From the NCBI RefSeq assembly GCF_036346855.1, contig NZ_CP107841.1:9924001-9988000 (forward strand): a DNA stretch of 64,000 bases. The letters run 5' to 3'. The notes under the pieces were generated by a model. That model was given only the letters and a program-made list of their open reading frames with translations, did no database searches and was not told where the DNA came from. The DNA is from Streptomyces europaeiscabiei. Lineage in GTDB: Bacteria; Actinomycetota; Actinomycetes; Streptomycetales; Streptomycetaceae. This document shows, piece after piece, positions 1 to 64,000 of the stretch. How positions within the stretch are numbered: position 1 is the first letter of the stretch; every line of letters starts with the position of its first letter. Position numbers and translations under genes: made by a program.

Positions 1-343
1 ACCGGGACTTGAACTTCTGCGCGCTCTGGAAGAAGCAGACGACCTTGCCGTCCCTGGCGTACGCGGGCATGCCGTACCAGAGCTTCGGTGAGAGGTCCGG
101 CGCTTCGGACCGGACGATCTCGTGCAGCCGTTCGGCGAGGACACGGTCCGCGTCCGACATGCCGGCGATCTTCGCGAGCACATCGCTCTCCCCGTCCGCC
201 TTGGCCGTGCGCGGGCTGCGACGCGCGGACGCCTTCAGCTCCTGGGCGTGCTCCTTCATCGCGTCGCGTTCCTCGGCCGTGAACCCGTCGAACCTCGCCT
301 CGGCCGTGCCGCTGCTCCGGGTGGACTTGCGTGTGTTCGTCAT
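1..343 (-). CDS. DUF1801 / YdhG-like protein (partial)
   Basis: About 114 residues are visible and the C-terminus lies outside the window. The start is ATG at 343, preceded by GAGGAAGG on the minus strand. The N-terminal half is charged and helical and ends in a short segment reading [19 protein letters not shown]. That segment is the recognisable core of DUF1801/YdhG-type proteins, a small fold sometimes annotated as an iron chaperone. The biochemical role of the family in actinomycetes is not established, so the name is only a family label. The next gene upstream (450-911) runs the same way, and the gap of about 100 bases shows no clear terminator. Confidence 0.7.
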
Positions 344-449
344 GGTGGGTTTCCTTCCTCGCACTGTCTGAATCTGTTCGTAGAACTCGGTTCTTCGTTG
401 TCGTCCCGGCAACGAGCCACTTCGTTCCGGGGCGCGCCGGCGCGGTGTT

Positions 450-911
450 TCAGGTGCGCCAGCGGCCGTCGCGCATCAGCTCACGCCCCGTCAGCTCGTT
501 CGCCTCGCGCCACGCCTGGACACGGCGCGGGGTGATACGGAACCAGCGGTACGGCGTGGCCGACGCCCGCGGGTCGAAGCCGGTGCGCGCGGCGAACCGG
601 TCCCCCCGCTCCCGCGGCAACGCGTCGATGGGGAGGACCTCGACCTCGCCCTCGATCATGACCACGTCCCGGGTGGGGCCCAGCCCCAGCCGAGTGGCCC
701 CGGTCGCGGCCAGGTTCCCGCCGGTCGGGCTGTCGGCCGGGGTGGCCACCAGTAGCGTCTCGCCGTCCCAGTCGAAGGACAGCGGCACCAGATACGGCAC
801 ACCGTCCACCGAGGCGCTCGCCACCCAGGCATCGACGTCGTGGGCGAGCCGGTGCTCGGTGTCACGGCGACGCTCCCAGCGGGGGCGTGGGCCGGCGGAC
901 GAACCGGTCAT
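450..911 (-). CDS. pyridoxamine 5'-phosphate oxidase family protein (FMN-binding split barrel)
   Basis: The 153-residue product has the small split-barrel pattern of PNPOx-like F420/FMN-binding proteins: an early strand reading [19 protein letters not shown], a turn with [15 protein letters not shown], and a late strand ending in [17 protein letters not shown] at 911 is preferred over GTG at 917 because AGGAG sits 5 nt before it, whereas it would nearly touch the GTG. The substrate is unknown. The large subfamily includes flavin reductases, F420-dependent reductases and haem-related proteins. It is divergent from the LuxR/ATPase gene at 1081, so the 170 bases between may hold both promoters. 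Confidence 0.75.
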
Positions 912-1080
912 GGTCACTCCTGTGGTCCTCGGTTGCGTGGTGGAGGGCCGCGACCCGCCAGGTGTGTCCGCCAGGCGCGCTCTCCGTGGTCACAGCCTCT
1001 CCCCGCGGGGCCACGGCCCGCCTCCGTGGTGAGCACGGAATTCACCACGGAGACGCCACGGAGCGACGGATAATGGGCCG

Positions 1081-4065
1081 GTGTCCAGTCCAGTGGTCTC
1101 GGCTCGGGAAGCCGAAGTGCTCGCGCTGCTCGGTGAGCACCTCAGCAACGCGGAGATCTCCGCGCGGCTGTTCATCTCCGTGCGCACGGTCGAGTCACAT
1201 GTCTCCGCCCTGCTGCGCAAGCTCGACGAACCGGACCGGCGGGCGCTCTCCCGGCGCGCGGCCGAACTGGCCCGCGCCGCGCGGCCCCGTCCGGCACCCG
1301 CACTCCCCGTACCGCTGACCGCGTTCGTCGGCCGGGCGCGCGAGCGCGCCGAGCTGGCCGAGGCGGTGAAGACACGCCGGCAGGTGACGGCGGCCGGTCC
1401 GGGCGGAGTGGGCAAGACCCGGCTCGCGCTCGCGGTGGCCGCCGACGCGGCCGGTGACTTCGCCGACGGGGTGTGGTTCGTCGACCTGGCCCCGGTCACC
1501 GACCCGAAGCGGGTGGGGGCGGCGGTCGCGGCGGCCGTGGGGGTCGGCGAACAACCCGGGCGCGGTGTCGACGAGTCGGTGCTGGCCGCCCTGGCGGACC
1601 GCCAGGCGCTGCTGGTGCTGGACAACTGCGAGCAGATACGCGACGGGGTGGCGCCGTTCCTGGAACGGCTGCTGGTCGCCTGCCCGCGGCTACGGGTCCT
1701 CGCGACGAGCCGGGCCCGGATGATGGTGCCGTTCGAATGGGTCTTCCCGGTTCCGCCGCTGTCCTGGGACGCCGGCGCCGAGTCGGACGCCGTGGCCCTG
1801 TTCATGGAACGGGCCGCGGCGGTCGGCCCGCCACCGGAGCCAGCCGTACGCGATCGGATCGCGGCCATCTGCGAACGCCTCGACGGCATGGCGCTCGCGA
1901 TCGAACTCGCGGCCGCACGATGGCCCACCCTCGGACTGGACGGACTCACCGCCGGGCTCTCCGACCAGCTGCGGATCCTCGCCGGCGGCCCCCGCGCGGA
2001 CGACCGGCACCGATCGGTGCGGGCGGCGCTGGACTGGAGCCACGACCTGCTGGAAGCGGAGGACAGGGCGCTGCTGCGCCGGATCTCGGTGTTCGTCGTG
2101 CCGTTCACCGCCGACGCGGCCACGGCCGTGGCCGGGTTCGCCCCGCTCGACGAGGCCGCGGTCGCCGACGGGCTCGGCCGGCTCGCCGAACAGAGCCTGC
2201 TCACCGCGACACCCTCCGCGACCGGAACCCGCTACCAGGCGCTGGAGACCATCCGCCAGTACGGGACCGAGCGGCTCGCCGACACCGCCGAGCTGACGGC
2301 CGCCCGGTCCCGCCACATGGACTGGTGCCTGACCGGCGCGACCGCCCTCACCGGAGCCGGAGCCGGAGCCGGAGCCGGGGGCGGGGGCGCGGACGGGCGC
2401 GCCCGTTTCGACGCCATGGCCGACGACCTCCGAGCGGCCCTCGCCTGGGCGACCGACCGCCCGGCGCAGCGCCCGCACGCCCACCGCCTCGCCCTCGCCC
2501 TGGCCGAACTGACCTTCACCCGCAACCTGCTGGGCGAGTCCCAGCAACGGTACGAGCAGGCGGCGGCACTCGCCGGTGACGTCGTCGGGGTGGGGGACGC
2601 GGTCGGTGGGGGTGACGTGGTCGGTGGGGGTGACGCCCCCGGTCCTGCTGGTGCGGCTCGTGCTGCCGGTGACGCGGCCGGTGCTGCCGCGGCTGCCGTG
2701 GCGTTGCGGGAGGCAGCCGGGGTGGCCGGCTGCCGCAGGCTCGGCGACGACATGTTCCGTCTGCACCGGGCCGCCGCCGAGGCCGCCCGCCGGGCCGACG
2801 ACACCGCCGGTGCGGCGCGCGACCTGGCCGACGCGGCCACCGTCGCGTACCGCTTCTCCAGCGAGTTCGCCCTGCTCCCGGCCGTGGACGAGGTGACCGC
2901 CCTCCTCGCGGAGGCTCGACGACAGCTGTCCGACGCCGTCGTCCTGCCGACTGATCCGCCGACCGACCCTGCTGCCACTGCCACTGCCACTGCCACTGCC
3001 ACTGCCACCGCCACTGCCGCTCTGGCCCTCGCCGAGGCGGCGGTCGTCGCGGACGCCTTCGGCGCGCTCCAGGGAAACGTGGACAACACCGCGCAGGAGA
3101 CGGTCGGTTACGCGGAACGAGCCGTCGACCTCGCCCGGCGGGCGGGCGACCCGGTGGCCGAGTCCGCCGCCCTCGACGCGCTCTCCGGCGCCCGGACCTG
3201 GGCCGGTGACTCCTTCGGCGCGGCGGGCGCCGCCCGGCGTCGGATCGAGATCCTGGCCCCGCTACCGCGCACTCCCGCCGCCACGCACGAGCGGATGGAC
3301 GCCCTCGCCATGGCCGCCGGAACGGCTCTCGGCGTGGGCGATCTGCCCCAGGCCCGCAGATGGGGCGGACAGCTCGCCGACGAGCCCCTGTTCGCCGAGG
3401 TGGAACACCACGCCACGTCCTGGCTCCTGGTCGCGGACGCGTTCGCGGGCAACGCCGCCGACGTACTCACCGGCAGCGAGCGGTTCCTCCACGCATGGCG
3501 ACGGAGCGGCCGGCAACGGTCGTTCTCACTCGGCCCGGCCGCCGCGTCGGTCGCCATGATCCACGGCCTGCGCGGCGATCACGACGCACGGGCGGCCTGG
3601 CTCGCGATCGTCGACGAGGCGGGTACGGGAGCGGAACACCACCACGGCTACGGCGCGGTCCTCGACGCCATGTTCCTCCTCCACCACGGGGACCCGGACG
3701 CGGCCCTGGAACGCGTCGCACCGGGGCCGGAACAGGTGTGGAAGTGGGTCTCCTGGATCTGGCTGCACTGGTACGTGGGTCTCAGGGCCGAAGCGGCGGT
3801 CCTCACCGGCCACCCGGAGGCCCGGGACCGGGTCACCGCCGCGCGCGGCCTGGTCACCGGCAACCCGGTCGTCACCGCCCAACTGGACCGTGCGCAGGCC
3901 CTCCTGGACGGCGACCCGACCCGCCAACTCGCCGCGGCCACGGCGTTCGACGGCGCGGGCTGCCCCTACCAGTCGGCCCGCACGCTTCTCCTCGCCGGCA
4001 ACGGCCACACCGCCGTCGGCACGAGCGCACTCGCCGGCCTGGGCCTCGCGCCCATCTCCGGATGA
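1081..4065 (+). CDS. LuxR-HTH / NB-ARC-type ATPase regulator (HTH at the N-terminus)
   Basis: The 994-residue protein begins with a LuxR-type helix-turn-helix (about residues 5-62, SAREAEVLALLGEHLSNAEI then TVESHVSALLRKL). An AfsR/NB-ARC-like ATPase follows, with Walker A GPGGVGKT near residue 106 and a Walker B stretch LLVLDNCEQ. The rest is an alpha-helical, TPR-like sensor region. In typical LAL regulators the HTH is C-terminal, so the order here is reversed. The helical part contains low-complexity insertions: alternating Gly-Ala around 2350-2380, Gly/Asp/Val around 2575-2640, and alternating Thr-Ala around 2975-3015, each coded by a short DNA repeat. GTG at 1081 lacks a good ribosome binding site, so a leaderless transcript is possible. 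The target genes are unknown. Confidence 0.8.
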   Translation: MSSPVVSAREAEVLALLGEHLSNAEISARLFISVRTVESHVSALLRKLDEPDRRALSRRAAELARAARPRPAPALPVPLTAFVGRARERAELAEAVKTRRQVTAAGPGGVGKTRLALAVAADAAGDFADGVWFVDLAPVTDPKRVGAAVAAAVGVGEQPGRGVDESVLAALADRQALLVLDNCEQIRDGVAPFLERLLVACPRLRVLATSRARMMVPFEWVFPVPPLSWDAGAESDAVALFMERAAAVGPPPEPAVRDRIAAICERLDGMALAIELAAARWPTLGLDGLTAGLSDQLRILAGGPRADDRHRSVRAALDWSHDLLEAEDRALLRRISVFVVPFTADAATAVAGFAPLDEAAVADGLGRLAEQSLLTATPSATGTRYQALETIRQYGTERLADTAELTAARSRHMDWCLTGATALTGAGAGAGAGGGGADGRARFDAMADDLRAALAWATDRPAQRPHAHRLALALAELTFTRNLLGESQQRYEQAAALAGDVVGVGDAVGGGDVVGGGDAPGPAGAARAAGDAAGAAAAAVALREAAGVAGCRRLGDDMFRLHRAAAEAARRADDTAGAARDLADAATVAYRFSSEFALLPAVDEVTALLAEARRQLSDAVVLPTDPPTDPAATATATATATATATAALALAEAAVVADAFGALQGNVDNTAQETVGYAERAVDLARRAGDPVAESAALDALSGARTWAGDSFGAAGAARRRIEILAPLPRTPAATHERMDALAMAAGTALGVGDLPQARRWGGQLADEPLFAEVEHHATSWLLVADAFAGNAADVLTGSERFLHAWRRSGRQRSFSLGPAAASVAMIHGLRGDHDARAAWLAIVDEAGTGAEHHHGYGAVLDAMFLLHHGDPDAALERVAPGPEQVWKWVSWIWLHWYVGLRAEAAVLTGHPEARDRVTAARGLVTGNPVVTAQLDRAQALLDGDPTRQLAAATAFDGAGCPYQSARTLLLAGNGHTAVGTSALAGLGLAPISG

Positions 4066-4230
4066 ACGAGCCACCCTGCGACGGCCGATGAGGTGTGCTG
4101 ATCCCGCCGGGTGCGGTGTGCCGCCAGGCCAGGCCGACACCTCACGGCCGCCCCGCAGATCGCCCGGGTGACCGACAGCCGGACGCCGATCACATCCGCT
4201 ACCGCCTGGCCGAGGCGGGCCCGTCCGGCG

Positions 4231-5649
4231 TCAGCGCCCCTTGCGTACCCGGGCCGCCGCGCGCGCTTCCGCGGTCCTGCGGGCCTCGGCGGTCTTGCGG
4301 GACTCCTTCGCGGGACGGCCCGGACGGGTGCCGATGCCGCGGAAGGGGGCGTTGCCGCTGGTGGACTTCGTCGCGGTCGGCGGGCGCCTGGCTCCGGTGA
4401 TGGCGGTCAACTGCGCCTCACCGGAGCGTACTTGGGTGACCGTCGGGCGAATCCCGGCGTCGGACATCAGCCGGTTCACCTCGCGCCGCTGGTTGGGGGT
4501 GACCAGCGTGACCACCTTCCCGGACTCGCCGGCGCGCGCCGTGCGCCCGCCACGGTGCAGGTAGTCCTTGGCGTCGGCGGGCGGGTCGACGTTGACGACG
4601 AGGTCGAGCGCCTCGATGTGGATGCCCCGCGCCGCGACGTTGGTGGCCACCAGCACGGTGACCGCGCCGTCCTTGAACTGACTGAGCGTGTGCGTGCGCT
4701 GCGGCTGCGACTTGCCGCTGTGCAGGGCGCCGGCCCGTACGCCACTGGCCCGCAGATGGCGGGTGAACTGGTCCACACCGGCCTTGGTGTCCAGGAACAT
4801 CAGCACCCGGCCGTCCCGCGCGGCGATCTCGGTCGCGGTCGCGTACTTGTCGGCGCCGTGGATGTTCAGCACATGGTGTTCCATCGTGGTGACCGAGCCC
4901 GCGACCCGGTCGACCGAGGCGAGCACCGGGTCGTGCAGATGGCTGCGTACCAGCTGGTCGACGTCGTGGTCGAGCGTGGCGGAGAACAGCAGCCGCTGCC
5001 CGTCGGAGGGGACCTGGTCGAGGATCTCCGTGACCTGCGGCAAAAAGCCCAGGTCGCACATCTGGTCCGCCTCGTCCAGCACCGTGATCCGTACCTGGTT
5101 CAGATGACAGTCCCGGCGCGACACCAGGTCGGCCAGCCGCCCCGGCGTGGCGACGAGCACCTCGACGCCGGTCCGCAGCAGCGCCTGCTGCTTGTTGATC
5201 GACAGTCCGCCGACCACCGTCGCCAGCCGCACCTTCAGCGTCCGCGCGTACGGCTCCAGCGCGTCGCTCACCTGCTGCGCGAGTTCCCGGGTCGGTACCA
5301 GGACCAGCGCGAGCGGACGCTTCGACTCCGCCCGCAGTCCTGCCGTCCGGACGAGGAGCGCGAGTCCGAACGCCAGCGTCTTGCCCGACCCGGTCCGCGC
5401 CCGGCCGAGGACATCGCGGCCGGCCAGCGCGTTCGGCAGCGTCGCCGCCTGGATCGGGAAGGGCTCCGTCACCCCGAGGTCGGTCATGGCCCTCAGCAGC
5501 TCCGGCGGCAGCCCGAGCGTGTCGAAGGACTCGGCCGGCGGCAGATCCCGGGACGCCGCCTCCGGCGTCGAGGGCTCACCCTGCGGCGCCGCGGCGCGCC
5601 GGGGTGTGTCGTCGGGGGAGGGTCCGGAGGCCGACGGCTTCGCGTTCAT
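4231..5649 (-). CDS. DEAD-box ATP-dependent RNA helicase (RhlE/DeaD-like)
   Basis: The 472-residue protein carries the full DEAD-box set: Q motif region FDTLGLP then PFPIQAATLP, motif I ARTGSGKT (residues 84-91), PTRELAQQ, VLDEADQM, a SAT motif, and C-terminal VAARGIHI and HRGGRTARAG. The tail is Arg/Lys/Ala-rich and basic, typical of RNA-binding extensions. It should unwind structured RNA in the cytoplasm, with roles in cold adaptation, ribosome assembly or RNA decay. The start ATG at 5649 follows AGGAAAGG with good spacing. The upstream in-frame extension to 5787 crosses a strong hairpin and a tandem repeat and is not coding. It faces the 1081-4065 gene. Confidence 0.92.
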   Translation of the reverse strand: MNAKPSASGPSPDDTPRRAAAPQGEPSTPEAASRDLPPAESFDTLGLPPELLRAMTDLGVTEPFPIQAATLPNALAGRDVLGRARTGSGKTLAFGLALLVRTAGLRAESKRPLALVLVPTRELAQQVSDALEPYARTLKVRLATVVGGLSINKQQALLRTGVEVLVATPGRLADLVSRRDCHLNQVRITVLDEADQMCDLGFLPQVTEILDQVPSDGQRLLFSATLDHDVDQLVRSHLHDPVLASVDRVAGSVTTMEHHVLNIHGADKYATATEIAARDGRVLMFLDTKAGVDQFTRHLRASGVRAGALHSGKSQPQRTHTLSQFKDGAVTVLVATNVAARGIHIEALDLVVNVDPPADAKDYLHRGGRTARAGESGKVVTLVTPNQRREVNRLMSDAGIRPTVTQVRSGEAQLTAITGARRPPTATKSTSGNAPFRGIGTRPGRPAKESRKTAEARRTAEARAAARVRKGR

Positions 5650-5680
5650 GGGGAACCTTTCCTGTTCTGGCGCCCGGAAC

Positions 5681-5718
5681 GCGCCGGGGCCCGTACCCAT
5701 CGGTACGGGCCCCGGCGC
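5681..5718 (-). promoter_or_regulatory. 17-bp perfect hairpin in the helicase leader
   Basis: The arms 5681-5697 and 5702-5718 are perfect reverse complements separated by four bases. The hairpin lies about 32 nt upstream of the helicase ATG and just upstream of its ribosome binding site, so it would be in the 5' UTR. A GC-rich structure here could make translation depend on RNA unwinding, as in autoregulated helicase leaders. A terminator role is less likely because no T-run follows on the minus strand and no gene ends here. The function is inferred. Confidence 0.55.
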
Positions 5719-5786
5719 TGTCGAAGCGTGCCCCCATTTTACCAGCGGGCGCCCGTCGGCCGGGCGGCCCACGTCATAGGCGCGCA

Positions 5787-5900
5787 CCCGCCGACCGACC
5801 GTCCGGTGTCACCGCCGTGCGCCCGCCGACCGACCGTCCGGTGTCACCGCCGTGCGCCCGCCGACCGACCGTCCGGTGTCACCGCCGTGCGCCCGCCGGA
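5787..5900. repeat. 35-bp tandem repeat, three perfect copies plus a partial copy
   Basis: Copies occupy 5787-5821, 5822-5856 and 5857-5891, with a 9-base partial copy after. They are head to tail without spacers, so this is a minisatellite and not a CRISPR array. Each unit contains GACCGACCGTCCGGTGTCAC. The array fills the gap between the kinase/phosphatase gene, which ends at 5932, and the helicase leader. Confidence 0.9.
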
Positions 5901-5931
5901 CACCCGGCCCGCGCACCGACGGCCCCGTCGG

Positions 5932-6852
5932 CTAGAAGCTGCCGTAGTTGACCTGCCAGGTCGGCAGGCCCATGCGGCGCCACACGGCGACCACCCGGTC
6001 GCGGTCGTCGAGGGAGACCCGTACGGCGAAGCGGTGGCGTACATGCCGGTCGAAGAGCTCGGCCTTGACCACGTCGTCGCGGCGCTGATCACCGGCGGCG
6101 CGCATCCACAGCTCGTCGTACGGGACCTCGTGCGCCCGCAGCCACGCCTCCGTCCGGCCCCGGTGCTCCTCACCACGCCCCGAGAGCAGGACGATGACAT
6201 CGCCGTCGGCGCTGCGGAAGGAGCGCAGCGCCCCGCGCACCGAGACGTTGAGCAGGTCCTCCTCGCAGCGCGTGAAGTCGTAGGCGCCCCGGTCGCCCCT
6301 GAGCGCGAGGGTGCCGTCGATGTCGCACATGACCGCGGAGGGAAGCGCCGGGTCGGCGGTGTACGGCTCGACGGGGGGCTGGTCGTTCAGCCACTCCGCG
6401 GTGAGCCGCCAGCCGCCCTTGCGGGACTTCGCGTGCTTGTCGGCGAGGATCCGGATGATCTCCTCGCCGACCGGCCGCTCCCGCTCGGCGTCGCGCCGCA
6501 GGCACTCCTCCACGGGCACGTCGGTGAAGTCGTGCACGACGAAGGTGGCCAGCCCCGCCACGGCCGCCTTGAGCCGCTTCGGGATGTGCGGCGTCATGTG
6601 CGTGTTGTCCACCACGACGTCGAAACCGCCGTCGACGGCCGCCCGCACCGCCGCGTCCTGGATCGCCAGCACGGTCTGCTCGTGCGCGTACGACCGGCGC
6701 TCGGCCCCCTCGGGCAGCGGGACGTCGAGCATCGCCCGCAGATCGTCGAGGTTGACGCGGCGCATCCGCCCCTCGGACTCCGCCTGCAGCTTGCGCGCGG
6801 CGGTCGTCTTCCCCGAGGCGGGGAGGCCCGTCATGACGTGTACCACGGGCAC
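5932..6852 (-). CDS. T4 Pnkp-like polynucleotide 5'-kinase/3'-phosphatase
   Basis: The 306-residue protein has two catalytic halves in the order of phage T4 polynucleotide kinase. The N-terminal kinase has P-loop GLPASGKT (residues 9-16). The C-terminal HAD phosphatase has DIDGTLAL near residue 175 and ends with a DDRDRVVAVWRRMGLPTWQV stretch, closely resembling the T4 C-terminus. It should phosphorylate 5'-OH ends and remove 3' or 2',3'-cyclic phosphates to prepare broken RNA for ligation. GTG at 6852 lies two bases after the ligase stop, and GAGGAG inside the ligase end serves as ribosome binding site, so the pair is translationally coupled. A ligase partner next door supports RNA repair over DNA processing. 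Confidence 0.85.
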   Translation of the reverse strand: MPVVHVMTGLPASGKTTAARKLQAESEGRMRRVNLDDLRAMLDVPLPEGAERRSYAHEQTVLAIQDAAVRAAVDGGFDVVVDNTHMTPHIPKRLKAAVAGLATFVVHDFTDVPVEECLRRDAERERPVGEEIIRILADKHAKSRKGGWRLTAEWLNDQPPVEPYTADPALPSAVMCDIDGTLALRGDRGAYDFTRCEEDLLNVSVRGALRSFRSADGDVIVLLSGRGEEHRGRTEAWLRAHEVPYDELWMRAAGDQRRDDVVKAELFDRHVRHRFAVRVSLDDRDRVVAVWRRMGLPTWQVNYGSF

Positions 6853-6854
6853 GG

Positions 6855-8063
6855 TCAGTTCTCCTCGTCGTTCTTGAAAGGGTCGGACGCCTCCGGCCGG
6901 GTGGCACGGTACGTCACGAGTTCGGTCGGCCGCTCGTCCAGCCGCAGGAACATGGCGGGGCGGACGGCGGCGTCGGGCAGTTCCCGCACCGCGCGGGCGA
7001 AGGCTCCCCGGTCGCCGACGAGGTGCGCGAGGGACCGGAACGCCTCGTCGATCGCCCGCTCCCGGTCCTCCACCTGCTTCTCGATGCCCGCGACGACACC
7101 GCGCACCCAGGTGTCGAACTCGTCGGGCACCTGCTCCAGCAGCGCGTCCAGGGGCCGGCCGCCGGACGCGACGACGTCCTCGGCCGAGCAGTTCAGCGCC
7201 TGCGCCACCTGCTTGGCGGGCAGGCCCGCGAACCGCTGGATGCCGTGACCGCGCCAGATGTCCCGCTCGGTCACCCCGGTGAGCACCTTGTGGAGCCGCA
7301 CGTACTCGGCGTACTTGGCCTTGGCCCGTACGCCCGACGCGAAGCGCAGCACGAAGCCCTCCGCGTCGGTGCCCGTGGCCGCCGGGCCGCCGGGCAGCCG
7401 GTTGCCCTCCGTCATGGCCAGCAGTTCGGCGAGCGGCACGGCGGGCCGGACGGTGACGACCGAGCCGATGCCGCGCCAGCCGGTCGCGGCCTCCGCCAGG
7501 GCGACCTCGGTGCCGTCCTTGGCGAACGCGGCCAGCAGTACCACGTCACGCCGGTCGCCGTAGTCGACGACGATCCGGTTCTCCGGGTACAGGATCTCGG
7601 CGAGGTAGGTCACCCCGGGAACCAGACCGGAGGTGTCCTTCCCGTCGAGCAGCCGCTGCGCCCAGGTGGCCTGGACGCTGACGAACGAACCCTTGGACGC
7701 GACCCGCCACCGGCCGGCGTAGTGGAAGACCACCGCGAGACTGCCGTCGACCTTGTCGTACACCTCGAACGGCTCGTCCGGGAGGCTCGGGGCGTACGGC
7801 TGACCGGACTCGTGCTCACCGACGTTGAAGAACTTCGGCAGCGGAAGCGCGACGATCTCACCGGTGGCGTCGTCGGCCACGAGACCGCGGCAGCGCGTGG
7901 TCACCCGGTTCCACACCCGCTCGTACTGACATGTCCTCGTGTACGTGTAGATGGACAACGGCAGTTCCGGGTGCGGCTTGCGCGTGACGTGCCCCGCTTC
8001 GAGCGCCGCCGCAAGCTCCTCCGGCGGCAGCAGCTCATGAAGAGTCAGGTGGGCCTGGCTCAT
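6855..8063 (-). CDS. T4 Rnl1-like RNA ligase
   Basis: The 402-residue protein shows Rnl1-type ligase features: an upstream RCRGLVADDATGEIVALPLP block followed by KFFNVGEH, the nucleotidyl-lysine motif KVDG at residues 104-107 (K104 the presumed AMP acceptor), EGFVLRF as motif IV, and KAKYAEYVRLH as motif V. T4 Rnl1 joins 5'-phosphate and 3'-OH RNA ends, classically tRNA cleaved in the anticodon loop. ATG at 8063 is chosen because GGGGAGG lies 6 nt upstream; the longer frame to 8096 has no ribosome binding site. It is the first gene of a two-gene operon with the kinase/phosphatase. A mobile unit sits 267 bases upstream and may have altered its promoter. Confidence 0.85.
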   Translation of the reverse strand: MSQAHLTLHELLPPEELAAALEAGHVTRKPHPELPLSIYTYTRTCQYERVWNRVTTRCRGLVADDATGEIVALPLPKFFNVGEHESGQPYAPSLPDEPFEVYDKVDGSLAVVFHYAGRWRVASKGSFVSVQATWAQRLLDGKDTSGLVPGVTYLAEILYPENRIVVDYGDRRDVVLLAAFAKDGTEVALAEAATGWRGIGSVVTVRPAVPLAELLAMTEGNRLPGGPAATGTDAEGFVLRFASGVRAKAKYAEYVRLHKVLTGVTERDIWRGHGIQRFAGLPAKQVAQALNCSAEDVVASGGRPLDALLEQVPDEFDTWVRGVVAGIEKQVEDRERAIDEAFRSLAHLVGDRGAFARAVRELPDAAVRPAMFLRLDERPTELVTYRATRPEASDPFKNDEEN

Positions 8064-8330
8064 GTGTTCCTCCCCTTGGTGGTCCCCGATTGTCACGTGG
8101 GGGAGGATCTGAGGACAGCGGTTTTTCCACGGGCCGACCAGGGGATGTGCCCTGCTCCCGTGTGACGGCGATCGGTAGTTGGCCCCGCCGATCGGTAGTT
8201 GGCCCCGAGGCGGTCTGTGATCGCGACCTTTTGGTCATCTGAGGAGATCGCCGTGTGGTGCAGATCAGCTGCTGCTCTTCCTGATGCGTGCATGCGAGAG
8301 GCGGGGTGCGGTCGGAGCGGTGCGGGCAGG
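8064..8330. other. promoter-side spacer of the RNA repair operon with insertion-sequence-like end repeats
   Basis: This stretch has no convincing gene. It should carry the promoter of the ligase/kinase operon, but no clear -35/-10 pair is visible; GACAAT about 30 nt upstream of the ligase ATG is the best -10-like string. It also contains two tandem 20-bp copies (8169-8188, 8189-8208) that resemble the terminal repeat of the mobile unit starting at 8331. Confidence 0.5.
8161..8208 (+). repeat. extra copies of the mobile-element end motif
   Basis: TGTGACGGCGATCGGTAGTT at 8161 closely matches the left end of the downstream element (TGTGACTTTGATCGGTAGTC at 8331). The 20-bp unit beginning CGATCGGTAGTTGGCCCC is then repeated in tandem at 8169-8188 and 8189-8208. 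These look like transposase-binding sites or the residue of an earlier insertion of the same element family. No short direct repeat was found around 8161, so only the 8331-9185 unit has defined borders. Confidence 0.6.
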
Positions 8331-9185
8331 TGTGACTTTGATCGGTAGTCGGCGGGTGCCGCAGCCGGACCGGCTGGTCGCGTAACGTCCTTGATCTCTG
8401 GTTGGCGGGTTCTTCGACTGATGGTCGGCGGTTCGGAGACCGTGATCCGTGACTCAACGTGAGGAGGTCTCCGCCCGCCGACGTGGATCAGAAGTGCGTT
8501 GCGATGCCGTGAACGCGGCGGAGTTGTGCCATGTCGTGACGATCGCGTTCCGAGGGCTCGTAGCCCTGGTGGAAGTAGACCTGCTGTTCGGCGGACAAGC
8601 ACGCGACTGACGTCCCATGGACGGTGCCCGTCACGAAGCACGAGGACGGGTAGGTGAATGGACGCTCGGGTTCGGGTGACGCCTGCACTGCTGAGCCGTC
8701 GTCGGCGAAGACCAGCGGGTGCAGGTCGATCTCTCGTCCGTCCGGTGCCGTCACCACGAATCGGATGGGCCTCCAGTTCAGGGTCTCCACGAAACCGACC
8801 TCATGGAGGGCCGCCACCACAACGTCTTCCTGGTCCTGCCGGTGCATCAGGTCCAGGTCCCGATGGGTTCGCGTCTGCTCGCCGACCAGAGCGTCGATCC
8901 CCCATCCTCCGCCGATCCAGACGTCCGCATTCGCCTGTCGTAGCAGGGCCAGGACGAACAACACGTCTTCAGCTGTCATCACCTGACACAGGCTAGAAGC
9001 GTCCGCCCAGTGCCGCGAACGTTTTCCTGTCAGCCTTCCGCTGGCTGGTGGTGGCAGGGGCGAGCTCGGCGTGCGCAGCAAGAACACATCTTCGAAGTTG
9101 ACCGCACCCACAGTCACCCGGACCGATCGCCCGCCCCCAAGAATCAAATCCGCCAACTGACGATCAAAGGACGATCAAAGTCACA
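8331..9185. mobile_element. 855-bp transposase-less mobile cassette carrying an lnu-like gene
   Basis: The left end 8331-8344 reads TGTGACTTTGATCG. The right end 9172-9185 is its perfect reverse complement, giving 14-bp terminal inverted repeats pointing inward. Partial similarity (GTAGTCGGCGG against GTCAGTTGGCGG) continues inside both ends. Immediately outside lies GCAGG at 8326-8330 and again GCAGG at 9186-9190, a 5-bp direct repeat as expected for target-site duplication. The only gene inside is the nucleotidyltransferase at 8488-8979; there is no room for a transposase. This matches a mobile insertion cassette, moved in trans by a related insertion sequence. The repeats are seen directly; mobility is inferred. 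Confidence 0.75.
8488..8979 (-). CDS. lincosamide nucleotidyltransferase-like (LnuA/ANT-fold) protein
   Basis: The 163-residue product matches the length and motif order of small Lnu(A/C/D)-type enzymes: WIGGGWGIDALVG (residues 21-33), HRDLDL (39-44, with metal-binding Asp41 and Asp43), a WRPIRFVV strand, EIDLHPLVFADDGSAVQA, CLSAEQQVYFHQGYEPSERD and a final DMAQLRRVHG helix. Such enzymes transfer AMP to lincomycin or clindamycin; related ANT folds modify aminoglycosides, so the substrate is not proven. ATG at 8979 is the first Met of the homologous region, with only a weak AGGTG close by; the longer frame to 9156 runs into the right terminal repeat. It is the sole gene in the 855-bp mobile unit, which implies acquisition. 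Confidence 0.75.
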   Translation of the reverse strand: MTAEDVLFVLALLRQANADVWIGGGWGIDALVGEQTRTHRDLDLMHRQDQEDVVVAALHEVGFVETLNWRPIRFVVTAPDGREIDLHPLVFADDGSAVQASPEPERPFTYPSSCFVTGTVHGTSVACLSAEQQVYFHQGYEPSERDRHDMAQLRRVHGIATHF

Positions 9186-9300
9186 GCAGGGGCTCCGACC
9201 CGCGGGGACTGCTTCCACGCCGCCTTCTCGGCGCCTGCTCCGCCGAATGCCGTGCGCCGGAAGCCGCTACTGGCCGACCGGCGCACGGACCCGTGGCTCG

Positions 9301-11862
9301 TCACCGCCAGATGGACTTCAGACGCCACGCCTGCATGTGGTTGAGGGTGGCGGTGCCGCCTTCGGCGAAGACCTCGACGCCGGTGCCGGCGGGGTCGGGG
9401 AAGATCTGGTCGGTGATCACGGCCTCGCCGTTGCCGCCGAAGACCTCGACGGAGGACCAGTCGACGAGGATCCGCAGTTTGACCTTGCCGTTCCTGGGCT
9501 TCAGGGGTGCCGTCTGGACGCCGGGGAAGGTGCTGTTGAAGTCCACGGCGCCGGAGCGGGTGCGGTCGACGTACAGCTCCTGTGTCGTGCTGTCGTAGCC
9601 GATGACGGTCTCCTCGCCGTTCGCGCCCGTGCGGACCTTCAGGCCGAAGCGGTCGGCGTCCTCGAGGGAGAAGGTGGCCTCGATGTCGAGTGCTTTGCCC
9701 TTGGCCGCGGGGCCGATCAGGGGCTTGGAGGTGCTCTTGACGGTGACGTCGGATGCGGTCGCCGCCGGGCGGTTGTGGCGGAGGGAGTCCAGGCTGCCCA
9801 CCGGCTTGCTGGTCAGCCGGATCCGGCCGTTGATCGTGCGCAGTGCCATTTCCCGGGGAATGCTCTGCGCGCTGCGCCAGGGGGAGGTGGGGATGGACTG
9901 GCCGTAGTCCCAGTTGTTCATCCAGCCGATCATGTAGCGCTTGCCGCCCGGTGCGTTCTCCCAGGACACGGCGGCGTAGTAGTCCTTGCCGTAGTCGGTC
10001 CAGTCGGCGCGCTGTACGACGGACTTGGCGGGCTTGTCAGCGGTGGTGAACCGGTCGGCCATGACGTGGCCCCAGCCGGCGGAGTTCATGTCGCCGACCT
10101 GGATCTGCGCCTTCTTGCCGGCGTACGGGCGCAGGTCGAAGGACGCCCAGTCCAGGCCCTCGCTGTCGGCGCCGGTGGCGCTGCGGACGACCTCGCCGTC
10201 GACGAGCAGGTTGACGGACGTCTCCTGGGAGACGCGCGGGGCCAAGGCGTCGGACAGCATGATGTGGTCGACGTTGAGGTGGCCCCAGCCGCCGCTGTTG
10301 TTGTCGACGATTCTGATCTGCGCCTTCTTGCCGGCGAGTTCACCGACGTCCCACGAGGCCCAGTTGAGTGCCTCGCCGTCCTTTCCGGTGGAGCTGCGGA
10401 CGACCTGGCCGTCCACGAGGAGCTCGACGGCGGTGGGGTTGTCGGAGTCGGCCGGGTGGTTGCCGCCGCCGATGAGGAAGTTGATGTGCTTCTTGTCGAT
10501 GGTGAACTCGGGCGAGGTGAGTGTGCCCGTGGTCGAGTCGCCGTTCAGGAAGGTGTTGACCAGCCCGTCTCCCAGGAATCCGGAGACCTGCCCCTGGTCG
10601 GGGAGGGTGCCGGTGGCCGGTGCGGTGCCGAAGGCGTCCCCGGTCGCCGTCCAGTCGCCGTAGCTGCCGCCTTCGAAGTCGGCGAGGACCGTGCCCTCGG
10701 GCGGAGTTGTGTCCATAACGGTTCCGGCCTCGTGCGGGTGACGTCCGCCGCCGACCTTGAAGTTCAGGTAGGGGCTGTCGACGGTGAATTCGGGTGAGGT
10801 GAGGGTGCCGGTGGCGCCGTCACCGCCGTGGAAGCTGTTGGCGAGGCCCTTGCCGTCGAAGCCGGTGACCGCCCCCTGCCAGTCCACCGCCCCGGTTGCC
10901 GGTCCCTGACCGAACGCGGTGCCGGTGGTCGTCCAGGAACCGAAATCGGTGCCCTCGAAGTCCTGCACCACCGTGCCGGTGGGCGGGGTGTAGGTGCCCT
11001 TGTCGTCGGCGGTGAACTTCTTGCCGTCGAAGTCACCGATGAAGTACTGCGAGCCCGAACCGCCCGCGATACCGCCGGGGTTGATGTTGACGACCAGGAC
11101 CCACTTGATCTTCTTCTTGTTCCCGTCGACCGCGAGGGGGAACAGGTCGGGGCACTCCCACACACCGCCGGTCGCGCCGGCCGGCCCGAACTCGCTCTGC
11201 AGCTTCCAGTCCTTGAGGTTCTTGGACGAGTAGAACTGCACCTTGTGCTCGGTGGACAGCGACACCGTCATCAGCCAGCTCTGGGTCGGCGCGTACCACT
11301 GGACCTTGGGGTCGCGGAAGTTGTTGGAGCCGATGTCGATGACGGGATTGCCCTGGTACTTGGTCCAGGTCCGGCCGCGGTCGGTGCTGTAGGCGAGCGA
11401 CTGGGCCTGCTTGCCGCCGTTCTTGTAGGCGCTGGTGTAGATCGCCACCATGGGCGGGTTCTTCTTCGTACCGAAGCCGGTGGTGTTGTCCCGGTCGACG
11501 ACCGCGCTGCCGGAGAACACCATCTCCTCGTCGTCGTGCGACAGGGCGAGCGGCAGCTCCTTCCAGTGCACGAGGTCCTTGCTCACCGCGTGGCCCCAGG
11601 ACATGTCGCCCCAGGAGTTGCCGTTCGGGTTGTACTGGTAGAAGAGGTGGTACTCGCCCTTGTAGTAGACAAGGCCGTTGGGGTCGTTCATCCAGTTCTT
11701 CTCCGGGGTGAAGTGGAACTGGGGCCGGTAGGTCTCGGTGTACGGCGGGGTGTCGGCAGCTACGGCCTGGGGGGCGAGCGGGGCTGCGGACAGGGCGCAG
11801 ACGGTCGCCACCGCCGCCATCATCCGTATGCGGGCATGCCGGGATACGCGTGCAGAGCTCAT
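9301..11862 (-). CDS. secreted GH32 levanase/fructanase with nested inserted modules
   Basis: The 853-residue protein has a signal peptide cleaved near AVAADTPP (about residue 37). The GH32 five-bladed propeller carries nucleophile Asp60 in WMNDPNG, RDP at 183-185 and acid/base Glu236 in WECPD. A C-terminal beta-sandwich (about 690-853) follows. Between propeller segments lies an insert (about 294-607) with an A(first half)-B(complete)-A(second half) arrangement: FEGTDFGSW to GGGRHP, then FEGGSYGDW through GGWGHLNVDHIMLSD, then LLVDGEVVRS to GWGHVMADRF. It should cleave extracellular levan or inulin. ATG at 11862 follows AGGAGA. It is divergent from a LacI gene with operator-like palindromes between them. 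Confidence 0.88.
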   Translation of the reverse strand: MSSARVSRHARIRMMAAVATVCALSAAPLAPQAVAADTPPYTETYRPQFHFTPEKNWMNDPNGLVYYKGEYHLFYQYNPNGNSWGDMSWGHAVSKDLVHWKELPLALSHDDEEMVFSGSAVVDRDNTTGFGTKKNPPMVAIYTSAYKNGGKQAQSLAYSTDRGRTWTKYQGNPVIDIGSNNFRDPKVQWYAPTQSWLMTVSLSTEHKVQFYSSKNLKDWKLQSEFGPAGATGGVWECPDLFPLAVDGNKKKIKWVLVVNINPGGIAGGSGSQYFIGDFDGKKFTADDKGTYTPPTGTVVQDFEGTDFGSWTTTGTAFGQGPATGAVDWQGAVTGFDGKGLANSFHGGDGATGTLTSPEFTVDSPYLNFKVGGGRHPHEAGTVMDTTPPEGTVLADFEGGSYGDWTATGDAFGTAPATGTLPDQGQVSGFLGDGLVNTFLNGDSTTGTLTSPEFTIDKKHINFLIGGGNHPADSDNPTAVELLVDGQVVRSSTGKDGEALNWASWDVGELAGKKAQIRIVDNNSGGWGHLNVDHIMLSDALAPRVSQETSVNLLVDGEVVRSATGADSEGLDWASFDLRPYAGKKAQIQVGDMNSAGWGHVMADRFTTADKPAKSVVQRADWTDYGKDYYAAVSWENAPGGKRYMIGWMNNWDYGQSIPTSPWRSAQSIPREMALRTINGRIRLTSKPVGSLDSLRHNRPAATASDVTVKSTSKPLIGPAAKGKALDIEATFSLEDADRFGLKVRTGANGEETVIGYDSTTQELYVDRTRSGAVDFNSTFPGVQTAPLKPRNGKVKLRILVDWSSVEVFGGNGEAVITDQIFPDPAGTGVEVFAEGGTATLNHMQAWRLKSIWR

Positions 11863-11988
11863 GGTGTCTCCTAGTCCCGCGGCTCGTCGGCGCAGCACTG
11901 ACTGCGGCCCCGGCGCGGGCGGACCGAAAAGTGACATCCCAGCGGCGTCGACGTCCACGCAGCCGACTGGGGTGTCAGCGACGACGAA

Positions 11989-12044
11989 TGTCATCGATGA
12001 CAGCGAGTGCCCGATTATGAAGGGCAATCCGGCCGGCGCGTCAA
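11989..12044 (-). promoter_or_regulatory. levanase promoter with palindromic LacI-type operator
   Basis: On the minus strand TTGACG (12044-12039) and CATAAT (12019-12014), spaced 19 nt, form a plausible sigma-70-like promoter, rare in this GC-rich window. Just downstream lies the perfect 14-bp palindrome TGTCATCGATGACA at 11989-12002, with the central CG typical of LacI-family operators. A repressor there would block the start region. The leader to the ATG at 11862 would be about 130-145 nt. The divergent LacI gene at 12404 is the obvious candidate regulator. Confidence 0.55.
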
Positions 12045-12280
12045 CGGTACGTGCGTGATTGTTCCGGGACGGCTCTGCGGTCCGTCAGGCGTCGTCGGCG
12101 GTCGGCAGCCGCGCCAATGAGCTCGGCCACGGCGGGTGGGAGTCGGCAACCGCGCAGGTCAGAGCGGTGGCTCGGGTGGCAGCGGCAGGTTTCCGCGGCC
12201 TCGTGCGAGACCGAGATCGGCTGCGTTAACGAGTTGTTTCCGGGGTGTTGACCGGTGAGGCCTCTCGGTGCTTCACTTCC

Positions 12281-12324
12281 GGAACCGGTTCCGAAACCGG
12301 TTCCGGGACTGCTTCCGGTACCGG
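12281..12324 (+). promoter_or_regulatory. three operator-like AACCGGTT palindromes upstream of lacI
   Basis: GGAACCGGTTCC at 12281-12292 is a perfect palindrome. GAAACCGGTTCC at 12293-12304 follows at once, and TCCGGTACCGG around 12314-12324 is a third related half-site pair. All have a central CCGG as LacI-family operators often do. They lie 80-120 bases before the LacI start, with TGTACGAT just downstream as a possible -10. Autoregulation is inferred. Confidence 0.5.
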
Positions 12325-12403
12325 TTGCACGGGTCTCTGTACGATCGGGCCTTCGGTGCGGGAGGGAAGTCTTCCGCCTCTGCAAGAAGGGAGGGGAGGT
12401 GAC

Positions 12404-13417
12404 ATGGGAGTCACTATCGCCGACGTGGCCACGCGGGCCGGGGTCAGCAAGACGACGGTCTCGCGGGTGCTGAACGCCAAGGGCGAGATCAGCGAGGACA
12501 CCGTCTTGAAGGTCCGCGACGCGATTTCGGAGCTCGGCTATGTGCCGAGCGCCGGGGCAGTGGGGCTGGCACGCGGCACGACCCAGATGATCGGCATGCT
12601 GGTCCCTGACCTGGCCTGGGCCTGGGCCGGCATCGTGCAGGCGGTCGTCGAAACGCTGGAGGCCGAGGGCTTCGGACTGCGCATGCTGACCGTGAACGGC
12701 GGTGAGGAGTCACTGCGCAGGCTGGGCCTGCAGGTCGCCGCCAAGTCGTTCGACGGCCTGCTGGTGATAGAGCCCGAGGGGGCCCTGGCAGCCATCACGG
12801 AACTGCACGAGGCCGGACTGCCGGTGGTGCTGATAGACGACCGCTTCCAGCGGCCGGGATTCCCCTACGTGGCCACCACCAACCGAGAGGGCGGTGAGCA
12901 GGCGGCGCGCCACCTGCTGGACCTCGGCCGCCGTCGCCCTCTGGTGGTGACCGGTCCCGAGGAGTACGGCTGTACTCAGGAACGGCTGGGCGGCTTCGTC
13001 GACGTCTATGCGCAGGCCGGGATCGAGCTCGACCCGCGCAGCCTCATCGGCGGTGACTTCCTGTTCGAGACCGCCCGGAGCGCGGTGGCGCAAGCTCTCG
13101 CGGACGGCGTGGACTTCGACGCGGTCTTCGGGCACAACGACCCCTCGGCGGCCGGCGTGCTCGCGGCCTTGCACGAGGCCGGCCTCAGGATTCCGCGGGA
13201 TGTCGCCGTGGTGGGCTTCGATGACGTCGAGCTGGCGTCGTACACCTATCCGGCCTTGACCACCATCCGCCAGCCGATGCGCGAAATGGGTGAGGCAGCG
13301 GCGCGTCTGCTGCTCGACCACGTGCGCAGATCGCCCGAGGCCGCCCCCTCGCGCGTCATTCCCACCAGCCTCGTGATCCGCAGCTCGACGTTACAGCCCG
13401 AGCCCGAACCGATCTGA
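12404..13417 (+). CDS. LacI-family transcriptional regulator of the fructan locus
   Basis: The 337-residue protein has an N-terminal LacI HTH (VTIADVATRAGVSKTTVSRVLN, residues 3-24). It is followed by a hinge helix region and a periplasmic-binding-protein-like effector domain (IGMLVPDLAW, GLLVIEP, VVLIDDRF, AVFGHNDPSAAGVLAALHEAG, VAVVGFDDVELASY). ATG at 12404 is preferred because GAGGGGAGG precedes it; the longer frame to 12245 crosses the operator palindromes. It sits between the secreted levanase and the sugar importer/glycosidase operon, so it probably represses both in the absence of a fructan-derived sugar. The effector cannot be read from the sequence. Confidence 0.88.
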   Translation: MGVTIADVATRAGVSKTTVSRVLNAKGEISEDTVLKVRDAISELGYVPSAGAVGLARGTTQMIGMLVPDLAWAWAGIVQAVVETLEAEGFGLRMLTVNGGEESLRRLGLQVAAKSFDGLLVIEPEGALAAITELHEAGLPVVLIDDRFQRPGFPYVATTNREGGEQAARHLLDLGRRRPLVVTGPEEYGCTQERLGGFVDVYAQAGIELDPRSLIGGDFLFETARSAVAQALADGVDFDAVFGHNDPSAAGVLAALHEAGLRIPRDVAVVGFDDVELASYTYPALTTIRQPMREMGEAAARLLLDHVRRSPEAAPSRVIPTSLVIRSSTLQPEPEPI

Positions 13418-13424
13418 CGTCATC

Positions 13425-13450
13425 GCGAGGCGCACATGATGGCGCCTCGC
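13425..13450 (+). terminator. hairpin terminator after lacI
   Basis: GCGAGGCGC at 13425-13433 pairs perfectly with GCGCCTCGC at 13442-13450 across an 8-base loop, 8 bases after the LacI stop. No T-run follows, as is common for actinomycete terminators. Confidence 0.6.
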
Positions 13451-13811
13451 GGTCGGGCGGTGTGTCGCCGGTGAGTGACGCACCGCCCCTGTCTCCCCGA
13501 AACCCCGGCGGACCTCTTCGGCCTCGCCTTCCTCGCACCACGTAGCAGCTGCGCCCGCGTTCACACGGCGGCGCCCACCAGCACCTTCCGCTCGCGCGCT
13601 CCCGATCCGGGACACCGAACGGCGCGCCTGGCACACCCCGCCCGGCCCCTACCCACTCCGCGTCGGATGCCCCGGCCGCGCCCTGCGGCTGACCGCCGAT
13701 GCCGCTGTCACCGCGGACGGACCCCACCCGTGCGCCGGCCCATCCGGGCGTCCGCCCGCTCTCACCCTTAGCCCCCCGCGCCTGTATCGCTCAACGGCAA
13801 GGAGCCGCATC
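13451..13811. other. gene-free region before the sugar importer operon
   Basis: About 360 bases separate the lacI terminator from the importer start. It should contain the importer promoter. No clear -10/-35 pair, no copy of either LacI-type palindrome and no convincing small gene were seen; the ribosome binding site AAGGAG just before 13812 is clear. Confidence 0.5.
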
Positions 13812-15110
13812 ATGCGTATCACCACCCGTCACGCTGTCAGAACCGTCCAGACCCTGTGCGTCACCGTCACGGCCGCCCTGGTGGCCACCGGCTGTGGCCG
13901 GAGCGAGGACTCCGGCCCCGGCAAGGACGCACCCGCCGAGATAGCCGCGGGCAAGGCCAAGGGGACCGTGGTCATGTGGTCCATGGGCGACCCCGACGAG
14001 GACCTGAAGGAGCTGGCCAAGAAGTTCGAGCAGGAGAACCCGGACGCGACCGTCAAGATCACAGCGGTCCCGTGGAGCGCCGCCCACGACAAGCTGACCA
14101 CCGCGGTCGCCGGTGGCAACACCCCGGACATGTCCATGGTCGGGAGCACCTGGATGGCCGAGATGGCCGCCATGAACGCCTTCCAGGCCACCCCGGCGTC
14201 GATCAAGGCGTCGGACTTCTACCCCGGCCAGTGGGGCACCACCAAGTACAAGGACACCTCCTACGGCGTCCCGTTCATCGCCGACACCCAAGCGATCTAC
14301 TACCGGACCGACATCACCACGAAGGCCGGCATCAAGGGCGCCCTGGCGGGCGACCGGGCCGGATACCTGAAGGACCTGGAGGCCATCCAGGCCACCGCCG
14401 GCAAGGAGAACCCCAAGCTGCGCCACGCCAGCGGGCTGGTGATGGGCTTCAACTCCTGGATCTTCTGGGTGCCGATGGTGTGGCAGCAGGGCGGTGACAT
14501 CTACGACGCCAAGACCGGGAAGTTCACCTTCGACTCGCCCGAGGTCGCCAAGGCGCTGGAGTACTACGCGAGCGTCCCGAAGCAGGGCCTGGCGCCGACC
14601 GACAGGTCGGACAACGTGCAGGGCTTCAGGGACGGGCTGATCGCCGTCTACCAGGAGGGTGCGTGGGCCGGCGGCAGCTTCCACAAGGACGCCCCGGAAC
14701 TGGACGGCAAGTGGAAGACCATGCCGGTGCCGTACTCCGAGCAGCCCTCCGGGTTCGCCGGCGGCAGCGACCTGGCGGTGTTCAAGGACGCCAAGAACCC
14801 CGACGCGGCATGGAAGTTCGCCCAGTTCCTGACCGAGCCCGCCAATCTCGCGGCCTATTCCAAGGCCACCGGCAGCCTGCCCCCCGCGCCCCAGGCGTGG
14901 ACGGAGGGCAAGCTGACCGAGGACGAGAACATGAAGGCGTTCGCCGAGCAGCTCGAGGTCAGCAAGGCACCGCCCGCCATCACGACCTGGCAGCAGATCG
15001 CCGACGCCATCGACTCCGAACTGGAGAAGCTGATCCTCGGCAAGGCCGGCGTCGCCGAGGTGCAGAAGACGCTGCAGTCCAAGGCCACCAGTATCGGCAC
15101 GGGCCGCTGA
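13812..15110 (+). CDS. sugar ABC transporter substrate-binding lipoprotein
   Basis: The 432-residue protein is a CUT1-type extracellular solute-binding protein. It has an N-terminal lipoprotein signal with lipobox ALVATGC (Cys28 the anchor) and then the family-1 pattern: GTVVMWSMGDPDEDLKELAK, DKLTTAVAGGNTPDMSMVGS, YGVPFIADTQAIYYRTD, and a late block FAGGSDLAVFKDAKNPDAAWKF in overlapping short pieces. It should bind an oligosaccharide at the cell surface and pass it to the two permeases that follow at 15145 and 16138. Its position beside levanase, GH32 and GH3 genes suggests a fructo- or gluco-oligosaccharide. AAGGAG precedes the ATG. Confidence 0.88.
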   Translation: MRITTRHAVRTVQTLCVTVTAALVATGCGRSEDSGPGKDAPAEIAAGKAKGTVVMWSMGDPDEDLKELAKKFEQENPDATVKITAVPWSAAHDKLTTAVAGGNTPDMSMVGSTWMAEMAAMNAFQATPASIKASDFYPGQWGTTKYKDTSYGVPFIADTQAIYYRTDITTKAGIKGALAGDRAGYLKDLEAIQATAGKENPKLRHASGLVMGFNSWIFWVPMVWQQGGDIYDAKTGKFTFDSPEVAKALEYYASVPKQGLAPTDRSDNVQGFRDGLIAVYQEGAWAGGSFHKDAPELDGKWKTMPVPYSEQPSGFAGGSDLAVFKDAKNPDAAWKFAQFLTEPANLAAYSKATGSLPPAPQAWTEGKLTEDENMKAFAEQLEVSKAPPAITTWQQIADAIDSELEKLILGKAGVAEVQKTLQSKATSIGTGR

Positions 15111-15144
15111 GCGCCACCGCCAAGAGCACCCCTCGTAGGGACGG

Positions 15145-16131
15145 ATGACATCCATGTCCACGAATACGCTCCCCGGGCGGGGCGACACGGGCAAGCAGAA
15201 CACCGGAGGGCCGGAGCGGAGTGCCGATCGCCGACGCCTCACGTTCCGGAGCCCGGCGCGCGGCAGGCAGGCCCGGGCCGCCTGGCTCCTCGCCGGTCCC
15301 TTCCTCGCGCTGTTTGCGGCCTTCATGCTGCTGCCGGTGGTGTGGTCGCTGCTGATGAGTCTGACCGACACACAGAGCGCGGACCTGCGCACCCCTTTGA
15401 ACGTGTCGTTCGTCGGCTTCGACAACTACGTGCGGCTCTTCCAGGACGATCAGTTCTTCACGGCCCTGCGCAACACCGCCGTGTTCGTCCTGGTGGCCCT
15501 GCCCCTCACCCTGGCGGCCGGGCTCGCCGCGGCGGTCGCCCTCGACCGGGGCATCCGCCGCTTCCGGGCCGTCTTCCGGGTCGGCTTCTACCTCCCGGTG
15601 ATCACCAGCATCGTGGCCGTCGCCGTGGTGTGGAAGACGCTCCTCGAACCCCGCGCGGGACTGGTGAACCTCGTCCTGGGCTGGTTCGGGATCGACGGCC
15701 CGGCCTGGCTGGCGGACACCCGCTTCGCCCTGCCCGTCATGATCCTGATGGCCGTATGGCGCAACCTGGGCACCGTCATGATCATCATGCTGGCCGGGCT
15801 GCAGTCCGTGCCCCAGTCCCTGATGGAGGCGGCAGAACTCGACGGCGCCGGGCCCTGGCAGCGGTTCTGGCGCGTCACCTTCCCGCTCCTGCGTCCCGCC
15901 CTGCTGCTCACCGCCGTCACGACCGGCATCGGCTACCTGCAGTTCTTCGACGAACCGTTCGTCATGACCGACGGCGGACCGCTGGACTCCACCCTCTCGG
16001 CCACCTTGTACGCCTACAAACAGTTCGGCAACGGCAACTACGAGATGGCGTCGGCCGCCAGCTACGTCATCTTCGTCCTCATCGTGGCGCTGACCGTGCT
16101 GCAGTTCCGCGTGCTGCGAGACAAGGACTGA
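15145..16131 (+). CDS. sugar ABC transporter permease (MalF/UgpA type)
   Basis: The protein of about 328 residues has six hydrophobic segments after a polar N-terminus (first one AAWLLAGPFLALFAAFMLLP). It carries the EAA loop near its C-terminal third (SLMEAAELDGAGPWQRFWRV), which contacts the ATPase. Two starts are possible, ATG 15145 and ATG 15154; AGGGACGGATGA lies across the first, so 15154 may be the true one. It pairs with the permease at 16138. No ATP-binding gene is present, so a shared MsiK-like ATPase encoded elsewhere is expected, as known for Streptomyces CUT1 importers. Confidence 0.88.
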   Translation: MTSMSTNTLPGRGDTGKQNTGGPERSADRRRLTFRSPARGRQARAAWLLAGPFLALFAAFMLLPVVWSLLMSLTDTQSADLRTPLNVSFVGFDNYVRLFQDDQFFTALRNTAVFVLVALPLTLAAGLAAAVALDRGIRRFRAVFRVGFYLPVITSIVAVAVVWKTLLEPRAGLVNLVLGWFGIDGPAWLADTRFALPVMILMAVWRNLGTVMIIMLAGLQSVPQSLMEAAELDGAGPWQRFWRVTFPLLRPALLLTAVTTGIGYLQFFDEPFVMTDGGPLDSTLSATLYAYKQFGNGNYEMASAASYVIFVLIVALTVLQFRVLRDKD

Positions 16132-16137
16132 TGCCTC

Positions 16138-17025
16138 ATGAGCACCCTCTCCACTCTCCCCACGGCACAACCGGGCACGGACCGTATCCTGCGGCGCCGC
16201 CGCATCCGCCGGACCTGGGGTCAGCCCTGGCTGTATCTGCCGCTCGCCGGCGCCCTGCTGCTGATGATCGCGCCGTTCCTGTGGATGCTGTCCGGGTCGT
16301 TCAAACCCGAGGCCGACATCCGCAGCGTCCCGCCCGTCCTGCTCCCCACGGCGCCCACGACCGCCAACTACGGTGAGCTGTTCAGCACGCTCGACTTCAC
16401 GAGCATGTTCGTCAACTCCGTGATCGTGGCCCTCGCCGTCACCGCCGGGAACCTCATCTTCTGCTCGATGCTCGGATACGCCCTGGCCAAGCTGGAGTTC
16501 CGCGGACAGCGCGCCGTTTTCCTGCTGGTCATGGGGACGCTCATGATCCCCGGGCTGGTCACCTTCGTTCCCCTGTACGTGCTGGTGTCCAACATGCAGC
16601 TGACCGGGTCCATGCTCGGGCTGATCCTGCCGTTCCTGGCCGGCCCCTTCGGGGTGTTCCTGATGCGGCAGTTCATCTCCACCCTGCCCGACGAGCTGAT
16701 CGACGCCGCCCGCGTCGACGGCTGCCGCGAACTGGCCATCTTCGCGAAGATCATCCTGCCGCTGACCAAGCCGGCCCTCGCCACCCTCGGGATCATCACC
16801 TTCCTCGGCTCCTGGAACAACTTCCTGTGGCCCCTGGTCGTGGCCCAGAACGAGAGCCAGTACACCCTCCCCGTCGGCCTCGCCCTGGCCAGCAGCGGAC
16901 AGTCCTTCACCCGCTTCGGCATCCTGCTCGCCGGCGCCGTGATCGTCCTGCTGCCGGTGATGATCGTCTTCCTCCTCTTCCAGCGCCAGTTCATCGCCGG
17001 CATCGCCACCACCGGCCTGAAGTGA
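16138..17025 (+). CDS. sugar ABC transporter permease (MalG/UgpE type)
   Basis: The 295-residue protein has six predicted membrane segments and the EAA loop in the form LPDELIDAARVDGCRELAIF. It starts 6 bases after the upstream permease stop, so the two are co-translated and should form the heterodimeric channel. The C-terminal segment LLPVMIVFLLFQRQF then AGIATTGLK is typical of the MalG subgroup. It belongs to the same operon as the lipoprotein at 13812 and probably the GH3 gene at 17213. Confidence 0.88.
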   Translation: MSTLSTLPTAQPGTDRILRRRRIRRTWGQPWLYLPLAGALLLMIAPFLWMLSGSFKPEADIRSVPPVLLPTAPTTANYGELFSTLDFTSMFVNSVIVALAVTAGNLIFCSMLGYALAKLEFRGQRAVFLLVMGTLMIPGLVTFVPLYVLVSNMQLTGSMLGLILPFLAGPFGVFLMRQFISTLPDELIDAARVDGCRELAIFAKIILPLTKPALATLGIITFLGSWNNFLWPLVVAQNESQYTLPVGLALASSGQSFTRFGILLAGAVIVLLPVMIVFLLFQRQFIAGIATTGLK

Positions 17026-17212
17026 CACCTCTGCTCCCACCGCGCCGCCCCCTGCCGCACCGGTTCCGTCCGGGGCGGCGGGCAGGCAGCGCGCGAGCCC
17101 CGCCGCGCCGGTCCGAGCTCCACCACGGCAGACGGCAGCGTCCTTGCGACGAAGCGCTCGAAGTCGCCAACCAACTCTCTTACCTGTGACGACTCATCTC
17201 TTGGAGAACAAC

Positions 17213-19510
17213 GTGGGACAGCTGGTCCGCTCTGCGGCGTACCTGGATCCGGAATCATCCGTGGAAGCGAGGATCGAGGATCTGCTGTCACGGATGACCC
17301 TGCCGGAGAAGGTCGGGCAGCTGCTGATGCTCGACGCACAACACGGGGACCTGGCCGACATCGTGTCGGCCAAACTCGCCGGATCGGTCCTGCACGTGTC
17401 TCCCGAGCTGATGCCGCAGGCCATGGAACTGGCCGGGCGGACACGGCTCGGCATTCCGTTGCTGACAGCCGACGACGGCATCCACGGCCACTCGTTCTGG
17501 CCGGGCGCCACCATCTTCCCGACACAGCTGGCCATGGCCTGCACCTGGGACCCCTCCTTGCTCCACCGGGTGGCACGCGTGGCCGCGACGGAGATCGCGG
17601 CGACCGGAATCCACGGGACGTTCTCCCCGGTGCTGTGCATCACCCGGGACCTGCGCTGGGGCCGGATCAACGAGACGTTCGGCGAGGACCCGTTCCTGAT
17701 CGGTGAACTCGGGGCGGCGATGGTGCGCGGCTATCAGGGCGAGGGCCTCAGCGACCCGACCGCCGTGCTGGCGTACGCCAAGCACTTCGCGGGCTACTCC
17801 GAAACCATGGGCGGGCGCGACGCGAGCGAAGCCGATCTCAGCCCGCGCAAGCTGCGCTCGTGGTTCCTGCCCCCGTTCGAGCAGGCGGTCCGGGCCGGCT
17901 GCCGCGGCTTCATGCTCGGGTACCAGTCGATCGACGGCGTGCCCATCACCGCGAACCAGTGGCTGATCAACGATGTGCTCAAGGGCGAGTGGGGCTTCAC
18001 CGGGACGCTGGTGACCGACTGGGACAACGTCGGCCGGATGGTCTACGACCAGCGAACCTGCGCCGACCACGTCGAGGCGGCGGCGGTCGCCGTCAACTCC
18101 GGGAACGACCTCATCATGGCCACGCCGCAGTTCTTCGAGGGCGCGCAGGAGGCGGTCGCCCGCGGCCTGGTCGAGGAGAAACAGATCGATGACGCGGTAC
18201 GGCGGGTTCTGCGGCTGAAGTTCGAGCTCGGACTCTTCGAGGACCCCCGCACCCCCGACCCCGAACGGCAGGCGCAGGTGATCGGCTGCCGCACCCACGC
18301 CGACCTCAACCTCGAAACAGCCCGTCGTTCCCTGGTGCTGCTGCGCAACGAGGGCATCCTGCCCTTCGAGGGCGGGCTGACCTCGGACGGAACCGGCCGC
18401 GCCGGGGGCCAGGGCACCCCGCGGACGATCGCGGTCATCGGCCCCAACGCCGACAGCCCGGAAGCCATGCTCGGCGACTGGGCGGGCGCCACCGGCCAGG
18501 TCCCGTGGATGCCCGAAGGCCATCCCCGCGAGACGGTGGAGACGGTGCTCGACGGCCTTCGCGCCGTCGCACCCGCCGACTGGACCGTCGCGCACGCCCG
18601 CGGAGCCGACATCGCAAGCCCCGCCCACGCCCCCGAGTGGTCCACCGGGCCAGACGGCCAGCCGCTGCCGCCCGTTTTCACCCCCGCCCCGGTCGATCAG
18701 GCGCAGCTTCGGGAGGCTGTCGCCGCAGCAGCGGCCGCCGACTACGCCGTCGTGGTCGTGGGGGACAGCATCGCCCTCACGGGCGAGACGCGCTCGACGG
18801 CCACGCTCGACCTCCAAGGAAGCCAGATCGCTCTGCTGGACGCGGTCGCCGCCACCGGCACCCCCGTGATCGTCGTACTGGTCCAGTCGAAGCCGAGCGC
18901 TCTCCCGGAGTCGGCACTGAACGCGGCAGCACTCATCGAGGCGTTCAACCCGGGCATGCGCGGTGGCCGCGCGATCGCCGAACTCCTCCTCGGCCTCGTC
19001 GAACCCAGCGGCCGGCTCCCGGTCTCCTTCGCCCGCCACGTCGGGCAGCAACCGGTCTTCTACAACCAGGTGCGAGGCCAGCACGGGGAGCGCTACGCGG
19101 ACCTCACCCAAGACCCGTTGTTCGCGTTCGGCGAGGGCCTCACCTACACCACCGTCACCTACTCCGACCTCGTCGTGCACGCTCCGGACGTCCCCGTCGA
19201 CGGCACCGTCGACGCCACGGTGCGCCTCACCAACAGCGGCAGCCGTCCGGCTCTGGAAACGGTCCAGGCGTACATCAGCGACCTGACCACCAGCGTCACC
19301 TGGGCCGAGCAGGAGCTGATGGGATTCACCCAGGTCTCCATCCCTCCCGGCGAAAGCCTGGACGTCCACCTCGGCATCCCTGCCGCGCAGTGCTCACTCG
19401 TCACGGCCGACAACCGCCGAGTGGTCGAAGCAGGTGAGTTCATGCTCCGCGTCGGCCCCAGCTCACGGCGGGAGCACCAGCTGAGCGCGGGATTCCGCAT
19501 CCGGACCTGA
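17213..19510 (+). CDS. GH3 beta-glucosidase/exo-glycosidase (cytoplasmic)
   Basis: The 765-residue protein has no signal peptide. The GH3 TIM barrel shows LTADDGIHGHSFWPGATIFP, RDLRWGRINETFGEDPFLIG, AYAKHFAGYSE and the nucleophile context TLVTDWDNV (Asp269). It is followed by the alpha/beta sandwich (IAVIGPNADS, DYAVVVVGDSIALTGE) and a C-terminal fibronectin-like domain. GTG at 17213 is chosen because TTGGAG lies 6 nt upstream; the frame to 17144 runs through a spacer with no site. It probably hydrolyses imported beta-linked gluco-oligosaccharides, so the locus may not be for fructan alone. About 187 bases separate it from the permeases. Confidence 0.88.
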   Translation: MGQLVRSAAYLDPESSVEARIEDLLSRMTLPEKVGQLLMLDAQHGDLADIVSAKLAGSVLHVSPELMPQAMELAGRTRLGIPLLTADDGIHGHSFWPGATIFPTQLAMACTWDPSLLHRVARVAATEIAATGIHGTFSPVLCITRDLRWGRINETFGEDPFLIGELGAAMVRGYQGEGLSDPTAVLAYAKHFAGYSETMGGRDASEADLSPRKLRSWFLPPFEQAVRAGCRGFMLGYQSIDGVPITANQWLINDVLKGEWGFTGTLVTDWDNVGRMVYDQRTCADHVEAAAVAVNSGNDLIMATPQFFEGAQEAVARGLVEEKQIDDAVRRVLRLKFELGLFEDPRTPDPERQAQVIGCRTHADLNLETARRSLVLLRNEGILPFEGGLTSDGTGRAGGQGTPRTIAVIGPNADSPEAMLGDWAGATGQVPWMPEGHPRETVETVLDGLRAVAPADWTVAHARGADIASPAHAPEWSTGPDGQPLPPVFTPAPVDQAQLREAVAAAAAADYAVVVVGDSIALTGETRSTATLDLQGSQIALLDAVAATGTPVIVVLVQSKPSALPESALNAAALIEAFNPGMRGGRAIAELLLGLVEPSGRLPVSFARHVGQQPVFYNQVRGQHGERYADLTQDPLFAFGEGLTYTTVTYSDLVVHAPDVPVDGTVDATVRLTNSGSRPALETVQAYISDLTTSVTWAEQELMGFTQVSIPPGESLDVHLGIPAAQCSLVTADNRRVVEAGEFMLRVGPSSRREHQLSAGFRIRT

Positions 19511-19627
19511 AGCCCTCAACCGGGCCTGAAGACCCCCGCCCCGTCGGCCCGCCGCCCCGCGAACCAGAGGGCCGGCGGGGCGGGACCCATCCGACCCGGC
19601 CGCTCTGACATACGGAAAGGCACGCGT

Positions 19628-21100
19628 GTGTCCACCTCACCCCGCGATCCGCACCACCCCGTCGCGCACCTGCGCCCGCCCCGCAACTGGATCAACGACC
19701 CCAACGGGCTGGTCTTCCACGACGGCTACTACCACGTGTGCTACCAGTACAACCCGTCCGGAGCGACCCACGCGAACATGCACTGGGGCCACTTCCGCAG
19801 CCCCGACCTGCTGACCTGGGAGCCGCTGCCGATCGCCCTGTCCCCGAACCCCGACGGCGTGGACGCCGACGGCTGCTTCTCCGGCAACGCCGTCTCCGAC
19901 GGCGACCGGCTGGTCGCCTTCTACTCCGCGCACCGCGAGGACCGCTCGTTCCAGCACCAGCCGGTCACCTGCGCCATTTCCCACGACGGCGGCAACAGCT
20001 TCCGCCCGCGCGGCGAACTGCTCATCCCCGAGCTGCCCGAGGGCTGCGCCATGTACCGCGACCCGTACGTCTGGCAGGACGGCGACGGCCGGCGGATGCT
20101 GGTCGGCGCCGCCCTCGCGGACGGCCGCGCCGCCGCCCTTCTCTACGACTCACCCGACCTGGAGAACTGGACCTACCGGGGGCCCTTCGCGGCCCGCCGT
20201 CCGGAGCCCATCGGTGGTACCGACCTGCTCACCGGCGAGGGCTGGGAATGCCCCCAATACCTCCCGGCAGCCGACGGACCCGGCGCCCTCATCGTCAGCA
20301 CCTGGACCGAACCCACCGGTCCGCAGAGGGTCGCGGCCCTGATCGGCGAAGAACATGACGGCCACTTCGAGGCCGGCCCAGCGGTACTCGCCGACCACGG
20401 CCCCGACTGCTACGCGCCCGCTCTCCTGCGCGCACCGGGAAACCGGTGGCTGCTGTGGGGCTGGTCATGGGAAGCCCGCGACGAAGCCTGGGCCGTCGCG
20501 GACGGATGGGCCGGCGTCCTCACCCTGCCCCGCGAGATCCATGTCCACGGCGACGGCACACTGCGCCAGCAGCCCGCCACCGAACTGCTCGCCCTGCGCG
20601 GCGAACACACCATCCACGCCGAAGGCGCGACGCACGGCCCGCAGCCGGTGGACCTCGGCAGCGTGGGCCGCGCCTTCGACCTGACGGCCCGTCTGGAGCC
20701 GACCGGAAACGCCGGTCTGCGGCTGCTCACCACCCCGGACGGCTCCGAGTACCTCGACATCCGCCTCGATGCCGACGCGGGCGAACTGGTCGTCGACCGT
20801 GACCACGCCTCACTGGATACTCGGGCCCGCGGCGGCTCCTACCGGATGCCCTGCCCCATTGGTCAGGCGGTCGAGCTGCGCGTGGTCGTCGACCACTCCA
20901 TCGCCGAAATCTTCCTGACCACCACCGGCCAGGTCCTCACCCTGCGCTTCTACCCCACAGGGCAGAGCCCGTGGCGACTTCAGGCCCGCACCGCCCCGGG
21001 TACGCGCCTCGGCTTCGCGGTCGACGCGTGGGAGCTGCACCCGCTCGTGATCAAGGAGCCGAGCACCGGCGCCGCAGAGCCGGCTCCGGCGGCGCCGTAG
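19628..21100 (+). CDS. GH32 fructosidase (sucrose-6-P hydrolase/beta-fructosidase type), cytoplasmic
   Basis: The 490-residue protein has no signal peptide. It carries the GH32 triad: nucleophile Asp in NWINDPNG (residues 20-27), YRDPYV and acid/base Glu in WECPQYLP. A C-terminal beta-sandwich ending near residue 470 and an Ala/Pro-rich tail follow. It should release fructose from short fructo-oligosaccharides brought in by the importer, while the secreted GH32 at 9301 does the extracellular step. GTG at 19628 follows GGAAAGG; GTG 19626 is out of frame. It forms a co-directional cluster with GH3 and GH30. Confidence 0.88.
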   Translation: MSTSPRDPHHPVAHLRPPRNWINDPNGLVFHDGYYHVCYQYNPSGATHANMHWGHFRSPDLLTWEPLPIALSPNPDGVDADGCFSGNAVSDGDRLVAFYSAHREDRSFQHQPVTCAISHDGGNSFRPRGELLIPELPEGCAMYRDPYVWQDGDGRRMLVGAALADGRAAALLYDSPDLENWTYRGPFAARRPEPIGGTDLLTGEGWECPQYLPAADGPGALIVSTWTEPTGPQRVAALIGEEHDGHFEAGPAVLADHGPDCYAPALLRAPGNRWLLWGWSWEARDEAWAVADGWAGVLTLPREIHVHGDGTLRQQPATELLALRGEHTIHAEGATHGPQPVDLGSVGRAFDLTARLEPTGNAGLRLLTTPDGSEYLDIRLDADAGELVVDRDHASLDTRARGGSYRMPCPIGQAVELRVVVDHSIAEIFLTTTGQVLTLRFYPTGQSPWRLQARTAPGTRLGFAVDAWELHPLVIKEPSTGAAEPAPAAP

Positions 21101-21190
21101 AACCGACTCCAACCGGTCGATCCCCCACCTCGGCAATGTCCCACCCGCTCTCCCAAGTACTGAACAAGCAGGTCCGAAGGAGGATCTTCC

Positions 21191-24127
21191 ATGAGCTCAT
21201 ACGGTCTCGGACGACGCCAGTTCCTGGCCACCGCCGTCGGTGTCGCCGCCGCCTGGACCTCGGTTTCCGGCAACGCCATCGCCGCCCCGCAACCGAAGCA
21301 GACCGCACGCGGCAGTTCCGTCCGCGTGTGGCTGACGGACGTATCGGCCGACAAGCGGGTCGCCGGCCAGGACGATGTGCTGTTCAAGGCGAAGAGAACG
21401 GCCAACCCGCTCACGATCAAGATCGACGACAGCGTCAAGTACCAGAAGGTCCACGGCTTCGGCGCGGCCATGACCGACTCCTCCGCCTGGCTCATCGACA
21501 AGCTGTCCACCGCCGAGCGGACCAAGCTGATGAAGAAGCTGTTCGATCCCTCGAAGGGAATCGGCCTCAGTCTGCTCCGCTCCCCGATGGGCGCCACGGA
21601 CTTCAACGCGTCCGGGAACTACTCCTACGACGACATGCCCGCCGGTCAATCGGACCCGACGCTGTCCGACTTCTCCATCCAGCACGACGTGCCGTACATC
21701 ATTCCGGCCTTGCGGCAGGCCCTCTCACTCAACCCGTCCATCAAGATCATGGCCAACCCGTGGAGCCCACCAGGCTGGATGAAGACCTCCGACTCCATGA
21801 TCGGAGGCACCCTCAAGAGCGAGTACACCTCCGCGCTCGCCGACTACTTCGTCAAGTTCATCCAGGCCTGTGGCGAAGCCGGCGTACCCATCTCCTACAT
21901 TTCCCCGCAGAACGAACCCATGGGTACACCCACCTGGCCCGGAATGTTCCTGTCCGCGTACCAGGAAGCGGAGTTGATCCAGGAGATCGGCAAGGCGTTC
22001 GAAGCCAACGGAATCTCCACGAAGATCCTGGCCTGGGACCACAACTGGGACGTGCCCTCGTATCCGGAGACGATCTTCAGCGACCCTGCAGCCTCCAAGT
22101 ACACCGCGGGAACCGGGTGGCACATCTACAGCGGCAACCCGAAGTACCAGACAGTGGTCCACAACGACTACCCGAGCAAGGAAACGTTCATCACGGAAGC
22201 CACCGGAGGCGTTTGGCAGGACAGCGACCAGACGGCGTTCAGTGAAGCCTTGGGTACGTGGATCATCAACGGCACGCGCAACTGGGCGAACGGGGTGATG
22301 CTGTGGAACATCGCACTCGACCCCGATCGGGGCCCGCTCAACAGTGACACCGCCGGTATACCCATGCTGCGGGGCCTGCTCACGATCGACCCGGCCGACG
22401 GACGGGTGACCTACAACGTGGACTACCACGCCCTCGCTCACGCCAGCAGGTTCGTCAAGCCCGGAGCACGTCGGATCTACTCGAACACCTTCGGCGAAGG
22501 AAGCGTAGAGAACGTCGCGTTCCAGAACCCGGACGGATCGAAGGTCCTGATCGCCCACAACTCGGGGAGCGCGGCGAAAACCTTCAGCGTCGCGGACGGG
22601 ACACACTCGTTCGACTACACCCTGAACGCCGGCGACGCCGTCACCTTCACGTACTCCGGACCTGCGCAGAGCGGCCGTACTCCCGCAGCGACCAAGGTCT
22701 CGGACCCGACACACGACTTCACCTTCAAGTCGGCATCCGGCCCGGTCACCGTCACGTACGACCCGGCACTGCTGCCCTACCAGAACTCCGTCCGCACCGG
22801 AAACAAGCTGGTCACGTACTCCCTGCCGATCGGAGCTTCCGTCCGGACGACGGGAAGGGCGCTGAGCCGCAGCAAGTGGACCGCTACGGCTTCGGCGCAG
22901 GCGGATTGGGGGGTGGCCGCGAACGCGATCGACGGCGACATCGACACGCGGTGGAATCTCGGGCACGGACCCACGAGCGGCGACTGGTTCCAGATCGACC
23001 TGGGGAGCCCCACGAGCTTCAACAAAATCGTCATCGACACCGGCGTGAACAACTCGTTCGACTACGTCACCAAGTATCAGATCTACGTTTCGGACGACGG
23101 TGCCGATTGGGGCAGCGCGATTGCGAGCGGCAGCGGAGGCATCGGCAAGATAGCCGTCACGTTGCCGACCCGAACGGCACAGCACATTCGCGTCGTCAGT
23201 ACCGCGGCCTCCGGCTTCTGGTGGTCCATCGGCGACATCGAGGTGTACGGGTCCGCGCGTGGAACCGGCTCGATCACGGCTCCGGCAGCGGTATCCAACG
23301 GCCTCCAGTTGAAGAACTGGACCAGCAAGGAAGGGGAGCAGGTCACCGCAGTATTCAACGGGACCACCGACAGCAAGAGCTTCAAGATATCCACCGACGG
23401 CTCGTACACGTATACGCTGCCAAGCGGCACCTCGGCGATGTTCACCACCAAGAAGCTGTCGAGCTTCCCATCGCCGGCCTTCAGCGATCTGAAGCCGGGT
23501 CAAGGCATGCCGCGCTCCAAGTTCATGATTCGCGGCTCTGGTTTCGGCGATGCACAGGGGCTGGGCACGGTGTATTTCGGATCGAGCTATGCCGAAATAG
23601 ACACCTGGTTGGACACGAGCATCAGCGCCTACGTTCCGAAGGGACTTCCGGCGGGGAAGGTCACGGTTTCCGTGAAGGGGGCCAGCGGAGCAGACGCAGG
23701 ACGATCATCGTTCGAGGTCATCGATCTAGGTTCTGCACTGCCGCGGACGGGCTGGACCGCAAAGGCTTCGGACGCGAGTCAGTGGGATGCGCCCGGAAAC
23801 ATGCTCGATGGCAATTCCGACACCCGGTACAGCTCCGGAACAGGGCAGTACGACGGCCTCTGGATCCAAGTGGACATGGGGCAGACTCAGGCCTTCGACA
23901 GGATCGTGCTGGATGTCGGCGGCAGCGTCAGTGACTATGCGCGGAGCGCAGACGTATACGTATCCACGGATGGAACCGACTGGACCAAGGTCTCTTCCGT
24001 GGCGGACGGCCAACGAGTCCACCTGATCTCCTTCCCGACGCAGACGGCTCGCCACATCAAAATCGTCAACACCGGCAACGTTGCGCGTAGCTGGTGGTCA
24101 GTCGCAGAATTCAACGTCTACAACTGA
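21191..24127 (+). CDS. secreted multidomain GH30 glycosidase with two F5/8C-like carbohydrate modules
   Basis: The 978-residue protein begins with a Tat signal (GRRQFLATAVGVAAA). The GH30 catalytic domain (about 50-490) shows VHGFGAAMTDSSAW, NPWSPPGWMKTS, acid/base Glu in SPQNEPMG and nucleophile Glu in FITEATGG. Then come a linker domain, a discoidin/F5/8C-like module (about 556-690), a small beta domain, an IPT/TIG-like domain (about 770-840, FMIRGSGFGDAQGLGTVYFG) and a second discoidin-like module to the end. GH30 includes endo-beta-1,6-glucanases and glucosylceramidase-like enzymes; beta-1,6-glucan is the favoured substrate. GGAGG precedes the ATG. Base composition drops to about 53 percent GC near 23581-23640, unlike the neighbours, hinting at transfer. 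Confidence 0.85.
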   Translation: MSSYGLGRRQFLATAVGVAAAWTSVSGNAIAAPQPKQTARGSSVRVWLTDVSADKRVAGQDDVLFKAKRTANPLTIKIDDSVKYQKVHGFGAAMTDSSAWLIDKLSTAERTKLMKKLFDPSKGIGLSLLRSPMGATDFNASGNYSYDDMPAGQSDPTLSDFSIQHDVPYIIPALRQALSLNPSIKIMANPWSPPGWMKTSDSMIGGTLKSEYTSALADYFVKFIQACGEAGVPISYISPQNEPMGTPTWPGMFLSAYQEAELIQEIGKAFEANGISTKILAWDHNWDVPSYPETIFSDPAASKYTAGTGWHIYSGNPKYQTVVHNDYPSKETFITEATGGVWQDSDQTAFSEALGTWIINGTRNWANGVMLWNIALDPDRGPLNSDTAGIPMLRGLLTIDPADGRVTYNVDYHALAHASRFVKPGARRIYSNTFGEGSVENVAFQNPDGSKVLIAHNSGSAAKTFSVADGTHSFDYTLNAGDAVTFTYSGPAQSGRTPAATKVSDPTHDFTFKSASGPVTVTYDPALLPYQNSVRTGNKLVTYSLPIGASVRTTGRALSRSKWTATASAQADWGVAANAIDGDIDTRWNLGHGPTSGDWFQIDLGSPTSFNKIVIDTGVNNSFDYVTKYQIYVSDDGADWGSAIASGSGGIGKIAVTLPTRTAQHIRVVSTAASGFWWSIGDIEVYGSARGTGSITAPAAVSNGLQLKNWTSKEGEQVTAVFNGTTDSKSFKISTDGSYTYTLPSGTSAMFTTKKLSSFPSPAFSDLKPGQGMPRSKFMIRGSGFGDAQGLGTVYFGSSYAEIDTWLDTSISAYVPKGLPAGKVTVSVKGASGADAGRSSFEVIDLGSALPRTGWTAKASDASQWDAPGNMLDGNSDTRYSSGTGQYDGLWIQVDMGQTQAFDRIVLDVGGSVSDYARSADVYVSTDGTDWTKVSSVADGQRVHLISFPTQTARHIKIVNTGNVARSWWSVAEFNVYN

Positions 24128-24175
24128 CCCCGGCTTTCCTGTAGGGCGACCGTCGACCTTTGCCCCCGGCGCAGA

Positions 24176-24242
24176 GGAAGTGCCTCTTGTCGGCGGGAAC
24201 AGGGAGTGCTGATGTCCTTGTTCCCGTGGACGAGGCACTTCC
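24176..24242. terminator. 67-nt near-perfect hairpin downstream of GH30
   Basis: The outer arms 24176-24186 and 24232-24242 pair perfectly over 11 bp. The inner arms 24194-24205 and 24215-24226 pair 11 of 12 with one G-T. It begins 48 bases after the GH30 stop, so a terminator role fits. The long two-part stem is larger than usual, and a small dispersed repeat or IS-related palindrome is also possible. Confidence 0.55.
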
Positions 24243-24284
24243 GGGTGCCCGTGGCGACTTCGAGCCCGCAGCGCACCGAGTACG

Positions 24285-24660
24285 CGCATCGGCTATGCCG
24301 TCGACATCCGCGTTGCCGGACAGCAACAGGCCCACGACGGGTTCGCCGAACCCGACCCGGCCGTGGTCGACGAACCCATCAGCGGGTCGTGCCCAAAGGT
24401 CTTCTTCCAGGTCGCGGCGGCGTCCTGCTTCTCGGAGTGCGCCAGGACGAGGGCGCCATCCAGGGTCCACGATCACATGCTCACCCGCGTCCGGCGCCGC
24501 TTCACCGGCCAACCGCCAGACACAGTCGCGCACTTCGGCGCGGGCGGTGCGCAGCGCGGCCAGGGCCCGCTGCCCGCGCCGACGACAGCTTGCTCATCAG
24601 TCGGCCGTGTTCGGGTCGGAGGCCACCCGCCCCGAACACGGCCACCAAGGACCTCGACAA
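24285..24660 (-). pseudogene. IS1380-family transposase relic (frameshifted, truncated)
   Basis: Reading the minus strand in shifting frames recovers transposase segments in the right order: ALRTARAEVRDCVWRLAGEA then APDAG, a motif VIVD, then in another frame LDGALVLAHSEKQDAAATWK and KTFGHDPLMG, and in a third frame FVDHGRVGFGEPVVGLLLSG then NAD. The AHSEK and GFVDHG blocks are typical of IS1380-type DDE transposases. At least two single-base frame changes and loss of both ends make it non-functional. The limits given are approximate. Confidence 0.65.
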
Positions 24661-24686
24661 TCCTCATTCTTGCTGGTCAGAGGGGA

Positions 24687-24743
24687 TTCTAGTTTGTCTG
24701 ACCGTCCGTCGGACATACGCTGCCTGAAAGCGTGAAACTAGAA
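24687..24743. repeat. inverted repeat TTCTAGTTT / AAACTAGAA
   Basis: Perfect 9-bp arms at 24687-24695 and 24735-24743 enclose 39 bases that contain an imperfect palindrome (TGTCTGACCGTCCGTCGGACA region). It lies between the transposase relic and a decayed zinc-ribbon gene. It may be a relic operator (TetR-like) or an insertion border; neither can be shown. Confidence 0.35.
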
Positions 24744-24838
24744 GGACAGGGCTCGCTGGGGCCACCTGTCGATCCTCACGGGGGACAACTGCAGATCCTC
24801 GCAGCTCGCCGACCTCATCGACGCCCGAGGGCACGGGG

Positions 24839-25195
24839 TCACCTATCGATCGAAGTCACATCCCGGGCCTGCCGCTCCAGGAACTTGATCAGCCTGACCT
24901 CGCTCCGTACGAGGCGTTCTCGCTCGTCGTCGGGCAACGAGGCCGACGGGTCGACGATGACCTGTGTGCGGGGCACATGGACCATCGAGCCGCAGTAGAT
25001 CCGGCAGCCGGTACACCACGCGAGCCCGATGCAGCGCTCGAACCAGGCGGACTCGGGCGGGTAGAAGCGATACTTGTACGAGCGGACGGGCGTCCGGCAG
25101 TCGGCACAGACCCGCCGGTCCCCGTCGACGACCGTGTCCCAGGTCGCGACCTTTCGCCAGATCAGCCGCTCGTTGTGTGCTCTTCAAGTCGTCAT
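24839..25195 (-). pseudogene. small cysteine-rich (zinc-ribbon-like) protein gene interrupted by TGA at codon 4
   Basis: One frame runs from ATG at 25195 to the stop at 24839-24841 and would encode 118 residues. The fourth codon (25184-25186) is TGA. The remainder reads RLIWRKVATWDTVVDGDRRV then CADC, RSYKYRFYPPESAWFERCIG then LAWCTGCRIYCGSMVHVP, and a charged helical tail. Two CxxC pairs (CADC, CTGC) suggest zinc binding. The coding quality after the TGA is good, so the stop may be a recent nonsense mutation, a sequence error, or translation may start downstream at CTG. The function is unknown. Confidence 0.6.
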
Positions 25196-25304
25196 GCCGA
25201 CCATAGTCCCCCATGACCAGGGCCACACGGGAGCGGTTTACGCGTGCTGACGGACCTGGCGGTCCTGAGGTGTCCGGGGGTCATGAGCCCTCGCCGCGAA
25301 GGCG

Positions 25305-25607
25305 TCAGACCTCCCGGCCGAGGAGCACGGCGCGGGATCCCGGGGCGAAGCCCGCGAAGGACTGCTCCCAGGACTCGCCGGGCCAGTGATAGGTCACGCG
25401 GCCCTCCGAGGGCCGGTAGTGGGCGGTGTAGACCGTGCCCAGCCCCTCGTCGTACGCGTACTGGTACAGCGGCGGCGTCAGCATGGCTGCAACGTCCGTG
25501 CCCATGGCGCGATCGGCGCAGGCCGTGGTGCCGGGGGCGCGGTTCACGCCATGGCCCCGGCCTGCGCTGACGACGACCGGACGGGAGCCGTGCCGTGAGT
25601 GGTGCAT
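25305..25607 (-). pseudogene. C-terminal fragment resembling a C45-type acyltransferase/hydrolase
   Basis: The frame ends with a convincing segment: GVNRAPGTTACADRAMGTDV, then PLYQYAYDEGLGTVYTAHYR, then PSEGRVTYHWPGESWEQSFA. This pattern resembles the C-terminus of penicillin acyltransferase-like (peptidase C45) proteins. No N-terminal catalytic part with its cysteine is found upstream on the minus strand, so only about 75 residues of the original gene remain. The family call is tentative. Confidence 0.4.
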
Positions 25608-25808
25608 GGCCCGGACGCCGGACGCCGGACGACATCCGTGGCCGACCGGTGGCGTACCTGCGAGGGTCCGAGGTGGTGATGGGCTCGCCCGGCAGATGGC
25701 GGCTCAGCTCCATCCGGGCCGGGGAGTCGAGTGCCGTCAGCCGGTGGTGCGAATCCCGCAGGGTCGGCTCCCCGGCCGACGCCGTAACCGTTCCCTGGGC
25801 CCGACCCG

Positions 25809-26471
25809 TTACGCGGCGAGCGCGGCCGGTTCGCCGAGGTGGGCGGCCGCTGTGCGCCAGGCGGCCGTCACCGCGGCGTGTGCCTGCTCCGTGTTCGTGG
25901 AGTGGTCGCCGGTGAGGGTGAGCGGTGCTCCGACGTGGACGTGCAGATCGGGGCGGCGCAGCGGGGCGGTGACCAGCCCCGCGAGTTGCTTGGCCGTGCT
26001 TCCCGAGGTGACCCGGCGTGCCCCTGCCTGGCCGACCGGGACGACGGGTGCGCCGGTGCGTTCGGCGAGCCGGGCCAGGCCGCTGCGGAATGCTCCGGGC
26101 GCGGCTTCGGCGGAGTCCTTGCGCAGTGGGATCCCGCCCTCGGCGTAGATGAGGACCGTCCGGCCCTCCGCCAGCGCGTCGGCGGCGAGGTCGAGCGCGT
26201 CGGCGGCGCGCGGGTCGCCGCGGTACACGGGGACGTACCCCTCGCGGGCGAGCGCACGGCCGAGCAGGGGGATGCGCCACAGGCCCGCGGCGCCCATGGC
26301 GACCGGCTGGACGCCGAGGCGGTGCAGCGCGGCGAGAACGATGGCGGGATCGGCGAGCGAGGTGTGGTTCGCGGCGACGATGCTGCCCGGCGCCACTGCG
26401 GATCCGGCGTCGACGGTCACCGTGAGACGGCCGACGGTGGGTACCAGGACGTCGGCGAGGCGGCTGAACAT
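25809..26471 (-). CDS. 1-acyl-sn-glycerol-3-phosphate acyltransferase (PlsC family)
   Basis: The 220-residue protein has the acyltransferase HX4D motif NHTSLAD (about residues 35-41), a glycine-rich substrate block (GYVPVYRGD) and YAEGGIPLRKD in the place of the usual FPEGTRS motif. PlsC enzymes acylate lysophosphatidic acid at the membrane in phospholipid synthesis; the degenerate third motif suggests a different acceptor is possible. ATG at 26471 follows GGGAG. It is the only apparently intact gene between 24128 and 27265, amid relics. Confidence 0.8.
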   Translation of the reverse strand: MFSRLADVLVPTVGRLTVTVDAGSAVAPGSIVAANHTSLADPAIVLAALHRLGVQPVAMGAAGLWRIPLLGRALAREGYVPVYRGDPRAADALDLAADALAEGRTVLIYAEGGIPLRKDSAEAAPGAFRSGLARLAERTGAPVVPVGQAGARRVTSGSTAKQLAGLVTAPLRRPDLHVHVGAPLTLTGDHSTNTEQAHAAVTAAWRTAAAHLGEPAALAA

Positions 26472-26544
26472 GGGATCTCCCGGGCTTGGCGAGGCAGATC
26501 CCCATCGTCGGCGTGCTCGCCGCGCGGATCCTGAGTGTTCGTAC

Positions 26545-27115
26545 TCAACTTCGGGGCCGGCCGTACCCAGACGACACGGGTCTACGTCCCCAGGCCGAGA
26601 TCATCGGGGACGTCGCCAGGTCCAGGCCGCCCGCCGCGATGTTGGTGAGGTGGGTGTCGATCTCCGCCCGCGTCGCGTGGCCCTTGGCCACCAACCGGTC
26701 GCGCACCTGTCGCACGGTGGCCGTCTCCAGCGCCCCACAGGCCGGGCCGGTGACAGGGAAGTAGGCGTCCGCCCGGACGTTGGTCAGGCCCGCCTCGCGC
26801 AACAGGCGTGGGAGGCGGCGGCCGTACGACAGCTCCGCGCCGCGCTCGGCGAGGAGCTCGCGGAAGCCGTGGCGGAGCTTGTTGGCCAGCCGCTGCTCGC
26901 CGGCCGGATTCGTCGGGGCAGAACCACGGCTGGAGCGCGGGGTCGGCATCCTCCAGCAGGAGCCACCCGCCGGGGCGCAGGGCATCCGTCATCACGCGCA
27001 GGGCCCGCTCGCGGTCGGCGACGTGGACGAGGACCAGTCGGGCGTGGACGAGGTCGAAGGGGCCGTGCGGTGACTCGTCGGCGGCGACGTCGTGGCGGCG
27101 GAGTTCGACCTGCGG
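26545..27115 (-). pseudogene. SAM-dependent methyltransferase, frameshifted and N-terminally truncated
   Basis: One frame gives VELRRHDVAADESPHGPFDL, VHARLVLVHVADRERALRVM and LRPGGWLLLEDADPALQPW, the central part of a class I methyltransferase. After CPDESG the reading continues in another frame as GEQRLANKLRHGFRELLAER, SYGRRLPRLLREAGLTNVRA and SPMISAWGRRP. The shift lies near 26900-26915. The N-terminal SAM-binding glycine motif is missing and is replaced by unrelated sequence after about 27115. The product is non-functional unless the shift is a sequence error. Confidence 0.65.
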
Positions 27116-27230
27116 TGCTGTCGCGGAGGCCATCCACGACATCGACCTGGTCGTACATGCCGGGGCGGTCGCCGACGCCGGCCACCGCCCCCTCGATCCC
27201 GATCCCGACGAGAACGCCCCCGCACAGCAC
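27115..27230 (+). pseudogene. short NAD-epimerase-like fragment
   Basis: On the plus strand EAIHDIDLVVHAGAVADAG resembles the conserved strand-helix of extended short-chain dehydrogenases (the HDVDxVVHxAA region). It is about 35 residues long, has no Rossmann glycine motif before it and no YxxxK after it. It abuts the broken methyltransferase, so it is probably a recombination scar. Confidence 0.3.
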
Positions 27231-27265
27231 GGTCCCCGCTGCGCTCGGGCCCGGTCGGTCGACAT

Positions 27266-28438
27266 CTACCCCCGGAGGCCCGGGAGGCCCCGGACGATCC
27301 GGTCGATGACGGCCGTGGCCTGTTCCGGATGTGTCTCCAGCCATGTGCCGAGGTTTTCTCGGACTGCTTCCGCGACACAGGCACGCACTTCCGCACCGTC
27401 GAGCCGGCTCCGCGTGGCGCCTGAGAACTCCGTACGGTCCAGCTTCACCGACACGACCGCCGTCAGGCCCTCGCCGATCCGGTCGGCGTCGAGATCGGGG
27501 TCCGCCGCCGTGAGCAGGTGCCGTCGGCGCGCGTACGCGTCGACCGCGGCCGCCAAGCCGTCGCGGAACCCCGCCACATGCGTGCCTCCTTCGTGGGTGG
27601 GCCGACTGTTGGCGAAGCTCCGGACCTGTTCCTCGTGACCGGCGCACCATCGCAGGGCCACCTCCACGGTCCCCGCCATCCGTGGGTCCTCCCGTTCGAT
27701 GGTGATGACGTCCGGGTGGACGGGGGGCTCCGTTCGCGAGTCGAGGAAGGCGACGAAGTCCCGTGTCCCACCGGGGAACCGGAATCGCGCCGACCGGGAC
27801 TCTCCAGGGGAGCGCTCGTCGGTGAACGAGATGTCCAGACCCCGGTTCAGGAAGGCCAGTTCCCTGAAGCGGTCCGCCAGCACGGTGGACGAGTACTGCA
27901 CGGTCTCGAAGACGTCGGCGTCGGGCCAGAAGGCGATGGTGGTCCCGCTTCGGGTCGTCGGACCCGCCGCGGTGGGGCGGGTGACGGCGACGCCGCGGGT
28001 GTACTCCTGGACCCACCGGACGCCGTCGCGCCGCACCTCGGCCGTCAGGCGGCTGGAGAGGGCGTTGGTGACGAAAGGTCCGATACCGAAGAGCCCCAGG
28101 TGGACGGCGTGGCGGTTGTCGGGCGACTCCCGCGTGGTCATACCGGTCAGCAGGGTTTCGAGACCGGGACCGCCGGTGTGACCGGCGGCCTCGACGGGCA
28201 GGCCCGGCCCGTCGTCGGCGACCCGCACGCCGCCGTCGGCCGTGAGGACGACATCGACGGATCCGGCGCGGCCGGCCACCACCTCGTTCACCGCCCGGTC
28301 GGCGACCTCGAACAGCATCTGGTAGAGGCCGCGTTCGCCGGTCGAGCCGACGTACATACCGGGCCGCTTCCGAATGGCATCCCGTCCCTCCAGCACCTCG
28401 ATGTGGGCGGCGTCGTATCCGACGTCTTTCTCACTCAC
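27266..28438 (-). CDS. GyrB/ParE-like GHKL protein without TOPRIM, degenerate ATP site
   Basis: The 390-residue protein matches the N-terminal half of GyrB: EVLEGRDAIRKRPGMYVGST, FEVADRAVNEVVAG, VADDGPGLPVE, GLFGIGPFVTNALSS, then a transducer domain (RSFANSRPTHEGGTHVAGFR, LTAVVSVKLDRTEFSGATRS). It stops after about one more helix, with no TOPRIM or tail. Against E. coli GyrB the catalytic Glu42 is kept, but Asn46 is Arg, Arg76 is Pro, the glycine loop is altered and QTK reads ATR. These changes suggest weak or no ATP hydrolysis. GTG at 28438 fits GGAGGGG better than the TTG at 28441. The role is unknown; a gyrase-modulating dimerisation partner is one possibility. Confidence 0.75.
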   Translation of the reverse strand: MSEKDVGYDAAHIEVLEGRDAIRKRPGMYVGSTGERGLYQMLFEVADRAVNEVVAGRAGSVDVVLTADGGVRVADDGPGLPVEAAGHTGGPGLETLLTGMTTRESPDNRHAVHLGLFGIGPFVTNALSSRLTAEVRRDGVRWVQEYTRGVAVTRPTAAGPTTRSGTTIAFWPDADVFETVQYSSTVLADRFRELAFLNRGLDISFTDERSPGESRSARFRFPGGTRDFVAFLDSRTEPPVHPDVITIEREDPRMAGTVEVALRWCAGHEEQVRSFANSRPTHEGGTHVAGFRDGLAAAVDAYARRRHLLTAADPDLDADRIGEGLTAVVSVKLDRTEFSGATRSRLDGAEVRACVAEAVRENLGTWLETHPEQATAVIDRIVRGLPGLRG

Positions 28439-28525
28439 CAAGTCCCCCTCCGATGGAGTTCAGCAGACGTCGTCAGCCTAGGCGAATTCATGGAAAGAGC
28501 CAGGTCAGAGGCTGTTTGGCGAAGG

Positions 28526-28772
28526 CGTGGACGGGCGGGTGAGCGCGTGGTGGGAGGCCGTGGGGCAAGGGCTTGCGAACGACGGCCAAATCGCGGCCGG
28601 GAGGCCGCCGAGGCCGCGTACGCCTCTGTTCCGGGCGGACCTGAGGCCCCCGATTCCGGTGCCACCGCGGACTCCGTCGACCGCCGTCGGCGGAGTGACC
28701 GCGAGCATCCGCCCCGACACGTCCAGGACCACATCGACACTGCCCGGGGCGTCGGCGACCAGCAGTGGAAAG
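28526..28772. other. decayed spacer, possible sensor-kinase relic
   Basis: No intact gene is visible. On the minus strand a stretch reading GSVDVVLDVSGRMLAV then GVRGGTGIGGLRS loosely resembles the C-terminus of a DesK-type histidine kinase. It is short and its flanks are not coherent, so this is only a suggestion. Confidence 0.25.
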
Positions 28773-28895
28773 ATGTCCGTGGGCGAACTCGCGGAGCGCG
28801 TCGGAATCACGCCCGCCAACCTGGCGGTGCTCGAGAACGGCCGGGCCGAGGCGGTCCGCTTCGCTACCCTCGCCGCGCTCTGCGAAGGGCTCGAA
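28773..28895 (+). pseudogene. XRE (YozG-like) helix-turn-helix fragment
   Basis: MSVGELAERVGITPANLAVL then ENGRAEAVRFATLAALCEGL matches the middle of small Cro/CI regulators of the YozG type. The N-terminal helix and the usual CQPGDLLRW ending are missing. The frame continues without a stop into the HAD gene at 28926, so an accidental read-through fusion is possible. No ribosome binding site supports translation as a separate protein. Confidence 0.55.
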
Positions 28896-28925
28896 TCCGG
28901 CCGGGGGATTGCTGCGTTGGGAAAC

Positions 28926-29429
28926 ATGACTGATCACACGGAGCGCCCGCTGCTCTTCCTGGACGTCGACGGAACGCTCCTGCCCTATGGGGGAGCGCGG
29001 CTCCCGTCGGCGGCCGAAGAGTGGGTCGACTGGCAGCACACGTCGAATCCGCAGCTGGCGAAGATCGACCTCGCCCACGGTCCGCGCCTGCTGCGCCTGC
29101 CCTGCGTGCTGATGTGGGCCACCGCATGGATGCACGACGCCAACGAGGTCATGGCCCCGCTCCTGGGGCTGCCGGCGCTGCCGGTCGTGGATCTGCCTCA
29201 GGCGCCGGAGGAGGACGGCGCGGACCTGCTGCACTGGAAGACCCGGGCCCTCGTCCGAGAAGCGGCCGGACGCCCGTTCATCTGGGTCGACGACGAGATC
29301 ACCCACCTCGATCGCGCCTGGGTGTCACGACACCACCGAGGCCGGGCCCTCCTCCACCGCGTCGAACCCGAAGTGGGCCTGACCCGGACGGATTTCACCG
29401 TGCTCCAGGGATGGTTGGGCGGAGTGTGA
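28926..29429 (+). CDS. HAD-domain protein of the RNA-repair-associated (HAD_SAK_2-like) group
   Basis: The 167-residue protein begins with RPLLFLDVDGTLLPYGGARL, the HAD nucleophile motif (Asp13, Asp15). It continues with RLPCVLMWATAWMHDANEVM, LHWKTRALVREAAGRPFIWV and DDEITHLDRAWVS. This pattern is the stand-alone HAD family described in Swiss-army-knife RNA repair proteins; phosphatase activity on nucleic acid ends is a reasonable guess. ATG at 28926 is the natural start, though the frame is open upstream through an XRE fragment. It converges on the GH93 gene across a strong palindromic terminator. Confidence 0.75.
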   Translation: MTDHTERPLLFLDVDGTLLPYGGARLPSAAEEWVDWQHTSNPQLAKIDLAHGPRLLRLPCVLMWATAWMHDANEVMAPLLGLPALPVVDLPQAPEEDGADLLHWKTRALVREAAGRPFIWVDDEITHLDRAWVSRHHRGRALLHRVEPEVGLTRTDFTVLQGWLGGV

Positions 29430-29489
29430 AGGTACGCCCGCCGCCCGGGGCGGGGACAGGCCCCGTTCTCCTGGCGCGGCCGAAGTACT

Positions 29490-29532
29490 CGGTGGTGGGG
29501 CGTGCCGCCCCGGGCGGTACGCCCCACCACCG
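29490..29532. terminator. bidirectional terminator between HAD and GH93 genes
   Basis: The arms 29490-29503 and 29519-29532 pair perfectly over 14 bp, and the 15-base loop can itself pair (GCCGCC with GGCGGT). It sits between two genes ending at 29429 and 29557 that converge. Confidence 0.75.
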
Positions 29533-29556
29533 GTCGACGTGCGACTCGGAGAGGTA

Positions 29557-31362
29557 CTACGGGACGAGTTCGAAGTCCTGGGAACCGTCCGTGGTCGCGT
29601 TCTGCAAGGTGAGAGGCGCGTCGGTGGCCGTGCCGGTCAGGTAGAGGTCCTTGTTCTTGACCGACTGCAGCTTGACGTGGCCGTTCGCGGACTTGACGAC
29701 GTTCCACGTGCCCGTGGTGCTGTCGTCGACCCACTGGCCGATCCGCTGGCCGGCCGTCGCGTTGCCCGTCCAGATCGCCGCCGCCCGGCCGCCCGACTTG
29801 TTGAGCAGTGTCACGCCGCCGCCCGACTTGGTGACGACATGCCAGTACTGGGTGTCCGGGTCCGCGGCCGCTCCGGCGTCCTCGAGGACGACGTCGGGGG
29901 TGTCCCCGTTGCCGATGTTCGCGTCGGTGCTGTTGTTCCCGGTGCCGATCACCTGGCCGGTCTTCCGGTTCACCAACTGCTGGTAGGCGCCGTCGGAGTG
30001 GCCGAGATCGACCTCGGCGTGCGCGATGACAGACGTGCCCTGGTTGTTGAGGATCACGATGCGGCCGGTGCCCTCCACGTACTGAAGGTTCCGGCTGTAG
30101 CCGGCCCGCGAGGTCGTCTGGTACTCCTTCCACACACCGTCGGAGCGCCCGCTGTCGTTGACCCAGACGTTGCCGCTGCCTGCGGCGTTGTACACCAGGC
30201 GTCCGTCGGGGAGCCCGATGAGGACCGGACTGCCGCCCGCCGCGAGGGGACGGGAGCCGGCGACGACCGGCAGCGCGTCGACACCCATGCCGGTGGGGGA
30301 ACCGCGGAAGAACTTCAGCGGGTCGTCCGCGATCCGGTACCGGGTGTTGGCCCCGCCGGCCCAGTACTCGTAAGTGAGCAGCCACTTGTCGTCCGCCGTC
30401 GGGACGATCGTCGTCATTCCGGGCCGGCCGCCGCCGATCTCCGTCTTGCCGCCGCCCATGTCCTCCGTCAGCCCGGCGATGTCGACGACGGGCTCGCTCC
30501 ACTTCTTGCTCTTGCCGTTCCAGGTCTTGTGGACCAGGATCTGGCCGTGCGAGTCCTTGGCGGTGTCGTTCGCCGGGTCGAGCTTCGGGACGCCGGTGGC
30601 CGGATCGAAGCCGAGGTAGTCGTTCTCGTCGGAGTAGTAGCAGACGAGCTTGCCCCTGTGGACCATCAGGTACGGCTCCCAGAGGGGATCCACCTGCTTG
30701 TACTTGTTCGCGCTCGCGATGTTCTGGCCGACCGCGCCCGCGCTGCCGCCCTGCCAGCCGCCGGTCGCGACGACGTTGACCACCTGCCACGTCACGCCGT
30801 CGTCGGTGCTGGAGTACAGGGCGATCGCCATGTCGCCGCGGTCCCCGTCGTTGGACGGCGTCCAGTTCGGGTCGGCCGCCTTGCGCTCCTTGTAGTACTG
30901 GTCGTCGCCCGACACGACACTCGCCAGGAGCAGCGTGCCCGCCTTCAGATCGCCGACGCGCTCCGGCAGCACGTACAGGAACGGGTTCGTCCAGTTGCTC
31001 GTGTACTTCGCGTAGCGGGGATCCTCGGACAGGTACGCCGGGGCCTTGACCTCGGCGAGCGGCTGCCACGTCGTTCCGTCGTCGTCGCTCTTGTACACCG
31101 GCAGGGTCTGCCGGTCGGCGCTCCCCGTCGCCGTCACGACGGTGGACTTCTCGAACGACGCGACCAGGCGCCCGCTCGGCAGCTGCGCCGACTTGGGGTA
31201 GACCGCGCAGTTGCCCCGCCCCTTGAGGCACGGTTCACTGCCGAGTTGGTACACGGTCCCGCCCGTCGGGTTGTACGCCTGGGCGGCGGTCATCGGTATC
31301 GCGAGCATCGCCGATACTCCGACGACGCCGCCCAGCGCTCTGCCGAGTCTTCTTCTGTGCAC
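29557..31362 (-). CDS. secreted GH93-like exo-arabinanase with C-terminal ricin-type lectin domain
   Basis: The 601-residue protein has a signal peptide ending near MTAAQAYNPTGG. The sialidase-like propeller contains VYPKSAQLPSGRLVASFEKS, YKSDDDGTTWQPLAEV, RGDMAIALYSSTDDGVTWQV, GGKTEIGGGRPGMTTIVP and YEYWAGGANTRYRIADDP. The last about 130 residues form a ricin/CBM13-like domain (YQQLVNRKTGQVIGTG, VTLLNKSGGRAAAIW). GH93 enzymes release arabinobiose from alpha-1,5-arabinan; BNR-repeat sialidases are the alternative. GTG at 31362 follows GAAGGAG. It is the distal gene of the sugar cluster with GH42 and the importer. Confidence 0.72.
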   Translation of the reverse strand: MHRRRLGRALGGVVGVSAMLAIPMTAAQAYNPTGGTVYQLGSEPCLKGRGNCAVYPKSAQLPSGRLVASFEKSTVVTATGSADRQTLPVYKSDDDGTTWQPLAEVKAPAYLSEDPRYAKYTSNWTNPFLYVLPERVGDLKAGTLLLASVVSGDDQYYKERKAADPNWTPSNDGDRGDMAIALYSSTDDGVTWQVVNVVATGGWQGGSAGAVGQNIASANKYKQVDPLWEPYLMVHRGKLVCYYSDENDYLGFDPATGVPKLDPANDTAKDSHGQILVHKTWNGKSKKWSEPVVDIAGLTEDMGGGKTEIGGGRPGMTTIVPTADDKWLLTYEYWAGGANTRYRIADDPLKFFRGSPTGMGVDALPVVAGSRPLAAGGSPVLIGLPDGRLVYNAAGSGNVWVNDSGRSDGVWKEYQTTSRAGYSRNLQYVEGTGRIVILNNQGTSVIAHAEVDLGHSDGAYQQLVNRKTGQVIGTGNNSTDANIGNGDTPDVVLEDAGAAADPDTQYWHVVTKSGGGVTLLNKSGGRAAAIWTGNATAGQRIGQWVDDSTTGTWNVVKSANGHVKLQSVKNKDLYLTGTATDAPLTLQNATTDGSQDFELVP

Positions 31363-31424
31363 AGCCACTCCTTCGGGGATGGAACAGGGACGGTCGGGGG
31401 TCTTGGGCCTCAGGCTGCAAAGCC

Positions 31425-33596
31425 TCAGGCTTCGGAAGCGGTGTCGGTGTCGGTGTCGGTGTCGGTGCCGGTGGAGACGAGCACGCGCACGTCCCACGGC
31501 CCGAGTTCCAGCGACGCTCCCGCCGGGACGGACGTGCCGGTCAGCGCGTCGGACAGGGACACCGGGGCGGGAACGCTCGCGGGCTCCCAGGCCCAGTTGT
31601 GGACGATGTGGACGCGGCGGCCGTCGGGTGAGGTGCCGGTCGTCGCGGTCACGGACGCCGGGAGGTCGTGCCAGGCGTGGCGGGCGGACGGTGTCAGCCA
31701 CTCGGCCAGCGCCCGGCCGAGATCGCGCCCGGGGACGGTGCCGACGGTGGTCACGCGCCCCGCGCCGTGGCGGCGGGTGGTGACGGCGGGCCAGCGGCCG
31801 AAGTGCGGGTGGTCGTAGGTGACCAGCACATCGGCGTCGGTGGTGGTCAGACCGTCCGCCCAGCGGGTCGCCGTCGCGCCCTCGGGGAGGTGGAGCGGTC
31901 CGCCGGGCGCCGGTCGCACCTGCACTTCCCGCGCGAGGTTGCTGAACTCGTCGTAGCCGACGCCCGCGGCCTCCGTGAGGCGCCCGGGGGCCCGTTCGGC
32001 GCGTGCGCGGGCCTCGTGGTCGGCGTAGCCGGTGCGGGGGCCGAGAACGAGGTGGCCTCCCGCGTGGGCGTAGGCGGCGAGCCAGTCGAGGGTCGAGTCG
32101 GCGGCGATGTACAGCGCCGGGACGACGAGGACCGGGTGGCGGCGGACGGCCTCCTCGGGCGACAGGCCCTCCCGGTCACCGCTCGGGTCGTGCAGCTGAC
32201 GGGCGTGCACGATACGGACCTGGCGGCCCGCGTCGAAGGCTCCCCGGTAGAAGGGGTCGAAGATGCGGTGGTAGGCCGTGGGGTCGGGCTCGCCGTCGGG
32301 CTTGGCGAGCGGCGGGTACTTCTGCATGAGCCACTTGCTGGGCGTCGAGTACACCATCGTGATGTCGGCGTCCGGTTCGAGTCCGGCGACGAGGGAGCCG
32401 GCCGTCTCGAACTCCGCGCCGAGGCGGGCGAGTTCGGCGTACGTGCGGCCGGGCTGCCCGGTGTGGGGGAGGATGCCGCCCCAGTAGGTCTCGGCGCCGA
32501 AGTGCAGGGTGTGCCAGTGCCAGTACTCGATCATCCGGGCGCCGCGCGAGACGAGCGCCCAGGCGGCCTGCCGCCACTGGCCGTCGTAGCCGGGGCGGTT
32601 GTCCCAGGCCATGCCGATCGAGCCGGCGTTGGTCTCGGTGACGAGGAACGGCTCCTGGCGGGAGGAGAACATCCAGTCGGCGGTCTGGTACAGCGACCAC
32701 ACGCCGGTGGTCTTCCACTTCTGCTCGTGGCCGTCGGGGGTGGGGTCCGGGAGGAGCAGGCCGTCCTGCATGTCGTAGTACGGGTTGCCGGAGGCGACGT
32801 CGATGCGGTCGGTCAGCTCGTCGTCCTCCACCCCCTGGCGGGTGTAGGAGATACAGGTGGTGACGAACTGTTCGGGCGCGGCGTACTCGCGGACGAGGTC
32901 GGCCTGCCAGCCGATGAAGTCGGTGACCTGCCGGGCCTGGAACTCCCGCCAGGCGACGTCGTATTGAGGCTGTTCGTTGCCGTCCGGCGTCCACAGGTCG
33001 GCCCAGGTGGACAGCCGGTGGGACCAGTAGACCAGGCCCCATTCACGGTTGAGGGTCTCCACGTCGCCGTACTTCTCGCGCAGGTGGTCCACGAAGCGCT
33101 GGAAGACCCCGTGGTTGTGGAAGAGGTGCAGACCGGGTTCGTTGTCGACCTGGAAGCCGATGACGGCGGGGTGGTCGGCGTACCGGGCGACGATCTTGCG
33201 GATGACCCGCTCGGCGTGGAAGCGGAAGGCCGGGTGGGTGAAGTCGATCTCCTGGCGGGCGCCCCAACCCATGCGCTCACCGGTGCGCCGCTCGGCCGTG
33301 ATCTCCGGGTACTGGCGGGCCAGCCACGGCGGTGCGGCATAGGTCGGGGTGCCGAGTACGACGGAGATGCCGCGCTCGTGGGCGCCGTCCAGGACGGGCT
33401 GGAGCCAGTCGAGGTCGAACCTGCCGTTCTCCGGCTCCCAGGTCGACCACACCGACTCCCCGACCCGGATGACGGAGACATGCGCGTCGGCCATCAGGTC
33501 CAGGTCGGTCTTGAGACGTTCGGCGGGCCGCTCGTACGGCTGGTACTCGTGGTAGTACGCGGCGCCGAACAGGACGCGGTCAGGCAGAGCCGCCAT
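31425..33596 (-). CDS. GH42 beta-galactosidase
   Basis: The 723-residue protein shows GH42 features: VLFGAAYYHEYQP at the N-terminus, acid/base Glu in GFQVDNEPGLHLF, nucleophile Glu in LVTETNAGSIG, a YWHWHTLHFGAETYWGGILP segment, a trimerisation domain (VVPALYIAA) and a C-terminal beta domain. It has no signal peptide, so it acts inside the cell on imported galacto-oligosaccharides, for example from arabinogalactan. The C-terminus is a Thr-Asp repeat coded by a short GTCGGT array at 31441-31470. GGAGG lies 9 nt before the ATG. It follows the permease gene by about 55 bases in the same operon. Confidence 0.88.
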   Translation of the reverse strand: MAALPDRVLFGAAYYHEYQPYERPAERLKTDLDLMADAHVSVIRVGESVWSTWEPENGRFDLDWLQPVLDGAHERGISVVLGTPTYAAPPWLARQYPEITAERRTGERMGWGARQEIDFTHPAFRFHAERVIRKIVARYADHPAVIGFQVDNEPGLHLFHNHGVFQRFVDHLREKYGDVETLNREWGLVYWSHRLSTWADLWTPDGNEQPQYDVAWREFQARQVTDFIGWQADLVREYAAPEQFVTTCISYTRQGVEDDELTDRIDVASGNPYYDMQDGLLLPDPTPDGHEQKWKTTGVWSLYQTADWMFSSRQEPFLVTETNAGSIGMAWDNRPGYDGQWRQAAWALVSRGARMIEYWHWHTLHFGAETYWGGILPHTGQPGRTYAELARLGAEFETAGSLVAGLEPDADITMVYSTPSKWLMQKYPPLAKPDGEPDPTAYHRIFDPFYRGAFDAGRQVRIVHARQLHDPSGDREGLSPEEAVRRHPVLVVPALYIAADSTLDWLAAYAHAGGHLVLGPRTGYADHEARARAERAPGRLTEAAGVGYDEFSNLAREVQVRPAPGGPLHLPEGATATRWADGLTTTDADVLVTYDHPHFGRWPAVTTRRHGAGRVTTVGTVPGRDLGRALAEWLTPSARHAWHDLPASVTATTGTSPDGRRVHIVHNWAWEPASVPAPVSLSDALTGTSVPAGASLELGPWDVRVLVSTGTDTDTDTDTASEA

Positions 33597-33651
33597 GAAG
33601 AAGAACCTCCGAGAGAAAGAGTGGGGGGGAGTGGTACGAGGGCTGCGTGCC

Positions 33652-34581
33652 CTACTGCTTGACGCCGCCGGTGGCCAGACCGCTCTGCCAGTACCGCTGG
33701 AGCATGAGGAAGGCCACGACGAGCGGGACGATCGAGATCAGGGAGCCGGTCACGACGAGCGCGAGCATGTCGCTGCTGGCGCCGGCCCCGCCGTTCTGCG
33801 CCTGTGCGGCCCAGGAGGCCAGGCCCACGGTGATCGGGTACAGGTCGGGGTCGTTGAGCATGATCAGCGGCAGGAAGTAGTTGTTCCAGGTCGCCACCAG
33901 GGTGAACAGCAGGACCGTCACCACGCCGGGCCCCATCAGCCGCAGCGCGATCCGGAAGAAGATCCGGGCCTCGCCGGCCCCGTCGATACGGGCGGCCTCC
34001 AGGATGCTGTCCGGGACGGCGTCCTCGGCGTAGACGCGCATCAGGTACAGGCCGAACGGGTTGACGAGCGAGGGCAGGATGATCGCCCAGGGAGTGTTGG
34101 CCAGGCCCGCCTGCGCGAACAGCAGATAGGTGGGGATGGCCAGCGCGGTGGTCGGGACCATGACGGCGCCGAGGACCAGGTTGAAGGCGGCCCGGTCGCC
34201 GCGGAAGCGGTACTTGGCGAAGCCGTACCCCGCGGCGGCCGCGAGCAGAGCGGCCCCGACCGCGCTGACTCCGGCGTACATGACCGTGTTGAGCAGCCAG
34301 TGCACGAAGACGCCGTTGTCCTGGGTGAAGGTCTCCTTGATGTTCGTCAGCAGCTGCGGGGCGTCGGAGAACCACAGGCCGAAGGTGTTGAACAAATCCT
34401 GTGTGCTCTTGGTCGAGGCGATCAGCAGCCAGAACAGGGGGAGGAGGAAGTAGGCCAGGGCGGCCAGCATGGCGATCGTCAACGGGGTGCTGCGGCGGGC
34501 CTGGCGTCCCTTCCGGTGCGCGACGCGCACCGGCTTCTTCGCCGTCGCGGCGACCGTGGGCGCCGGGGATGTCGTCGTCAC
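33652..34581 (-). CDS. sugar ABC transporter permease (MalG type)
   Basis: The 309-residue protein has six hydrophobic segments and the EAA loop VPDSILEAARIDGAGEARIF. GTG at 34581 overlaps the stop of the upstream permease by four bases, with AGGAGG 5 nt before it; the longer open frame to 35091 is a shadow of that permease. The N-terminus is Thr/Ala/Lys-rich and cytoplasmic. It should form the importer channel with the 34578-35456 product. No ATPase gene is present locally. Confidence 0.88.
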   Translation of the reverse strand: MTTTSPAPTVAATAKKPVRVAHRKGRQARRSTPLTIAMLAALAYFLLPLFWLLIASTKSTQDLFNTFGLWFSDAPQLLTNIKETFTQDNGVFVHWLLNTVMYAGVSAVGAALLAAAAGYGFAKYRFRGDRAAFNLVLGAVMVPTTALAIPTYLLFAQAGLANTPWAIILPSLVNPFGLYLMRVYAEDAVPDSILEAARIDGAGEARIFFRIALRLMGPGVVTVLLFTLVATWNNYFLPLIMLNDPDLYPITVGLASWAAQAQNGGAGASSDMLALVVTGSLISIVPLVVAFLMLQRYWQSGLATGGVKQ

Positions 34582-35456
34582 GGGGTCCTCCTGCGGTTCG
34601 CGGTGAGCAGGACGCCGTAGGAGGCGATCACGATGACGAGTCCGAGGAGGAAGGACACCGTGGCCGCGTAGTTGACCTGCTGGCCGGTGAAGGCGAGGGA
34701 GTAGGCGTAGAGGTTGGCGGTGTAGGAGCTGGTGATGACGTCCGGGGCGATCTTCATCAGCAGGTTCGGTTCGTTGAAGAGCTGGAAGCTGCCGATCACG
34801 GAGAACAGCAGGGTGAGCAGCAGTGCCGGGCGGAGCGCGGGGAGCTTGATCGACCAGGCGATGCGCCAGGCCCCGGCGCCGTCCATCGCGGCGGCCTCGT
34901 ACAGCTCCTCCGGGATGGTGCGCAGGGCGGCGTACAGGATGATCATGTTGTAGCCGACGAACTCCCAGGTCACGATGTTCGCCAGGCTGCCGAGCATCCA
35001 GCTCTCGCTGAGGAAGCTCGGGGCCGGCAGGTCCAGGTTCCGGCTCAGCTGGGCGAACGGGCCGAAGTCCGGCCCGTACAGATAGCCCCACATGAGTGCG
35101 GCGACCACGCTGGGCACGGCGTACGGGACGAAGATGCCCAGCCGGATCACGCGCGACAGCCGCAGCAGGCCGCTGTCGAGCGCGAGGGCGAACACCAGGG
35201 CAAGCAGCAGCATGACGGGGACCTGGACCACGAAGAACAGCGCCACGCGGCCGACTCCGTGCAGGAACTGGGAGTCGCCGAAGGCCTGGACGTAGTTGTC
35301 GAGGCCGACGAAGGTCGTCCCGCCGATCAGTCGTGTCTGGAAGAGGCTGAGGTAGGCGGCGTAGCCGAGCGGGGCGAGGAAGAGCAGCAGGAACAGCACC
35401 AGGAAGGGTGCGACGAAGAGCGGTCCCGCCGAGCGGGTCCGGCGCGTGGCGGCCAT
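34578..35456 (-). CDS. sugar ABC transporter permease (MalF type)
   Basis: The 292-residue protein has six membrane segments (first one FVAPFLVLFLLLFLAPLGYA) and the EAA loop EELYEAAAMDGAGAWRIAWS. ATG at 35456 follows one base after the binding-protein stop, and its own stop overlaps the next start. The arrangement binding protein, MalF-type, MalG-type is standard for CUT1 importers. Confidence 0.88.
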   Translation of the reverse strand: MAATRRTRSAGPLFVAPFLVLFLLLFLAPLGYAAYLSLFQTRLIGGTTFVGLDNYVQAFGDSQFLHGVGRVALFFVVQVPVMLLLALVFALALDSGLLRLSRVIRLGIFVPYAVPSVVAALMWGYLYGPDFGPFAQLSRNLDLPAPSFLSESWMLGSLANIVTWEFVGYNMIILYAALRTIPEELYEAAAMDGAGAWRIAWSIKLPALRPALLLTLLFSVIGSFQLFNEPNLLMKIAPDVITSSYTANLYAYSLAFTGQQVNYAATVSFLLGLVIVIASYGVLLTANRRRTP

Positions 35457-35457
35457 C

Positions 35458-36849
35458 TCAGCTCCCCTTGACGGTGAAGCCCTGGTTCTTGGCGTACGTG
35501 GTGAGCCGCGACTGCCAGGAGCCGAGGGCGGCGACCGTGTCTCCCTTGTCGGCGAGGGACTTGCCGACGGTCTCGGTCCAGTCGGTCGCCGCCTGGTCGA
35601 GGAACGGCGGCCACTGGAAGGAGGGGTCCACGGTGGCGCTGATGTCGGCGAAGACCTGGTTGACCTTCTGTCCGCCGTAGAAGGACGGCGCGTCCGAGAC
35701 GAACTCCGCGTCCGTGAGCAGGGCCTTGGTCGCCGGGAAGAAGAACTGCTCGGTGGCGAACATCCTGGCGCTGGCGGGGTCGGTGTTGAGGAACTGCGCG
35801 AACAGAGCTGCCGCTATGGGGTTCTTGGTGGAGCGGATGACCGAGGTGGTCGAGCCGCCCCAGTTGCCGGCGCTGGGCTTGGCCGCGTCCCACTGGGGGA
35901 GCGGGGCCGCGCGCCACTTGCCGGCGGTGGCCTTGGCCGAGCCGGAGAGGAAGGCCGGGCCCCAGGCGGCGGTGATCCAGGTGGCGTACTTGCCCTTGTT
36001 GAGCCCGGCGTACCAGCCGTCGGTGAAGTCAGGCTCGACGCTGATCACCCCTTCCTTCGCCAGCCCGCCCCAGTACGCGCCGAGCTTCTTGGAGACGGCG
36101 TCGTCGACGCCGATGGTGATGTCGCTCTTGCCGGAGGTGGCGTACGGCTTGGCGCCGGCCTGCCACAGCAGTCCGTGCCAGGCGGCGGGCTGGTTGGCCG
36201 CGAGGTTGGTGAGGTAGACGTCGGGATCGGCCTTGTGGAGCTTGCGTGCCGCCCCGGCGAACTCGTCCCAGGTGCCCGGCACGTCGATGCCGTGCTTGTC
36301 GAAGATGTCCTTGCGGTACAGCAGGCCCATCGGGCCGGTGTCCTGCGGGATCGCCCACACCTCACCGTCGGCGCCGCTGACCTGACTCCACGTCCAGTCG
36401 ACGAACCTGTCCTTCAACTTGGCGGCGCCGTACGGCCGCAGGTCCAGCAGGCTGTCGGTGATGGTGAACGTCGGGATCGCCTGGTACTCGATCTGCACCA
36501 TGTCCGGGGCGCCGCTGCCCGCCTTCAGCGCCGTACGCAGCTTGGTGTACTGCGGGGTGCCCTGGCCGGCGTTGACGACCTTGATCTTGATGGCCGGGTA
36601 CTTCTTCTCGAAGAGCGCGATCTCCTTGGCGATGTTCGGGACCCAGGTCCAGAACGTCAGCTCGGTCGGCGTCTTCATCGCCTTGTCGATGTCGGCCTGG
36701 CCGACCGGCTCCGCGGAGCCGGAGGAGCCGCCTGAGTCACCGCCGCCGCAGGCGGTGAGGGCCGCCCCGAGCGACAGGGCACCCGTCGTGGTGAGGAACA
36801 GGCGACGGCTCATGGCGGACGAGGCGAACGTGGACGTGTTTCTGGGCAT
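35458..36849 (-). CDS. sugar ABC transporter substrate-binding lipoprotein (Tat-type signal)
   Basis: The 463-residue solute-binding protein has a signal with SRRLFLTTTGALSLGAALTAC; Cys34 is the lipid anchor and the twin arginines suggest Tat export. Family-1 features follow: LTFWTWVPNIAKEIALFEKK, QYTKLRTALKAGSGAPDMVQ, WAIPQDTGPMGLLYRKDIFD, and a C-terminal AALGSWQSRLTTYAKNQG. ATG at 36849 follows GGGAG; the open frame to 37176 is not coding. Cargo is probably an arabino- or galacto-oligosaccharide, from the neighbouring GH42 and GH93. Confidence 0.88.
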   Translation of the reverse strand: MPRNTSTFASSAMSRRLFLTTTGALSLGAALTACGGGDSGGSSGSAEPVGQADIDKAMKTPTELTFWTWVPNIAKEIALFEKKYPAIKIKVVNAGQGTPQYTKLRTALKAGSGAPDMVQIEYQAIPTFTITDSLLDLRPYGAAKLKDRFVDWTWSQVSGADGEVWAIPQDTGPMGLLYRKDIFDKHGIDVPGTWDEFAGAARKLHKADPDVYLTNLAANQPAAWHGLLWQAGAKPYATSGKSDITIGVDDAVSKKLGAYWGGLAKEGVISVEPDFTDGWYAGLNKGKYATWITAAWGPAFLSGSAKATAGKWRAAPLPQWDAAKPSAGNWGGSTTSVIRSTKNPIAAALFAQFLNTDPASARMFATEQFFFPATKALLTDAEFVSDAPSFYGGQKVNQVFADISATVDPSFQWPPFLDQAATDWTETVGKSLADKGDTVAALGSWQSRLTTYAKNQGFTVKGS

Positions 36850-37218
36850 GGTGAACTCCCGCCGGTGGCGAAGGTGGCGGCACGCCTGAGGAGGGCGTGC
36901 GCAGGTGTGTGGGTGGCGAAGGGGTGGACGCGAGGACCGGGTCCGAAGGCCTGTGTGGTCGGGATCGCGTCGTGTGGACGCGGCCGACCGCGTACCGGGT
37001 GCTGCCGGTACGGCGTCGGAACGCGGCCGGAAGGAACAGGGCGAGGTGTCCGGGCAGGTGCGGAGAGGCGACTCGGGCACACTGCTGGACTCAGGGGCGG
37101 CCCTACGTCGACTGCGTGAGGGGCGCGCCGGAGTGGCGGGGGCGTGACGGGTACAGCGGCTCGATCCAGGGGTCACGCGCCGGCCGTGCGTGGTGCTGTC
37201 CGGGCGGGCGGGAGGTGA
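36850..37218. promoter_or_regulatory. promoter region of the GH42/GH93 importer operon
   Basis: This gene-free region between lacI and the importer should carry the operon promoter. No clear -10/-35 is visible. A perfect interrupted palindrome CGTACCGG-N6-CCGGTACG lies at 36991-37012, about 140 bases before the ATG, and is a candidate operator for the LacI protein encoded just upstream. A weaker dyad lies at 36957-36989. Confidence 0.4.
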
Positions 37219-38361
37219 TCAGTGCTGCGGGGCGGCGCCTCCGTTCGCGTGGGGCGGGGCGGGTGTGCCCACTCGGACGCGGGAGACGGTGCGCCGCCCG
37301 CGAGCCGGGGTCGTCCGGCTCGGCGGTGGCGCGGTCGAGGCACGGACGACGAGGTCGACCGGTGGGTCGCTCGGCGGCAGGGGGTCCGCGCCGGGGTTCT
37401 CGATGGCGTGCACGAGACGCTTGAGCCCCTCCTGCGCCACGGCGTCGAACAGCTGTCGCACCGTGGTCAGGGGAGGAGTCACATAGGCGGCGACCGGGAT
37501 GTCGTCGAAGCCGACGACGCTGACGTCCTGCGGCACCCGGCGCCCGGCCTCCGCCAGCGCGCGGATCAGACCGATCGCCATGTCGTCGTTGGCGGCGAAG
37601 ACCGCGGTGACGTCACGGTTCTCGGCCAGTTCCCGCCCGGCCGCGTATCCCGACGCGGCCGACCAGTCGCCCCGGACGACCTCGGGCAGGTCCCTGCCCT
37701 GTGCCGTCAGCGTCGACCGCCATCCCTCCAGCCGGTCCCGGGCGGCGTACCAGCGCTGCGGGCCCGCCAGGTGATGGACCGTCGTGTGGCCCAGCCCCAG
37801 CAGGTGCTCGGTGGCGGTACGCGCCATCAGCTCGGCACCGTCACCCACGTTCAGCACCGCGGGCGCGGTGACGAACGGCGGCGCGCCGATGACCAGCACC
37901 GGCACGGCGGCACGCGGAGCCATGCCGCCGTTCTCCCCCGCCTCGTCTATCGGCTCGGAGATGACGATGCCGTCCACGCCCTGGTCGAGAAGCGAGTCCA
38001 CGGCCCCTGCGATACCCGCCGGATCGCCCTCCACGGTGTTGACCACGCGGAGCGCGTAGCCGGTGTCCCGCACGACCCGCTCGACCCCCATGAGCAGCGA
38101 GGCGGGACCGTACAGAGCCGTCCCCAGCGTCACCACCCCGATGGAGCGGGTCCGCCCCGAGGCCAGTGCCCGGGCGGCGTTGTTACGCCGGTAACCCAGC
38201 TGCTCGGCGGCCTCCGTGACCCGTCTGCGCACGTCCGCGGAGACGTACGGTTCGTCGTTGAAGACCCTCGACACGGTCTTCTGCGACACTCCGGCCAGCC
38301 GCGCCACATCCGTACTGCTCGGCGCCGCGGGGCCTGCGCCCCGCCCCGTACCTCGCGTCAT
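37219..38361 (-). CDS. LacI-family regulator of the GH42/GH93 locus
   Basis: The 380-residue protein has a LacI HTH (STDVARLAGVSQKTVSRVFN, residues 16-35), hinge YRRNNAARALASGRTRSIGV, and an effector domain with VDGIVISEP, VFAANDDMAIGLIRALAEAG, VSVVGFDDIPVAAY and TTVRQ. GGGAGG precedes the ATG. The C-terminal 40 residues are Pro/Arg/Ala-rich and unrelated to the fold. It lies upstream of and in the same direction as the importer, so it likely regulates that operon and itself. Its own promoter region carries several palindromes. Confidence 0.88.
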   Translation of the reverse strand: MTRGTGRGAGPAAPSSTDVARLAGVSQKTVSRVFNDEPYVSADVRRRVTEAAEQLGYRRNNAARALASGRTRSIGVVTLGTALYGPASLLMGVERVVRDTGYALRVVNTVEGDPAGIAGAVDSLLDQGVDGIVISEPIDEAGENGGMAPRAAVPVLVIGAPPFVTAPAVLNVGDGAELMARTATEHLLGLGHTTVHHLAGPQRWYAARDRLEGWRSTLTAQGRDLPEVVRGDWSAASGYAAGRELAENRDVTAVFAANDDMAIGLIRALAEAGRRVPQDVSVVGFDDIPVAAYVTPPLTTVRQLFDAVAQEGLKRLVHAIENPGADPLPPSDPPVDLVVRASTAPPPSRTTPARGRRTVSRVRVGTPAPPHANGGAAPQH

Positions 38362-38394
38362 GATGCCTCCCGGTGACCGTCACGAACAGCCCAA

Positions 38395-38457
38395 TGATGT
38401 CAGACATCACCTCTCTGACTGCGCTGTCATGTCTGCGTAGTCATGTCTACGCAGTCA
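38395..38457 (-). promoter_or_regulatory. cluster of palindromes upstream of lacI
   Basis: TGATGTCAGACATCA at 38395-38409 is a perfect odd-centred palindrome. CTGCGTAG and CTACGCAG (38433-38440, 38447-38454) form a second dyad, TGACTGCG and CGCAGTCA (38416-38423, 38450-38457) a wider one, and GTCATGTCT is directly repeated at 38426 and 38440. The region is 35-95 bases before the LacI start. The first site resembles GntR/FCD-type operators as much as LacI ones. Confidence 0.5.
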
Positions 38458-38569
38458 CACGGCGGTCGTCAAGAGTCCGGTACGCATCCGTTCCGCGGGT
38501 TTCAGGCGTCGGCGGAGCAGTGCCTCACGCGTCGACAGTGGCGGGCCCGCGGCGTCGGGGGCGCGGTCC

Positions 38570-40243
38570 TCACGCGTCGGGAGCCGCGTGGACGCGTGTC
38601 CCCTCCACGAAGGTCTGCAGGACCCGGGTGGCGGCGATGTCCCCGGGCGGGCCCGTGAACGGGTCGCGGTCGAGAACGACCAGGTCGGCCGCCCTGCCGA
38701 CGGTGATGCTGCCGGTGAGGGCGTCGAGGTGGTTCACATGGGCGCTGCCCGCCGTGTAGGCGGCGACGGCGGTGCCGAGGTCGAGGCGTTGTTCGGGCAG
38801 GAACTCGGGAGTGCCCTCGGGGGCGTCCGGGGAGCGCCGGTTGACGGCGACGTGGAGGGCCTGGAGCGGGTCCGGGCTGCTGACCGGCCAGTCGCTGCCG
38901 GCAGCCAAAGTCACCCCGGCGCGCAGCAGGTCGCCGAACGGGTACTGCCGGGCGCCGCGTTCGGGGCCGAGGAAGGGCAGGGTGAGTTCGTCCATCTGCG
39001 GTTCGTGGGCGGCCCACAGCATCTGGAGGTTGGCGGTGGCGCCGAGTGCCCGGAAGCGTCGCACGTCGTCGGGGTGGACCACCTGGAGGTGTGCCAGGTG
39101 ATGTCGGGTGTCGCGCTGCCCGTTGGCGGTACGGGCCGCCTCGACGGCGTCGAGCGCCTCACGTACCGCGCGGTCTCCGAGAGCGTGGAAGTGCACCTGG
39201 AAGCCGAGCGCGTCGAGTTCGGTGACGTACTTCCTCAGCTCTCCCGGTTCGACGAAGCTGATGCCGCTGCCGTCCGAGGCGCAGCCGCAGCCGCAGCCGG
39301 TGAGATACGGGTCGAGCATGGCGGCGGTGTGGTTCTCGGCGATGCCGTCCTGCATGATCTTCACCGTGCCGGCACGGAACCGGCCCCCGCTCAACTCCTC
39401 CCGCCGCGCGACGAGTTCGGGGATCTGTTCGGCACCGCGCTCACGGTCCCACCACAGGGCGCCGGTGACGCGCGCGGTGAGGAGCCCCCGCTCCAGGGCA
39501 GCCCGGTACGAGGGCGCCGGGTCCGTCATGTTGGCGTACGCGCCGACGATGGCGTCCTGCCAGGCGGTGACCCCGTGGGCGTGCAGCACGGTCTGGGCGC
39601 GCAGCAGGGCGGTCAGCTGTTCCTCGGGGGTGAGGTCGGGCACCAGTCGGCCCACGAGGTGGACGGCGCCCTCCTGGAGCATGCCGGTCGGACGGCCCTC
39701 GGCGTCGCGTTCGATGCGGCCGTCGGCGGGGTCGGGGGTGCGGGCGTCGATGCCGGCCCGCTCCAGGGCCCGGGTGTTGACCCAGGCCCCGTGGTGGTCG
39801 CGGTTGGGCAGGAAGACGGGCCGGTCGGGGACGATCGCGTCGAGGGCGGCGGCGGTGGGGGCGCCGCCGGGGAAGGCCTCCAGTGACCAGCCGCCGCCGG
39901 TGATCCATTCGGCGTCCGGGTGGGCGTCGGCGTACGCCCGGATCCGCCGCAGGTACTCGGCGGGGTCGGCCGTGTCGGCGAGGTGGCACAGGCCGAGTTC
40001 CAGGCCCGCGCCCTGCGGGTGCACATGGGCGTCCTGGAAGCCGGGCAGCAGCAGCTTCCCGGCGAGGTCGACGACCTCGGTGCCGGGTCCGACGAGGGCG
40101 TGCACCTCGTCGTGGCCGACGGCGGTGATCCGCCCGCCGTGCACGGCCACGGCGGTGGCACGGCTGCGGGCGGGATCGACGGTGTGGACGGGCCCGCCGG
40201 TGAGGACGAGGTCGGCGGGGCCCGTGACCTGGGACTGCGGCAT
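38570..40243 (-). CDS. amidohydrolase family 3 (YtcJ-like) metal-dependent hydrolase
   Basis: The 557-residue protein has the amidohydrolase pattern: VVDLAGKLLLPGFQDAHVHP near residues 55-75 (HxH metal ligands), WITGGGWSLEAFPGG, LPNRDHHGAWVNTRALERAG, QVHFHALGDRAVREALDAVE, and a late TLAAGSDWPVSSPDPLQALH Asp motif. The substrate is unknown; relatives include N-substituted formamide deformylases. ATG at 40243 is chosen because GGAG is 9 nt upstream; ATG 40258 has none. An APC permease lies just upstream in the same direction and a TetR gene is divergent, suggesting uptake and hydrolysis of an amide or amine. Confidence 0.82.
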   Translation of the reverse strand: MPQSQVTGPADLVLTGGPVHTVDPARSRATAVAVHGGRITAVGHDEVHALVGPGTEVVDLAGKLLLPGFQDAHVHPQGAGLELGLCHLADTADPAEYLRRIRAYADAHPDAEWITGGGWSLEAFPGGAPTAAALDAIVPDRPVFLPNRDHHGAWVNTRALERAGIDARTPDPADGRIERDAEGRPTGMLQEGAVHLVGRLVPDLTPEEQLTALLRAQTVLHAHGVTAWQDAIVGAYANMTDPAPSYRAALERGLLTARVTGALWWDRERGAEQIPELVARREELSGGRFRAGTVKIMQDGIAENHTAAMLDPYLTGCGCGCASDGSGISFVEPGELRKYVTELDALGFQVHFHALGDRAVREALDAVEAARTANGQRDTRHHLAHLQVVHPDDVRRFRALGATANLQMLWAAHEPQMDELTLPFLGPERGARQYPFGDLLRAGVTLAAGSDWPVSSPDPLQALHVAVNRRSPDAPEGTPEFLPEQRLDLGTAVAAYTAGSAHVNHLDALTGSITVGRAADLVVLDRDPFTGPPGDIAATRVLQTFVEGTRVHAAPDA

Positions 40244-40292
40244 GGGGAAGAACTCCATGGGGAGATGTGGGGGACGGAGGGTACGGGTGGGC

Positions 40293-41771
40293 TCAGACGG
40301 CCGTGCGGTCCATGGGGAGGGCGATGGCCTCGGCGTCGGTGCCGCGTCCGGTGGCGAAGTACGGCGACCGGCGGACGTACTTGGCGACCGCGGCCATTCC
40401 GAGACCCGCCAGGACGATGACGGCGGGCAGGGAGAACATGAACCACCCGTTGTCGGGGCTCAGTTCGAAGTGGTCGCTCATGGTCAGGTACGAGTACCCG
40501 AGGTAGCCGCCGAGGCCCAGCAGGATCAGGCCGGACACGGCGGGCACACCCACGGCGAGCACCGCCGCGCGCGGCCCCTCGCGCAGCGCGGACCGGAAGC
40601 GCACGGCGCAGGCGAGCGCGGTGAGCCCGTAGTAGAGGGCGACGAGCAGGCCGATGGCGTTGACGGCGGCCAGCAGCATGTCGCTGAGCCGGGGGAGGGC
40701 GACGGCCAGCAGGGCGATCGCGGCGGCGATGGACAGCACGACGACCGTTCCGGCGGCAGGGGTGCCGTACCGAGGGTGCACCCGGGTCCACAACGGGCCC
40801 ATGGTGCGGTCCCGGCCCATCGCGAGCAGCCCGCGCGCCGTGGGGATCAGCGTGGACTGCACCGAGGCCGCTGCGGAGAACATCAGGGCGACCAGGGGCA
40901 GGGTGGCCCAGGGCTCGGCGGCCAGCTTCTGTCCGAGGTACGGCAGGGCCTGCGGGCCGTTCCTGACGAGTTCGGCGAGGCTCATCTCGCGCTGGAAGGC
41001 GACCGAGGCGAACAGGAACAGCCCGAGCATGGCGAACAGGGCGATCAGCCCGCCGCGGGCCGCGTCGCCCGGCTTCCTGGTCTCCTCGGTGACGCTGAAG
41101 GCCGCGTCCCAGCCCCAGAAGAAGAACACCGCGAGGACCATGCCCTGGGCGAAGGCGGTGCCGTCGGCGATCTCGAAGGGATTGAACCAGGAGAAGGAGA
41201 AGGACTGGTCGCCGGTGACGAGAGCCCAGCCGCAGAACCCGATCAGCACGGCGTACTCGAAGACCAGCAGCGCGAACTGGAAGCGGGTCGTGGCGCGCGT
41301 GCCGGTGACGGCGAGCGCGGTGAGACCGAGCAGGAGCACCAGCCCGACGGCCGTACTGACGCCGGTGGACGTCGGATCGAGGGTGATGCCCGCCAGGGTG
41401 TCGAGACCGGCCTTGTTGGCGAAGACCAGGACGACCGAGCCCATGACGGCGCTGGTGTAGGCGCAGAAGATGACCGAGCCGACGATCGTGACCCAGCCGG
41501 TCAGGAAGCCGGGCCAGGGACCGAGGGTCTTGCCGACCCAGGTGTAGCCGTTGCCGCAGTTGGGCTCCGAGCGGTTGAGCCGGGCGTAGGCGGTGGCGAT
41601 GCCGAGCACGGGCAGGAAGGCGAGGAGCAGGAGCGCCGGGCCCTGCAGACCCACGATGGTCGCGATCGTGCCCATGCCGATGGCGATGCTGGTGGTGGCC
41701 GCCGTGCTGGAGGCGGCGATGGCGACGCCGTCGACCACGCCGAGGGAACGGCGCAGTGGGATGGATGACAT
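40293..41771 (-). CDS. APC-family amino acid/amine permease
   Basis: The 492-residue protein has about 12 hydrophobic segments. It opens with LGVVDGVAIAASSTAATTSI and a glycine-rich first helix, typical of the amino acid-polyamine-organocation superfamily. It lacks charged residues in most helices and ends with a short cytoplasmic tail. GAGGAG lies 6 nt before the ATG. It precedes the amidohydrolase by about 50 bases and is probably its transporter. The substrate is not identifiable. Confidence 0.85.
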   Translation of the reverse strand: MSSIPLRRSLGVVDGVAIAASSTAATTSIAIGMGTIATIVGLQGPALLLLAFLPVLGIATAYARLNRSEPNCGNGYTWVGKTLGPWPGFLTGWVTIVGSVIFCAYTSAVMGSVVLVFANKAGLDTLAGITLDPTSTGVSTAVGLVLLLGLTALAVTGTRATTRFQFALLVFEYAVLIGFCGWALVTGDQSFSFSWFNPFEIADGTAFAQGMVLAVFFFWGWDAAFSVTEETRKPGDAARGGLIALFAMLGLFLFASVAFQREMSLAELVRNGPQALPYLGQKLAAEPWATLPLVALMFSAAASVQSTLIPTARGLLAMGRDRTMGPLWTRVHPRYGTPAAGTVVVLSIAAAIALLAVALPRLSDMLLAAVNAIGLLVALYYGLTALACAVRFRSALREGPRAAVLAVGVPAVSGLILLGLGGYLGYSYLTMSDHFELSPDNGWFMFSLPAVIVLAGLGMAAVAKYVRRSPYFATGRGTDAEAIALPMDRTAV

Positions 41772-41845
41772 GGATGGCTCCTCGTGGGGAGGGGACGAGG
41801 GTGAGCCGCGCGGGACTGTGATGGAACACCGGGCGTTCGTCTTGC

Positions 41846-41860
41846 GTCAATGCCGTTGAC
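41846..41860. promoter_or_regulatory. GTCAA-N5-TTGAC operator candidate
   Basis: A perfect 15-bp dyad lies between the divergent permease (start 41771) and TetR (start 41920) genes. Its TTGAC half can also serve as a -35 element. It is placed to let the TetR protein control both directions. Confidence 0.45.
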
Positions 41861-41919
41861 ATAAGGGTGCGGGGTCCGTTGACTGCCGGTACGCGGTCCC
41901 GACCGACAGGAGCCCCGCC

Positions 41920-42657
41920 ATGACCACCCGTGTCCCGCAGGAGCGCAGACGGCGCCGCCCCACCCGCTCGGGCGTCCTGCTGTCGGAGGACCTGATCGTG
42001 CAGACCGCGCTGCGGCTCATCGGCGAGCACGGTCCGGAGGCGCTCAGTGTGCGCAGGCTCGGCACCGCCCTGGGCTGCGACCCCAGCGCCCTCTACCGCT
42101 ACTTCCGCGACACCGACGACCTGGTGCTCGCCATCGCCGACCGCATCATCGGCGACGCCATGGCGGGCTTCGCCCCGGGCGGCGACTGGGTGGCGGCACT
42201 GCGCGAGATGGCCCTGCGCGTCCGCGACGGATACCTCGCCCACCCCCGCGCGGCCGCCTTCGCCTCGTACCGGGTGACCCGGCGCCCGAACGAGATCCGC
42301 GCCGTCGACACCGGCATCGGACTCCTGCTCTCCGCGGGCTTCGGACCGGCCGACGCGACCCGTCTGTATCTGGCCTTCATCGACACCGTGCTCAGCCACG
42401 CGGCCATGGACGCCGCGTACCAGGCCCTCCCGCGCGGGCAGCGCGAGGCCGACGACCGGGCGTGGCAGGACGTCTATCAAGGGCTGGACCCCGAGTCGTA
42501 CCCCGCCCTGTCCGCGGTGTGCCAGGACCTGCGCACCGCGGCCAAGAGCTCCTTCGAGGACGCGGTCGACCTGCTGCTCGAAGCGCTGGCCGCCCGCGCG
42601 CCGGAGAGACGGCCCGAGGGCCGCGCCTCCCGTGCCTCCGGTCCGGCCGGAATGTGA
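41920..42657 (+). CDS. TetR-family transcriptional regulator
   Basis: The 245-residue protein has an Arg-rich N-terminus. The TetR HTH (LIVQTALRLIGEHGPEALSV then RRLGTALGCDPSALYRYFRD) spans about residues 23-70. An all-helical C-terminal domain with the TetR_C pattern (LYLAFIDTVLSHAAMDAAYQ) follows. AGGAG precedes the ATG. It is divergent from the permease/amidohydrolase pair, so it probably represses them until their substrate binds. The Wadjet operon starts about 120 bases downstream in the same direction, so read-through into it is possible. Confidence 0.85.
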   Translation: MTTRVPQERRRRRPTRSGVLLSEDLIVQTALRLIGEHGPEALSVRRLGTALGCDPSALYRYFRDTDDLVLAIADRIIGDAMAGFAPGGDWVAALREMALRVRDGYLAHPRAAAFASYRVTRRPNEIRAVDTGIGLLLSAGFGPADATRLYLAFIDTVLSHAAMDAAYQALPRGQREADDRAWQDVYQGLDPESYPALSAVCQDLRTAAKSSFEDAVDLLLEALAARAPERRPEGRASRASGPAGM

Positions 42658-42777
42658 GGAGGCCGCCCTGTCGCGGCCGGATGAATCCGCTGTTCCGGTT
42701 CGCGTTACGGAATGTCGGCGCCGCCCTCTACGGTGGTGATCGGGATGCCGACCAGGCGGTGGGGGAGGGCGACGGGC

Positions 42778-44331
42778 GTGCGAAGGGTTCCACCCGAGAT
42801 GTTCCGGTTCACGACAGTGGAGCGGTCCGATCTGTACGGGGCCGTGCTGGACGCCTTCGGCGCGGCCGGCGAGCACCTGGAGACGGCGCTCGGGCTCGAC
42901 GCGGTCCGTGAGTGGCTGCGCGGGGCGGGCTGGGCGGCCGCGGTCGAGGACGAGGAACTGTATGAGGCACTGCGCAGACTCGTGCAGTGGGAGCTGCTGG
43001 ACGTGGTGCACAACCACGCGGAGAACTACCGCACGGCCGAGGACTACGAGCGGCGCAACCTGCAGTACTCGCTGACCCGCCGGGGCGAGGCCGCCCTCGC
43101 CGGAGTGCGGCACGCGCTGGAGGTCCTCGCCTCCACGGGGGCGCTGCAGACAGCCGTGCTGGAGGCGATCGCCGACCGGCTGGACGAACTGTGCCTGCTG
43201 TCCGCCGAACCCGCCTCGGCCGATCGCCGGATCTTCAGCACCCTGCGGGAGCTGGAGGGGCATCTGGACGCCCTGGTGGAGAACACCAAGGCGTTCAACG
43301 GCGAACTGCAGCGGCTGCTGCGCGCCGACAGCGCGGATCCGGAGGTGTTCCGCGAGGTCAAGGCCGCCACGGTCGCGTATCTGCAGGAGTTCCTGGTCAA
43401 CCTGGACCGGCGCGGGCAGGCGGTCGCCGCCGCCGTGGCCCGCGTGGAGGAGCGGGGTATCGCCGTGCTGCGCGAGCGGGCGCTGAGCGGGGCCGAGTTA
43501 CCGCCCGTGGCCGGGGAGGATCCGGCGGCCGGCTGGCTGGAGAGCCGACGGGCACGCTGGGCGGGCCTGCGGGCGTGGTTCCTGCCCGACGACGGGGCGC
43601 GCCCCCGGATCGAGCAACTGCACGACATCGCCCGGCGGGCCATCGTCTCGCTCCTTCAGGTCCTGGAGCGGATCAACGAGTCACGACGCCGTTCCTCCAG
43701 CGCCGTGCAGGACTTCCGGGAGCTGGCGCGCTGGTTCGCCGCCGCCCCGGCGGAGGACGACCTGCACCGGCTGTGGTCGGCGGCCTTCGGACTGGGCCCG
43801 GCGCGCCATGCCCACCTCGCCCACCCCGACCCGGAGTTGATCCCGTCGTCCCGGTCCTGGGCCGAGACCCCGCCCGTGGAGGTGTCGGCGCTCCTGCGGA
43901 CCAGCGGACGCACGGAGCGCTTCACCCGCACGGCCAGGGTGCGGGACGTCGCGGCCGTCAGGGCGGAGCGCGCCGAGCGGGCCCGCGCGGAGCGAGCGGA
44001 ACTCGCGCGGGCCTGGCGGGCGTTGGAGACGGACGGACCCGTGCGGCTGTCCTCCTTCGGAGAGCTGGATCCCGCTGTCTTCGACCGGCTCCTGGACCTG
44101 CTGGGCCGCGCCCTGTCCGCCCGGCCGGACGCGGGCGGACAGCGGCGCGCCACCACGGGGGACGGCCGGGTGGAGATCGCACTGGCTCCGCATCCCGACG
44201 GCCGGACCGCCCTGCTGCGCACGGCGACGGGTTCGCTCGCCGGACCGGACTACCTCGTCCACATCACGGAGGCGGGAGGGGCCACGGCGTTCCCGGCCCT
44301 CCGCGCCGCACGGCAGGAGGCGACGGGATGA
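42778..44331 (+). CDS. jetA: Wadjet type II component JetA (TIGR02677 family)
   Basis: The protein of about 517 residues belongs to the family that accompanies a TIGR02680 SMC-like ATPase. It opens with MFRFTTVERSDLYGAVLDAF and DAVREWLRGAGW, has a winged-helix-like block with HNHAENYRTAEDYERRNLQY and SLTRRGEAAL, and long helical regions after. By analogy with MukF/JetA it should be the kleisin of the complex. GTG at 42778 has GGGGGAGGG 8 nt upstream; ATG 42712, 42745 and 42799 are alternatives. It begins a four-gene operon and its stop overlaps jetB by ATGA. Confidence 0.9.
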   Translation: MRRVPPEMFRFTTVERSDLYGAVLDAFGAAGEHLETALGLDAVREWLRGAGWAAAVEDEELYEALRRLVQWELLDVVHNHAENYRTAEDYERRNLQYSLTRRGEAALAGVRHALEVLASTGALQTAVLEAIADRLDELCLLSAEPASADRRIFSTLRELEGHLDALVENTKAFNGELQRLLRADSADPEVFREVKAATVAYLQEFLVNLDRRGQAVAAAVARVEERGIAVLRERALSGAELPPVAGEDPAAGWLESRRARWAGLRAWFLPDDGARPRIEQLHDIARRAIVSLLQVLERINESRRRSSSAVQDFRELARWFAAAPAEDDLHRLWSAAFGLGPARHAHLAHPDPELIPSSRSWAETPPVEVSALLRTSGRTERFTRTARVRDVAAVRAERAERARAERAELARAWRALETDGPVRLSSFGELDPAVFDRLLDLLGRALSARPDAGGQRRATTGDGRVEIALAPHPDGRTALLRTATGSLAGPDYLVHITEAGGATAFPALRAARQEATG

Positions 44332-45605
44332 GCACCCTCGCCAACCAACTGGCCGCCGCGGAACGGGAGGAGGTCGCCCGCGCCGTCCGCCTCCTGCTGG
44401 CCCGCCCCCTGCTCACCGAGGCCTCGGACCCGGCCGGCTTCGAGCTGGTACGACGCCGTCGCGAACCGCTGGCCCAGTGGTTCGACTACACCTGCGGCTG
44501 GACCCTGACGGTGGAGCCGCGCCGCGGCTATGCCCGCCTCGCCAAGGTCCGCGCTGACCCGGACGGCTCCCGCCCGGCCCGCAGGGCGCGTTCGGGCCGG
44601 GCCCCGTTCGACCGCCGGCGCTACGTGCTGCTGTGCGTGACCGCGGCCGAGCTGCTGTCGATGCCGATGACGACCATCGCCATGCTCGCCGACCGGGTCG
44701 TCCGGGCCACCGCCGCCGACCGGGCGCTGCCCGCGTTCGACCCGGTCCACCGCGCGGAGCGGATGGCGTTCGTCGACGTCCTGCGGCTGCTGGAGTCGTA
44801 CGACGTACTGCGTGCGGTGGACGGGGCGACCGAGGCGTACGTCGCATCCCCGGAGGCGAAGGTCCTCTACCGCGTGGACACCACGCTGCTGATGCGGCTG
44901 CCCGCGGCACCCGTCGGCGCCTCCCGCCTCGCCGTACCCCCGGACGAGGTGCCCGCGCGGTTCGAGGACCTCCTCGCGGGCCTGGTGCGCGAGCGACGCT
45001 ACGGCGGCACGGTCGTGGGCGACGGAACGACGGACGACGAACACGCCGAGACGGCCGCCACGGACGCCCAGCGCAATCTGAGGCTGCGTCACTCGGTGCT
45101 GCGCCGCCTCTTCGACGACCCCGTCCTGTACCGGGCGGACCTCGCCGACGACGAGCTGGCGTACGTCACCTCCCTGACCGGACGCCAGATCCTGCGCCGC
45201 TCGGTCGAACAGGCCGGCTTCCTCCTGGAGGAACGCGCCGAGGGTTTCCTGCTCGTCGACCCGGACGGGATCGCCACCGACGCCCGTTTCCCCGACGACA
45301 CCTCGACCGCCCGCGTCGCCGCGCTGCTCCTCCTCGAACCACTCTGCGCCGCGCCCGCAGGGCTGCTCCCCGAACAGCTCGCCGAGGCCGGCACGGATCT
45401 GCTGCGCCGCTTCCCGCGCTGGGCCAAGGCCTATCAGTCGGAGGACGGCGCGGCCCGGCTGACCGACGACGCCGTACGCGTCCTGCGTGATGTCGGTCTG
45501 GCCCACCGGACCGGGGGCCGTGTGGTCGCGCGCCCGGCCGCACACCGGTACCGCCTGACGGAGACGACGAGTTCGGTCCCGGAAGCAGAGGGAGACAAGC
45601 AGTGA
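44328..45605 (+). CDS. jetB: Wadjet type II component JetB (TIGR02678 family)
   Basis: The 425-residue protein starts at the ATG of an ATGA overlap with jetA. Recognisable blocks are ANQLAAAEREEVARAVRLLL, FELVRRRREPLAQWFDYTCG, RRYVLLCVTAAELLSMPMTT, HRAERMAFVDVLRLLESYDV and RHSVLRRLFDDPVLYRADL. In Wadjet systems this MukE-like winged-helix subunit bridges kleisin and ATPase. The C-terminus ends with polar residues, and its stop overlaps the GTG of jetC (GTGA). No odd feature was seen. Confidence 0.9.
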   Translation: MSTLANQLAAAEREEVARAVRLLLARPLLTEASDPAGFELVRRRREPLAQWFDYTCGWTLTVEPRRGYARLAKVRADPDGSRPARRARSGRAPFDRRRYVLLCVTAAELLSMPMTTIAMLADRVVRATAADRALPAFDPVHRAERMAFVDVLRLLESYDVLRAVDGATEAYVASPEAKVLYRVDTTLLMRLPAAPVGASRLAVPPDEVPARFEDLLAGLVRERRYGGTVVGDGTTDDEHAETAATDAQRNLRLRHSVLRRLFDDPVLYRADLADDELAYVTSLTGRQILRRSVEQAGFLLEERAEGFLLVDPDGIATDARFPDDTSTARVAALLLLEPLCAAPAGLLPEQLAEAGTDLLRRFPRWAKAYQSEDGAARLTDDAVRVLRDVGLAHRTGGRVVARPAAHRYRLTETTSSVPEAEGDKQ

Positions 45606-48600
45606 GTGTGACGGAGCTTCCGTTCCCGCGGCGGCCGGAGTTCTCCCTCCCCCGGCGGCCGGAGTCCACCGAGCCGGCCGGGACACCGGTGCGGGCGGCG
45701 GACGCATCCGGCAGCCGTTGGCAGCCGCACCGGGCGGGTATCCTCAACGTCTGGCGTTACTACGACGAGACCTTCACCTTCCACCAGGGCCGCCTGCTGC
45801 TGCGCGGCCAGAACGGCTCGGGCAAGTCCAAGGCCCTGGAACTGCTGCTGCCCTTCCTCTTCGACGCCAGCCTCCGCCCCAACCGCCTTTCCACGTTCGG
45901 CGGTTCCGAGCGCACCATGCACTGGAACCTGCTGGGCGAAGGGGCTTCCGGCAAGACCCGCGTCGGGTATGTGTGGATGGAGTTCCGCCGAGTCGCCGAC
46001 GACGGCACCGAGCGCTGGTTCGGCTGCGGGGCGCGTCTGCAGGCGAGCGTCCACACCACAGGGGTGCACGCCGACTACTTCACCACCGGCGCCAGGATCG
46101 CCCACCCCGGCGGTGTGCTCCTGGTCAACGAGGCGGGACAGCCCCTGACCCGGGCCGCCCTCGCCGAAGCCCTGCACGACCGCGGCACCGTGCACGCCTC
46201 GGCCACCGACCATCGCACGGCCGTACGACGTGAACTCTTCGCAGGCATGGGGGAGCAGCGGTACGAGTCGCTGCTGTCCGCGCTGCTCCAGCTGCGCCAG
46301 CCCAAACTGTCCGAACGGCTCGACCCGTCCCTGCTCTCCACCCTCCTGTCCCGCGCCCTTCCGCCCCTGGGCGAGGGCGAGATCGCCGAACTCGCCGAGG
46401 GCTTCGAACGGCTGGACCGCCAGCGGGAACACCTCGGGCGGCTCGACGACGAGGTGGCGGCGGCCGACACGGTCGCCGCCCGGCAGCGCGCCTACGCGCG
46501 ACGGGTCCTGCGCGCCGGTTCGGCCGCGCTGATCTCGGCCACCACCGAGATGGACGGCCTCACCCGCGCCGCCCGGCAGAGCGCCGAGGAGCTCGAGCAG
46601 GCCCTGACACAACGCGAGTCGGCCCGGGTCCTGCGCGAGGATCAGGAGCTGCGCGCACACGCCCTGGAGGAGACCGTCGAGGGCCTGCGGGAGAGCGACG
46701 CCTACCAGCAGGGTGAGGAGCTGGACCGGCTCCGCCGCCGCACCCGAGAAGGGGCAGCCGCCGCCGGACGACTGCGCACCACCGCCCAGGCCGCCCGGGC
46801 GACGGCGGAGGAGGACCGCAGACACGCCGACGAGGCGGCGGGCCGCGCCCGCACCCTCGAAGAGCACGCGCGCGAGGCCGCCGAGGAAGCACGCCGGTCG
46901 GCCCGGTCGGCGGGCCTGGAGTCCATCCACCACGAGGCGAACACGATCCTGCGCGCGGACCCCTCGGTGCCCCTCCCCGACGGCACACGGCGTGCGGTGG
47001 GCGCCGGCCGGCCCGAGGAATCCGGCGCCGCGCCGACGGGCGAGAACGGGGCCCGGCAGGCCCGTCGGCTGCTGCGGGGCGCGGTCACCGCCCGACGGCA
47101 GCAGGTCGCCCTCATCACGGAGGCGATGGACGACCACGGTCGCGCGGTACGCGACCGGGGCGCCGCCGAGAACCTTTTGGACGAGGCCCGTGCCCGGTTC
47201 GCGGAGACGATCGCCCGGCGGGACGAGGCGTCCGGAGCCTGGGACGACGCCCTCGCCGCACAGGCGGAACGGCTGCTCGCCTGGGCCGGGGGCTGCACGG
47301 AACTGCGTATCGCCGACCCCGGGGAACTGGCGGCGAGAGCGGCGACCGAGGCCGAGGTGACGGCCCTGGCCGAAGCCGCCGCCCGCCCGCTGGAACTGGA
47401 GATCGCCACCGCGGAGGGCACCGCCCGAGCGGCGCGTCAGGGCCTGTGGGACGAGCGGAGCCGGCTCGTGGAGGAGGTGCGGCGGCTCAGCGGCCGGACC
47501 GATCTGCCGCCCGCGCCCCCGTCCACCCGCACCACCGTCCGCACGGCGACGGCGGGAGCACCCCTGTGGCGGCTGATCGCCTTCCGCGAAGGCGTCCCGC
47601 TCCCCGTCCAGGCCGGGGTGGAGGCCGCACTGGAGGCGTCGGGCCTCCTGGACGCGTGGGTCAGCCCCTACGACGGCATCACACTGCCGGGTCACGACAC
47701 CCGTGCCGAGGCCGCGCTGGCCGTGGCCGCCCCGGGGCCCAGCCTGCTGGAGGTGCTGCGGCCCGAGGAGGACATCCCCGTCCCGGTCGACACCGTGACC
47801 CGCCTCCTGGCCGGTGTCGCGTACGGCACGGGTCTGCCCGAGGGCCACTCCGCGGCCGTGTCGGCCGACGGTGCCTGGCGTCTCGCCCTCGCCACCGGGT
47901 CATGGAACAAGCCCGAACCGGCCCACATCGGCGCCCTCGCCCGACAGCGGGCCCGGCAGCGCAGGATGGGAGAACTGACCGACCGCATCGGAGGAACGAA
48001 CGCCTCCCTCGCCGCGCTGGACGACCGGTTGCGCGACCTCGCCGCCCGCCGCGCCCGGCTGGACGCCGACCGTGAGGCCCGCCCCGACCACCGGGAACTC
48101 GACGCACTGCGGCGCGACCGGGACCGGGCCGAGGAGGCAGTGGCCGCCCGGGACGACGCCGTACGCGACGCCGCCGGACATCTGGCGCGGTGCGAGGGCG
48201 AGGTGGCGGGCGCCCTGCGCACGCTCGGCCGCCGGGCCGCGGAACACCAACTGCCCACCGACCGTGGCCGGTTGCGTGAACTGACCGCCGACATCGACAG
48301 GTTCCGGGACACCGCCGACAGCTGGGTGGACGCCCGCCTCACCGCGACCGCCGCGGCCGACCGGAACCACCGGACGGCCGCGCAGGCGGAGCGTTCGCGC
48401 CGGGCGGCCGAAGAACAGGCCGGGGACGCGGCCGCCGCCGAAGCGGAGGCGGCGGGTCTGAGGGCACGTCTGGAGGCGGTGGAGGCCACCGTCGGCGAAG
48501 ACTACCGGCAGATCGTCGCGCGCGTCACCGAGGCACGCGACGACTTGCGCCGCTGCAGGGAGGCGGCCGCCCGGGCGGCCGATCTCCTGCTCCGCCTGGA

Positions 48601-49780
48601 AGGGCGTATCGGCGGGCTGCGGGCCACCAGCGGACAGGACGCCGAACGACGGGAGCAGGCCGTCCTGGTCCGGGACCGCGCGGCGCAGCGGTTCCGGCAC
48701 CTGTGTCTGGTCGGGCTGGCCGAGGACGCCGGCAACGCACCGGAACCCGACGCCGGGGACGGCGCCAAGGCCACCCTGGAGGCCGCCCGCGCCGTCGCGG
48801 CGAACTGGCCCGGGATCCCGCACGCCCCACGCAACCTGGGCGACGCCGCGACCCGTCTCTCGGAAGCGGTCCACGAGGCCCGTCGGCGCCTCGGCGCCCG
48901 CGCCGACCTGGACCTGGAACCCGACGACGACGTCCAACTCTTCACCGCCACCCTGGACGGTGTACGCGTGGGGGCGACGGGCCTGCTCACCACGCTCACC
49001 CAGGAACGGGACCGCAGCCGCGACGACATCACCACCGGCGAGCGGCGCCTCTTCGACCAGATCCTCACCGGCGACATCCGTCGGCACCTCGCGGTCCGCA
49101 TCCGTCAGGCCGGTGAACTCGTCGACCGCATGAACGGGCACCTGGAGCGGGTCCGTACCGCCTCCAACGTAGCCGTCCAACTCGTCTGGGACGTCCGTCC
49201 GGATCTTCCGGACAGCACCCGCACCGCCCGGCAGTTGCTGCTGAAGGACCCCGGCCGGATCACCGAGACCGACCGGGAGGCCCTGCACGCCTTCTTCCGC
49301 GCCCGTGTCGGGGAGGCCAAGGGCAGCGACACGGCCGCGAGCTGGGAGGAACAGCTCGGCGAGGTGCTCGACTACACCGCCTGGCACCGCTTCACCGTCC
49401 GCCTCGACCGGGCGAACGGCACCGGCTGGCAGCCGCTGACGAAGAAGCTGCACGGCGCGCTCTCCGGCGGGGAGAAGGCCATTGCCCTGCACCTGCCGCT
49501 GTTCGCCGCTGTCGCCGCCCACTATGAGGCGGTGCCCCTGGCACCCCGGCCGATCCTGCTGGACGAGGTCTTCGTCGGTGTCGACACCGTCAACCGCGGA
49601 CAGGTCTTCGCCCTGCTCACCGCGCTCGACCTGGACCTCATGGTCACCTCCGACCACGAGTGGTGCACCTACGGCGAGCTGCCCGGAATCGCCGTCCACC
49701 AACTCCTCACCGACGGGCGCGACGACGCGGTCACCAGCGCCCGCTTCGTGTGGAACGGAACGGACCTGGAGGCCGGATGA
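45602..49780 (+). CDS. jetC: Wadjet type II SMC-like ATPase JetC (TIGR02680 family)
   Basis: The 1392-residue protein has an ABC-type SMC head split by long coiled coils. Walker A GQNGSGKS is at residues 69-76, coiled-coil arms occur around 320-510 and 790-1020, the signature LSGGEKAI is near 1287 and Walker B PRPILLDEVFVGVD near 1317. Wadjet ATPases act as loop-extruding motors that recognise small circular DNA. GTG at 45602 overlaps the jetB stop and the 3' end overlaps jetD by ATGA, so subunits are made in linked amounts. The open frame is complete. Confidence 0.93.
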   Translation: MSVTELPFPRRPEFSLPRRPESTEPAGTPVRAADASGSRWQPHRAGILNVWRYYDETFTFHQGRLLLRGQNGSGKSKALELLLPFLFDASLRPNRLSTFGGSERTMHWNLLGEGASGKTRVGYVWMEFRRVADDGTERWFGCGARLQASVHTTGVHADYFTTGARIAHPGGVLLVNEAGQPLTRAALAEALHDRGTVHASATDHRTAVRRELFAGMGEQRYESLLSALLQLRQPKLSERLDPSLLSTLLSRALPPLGEGEIAELAEGFERLDRQREHLGRLDDEVAAADTVAARQRAYARRVLRAGSAALISATTEMDGLTRAARQSAEELEQALTQRESARVLREDQELRAHALEETVEGLRESDAYQQGEELDRLRRRTREGAAAAGRLRTTAQAARATAEEDRRHADEAAGRARTLEEHAREAAEEARRSARSAGLESIHHEANTILRADPSVPLPDGTRRAVGAGRPEESGAAPTGENGARQARRLLRGAVTARRQQVALITEAMDDHGRAVRDRGAAENLLDEARARFAETIARRDEASGAWDDALAAQAERLLAWAGGCTELRIADPGELAARAATEAEVTALAEAAARPLELEIATAEGTARAARQGLWDERSRLVEEVRRLSGRTDLPPAPPSTRTTVRTATAGAPLWRLIAFREGVPLPVQAGVEAALEASGLLDAWVSPYDGITLPGHDTRAEAALAVAAPGPSLLEVLRPEEDIPVPVDTVTRLLAGVAYGTGLPEGHSAAVSADGAWRLALATGSWNKPEPAHIGALARQRARQRRMGELTDRIGGTNASLAALDDRLRDLAARRARLDADREARPDHRELDALRRDRDRAEEAVAARDDAVRDAAGHLARCEGEVAGALRTLGRRAAEHQLPTDRGRLRELTADIDRFRDTADSWVDARLTATAAADRNHRTAAQAERSRRAAEEQAGDAAAAEAEAAGLRARLEAVEATVGEDYRQIVARVTEARDDLRRCREAAARAADLLLRLEGRIGGLRATSGQDAERREQAVLVRDRAAQRFRHLCLVGLAEDAGNAPEPDAGDGAKATLEAARAVAANWPGIPHAPRNLGDAATRLSEAVHEARRRLGARADLDLEPDDDVQLFTATLDGVRVGATGLLTTLTQERDRSRDDITTGERRLFDQILTGDIRRHLAVRIRQAGELVDRMNGHLERVRTASNVAVQLVWDVRPDLPDSTRTARQLLLKDPGRITETDREALHAFFRARVGEAKGSDTAASWEEQLGEVLDYTAWHRFTVRLDRANGTGWQPLTKKLHGALSGGEKAIALHLPLFAAVAAHYEAVPLAPRPILLDEVFVGVDTVNRGQVFALLTALDLDLMVTSDHEWCTYGELPGIAVHQLLTDGRDDAVTSARFVWNGTDLEAG

Positions 49781-51195
49781 CCCCACGCGAACCGGCCCCA
49801 CGCGAACTGGCCCCACGCGAACTGGCCCCACGCGAACTGGCCCCACGCGAACTGGCCCCACGCGAACTGGCCCCGGGGGAACTGGCCCCACGCGAACCGG
49901 CCCCACGCGAACCGGCCCCACGCGAACCGGCCCCGGGCGAACGCACCCTGCGCGAACCGGCCCCGGGCGAACGCACCCTGCGCCGCCCGGAACTCCGCCC
50001 GCTCTGGCACACGGTGCACAGTCGCCTCTCCTCAGGCCGCCCCGTCACCCGGGTGCGTCTCGGCCCGCTCGACGACGCCCAGCGCGAGGCCCTCGCCGAT
50101 CTGCTCGGCCTGGACCGGCTGCCGGACCCCCGCCCCTCCGTCGCCCTGGCCCGTCTGGAGGAGGCCGTCACCGAACTGTGGGGCCGCACGGTACGCGAGA
50201 CCGTCACCGCGCTCGTCGGCCCCCTCGACGACCGCGCGGGCGAACGACGCCGCCAGGAAGGCGAACGGGCCGAGCTGTGGGCCTGGTTGGACGGTCACGC
50301 CGTCGTGCGGGCCCAGCCCGCGCTCGCCGACTGGGCCGCCTCGTGCCGAGCCGCCGGCCTGGTCGGCGGCTCACCGGAACGCACCCGGTCCCTGCTGACC
50401 GACGCACTGACCGTGCTCGCGGCGCTGCCCGCCGAGGCGGAGCCACTGCCCGTGTTCGCGGCCCGGGTCCTGAGAGGCGACTCCCACGCCCTCGACGACG
50501 GCACCCGTCTGTCCGCCCTCGTCCTGCGGGCGCTGGCGGCCCTCCATGACGGCGTGCCGCCGCAGTCCGCGGCGGACCGGCGCGCCCTGTGGGCGCGCGC
50601 GGGCGTCGCCGACGACGACCTGTCCGCCACCGTTCTCGTCGGGGGACTGCGTCCCTCCGGCGACGGCCCGCTCGCCCGTGTGGCCCGCGTCTGCGCCGAG
50701 GCCGGGCAGGGCGCCGCCCTGACCCTCGCCCAGCTGCGGGCCCCGGGCGAGTTCACCCTCGCCGCGGATCCCGCGCCCGTCGTCCACGCGGTGGAGAACC
50801 CCAGCATCCTGGCCCTCGCCGTACGCCGCTTCGGCCCGGCCTGTCCGCCGCTCGTGTGCACGTCGGGCTGGCCCAACAGCGCGGCCGTCCACCTTCTCCG
50901 TCTCCTCGCGGACCGCGGCGCGGCCCTCCGCTACCACGGTGACTTCGACGGCGAAGGCATCCGTATCGCCGCGTATCTCCTGGACAAGACACCGGCCCGG
51001 CCCTGGCGCATGGCGGCGGAGGACTACCGCACCGCGGTCGCCCGCACCCCGCACGGCCCGCGGCCGGGCCGCCTCACCGCGGCGCCCTGGGACCCCGAGC
51101 TGACCCCCGCCATCCTCGACCACGGCACCGCCGTGGTCGAGGAACTGATGGCCGACGTCCTGCTGGCGGACCTCGCCGCGACGGTGCGGGCCTGA
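49777..51195 (+). CDS. jetD: Wadjet type II TOPRIM nuclease JetD (TIGR02679/DUF2399 family)
   Basis: The 472-residue protein starts at the ATG of an ATGA overlap with jetC. After a repetitive N-terminus (residues 2-71) the family region begins at LRPLWHTVHSRLSSGRPVTR. The TOPRIM centre shows the Glu in VVHAVENPSIL (about 340) and Asp-x-Asp in YHGDFDGEGIRIA (about 389-391), followed by a C-terminal VEELMADVLLADL helix. In Wadjet systems this subunit cleaves the DNA held by the SMC motor. Catalytic residues look intact, so the operon is probably functional. Confidence 0.92.
   Translation: MTPREPAPRELAPRELAPRELAPRELAPRELAPGELAPREPAPREPAPREPAPGERTLREPAPGERTLRRPELRPLWHTVHSRLSSGRPVTRVRLGPLDDAQREALADLLGLDRLPDPRPSVALARLEEAVTELWGRTVRETVTALVGPLDDRAGERRRQEGERAELWAWLDGHAVVRAQPALADWAASCRAAGLVGGSPERTRSLLTDALTVLAALPAEAEPLPVFAARVLRGDSHALDDGTRLSALVLRALAALHDGVPPQSAADRRALWARAGVADDDLSATVLVGGLRPSGDGPLARVARVCAEAGQGAALTLAQLRAPGEFTLAADPAPVVHAVENPSILALAVRRFGPACPPLVCTSGWPNSAAVHLLRLLADRGAALRYHGDFDGEGIRIAAYLLDKTPARPWRMAAEDYRTAVARTPHGPRPGRLTAAPWDPELTPAILDHGTAVVEELMADVLLADLAATVRA
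49780..49989 (+). repeat. 15-bp minisatellite coding for 14 pentapeptides in JetD
   Basis: Fourteen head-to-tail 15-bp units code for five-residue repeats of the type APREL/APREP/APGER, directly after the jetD start codon. The first seven units are nearly identical in DNA; later ones have drifted. The unit length is a multiple of three, so copy-number change would alter protein length without a frameshift. Confidence 0.95.
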
Positions 51196-51255
51196 GCCCG
51201 GCGGCCTCGCCGCCCGCGGTGACGGCGAGCCGCTCGTGGCCGCGGGCACGACACG

Positions 51256-51372
51256 GCCCGTGCCGAGTTCAATCGAGGCGGCGAGCATCCTGCCCATCGC
51301 GGCCACCACCGACGGCTCCATCCGGTAGTGGACCCAGGTGCCTCGCCTCTCGGAGGTCGGCAGGCCGGCCCC
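51256..51372 (-). pseudogene. ArsR-family regulator C-terminal fragment
   Basis: On the minus strand AGLPTSERRGTWVHYRMEPS then VVAAMGRMLAA matches the wing and last helix of ArsR-type repressors. The upstream HTH is not in frame and looks decayed (a stretch reading LSRRP in another frame). It lies between jetD and the transporter gene, with the rest of 51196-51513 showing no gene. Confidence 0.5.
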
Positions 51373-51513
51373 CGGCCCGCCCGGCACCGCGACCTCGGCG
51401 ACGGCGTGGGCGGCGTGACAGGGTGGCCTCGCCCGGGGGCCACTGCCGTCCGCGGACACACGGTTGCCGGATTTCGGCCACCGGCGGTCGCGTCGGGCGC
51501 CGCCGTCGGCCGG

Positions 51514-53469
51514 TCAGCCCACGTGTACCCGGGGGCGTCGGGCCCGGTTCCGTTCGGCCTCGCGCAGGACCTCTCGGGTGACGGGGGCGACCTCGCCCTG
51601 GCCGAAGAGGAAGAAGCGGAGGAAGTTGGCGAAGGGGCCGCCCTCCGTCCACTCGAAGTAGATGTGCGGTATGGCGCCGGTCGTGTCACGGACGTGCAGG
51701 AGCAGGGCGGCCAGGGCGTTGGGGATCGAGGAGGACTCCAGCGTCAGCACGCGGTAGCGGCCGTGCATCACCTCGCCCCGGACCGCCAGGCCCGCCTCGA
51801 ACTCCGACGGGTCCGTGACCGTCACCTCCACGAAGACGAAGTCCTCGGCCGTGGGGACGTCGTTGTCGTGGCGGATCTGCTCGATCTTCTCGCGGTACTC
51901 GGTGAGGTCGCGGTTGTCCGGCTCGTTGGCGATGAAGCGGATCCTGCGGTGCGCGATGTCCCGTACGAAACGTTCCGCCATGTCGTCCAACTGCACACTG
52001 GTCACGCGGAGTTCGAAGGCGCGGGCCAGGCGGGAGAGGAGGGAGACGAGGATGATGCCGGCGATGAAGCAGGCGCCGATCTTCACACCGTCGGGGCGTT
52101 CGACGACGTTCAGGACGGTGGTGTAGAGGAAGACCGCCGAGATGACGCCGAAGGCGATGGTCCGGTTGCGCTGGCCGGCCTTGCGGGCGGCGATCGTCAC
52201 CGCGATCGCCGCCGAGCTGATCAGGACCAGGACACCGGTCGCGTAGGCGCCGCCCTGGGCGTCCACGTCCGCGTCGAAGATCCAGGTGACCAGGAAAGCG
52301 ACCAGGGTGAAGACGATGACCATCGGGCGGACCGCGCGCGCCCAGTGCGGCGCCATGCCGTACCGGGGGAGGTAGCGCGGCATCAGGTTCAGCAGACCGG
52401 CCATGGCGGAGGCGCCCGCGAACCAGAGGATGGCGATGGTGGAGACGTCGTAGACCGTGCCGAAGGCGTTCCCCAGGTAGTCGTGCGCCAGATACGCCAG
52501 GGCGCGCCCGTTGGCGTCGCCGCCCGGCTCGAACTCCTTCTCAGGGATGAGGAGCGTGGTGATGAAGCTCGTGCAGACCAGGAAGACGCTCATGATCACG
52601 GCGGCCGCCGTCAGGAGCTTCTTCGTGTCCCGGATGCGGCCCTTCGGATTATCCTCCGTGTCGCCCGGCTCGCCCTGTACGTGCGGCATGACCGCCACAC
52701 CGGTCTCGAAGCCGGAGAGGCCGAGCGCGAGCTTGGGGAAGACGATCAGGGCCACGCCGATCATGACGAAGACATTGCCGTGCTCGGCGGTCAGGGCGGT
52801 CGACCAGTCGGTGACGACATGGCCTTCGGTGACGACGTGCCACAGGCCGGTCACCACGACCACGACGTTCAGCGCCAGATAGAGCGCCACCAGCGCCACC
52901 GCCACGCCGATGGCCTCCAGGAAGCCTTTGAGGAACACCGCCCCCAGCAGGGCGATGAGGATGAGCGTGATCAGAACCTGCTTGTCGTGCAGGACGTCGG
53001 TGAGGTGGGGGTTCTCGATCAGGTGGGTCGAGGCGTCCGCGGCCGAGAGGGTGATCGTGATGAGGAAGTCGGTCGCCGCGAAGCCCAGCAGGGTCAGGAC
53101 GAAGAGCTTGCCCTTCCAGAACGTCAGCAGGCGCTCCAGCATCGCGATCGACCCCTCGCCCCGGGGGCTCTCCTCGGCCACGCGACGGTAGACGGGGAGC
53201 GCGCCGGCGAGGGTGACGATCACGAGGACGACGGTCGCCACGGGGGAGAGGAGACCGGCGGCGAGAGCGGCGATGCCCGGCTGGTAACCGAGGGTGGAGA
53301 AGTAGTCGACGCCTGTCAGGCACATCACCCGCCACCAGGGGCGACCCTGGTGCGCGGGCTCCGGCTCGGCGTGCGGCCCGGTGTGTCCGCCGCCCTTGCC
53401 CATGTCGGACAGACCCTCCAGCATCCACGCCCGCAGGCGGCTGGTACGGGTGCCCTCCGTGGTGGCCAT
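51514..53469 (-). CDS. APC-superfamily transporter, KimA/KUP-like (probable potassium uptake)
   Basis: The 651-residue protein has about 12 membrane segments starting with [20 protein letters not shown]. It contains the intact [20 protein letters not shown] loop and a C-terminal cytoplasmic domain of about 150 residues (from about [17 protein letters not shown]). The [12 protein letters not shown] and [10 protein letters not shown] signatures resemble B. subtilis KimA-type K+ importers, and the neighbouring kdp operon supports potassium. An amino acid permease is the alternative. AGGAG precedes the ATG at 53469. It is divergent from kdp and shares its regulatory region. Confidence 0.78.
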
Positions 53470-53577
53470 GAACGCTCCTGACGTGCGGTGATACGAACGT
53501 TTCCGGCCATCGCAAGACCGCCGCATCAGCGTAGGCAACGAGTGATGCCCAGGCCATGGGGAACTGAACCGGGCGGC

Positions 53578-53845
53578 GTCAAGACCGCGTTAAGGTCTGC
53601 GCCGACGTCGCGCCCGCGCCCGAGGCGCCGCCCCGGTTCGGTCGCGTGCCCGCCACTGATGCGCCGCCCCGGTTCGGTCGCGTGCCCGCCACTGATGCGT
53701 CGGCCCGGTTCGGTCGCGCGCCCGCCGGCCCGATCCGGTGCCCCGTATCCAGCCCGCCCTGGCCACTCGCTTTTCCGGGGCGCGGGCGGCGGCGCGTCAG
53801 AGGTCCGTCAAGGGTGTCGGCATCGCCGTCAGGGACGTGTCAAGG
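53578..53845. promoter_or_regulatory. array of GTCAAGG-like heptamers between divergent potassium-transport genes
   Basis: Direct heptamers occur at 53578 (GTCAAGA) and 53589 (GTTAAGG), 11 nt apart. A second group lies at 53796 (GTCAGAG), 53807 (GTCAAGG), 53816 (GTCGGCA), 53828 (GTCAGGG) and 53839 (GTCAAGG), mostly 11 nt apart. Such helical phasing is characteristic of OmpR/PhoB-family sites. KdpE is of that family, so KdpE control of kdp and perhaps of the divergent transporter is inferred. kdpDE is not in the window. Confidence 0.5.
53625..53726. repeat. 36-bp tandem repeat, two perfect copies plus a degenerate third
   Basis: Copies at 53625-53660 and 53661-53696 are identical; 53697-53726 is a shortened, diverged copy. 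It lies in the middle of the divergent region between the KimA-like gene and kdp, with no spacers, so it is a minisatellite. It lengthens the distance between the two promoters. Confidence 0.85.
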
Positions 53846-53927
53846 CCGACCGATTCCGGCCGGCAAGGAGGTTTGCTCCAGTCGTCCGACTCATTTTTCG
53901 AACCTCTTCAAGCTCTAGGAGTTCGCG

Positions 53928-54011
53928 ATGGCCGATGTGGCCCTCGTCGTCGTCACGGTCGCGGTGTTCGCGCTGGTGGCTCTGGTCGCCAAGGGGGTGA
54001 CCCGGCTGTGA
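53928..54011 (+). CDS. 27-residue membrane peptide preceding kdpF
   Basis: ATG at 53928 follows AGGAG by 6 nt and encodes a 27-residue peptide with one hydrophobic helix ([20 protein letters not shown]) and a basic end. Its stop overlaps the kdpF GTG by four bases (GTGA). The clear ribosome binding site, overlap and single-helix pattern argue that it is translated. It may be a second KdpF-like stabiliser or a leader peptide. Confidence 0.7.
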
Positions 54012-54097
54012 CCGTCGAGAACGTCGTCGGCCTGGTCGTGGCCGTCGCCCTGCTGGGCTATCTCGTCCTCGCCCTGCTCTTCCCGGAGAGGTTCTGA
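54008..54097 (+). CDS. kdpF: KdpF, small subunit of the potassium-transporting ATPase
   Basis: GTG at 54008 encodes 29 residues: a short VEN start, a single membrane helix ([20 protein letters not shown]) and PERF at the end. Length and the final PERF match KdpF, which stabilises the KdpABC complex in the membrane. It overlaps the upstream peptide and precedes kdpA by 8 bases. Confidence 0.88.
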
Positions 54098-54105
54098 GCA
54101 CTGTC

Positions 54106-55770
54106 ATGGGTCCCGTACCTGCCGGCGTCCTCCAACTGCTCGCCCTGATCGCGGCGCTGGCCCTCGTCCACCGTCCCCTCGGCGACCACATGGCCAGGGT
54201 GTACTCCTCCGACAAGCACCGGCGTGTCGAGAAGTGGCTCTACAGGGGTATCGGTGCCGACCCCGACACCGAGATGCGCTGGCCCGCGTACCTGCGCGGC
54301 GTCCTCGCCTTCTCGGTCGTCGGCGTTCTCTTCCTCTACCTCCTCCAGCGGCTCCAGGGCGTCCTACCGGGCTCGCTCGGATTCGCCTCCGTCGACCCGG
54401 ACCAGGCGTTCAACACCGCCGCGTCCTTCGTGACCAACACCAACTGGCAGTCGTACTACGGCGAGCAGACCATGGGCCATGTCGTGCAGGTCGCCGGTCT
54501 CGCCGTACAGAACTTCGTGTCGGCCGCCGTCGGCATGGCGGTGGCCGTGGCCCTCGTACGGGGCTTCGCCAGGTCCCGCAGTGGTGAACTCGGCAACTTC
54601 TGGGCCGACCTGGTGCGCGGTGTCACCCGCATCCTGCTGCCGTTGTCGTTGGTCGCGGCCGTCGTACTGGTCGCCTGCGGTGCCATCCAGAACTTCTCCG
54701 GCATCCACGAGGTCGGACAGTTCACGGGCGGCTCGCAGCAGTGGAACGGCGGCGCGGTCGCCTCGACGGAGGCCGTGAAGGAGATCGGCACGAACGGCGG
54801 CGGCGTCTTCAACGCCAACTCCGCCCACCCGTTCGAGAATCCGACGCCCTTCACGAACCTCTTCGAGATCTTCCTGATGCTCGCCGTCCCGTTCGCCCTG
54901 ACCCGCACCTTCGGGACCATGGTCGGCAGCGTCAGGCAGGGCTACGCGATCCTCGCCACCATGGCCACCATCTGGGTCGGGTTCGTGGCGCTGATGATGT
55001 GGACCGAGTTCGCCCACCACGGCCCGGCGCTCCAGATCGCCGGCGGCGCGATGGAGGGCAAGGAGGTCCGGTTCGGGGTCGGCGGTTCGTCGATCTTCGC
55101 CGTCTCGACCACGCTCACCTCCACGGGCGCGGTGGACTCCTTCCACTCCTCCTTCACCGGGCTCGGCGGCGGCATCACCATGCTCGGCATGATGCTGGGC
55201 GAGATCGCGCCCGGCGGCACCGGCTCCGGCCTCTACGGCATGCTCGTCATGGCGATCATCGCCGTGTTCATCGCCGGGCTGATGGTCGGCCGTACACCCG
55301 AGTACCTGGGCAGGAAGATAGGCACCCGCGAGATCAAGCTCGCCGCCTGCTACATCCTCGTCACGCCCGCGCTCGTCCTCGTCTTCACCGCGGCGGCCAT
55401 GGCCCTGCCGACGCCGGGCCGCTCCATGACGAACTCCGGCGCGCACGGATTCTCCGAGATCCTCTACGCCTATACGTCCGCGTCGAACAACAACGGCTCG
55501 GCCTTCGCCGGGCTGAACGCCGACACCCGGTGGTTCAACAGCACGCTCGGCATCGCGATGCTGCTGGGCCGGTTCCTGCCGATGATCTTCGTCCTCGCCC
55601 TCGCCGGTTCGCTCGCAGAGCAGAGACCCGTGCCGGTGACGGCGGGCACACTTCGCACCGAAAAGCCCCTGTTCACGGGGTTGTTGGTGGGCGCGATCCT
55701 GATCATCACCGGGCTGACCTACTTCCCGGCCCTCGCGCTGGGCCCGCTCGCCGAAGGACTGGCGTCATGA
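54106..55770 (+). CDS. kdpA: KdpA, potassium-binding channel subunit
   Basis: The 554-residue protein (E. coli KdpA is 557) carries the selectivity-filter-like loops of the SKT superfamily: [60 protein letters not shown] and [14 protein letters not shown]. About ten membrane segments are visible. It binds K+ outside and hands it to KdpB. Its stop overlaps the kdpB start (ATGA). No truncation or missing motif was seen. Confidence 0.96.
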
Positions 55771-57905
55771 CCACCGACGTAACGAAGCAAGAGGACGAGA
55801 TGTCCACGGCCACTCCCACCCGGGCGCCGCACAGTGACGTGCCCACCGGGCACGGGTCCGGCGAGGGCCGGGTCGGCGCCGGACTCTTCGACCCCGGGCA
55901 GCTGATCAGGTCGCTGCCGGACGCCCTCCGCAAGCTCGACCCGCGCGTGATGGTCAAGTCGCCCGTCATGTTCGTGGTGCTGGTCGGGTCCGTACTGACC
56001 ACGCTCTTCTCGTTCGCGGACCCGACCGACTGGTTCGGCTGGACCATCAGCGCCTGGCTCTGGCTGACCGTGGTCTTCGCCAACCTCGCGGAGGCGGTCG
56101 CGGAGGGACGCGGCAAGGCGCAGGCCGACACTCTGCGCAAGGCCAGGACGGACACCGTCGCCCGTCGGCTCTCCCCGGACACAGCGGCCGAGGAACGCGT
56201 GCCCGGCACCGAACTCCGCGTCGGCGACCGCGTCGTCTGTGAGGCCGGTGACATCATCCCCGGCGACGGTGACGTCGTCGAGGGCGTCGCGGCGGTCGAC
56301 GAGTCGGCGATCACCGGTGAGTCGGCCCCGGTCATCCGGGAGTCCGGCGGCGACCGGTCCGCCGTCACCGGCGGGACGAAGGTCCTCTCCGACCGCGTCG
56401 TCATCAAGATCACCACCAAGCCCGGTGAGACCTTCATCGACCGGATGATCAACCTCGTCGAGGGCGCGGCCCGGCAGAAGACGCCCAACGAGATCGCGCT
56501 GAAGCTCCTGTTGGCATCGCTGACCGTCGTGTTCCTGCTGGCGGTGGCGACCCTGCCCCCGTTCGCGGACCACGCGGGCACGCACCTCACGATGGTCGTC
56601 CTGGTCGCGCTGCTGGTCTGCCTCATCCCGACCACGATCGGCGCGCTCCTGTCCGCCATCGGCATCGCGGGGATGGACCGGTTGGTCCAGCGCAACGTCC
56701 TCGCGATGTCCGGCCGGGCGGTCGAGGCCGCCGGAGACGTGTCGACGCTCCTGCTCGACAAGACGGGCACGATCACCCTCGGCGACAGGCAGGCCGCCGA
56801 GTTCGTTCCGGTGCGTGGCACCACCGAGTCCGAGGTCGCCGACGCCGCCCAGCTCTCCTCGCTGGCCGACGAGACACCGGAGGGCCGCTCGGTCGTCGTA
56901 CTGGCGAGGACGAGCTACGGGCTGCGGGAACGGCACAAGGGAGAGCTGACCGGTGCCGAGTGGATCGCCTTCACCGCCCAGACACGGATGTCGGGTGTGG
57001 ACGTCGACGTGCGCAAGGTCCGCAAGGGCGCGGCCGGTTCGGTCACCGCCTGGGTGCGGGAGCGGGGCGGAACGGTCGCCGAGGATGCGGACGGGATCGC
57101 CGATCGGATTGCCGGAGCGGGCGGCACGCCCCTGCTCGTGGCGGTCGAGGACGCCGACGGAGCACGGGTGTTGGGCGTCATCCACCTCAAGGACGTCGTC
57201 AAGGACGGCATGCGTGAGCGGTTCGAGGAACTGCGGCGCATGGGCATCAGGACCGTCATGATCACGGGCGACAACCCACTGACCGCGAAGGCGATCGCCG
57301 AGGAGGCGGGCGTCGACGACTTCCTCGCCGAGGCCACCCCCGAGGACAAGATGGCCCTCATCAAACGGGAGCAGGCCGGTGGCAAGCTCGTCGCGATGAC
57401 CGGCGACGGTACGAACGACGCGCCCGCGCTGGCCCAGGCGGACGTCGGTGTGGCCATGAACACCGGGACCTCGGCCGCCAAGGACGCCGGCAACATGGTC
57501 GACCTCGACTCCGACCCGACCAAGCTCATCGAGATCGTCGAGATCGGCAAGCAACTCCTCATCACCCGGGGCGCGTTGACGACGTTCTCCATCGCCAACG
57601 ACGTCGCGAAGTACTTCGCGATCATCCCGGCACTGTTCGCTGCCGTGTACCCGGGCCTGGACAGGCTCAACATCATGCGGCTGTCCTCGCCCGACTCGGC
57701 GATCCTCTCCGCGGTCGTCTTCAACGCGCTGATCATCATCGTGCTGGTGCCGCTCGCGTTGCGGGGTGTGCGGTACCGGCCGATGAGCGCGGACAGGCTG
57801 CTCCGCCGCAACCTCGCCGTCTACGGTCTCGGCGGTCTCGTCGCGCCCTTCATCGGCATCAAGATCATTGACGTACTCGTCTCGCTCATCCCCGGGATCG
57901 GCTGA
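55767..57905 (+). CDS. kdpB: KdpB, P-type ATPase subunit
   Basis: The 712-residue protein has the P-type set: TGESAPV in the actuator domain, the phosphorylated Asp331 in [29 protein letters not shown] and [23 protein letters not shown] at 55767 overlaps kdpA; ATG 55800 is an alternative that would remove an acidic 11-residue leader. It hydrolyses ATP to drive K+ uptake at the cytoplasmic membrane under potassium limitation or osmotic stress. Confidence 0.96.
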
Positions 57906-57910
57906 AGGAC

Positions 57911-58582
57911 ATGAACACCTCCCTTGTGAACACCGCCCGCCTCCTGGGGGCGGGACTGCGGGCCCTGCTCGTGCTGACGCTCGTCACCGGGGTCGTCTAC
58001 CCGCTCCTCGTCACCGGCTTCGCCCAAGCTCTCTTCCACGACAAGGCGAACGGCTCCGAGATCAGGGACCACACCGGCCGGGTCGTCGGCTCCTCGCTCA
58101 TCGGGCAGTCGTACGACCTGCCGCCGAAGAAGGGCCAGGAGACCCCGGAGGCCGACCTGAAGTGGTTCCAGGGCCGCCCCGCGCGCGGCCTCGGCACCAA
58201 CAGCGTCAACACCCGCTACAAGCTCATCCTCTCCGGTGCGACCAACCGCTCCGCCGACAACGAACAGCTCATCCGGTGGGTGAAGGACGCCAAGGCCGCT
58301 GTGATCAAGGACAACTCCGTGGCCGGCCACCCGGTCGCGCCGTCCGACGTGCCCGCCGACGCGGTCACCTCCTCCGGCTCAGGCCTGGACCCGGACATCT
58401 CCCCGCAGTACGCCGACCTCCAGGTCCGCCGGGTGGCGGAGGAGAACGGACTGCCCGTCGGCCAGGTGCGGAAACTCGTCGACGAGCACACCGACGGCCG
58501 CACCCTCGGCTTCATCGGTGAGCCCCGGGTGAACGTCCTCGAACTGAACATCGCGCTCAAGGCACTCGCGGCGAAGAGCTGA
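57911..58582 (+). CDS. kdpC: KdpC, chaperone-like subunit of the potassium ATPase
   Basis: The 223-residue protein has one N-terminal membrane helix (LRALLVLTLVTGVVYPLLVT) and the conserved GSSLIGQSYDLP, QGRPA, DAVTSSGSGLDPDISPQYAD and ADLQVRRVAEENGLP blocks of KdpC. It is about 30 residues longer than E. coli KdpC in its middle part, as is usual in actinomycetes. GAAGGA precedes the ATG. It completes kdpFABC; the sensor pair kdpDE is not found here. Confidence 0.95.
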   Translation: MNTSLVNTARLLGAGLRALLVLTLVTGVVYPLLVTGFAQALFHDKANGSEIRDHTGRVVGSSLIGQSYDLPPKKGQETPEADLKWFQGRPARGLGTNSVNTRYKLILSGATNRSADNEQLIRWVKDAKAAVIKDNSVAGHPVAPSDVPADAVTSSGSGLDPDISPQYADLQVRRVAEENGLPVGQVRKLVDEHTDGRTLGFIGEPRVNVLELNIALKALAAKS

Positions 58583-58649
58583 GGGCACCCTGTTCGCCGC
58601 CGGCCGGGCACTGGGGCTGGCCATCGCCGCCGTACCGGCGCTGCTCTCG

Positions 58650-59210
58650 ATGGCCCTCCCGGCGGAGGTGTTCGTCAACCTGGTGCGGGTGGCCGCGTTG
58701 TGCGGGGCGGCGGGGATGGCGTTCGTCCTGGACGATCCCGCCCGGTACACCACCGGTGTCCTTCCCGTGCCGCGTCCGCTGCGGCAGGCGTTGCGCGTGG
58801 CCGTCGTCCTGCCGGCGGTCACGGCCTGGTGGGTGGCGGTGCTGGCCGTGCTGTGGGCGGGCACCGACGCCGGGGAACGGGCCGCGTTGCCGTCGGGGGC
58901 GGTCACGGCCGAGGCCGGCACACTGTGCGCGCTGGCGCTCGCTCTGGCCGCGGCGACGGTGCGGTTCAGCGCCATGAGTGTGCCGGGGCCCGCAGTGGCG
59001 GGCGCCGTGCTGGCGCTGCCGGTCATGGCCGGCGCGCTCCTCCCGCCACGCTTCGCGCTCTTCGCACCGCCGGGCGACCTGCGCTGGAACGACGCCCACG
59101 TGTTGTGGGCCGGAGCTCTCGCCGCCGTGCTCACCGCCTGGCTGGTGTGCGCCCCGGAGCCGCGCCGCCGCTTGGGAGGCCTGCGCCCGCAGCGCGGTGG
59201 GGGCGGCTGA
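58650..59210 (+). CDS. membrane protein, orphan ABC-type permease fragment
   Basis: The predicted product from ATG 58650 has 186 residues with four to five hydrophobic segments. In the same frame LFAAGRALGLAIAAVPALLS continues upstream to CTG at 58590, eight bases after kdpC, so the true protein is probably about 206 residues with a non-ATG start or a lost N-terminus. The pattern (DDPARYTTGVLPVPRPLRQA) is like small ABC-2-type permeases that normally follow an ATPase gene. No such ATPase is present, so it may be inactive. Confidence 0.5.
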   Translation: MALPAEVFVNLVRVAALCGAAGMAFVLDDPARYTTGVLPVPRPLRQALRVAVVLPAVTAWWVAVLAVLWAGTDAGERAALPSGAVTAEAGTLCALALALAAATVRFSAMSVPGPAVAGAVLALPVMAGALLPPRFALFAPPGDLRWNDAHVLWAGALAAVLTAWLVCAPEPRRRLGGLRPQRGGGG

Positions 59211-59351
59211 CCCTCACCGTCCGCCGGTGGGGAGTGCCGCGGTGCCGGGACCGGGACCGGAGTCCTGGGGCCCGGCATGTCTCCGCCCAGGACGCGGAAC
59301 CGTCCACCCGCCTCGCCCCCGCCGGGGCCACCGCAAGCTCGCCAACCGCAG

Positions 59352-59610
59352 TGGCGGGAGCTGGAGGACGACGCCTCGACCTTCCTGTCACGTGCGACGG
59401 GTGGCCTCGACATGAGGGAGGACCGTCACACGGGGCGATGGCATGTCTCCTGGCCGCTGCCGGTGTGCCCCATGAACTCCTCGGCCCGGAAGAGGCCTCG
59501 GAACGCCGGCCGCACCTCCGCATCACGGGCCCCGTGCTGTACCAACCCGACGCGGACCTCGTCGTCGACGCCGATCGGACCGTCGAGGCCTGCGTGCGGC
59601 GCGCGATCAT
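59352..59610 (+). pseudogene. sarcosine/N-methyltryptophan oxidase-like flavoenzyme relic
   Basis: One frame gives WRELEDDASTF then TGGLDMRED; the next frame gives MACLLAAAGVPHELLGPEEA, then RITGPVLYQPDADLVVDADR. Together they match the middle of FAD-dependent sarcosine oxidase-type proteins. The FAD-binding N-terminus and the C-terminal half are missing and there is a frameshift near 59425, so it is a relic. Confidence 0.5.
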
Positions 59611-59639
59611 GGTCCACGGTCATGGCCCCAGCCACCCCC

Positions 59640-59759
59640 CTGCGTCCCGGCGACGCCCTGCAGTTCGACGGCGAGGACCCGCGCGGCCCCGAACGCCTCG
59701 TCGAACTCCCGATCCGCTTCCTGACGGTGACGGCTTTCGGGGACAGCCCCCAGCACTGA
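59640..59759 (+). pseudogene. cupin/HutD-like C-terminal fragment
   Basis: The last 39 residues of a frame read LRPGDALQFDGEDPRGPERL then IRFLTVTAFGD, resembling the end of HutD-type cupin proteins. No upstream part is present, so it is treated as debris next to the flavoenzyme relic. The 59760-60005 stretch after it shows no gene. Confidence 0.3.
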
Positions 59760-60005
59760 GCCCGAGCGTCGGGGCCGGTATCGCACCGTGCGCAGTGCCG
59801 GGCGCCCCGGACCCGCCATCTGGCGGAGGTCCCACGCCGACCGCTCACGCAGGTCCGTGAGGCGGCGCCGTTCCGGGAGCGCGGCGGCTGGAGGCGGGGA
59901 CGGGCCCCGGACCGCAGCGGCGCCCGGACCGTCACCGGCGACGCCGCGGGTGCGGGCCCCGGCCGTACGGGAGAACCTGGGTGGACCTCCCGGAGGAGAA
60001 CGATC

Positions 60006-60938
60006 ATGACCCGACCGGTCCACGCATCCTCGCGCGGGGTGCGCCGGATCACCTTGGACGCCGCAGGGGTGCCGCTGTCCGCCCTGCTCGTCGAGCCGCC
60101 CGACGGTTCCGCGCGTGCCGTCGTGGTCGCGGTGCACGGCGGGGGCATGAACGCGGGCTACTTCGACTGCCGGGCCCACCCCGGGCAGTCGCTGCTGACC
60201 CTGGGGGCGGGCCTCGGCTACACCGTCCTGGCCGTGGACCGGCCGGGCTACCGACACTCCGCCGCCCGGCTGTCCCAGGGACAGGACCTGGCGGAGCAGG
60301 CCGTCTCACTGCGTGCGGCTCTGCGGGACTTCGCCTCCCGCCACACCACGGGCGCGGGTCTGTTCCTCCTCGCCCACTCCTACGGCGGCAAGGTGGCGCT
60401 CACCGCCGCCGCGGACCCCACCGGTCTGCCGCACCTGCTCGGGCTGGACATCTCCGGCTGCGGGCACGTCTACGCCGTCGAGCCGCACGAGTTGCCCACC
60501 ACCGACGACGACGGTGGCCGACTGCGCAGGAGCTGGGGGCCGCTGCGTCTGTATCCGCCCGGCACCTTCGCGGCGATCGGCTCGGTCGTCGAGCCCGTGC
60601 CCGCCCTGGAACGGGCCGAGCTGGCCCGCTGGCCGTTGCTCTTCCGTGCCACAGCGCCCCGCGTCCGCGTGCCCGTACGGCTGACCTTCGCCGAGCACGA
60701 GGCGTGGTGGCGCCACGACGACGCGTCCCTCACCGATCTGGCGGCGCACTTCACGGCCACCTCGCGTGTGCACGTCGATCGCCAGCCGGCGGCCGGGCAC
60801 AACATCAGCCTCGGCTGGGCCGCCCGCTCCTACCATCTGCGCGCCCTCGCGTTCCTCGAAGACTGCCTGGCCTCCCGCGAAGCGACCCTCACTCCGCACC
60901 CCGCCGTCCGCCCCCTGCCGTCCGCGACGGCCTCCTGA
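60006..60938 (+). CDS. alpha/beta hydrolase
   Basis: The 310-residue protein has the alpha/beta hydrolase order: oxyanion region VVAVHGGGMNAGYFD, nucleophile elbow LLAHSYGGK (Ser in H-S-Y-G), a LDISGCGHVYA strand and a late RQPAAGHNISLGWAARSYHL carrying the catalytic His. No signal peptide is seen, so it is cytoplasmic. The natural substrate is unknown; esterase or lactonase activity is likely. GGAGGAG lies before the ATG. The last 20 residues are Pro/Ala-rich. Confidence 0.85.
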   Translation: MTRPVHASSRGVRRITLDAAGVPLSALLVEPPDGSARAVVVAVHGGGMNAGYFDCRAHPGQSLLTLGAGLGYTVLAVDRPGYRHSAARLSQGQDLAEQAVSLRAALRDFASRHTTGAGLFLLAHSYGGKVALTAAADPTGLPHLLGLDISGCGHVYAVEPHELPTTDDDGGRLRRSWGPLRLYPPGTFAAIGSVVEPVPALERAELARWPLLFRATAPRVRVPVRLTFAEHEAWWRHDDASLTDLAAHFTATSRVHVDRQPAAGHNISLGWAARSYHLRALAFLEDCLASREATLTPHPAVRPLPSATAS

Positions 60939-61040
60939 CCCTCCCCCGCCCACTCGGGACAGCCTTCCGCTCGCTGTCCGTCCGCGACTTCCGGCACTTC
61001 GGGTGCGGACAGGTGCTCTCGGTGTCCGCAGATAGCACAG
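60929..61040 (+). pseudogene. N-terminal fragment of an MFS transporter
   Basis: Overlapping the end of the hydrolase gene, another frame reads PLGTAFRSLSVRDFRHFGCG then QVLSVSADSTG. This is the usual opening of actinobacterial MFS efflux proteins before the first helix. No transmembrane helices follow, so the gene is lost after about 35 residues. Confidence 0.4.
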
Positions 61041-61189
61041 GCCGCCGGCGGCCGGCCATCGCAGTGAGCCGGGCGGCGACCCGCGACACCGGGCCGGGCG
61101 CCCGCCGTGCACCCCCTGATCCTGCGGGCTCCGGCCCCTCGCCGCCCTCCTGGACGGCAGGATCCGGCTCATCGGTAGCCTGCTTCTTC

Positions 61190-61627
61190 ATGACGCGCGC
61201 TTGGATTCTGCCGATGCTGCTTGTGTGCTGCGGCTCAGTCGTCGCGACGGGGCTGATCTTCAGAGGGAGCCCCGTCGGAGCTTTGGCACTCCTGGTCGTT
61301 TTCGTACTGCTGGCAGGCGTGAACTCGCCTCTGCTCTTCCCGAAGTCCATCGGTGCGCTGGAAGCGCAGAGCCGCAGCGCGGTCGACGGGCGGCCGGTCG
61401 TCTACTGGCGGTCGGGCTGCAAGTACTGCCTCCGACTGCGCATCCGGCTGGGCCGAAGCGCCCGGCAGATGCACTGGGTCGACATCTGGCGCGACCCGGC
61501 CGGAGCGGCGGCGGTGAGGTCGGCCAACCATGGCGACGAGACCGTGCCGACCGTGTTCGTGGCGGGTCGGCCGCACGTCAACCCCACTCCGGAGTGGGTG
61601 CGCGAACAGCTCGTCCCTCCCGCTTGA
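61190..61627 (+). CDS. membrane-anchored glutaredoxin-like protein
   Basis: The 145-residue protein has two short hydrophobic segments (WILPMLLVCCGSVVATGLIF and VGALALLVVFVLLAGV). A thioredoxin-fold domain follows with active site CKYC in VVYWRSGCKYCLRLRIRLGR and the cis-Pro motif TVPTVFV. It resembles the mycoredoxin/glutaredoxin group that reduces mycothiol mixed disulfides, here tethered to the membrane with the domain after the second helix. ATG at 61190 is the first Met after a non-coding stretch; no strong ribosome binding site is visible. Confidence 0.75.
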   Translation: MTRAWILPMLLVCCGSVVATGLIFRGSPVGALALLVVFVLLAGVNSPLLFPKSIGALEAQSRSAVDGRPVVYWRSGCKYCLRLRIRLGRSARQMHWVDIWRDPAGAAAVRSANHGDETVPTVFVAGRPHVNPTPEWVREQLVPPA

Positions 61628-61853
61628 ATCCACGCGACGGCATGGCTGCCGGTGGCGCGACGGTGCGTGTCTCCTCGACGTCGGCGGTGGGTGCGGTCGG
61701 CGACGACGTCCCGGAGTCCGACCGGCGTAGGCTCCGCGTGGCCGCCGACTTCCCGGCGCCCCTGCGGCCCGCCGCAGTCGACGGTCGCAGCGATCCGAGC
61801 GGAGCTTGGTCCGGTGGAGTGAAGCCGGGGACGTGTATGGACAGTGCGAGGAC

Positions 61854-62780
61854 TCACTCTCCCCGCATCCACGCCCGCGTTCCGAACGAGGCACACGCGC
61901 GTGAGGCCACCGCGGCCGCTTCGCGCAGGGCATCCGCGAAGCCCGGCGACGTCACATCGTCCTGCACCGCGAGACGGTGGGCGAGCGCACCGTGCAGGAC
62001 GTCACCCGCGCCGAGCGTGTCCGCTACTTGTACGGCAGGGACGTCCACCGCGCCCCCGGCGTGGGGCCCCGCCCACAGGATGGGCTGCCCGCCCCGGCTG
62101 ACCGCCGACCAGCCGACCCCGTTGTCCCGCAGGAACCGCAGGGTGTCCGTCGGCGCGGCCGTCCGCGTCCCGGCGCCGGGCGGGCGGAAGTCGTCCGAGC
62201 AGACGGCCACGTCGATCCACGGCAGCAGCCGCTCCGTGCCGGCTTTCCAACTGCCCCCGTCGAGAACGGTCCGGCGTCCGGCGGCACGCGCCGCGCGGGC
62301 GGCGGCCGTGGCCAACTCCAGGTGGTGGCCGTCGAATTCGACGACGTCACAGGCCGCCACCAGCGCGTCGAGGCCGTCGGGCGGGGCGAGCCGGTGCGCC
62401 GTCGCGTTGGTCGAGGAGACGGCACGGTCTCCGCTGGACGCGGTCACCAGGACGGACGACACGGCGGGCGGCTCGACCGAGCCGGCCGCCAGGTCCACCA
62501 CGTTCACGCCCAGCCGGTCCAGGTCCGCCGCCACAACGATCCCCAGCGGATGGCAGCCGATCGCGGTGAGCAGCGTGGCCGAGCCGCCCAAGTGGGCGAA
62601 CGCGACGGCCGCGTTCGCGGCCGGACCGCCCGCGGCCACGACCTGCTCACGAGCCGTCAGCTTCTCGTTGACCCCCGGCACATGGTCGACGAGCTGGATC
62701 ACATCCAGCGTGCACAACCCGACGAACAGACCCTGTGGACGTTTCCGCGCCGCCACCGCCGGCTCGTGGACTGACTCCAT
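61854..62780 (-). CDS. PfkB-family carbohydrate kinase
   Basis: The 308-residue protein has the ribokinase-fold signatures: VGLCTLDVIQLVDHVPG and REQVVAAGGPAANAAVAFAH at the N-terminus, and the C-terminal DTLGAGDVLHGALAHRLAV with catalytic Asp in GAGD. It phosphorylates a sugar or nucleoside; the substrate is not clear from the sequence. ATG at 62780 is the likely start, although the ribosome binding site (GCGGAAACCC) is weak. It has no sugar transporter beside it. Confidence 0.85.
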   Translation of the reverse strand: MESVHEPAVAARKRPQGLFVGLCTLDVIQLVDHVPGVNEKLTAREQVVAAGGPAANAAVAFAHLGGSATLLTAIGCHPLGIVVAADLDRLGVNVVDLAAGSVEPPAVSSVLVTASSGDRAVSSTNATAHRLAPPDGLDALVAACDVVEFDGHHLELATAAARAARAAGRRTVLDGGSWKAGTERLLPWIDVAVCSDDFRPPGAGTRTAAPTDTLRFLRDNGVGWSAVSRGGQPILWAGPHAGGAVDVPAVQVADTLGAGDVLHGALAHRLAVQDDVTSPGFADALREAAAVASRACASFGTRAWMRGE

Positions 62781-62933
62781 CAGGGTTTCCGCTCTCGTGT
62801 CGCACGGTCGACTCGGCGACCATCTTCCACGACGGTCGCTCGGACGGCATCGGTCGCGATGGACCACTGCCCCTGCGTCGGCCGACGGGGAACGGTTCGC
62901 CGGTGAGAGGCCGGTCCTGCCCGGCCTGTCAGG

Positions 62934-63449
62934 TCAGCACCCTGCGGACGAGGTGTAGGAGGCGCTCCTCCAAGCGCCGTTGAGGTAGATGTGGTACACC
63001 CCGTCGATCCGCCGGAAGGTGACCTGCCCCGAGTTCTCCCATCCGACGTACCTGATGTCCCGGTTGTTGCCGAGGTCGGTGAGGGAGTTGTCCGCGACGC
63101 CCATGGTGAGGGGCCCCGCGCTGCCGTCGTCTTTCAGGCCGTACCAGTTCTGGAAGGCCTTGGTGGCCGCGATGGTACCGGTGCCGAAGTCGCAGTCGAT
63201 GGCGCCGGTGTAGAACCCCTCAGCCTTCATGACCAACTGCCACAGCGCCACCGCCCTGGTGTTGTTGTTGGAGTTGTGGTCCACGGGGCCCTCGTCGCCC
63301 CAGTCGTTCCGCACACCGGCGTTGCCCCAGTCGGCGCCACCGATGACGCCGCTGGAGACCGACGCGCCGGCCGTCGGCGCCGTCAGGACGCCGCCGCAGA
63401 CGACGGCCGCGGTGGTGAGGGCGAGGGTGATGCGCTTGGAGAGTCTCAA
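62934..63449 (-). CDS. secreted peptidoglycan-binding domain protein
   Basis: The 171-residue protein starts at TTG 63449 after AGGAAAGGA. It has a signal peptide ending near LTAPTAGASVSSG. A peptidoglycan_binding_1-like domain follows: LWQLVMKAEGFYTGAIDCDF then GTGTIAATKAFQNWYGLKDD. A C-terminal segment of about 45 residues (VTFRRIDGVYHIYLNGAWRS) ends with a single Cys. No catalytic domain is present. It may bind cell wall or act as a small exported partner of a wall enzyme. Confidence 0.8.
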   Translation of the reverse strand: MRLSKRITLALTTAAVVCGGVLTAPTAGASVSSGVIGGADWGNAGVRNDWGDEGPVDHNSNNNTRAVALWQLVMKAEGFYTGAIDCDFGTGTIAATKAFQNWYGLKDDGSAGPLTMGVADNSLTDLGNNRDIRYVGWENSGQVTFRRIDGVYHIYLNGAWRSASYTSSAGC

Positions 63450-63769
63450 AGGTTGTCCTTTCCTATGACGGCGATCGTCACCGAGCCGTCGGGGTCAAAG
63501 GTGGTGGAGTCGCGTCCGGCGGTGCGCCGGGACGGAGAGCCGACGCCCGCGTACAGCCGTCCGCAGGTCGCGGGCGCGACTCAACCGGGTCGGCGGGACG
63601 AAGTCCTGCCCTTGTGACACATGGCAGGCACACCGGTCGGCCCACTCCACCCGGTGGTTCGGGCCGCGACGCGGCACCAGGACTCGAGTGTCACGGGTGA
63701 GGGGTGGGATGTCGTTGTCGATCGGCGCCACCTCGTTGACAACGCGTGCCGGACCTTTCCCCGCGCGGG
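63450..63769. other. gene-free spacer
   Basis: About 320 bases between the AraC gene end and the secreted protein start. The ribosome binding site of the TTG start lies at its left edge. No other gene, repeat or strong hairpin was recognised. Confidence 0.5.
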
Positions 63770-64000
63770 TCATGGGTGCAGCCGGCGGTATTCCTGGGGA
63801 CTGAGCCCGTGGGCGGTGCGGAAGGCTCGGCTGAAGTGGGCGGGGTCCGTGAACCCCCAACGGGCGGCGATGGCGCGGACGGGGTGCGCGTGCAGGCGAG
63901 GGTCGGCCAGGTCGCGGCGGCAGAGCTCCAGCCGACGGGTGCGGATCCATCCGGCGACGGTCATGTCCGCTTCCCCGAAGAGCCGGTGCAGGGAGCGCAG
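63770..64000 (-). CDS. AraC-family transcriptional regulator (partial, C-terminal)
   Basis: The visible 76 residues form the AraC DNA-binding domain: LRSLHRLFGEADMTVAGWIR, RLELCRRDLADPRLHAHPVR, AIAARWGFTDPAHFSRAFRT and AHGLSPQEYRRLHP. Both HTH motifs are intact. The N-terminal effector domain lies beyond the window end. The ATG at 63964 is internal to the domain and not the start. Relatives include the AraC/NitR group with an AraC-binding-like N-terminal domain. Confidence 0.88.
   Translation of the reverse strand: MRSLHRLFGEADMTVAGWIRTRRLELCRRDLADPRLHAHPVRAIAARWGFTDPAHFSRAFRTAHGLSPQEYRRLHP

Follow-up and report, generated by a model that had tools for sequence, protein, structure and literature searches.

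A single-gene cassette with Tn7-like ends nested within a larger transposon of Streptomyces europaeiscabiei

Analysis of a 64,000-nt stretch of the chromosome of Streptomyces europaeiscabiei (NZ_CP107841.1, assembly GCF_036346855.1, positions 9,924,001-9,988,000; hereafter the window) revealed an 855-bp unit which is very probably a non-autonomous Tn7-like element, i.e. a mini-Tn7-like mobile insertion cassette that would be moved in trans by the TnsABC(-TniQ) proteins of a related transposon. This reading is supported by the architecture of the ends, the target-site duplications, a copy of the cassette at a second site, complete autonomous relatives and the nesting of the unit within a larger transposon. 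The features of the window are summarized in Table 1; genomes and loci are denoted by G and L numbers, respectively.

Table 1. Features of the putative cassette and of the transposon enclosing it (positions in the window)
Feature	Position	Strand	Remarks
Putative Tn7-like single-gene cassette	8331..9185	.	855 bp; ends and duplications; also present at a second site, bordered there by another duplication
Target-site duplication GCAGG, left copy	8326..8330	+
Target-site duplication GCAGG, right copy	9186..9190	+
L-type end of cassette	8331..8431	+	iterons at offsets 0, +53, +76; profile 82.4 bits, the window being one of the 7 building sequences of the profile
R-type end of cassette	9139..9185	-	iterons 0/+20 in relatives, shifted here by the 11-bp tandem duplication (9159-9180)
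Passenger gene, PF10706 nucleotidyltransferase (Lnu/ANT(2'')-like), 163 aa	8488..8979	-	E 1.1e-64 to PF10706; E 3.3e-27 to 4fo1
Larger Tn7-like transposon enclosing the cassette	8161..24860	.	16,700 bp; no tns gene detected
Target-site duplication TCCCG of larger transposon, left copy	8156..8160	+
Target-site duplication TCCCG of larger transposon, right copy	24861..24865	+
Truncated R-type end (iterons 0/+20) of larger transposon, with DNA leading to tnsA	8161..8327	+	G108 match: first 27 bp identical, 92% over 142 bp
L-type end of larger transposon	24762..24860	-	profile 20 bits, E 5e-4; end not used in building the model
Cargo: GH32 glycosidase	9301..12027	-
Cargo: LacI-type regulator	12245..13417	+
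Cargo: sugar ABC transporter	13812..17025	+	solute-binding protein (Pfam); two reading frames judged permease-like from inspection alone
Cargo: GH3, GH32 and GH30 glycosidases	17144..24127	+

Boundaries, copies and passenger gene of the cassette

The cassette begins with TGT, ends with ACA and is bordered by 5-bp duplications. Its termini are perfect 14-bp inverted repeats (TGTGACTTTGATCG at 8331-8344 and the reverse complement at 9172-9185), and these repeats, their inward orientation, the GCAGG on both sides and the length of the unit were all found exactly as a preliminary description of this DNA had given them. The 14-bp repeat by itself is unremarkable, since 11 perfect inverted pairs of this length, 300-3000 bp apart, are present in the window, compared with a mean of 9.2 in 60 order-3 Markov sequences. 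A pair with an exact 5-bp direct repeat outside it was found once in the window and in none of the 60 simulations. The assignment was decided by evidence from outside the window, i.e. the identical type of end accompanied by other 5-bp duplications elsewhere.

The cassette contains one credible gene only, and tblastn gave no match to TnsA, TnsB, TnsC or TniQ within it. Inverted repeats, a target duplication, a passenger gene and the absence of a transposase are all features of mobile insertion cassettes, and the proposal of a transposase-less mobile unit in the preliminary description is thereby supported, as it is by the second-site copy with its own duplication. Two features are Tn7-like, namely the 5-bp target duplication (GCAGG here, GTGCG at the second site) and inverted arrays of repeated sites that differ between the ends; TnsA, TnsB and TnsC are not encoded. 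Because no tns gene is present, we regard the cassette as a non-autonomous derivative and not as a Tn7-like transposon proper. A sigma-70 promoter scan of the cassette, which is little informative in Streptomyces, gave no match.

The arrays are composed of a motif (iteron) of approx. 19-25 bp, which is repeated at offsets 0/+53/+76 at one end and, in relatives, at 0/+20 at the other. In the window cassette the right array is less distinct because of a tandem duplication of 11 bp (GACGATCAAAG at 9159-9169 and 9170-9180), which adjoins the right-hand 14-bp repeat and has no counterpart in the six further right ends of the alignment. According to the excerpts of PMC8649781 used here, the left end of Tn7 carries three TnsB sites and the right end four, and unequal arrays mark Tn7-like ends.

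A degenerate three-iteron pattern proved useless in GC-rich coding DNA (it matched 383 of 392 genomes, and the reversed control also matched many), and a profile (R1) of the three-iteron end, built from seven ends of six genomes, was used instead. The profile matched 61 places in 48 of the 392 genomes at E up to 0.001; these E-values are rough, strict filters drop weak matches, and the six genomes that supplied building sequences match by construction. Stretches with at most three mismatches from the end consensus were present in 13 of the 392 genomes, and a pattern search in the collection of named genomes gave four stretches. The right ends of SID12501 and of the lnu cassette of G370 were left out of the comparison of 25-bp ends.

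The cassette DNA matched 106 of the 392 Streptomyces genomes searched (E up to 0.001), and in most of them the match covered only the gene. In G370 a cassette of 992 bp is present at a second site (L058 11886-12877), is 91.6% identical over 823 bp and has its own duplication, GTGCG. Its greater length is due to a 146-bp inverted-repeat element (GGGTGCGTTTCTTCT, L058 11896-12041) inside its left end, which lies between direct repeats containing GTGACTGTT. A further copy, in NBC_01483, has an intact right end and has lost the left one; SID12501 and G343 contain decayed copies at the site occupied in the window. The second copy in the source genome (G000:C1:10526150; L005, L061) is also decayed: the passenger gene is broken, no right end is recognisable, and the copy holds a GNAT acetyltransferase reading frame (PF00583, 32.2 bits). 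In G228 (L060 8038-9400) an R-type end is followed by an extra 150-aa reading frame, which had no Pfam match, and then by a Lnu-like gene; the left end was not recognised at L060, and the unit is possibly a two-gene version of the cassette.

An empty site with a single GCAGG, which the preliminary description had anticipated, was recovered in part. In G104 the right flank is uninterrupted and has one GCAGG, which is consistent with an unoccupied target as judged on the right half, the left half not being comparable. The two flanks were united in none of the 392 genomes, G104 being the only one to give the right half with one GCAGG. Since the left flank of the cassette has been replaced, no empty site can be compared with it on both sides. 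When the DNA around three further cassette copies was searched against plasmids, no empty site was seen among the matches listed (15 of 46, 15 of 55 and 15 of 58 records).

The passenger protein belongs to PF10706 (217.5 bits; cut-off 21) and is related to the lincosamide resistance protein PDB 4fo1, with ANT(2'') as a weaker relative. In the alignment with 4fo1 its Gly-Gly motif and aspartates, which we take to be the catalytic residues, are retained. The cut-off was not reached with any of the curated Lnu models (102 bits of 350 for Lnu(E), 101.7 of 300 for Lnu(A), lower for the others). The preliminary description was right about a single gene of this family, and its term LnuA-like has to be refined, the product being only a distant, Lnu-like relative. 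No resistance claim is made for it because its score lies far under every curated Lnu cut-off.

Autonomous relatives and the enclosing transposon

Ends of this kind were found beside tns genes. In G110 an R-type end that shares 23 of 25 bases with the L end of the window cassette starts 66 bp before an open frame with a TnsA_like_Actin gene (NCBIfam, 118.4 bits; cut-off 110). Next to the tnsA gene comes a tnsB that is broken and gives a weak match to the integrase core; the cassette shares its ends with an element of the autonomous kind, whose tnsA-tnsB pair has decayed.

Plasmid relatives of the G110 tnsB led to TnsA-TnsB-TnsC-TniQ transposons with exact 5-bp duplications at the computed ends: 14 plasmid loci were taken, 12 were tested for end pairs and five paired well (L153 and L155 were dropped, their end pairs being weak). 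In the transposon of Streptomyces sp. NBC_01217 (6458 bp, CGTGT), a 0/+20 array lies beside tnsA and a 0/+53/+76 array at the far end, like those of the cassette. In those of S. nojiriensis (8119 bp, GTCGA), NBC_00455 (7282 bp, ACTCC) and Nocardia sp. NBC_01377 (5778 bp, TCCGG), a 0/+54-55 array lies beside tnsA and a 0/+20 array at the far end, and in that of Kitasatospora purpeofusca (7253 bp, GTGGC) only the 0/+20 end is clear. A complete transposon was also identified in G012 (L244 2624-11124; 8501 bp, GCAGT). It has perfect 25-bp ends with 0/+54/+77 and 0/+20 arrays, looks intact and carries a methyltransferase gene and an APH-family gene as cargo. A 7497-bp element of G272 with the full set of four Tns genes is bordered by perfect 25-bp ends; an exact duplication is absent. 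The architecture in NBC_01217 and G012 is the same as that of the cassette, and the S. nojiriensis, NBC_00455, Kitasatospora and Nocardia transposons are more distant.

The preliminary description had proposed a search for these ends on autonomous insertion sequences; autonomous elements with such ends do exist, and they are Tn7-like transposons. The L end of the cassette agrees with the complete transposons compared in 17-19 of 25 bases only. A complete helper with TTTGATCG-type iterons was not detected; the decayed tnsA-tnsB pair of G110 comes closest. The source genome encodes a single full TnsA, which belongs to another branch and shares 29% identity with that of G110, and one fragment; the stretches around its second and third (partial) L-type ends gave no tns match, and no matching helper was found in the genome. 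When end pairs were sought around 14 tnsA loci with a general repeat search, none was convincing; a pair in G370 (L098) is suggestive. In Streptomyces, dnaE (DNA polymerase III alpha) genes were observed near TnsABC-TniQ operons (L145, L155), and dnaE-like DNA beside a GNAT cassette (L108).

The cassette is nested within a larger element that the preliminary description had missed. Paired R- and L-type ends, the flanking TCCCG and the match with G108 identify 8161-24860 as a Tn7-like transposon without its tns genes; no tblastn match to TnsA, TnsB, TnsC or TniQ was obtained within it at E 1e-5. Its three-iteron end at 24860 (minus strand) was too weak to be listed in the stricter profile scan of the 392 genomes. 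The relative in G108 is a 32,033-bp transposon flanked on both sides by CTGAG, which contains genes for TnsA, TnsB (with an internal deletion), TnsC and TniQ, an APH-family gene, a Lnu-like gene and a sugar operon 94.7% identical to 11284-24678 of the window. At its far end the stretch between the first and third iterons is missing, and extra DNA lies just inside. Above the score cut used, the similarity between the window and G108 ends at the transposon borders, and the outside flanks differ (TCCCG vs CTGAG).

The sugar operon is present at 89-95% identity in G104, G314 and SID12501, and no outer ends were found around it in the stretches examined. G343 retains a two-iteron remnant; the far end was not found. 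Just to the left of the larger transposon (5932-8096), a gene for a T4-type RNA ligase (PF09511) adjoins one for a polynucleotide kinase-phosphatase-like protein (PF25109), perhaps forming an RNA repair pair.

Proposed mode of movement and alternative explanations

We infer the proteins that bind the ends, the mobilisation in trans, the cut-and-paste mode and the order of events as follows. A TnsB-type transposase would bind to both end arrays; once activated by TnsC together with TniQ, TnsA and TnsB would cut both ends of the cassette, which would then be joined into a new target at points 5 bp apart, giving rise to the 5-bp duplication. The Tns proteins would be supplied in trans by a related transposon, the nucleotidyltransferase gene being freight. 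Because the source genome holds only a TnsA of another branch and a fragment, these proteins would have to come from another element, and the cassette is probably dormant in this strain until a helper arrives, e.g. on a plasmid. It would have jumped into GCAGG beside the GH32 gene of the sugar operon, itself cargo of 8161-24860, and the outer transposon would afterwards have lost its tns genes by a deletion ending near the left side of the cassette.

Three other explanations were considered. The unit might be an internal deletion product, i.e. a full Tn7-like transposon that lost its tns genes in place and whose small form never moved alone. The outer 16.7-kb transposon, which is without the tns genes that its G108 relative has, speaks for such a course. 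It is nevertheless improbable, as this compact form also occurs, with 91.6% identity over 823 bp, at an unrelated site bordered by GTGCG, and deletion in place would have to have recurred.

We consider it still less probable that 8331-9185 is a resident block with chance repeats, whose gene is native to its place beside GH32 and has never moved. The same GH32 gene does have a neighbour 75-76% identical to the passenger in G130, G314 and G022 (L175, L176 and L177, respectively), and genes 77-78% identical lie 2-6 kb from it in G099, G350 and G108. However, the adjoining genes are in the opposite orientation, convergent with the GH32 gene, and their match with the cassette extends over the coding part and no more than a few bases; copies of the cassette are present elsewhere with other duplications, which refutes a resident block unless these are separate coincidences; and the simulations gave no inverted pair flanked by 5-bp repeats. 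No cassette or transposon ends were found near the passenger-like genes in the loci of G130, G314, G022, G099 and G350, and the gene of G108 is located inside the 32-kb transposon. Either genes of this type recur as cargo of the region near GH32, or a neighbour of this kind gave rise to the cassette.

Mobilisation by IstA/IstB of a cassette with terminal repeats of the IS21 kind, our initial guess from the repeated ends (which IS21 elements also have) and one to which the five IstB matches in the source genome might be added, was abandoned when the G110 end was found to border a TnsA gene and is scarcely credible, as tnsA-tnsB-tnsC-tniQ operons lie between such ends with exact duplications and no IS21 element with TGTGACTTTGATCG ends was present among the ends followed.

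Known systems and other tns-less units

Small non-autonomous derivatives are well known among insertion sequences and Tn3-type transposons; Tn7-like transposons need three or four proteins. We propose that the window cassette, as a non-autonomous Tn7-like element, is comparable to several described systems, for which excerpts of three reports (PMC3913671, PMC5704250 and PMC8649781) were used. MIC231 of Bacillus cereus and mic-qnrD resemble it in having a passenger gene within inverted repeats, no transposase and a target duplication (PMC3913671). MIC231 differs in being mobilised by a single transposase, that of IS231A, and mic-qnrD in its 24-bp repeats and 2-bp duplication; the excerpts of that report mention neither iteron arrays nor Tn7-like relatives. 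The elements tISCpe8 and MTnSag1, with lnu(P) and lnu(C), respectively, are likewise very small and carry a lincosamide nucleotidyltransferase gene, and differ in that they occur in Firmicutes and have their own DDE transposase of the IS1595 family, 25-bp repeats and an 8-bp duplication (PMC5704250).

The Tn7-like elements of an Actinobacteria-dominated TnsB clade also have inverted arrays of TnsB sites at both ends, cargo for carbon metabolism and resistance, and nested mobile elements (Benler et al. 2021, PMC8649781). The transposons found here likely belong to this clade. As excerpted, that survey seeks ends around tnsB, and tnsB-less elements such as those described here would escape it. 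The main text of a paper on Tn7 target selectors names, by term search, neither Actinobacteria nor non-autonomous elements (PMC10293859). Mobile insertion cassettes with other transposases (PMC3913671), tiny lnu elements with their own transposase (PMC5704250) and actinobacterial Tn7-like transposons (PMC8649781) are already known from the reports excerpted; no description of transposase-less Tn7-like cassettes carrying genes was found in the open-access literature searched by title listing.

The search for end pairs covered 44 of the 61 places matched by the L-end profile. A partner end at least 17/25 identical was found in nine cases (L241, L244, L246, L247, L257, L260, L261, L266 and L274), five of which (L241, L244, L247, L261 and L266) have an exact 5-bp duplication, absent from the other four; the pairing score contained a bonus for a duplication, and the count of five in nine leans slightly that way. 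None of the eight partial matches with an extrapolated start (L242, L245, L254, L255, L256, L265, L271 and L277) paired. L253 and L275 had a duplication but were dropped at 12-14/25 end identity.

When 17 elements were compared with Tns proteins by tblastn, seven gave matches and ten gave none to TnsA, TnsB, TnsC or TniQ. Nine of these ten have an exact 5-bp duplication: (i) the window cassette and the 16.7-kb element enclosing it, (ii) the lnu cassette (992 bp, GTGCG) and the GNAT cassette (906 bp, GCAGG) of G370, (iii) elements of G281 (679 bp, CTTCC), G023 (2455 bp, ATGGC; tail-sheath gene) and G128 (4385 bp, CCGCA; LPMO and sugar dehydrogenase genes), and (iv) two elements without a gene, in G094 (211 bp, ACCCG) and G019 (212 bp, ATCGG). 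The gene-less elements resemble MITEs, from which the window cassette differs in carrying a gene. The tenth unit, of Patulibacter minatonensis (L164 310-4243, reverse strand, 3.9 kb), carries DUF305, ArsR-type and cation-efflux genes and has no exact duplication.

We think it likely that actinomycetes harbour a hidden layer of helper-dependent, tns-less Tn7-like units of 0.2 to approx. 4 kb or more, which hold one gene, a few or none, are mobilised by several TnsABC-TniQ lineages acting in trans, nest within each other, and carry cargo ranging from nucleotidyltransferase and acetyltransferase genes to metal efflux and secreted enzymes. If so, Tn7-type heteromeric transposition would shuttle single genes in a way resembling the movement of mobile insertion cassettes by insertion sequences, and surveys based on tnsB would miss such units. 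The present observations suggest that the machinery of other transposons is borrowed for the spread of single genes in these soil bacteria. Provided that mobilisation in trans takes place, many single-gene insertions in Streptomyces and its relatives, those of resistance-type genes included, would have an unrecognised vehicle, and the 855-bp cassette would be a natural mini-transposon, a compact substrate for actinobacterial genetics. Its nesting illustrates how a sugar operon turns into mobile cargo.

Arrays of the 0/+53-54/+76-77 type were computed in the GNAT, G128, G281 and G019 elements, and 0/+20 arrays in those of G128, G281 and G019; at the right end of the GNAT cassette the second site did not have the top score. 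The ends of the GNAT cassette agree with those of the complete G012 transposon in 23 and 24 of 25 bases, and on this similarity the latter is a plausible helper for the former. In the Patulibacter minatonensis unit, CCGAG is present on both sides only if an offset of 2 bases is allowed.
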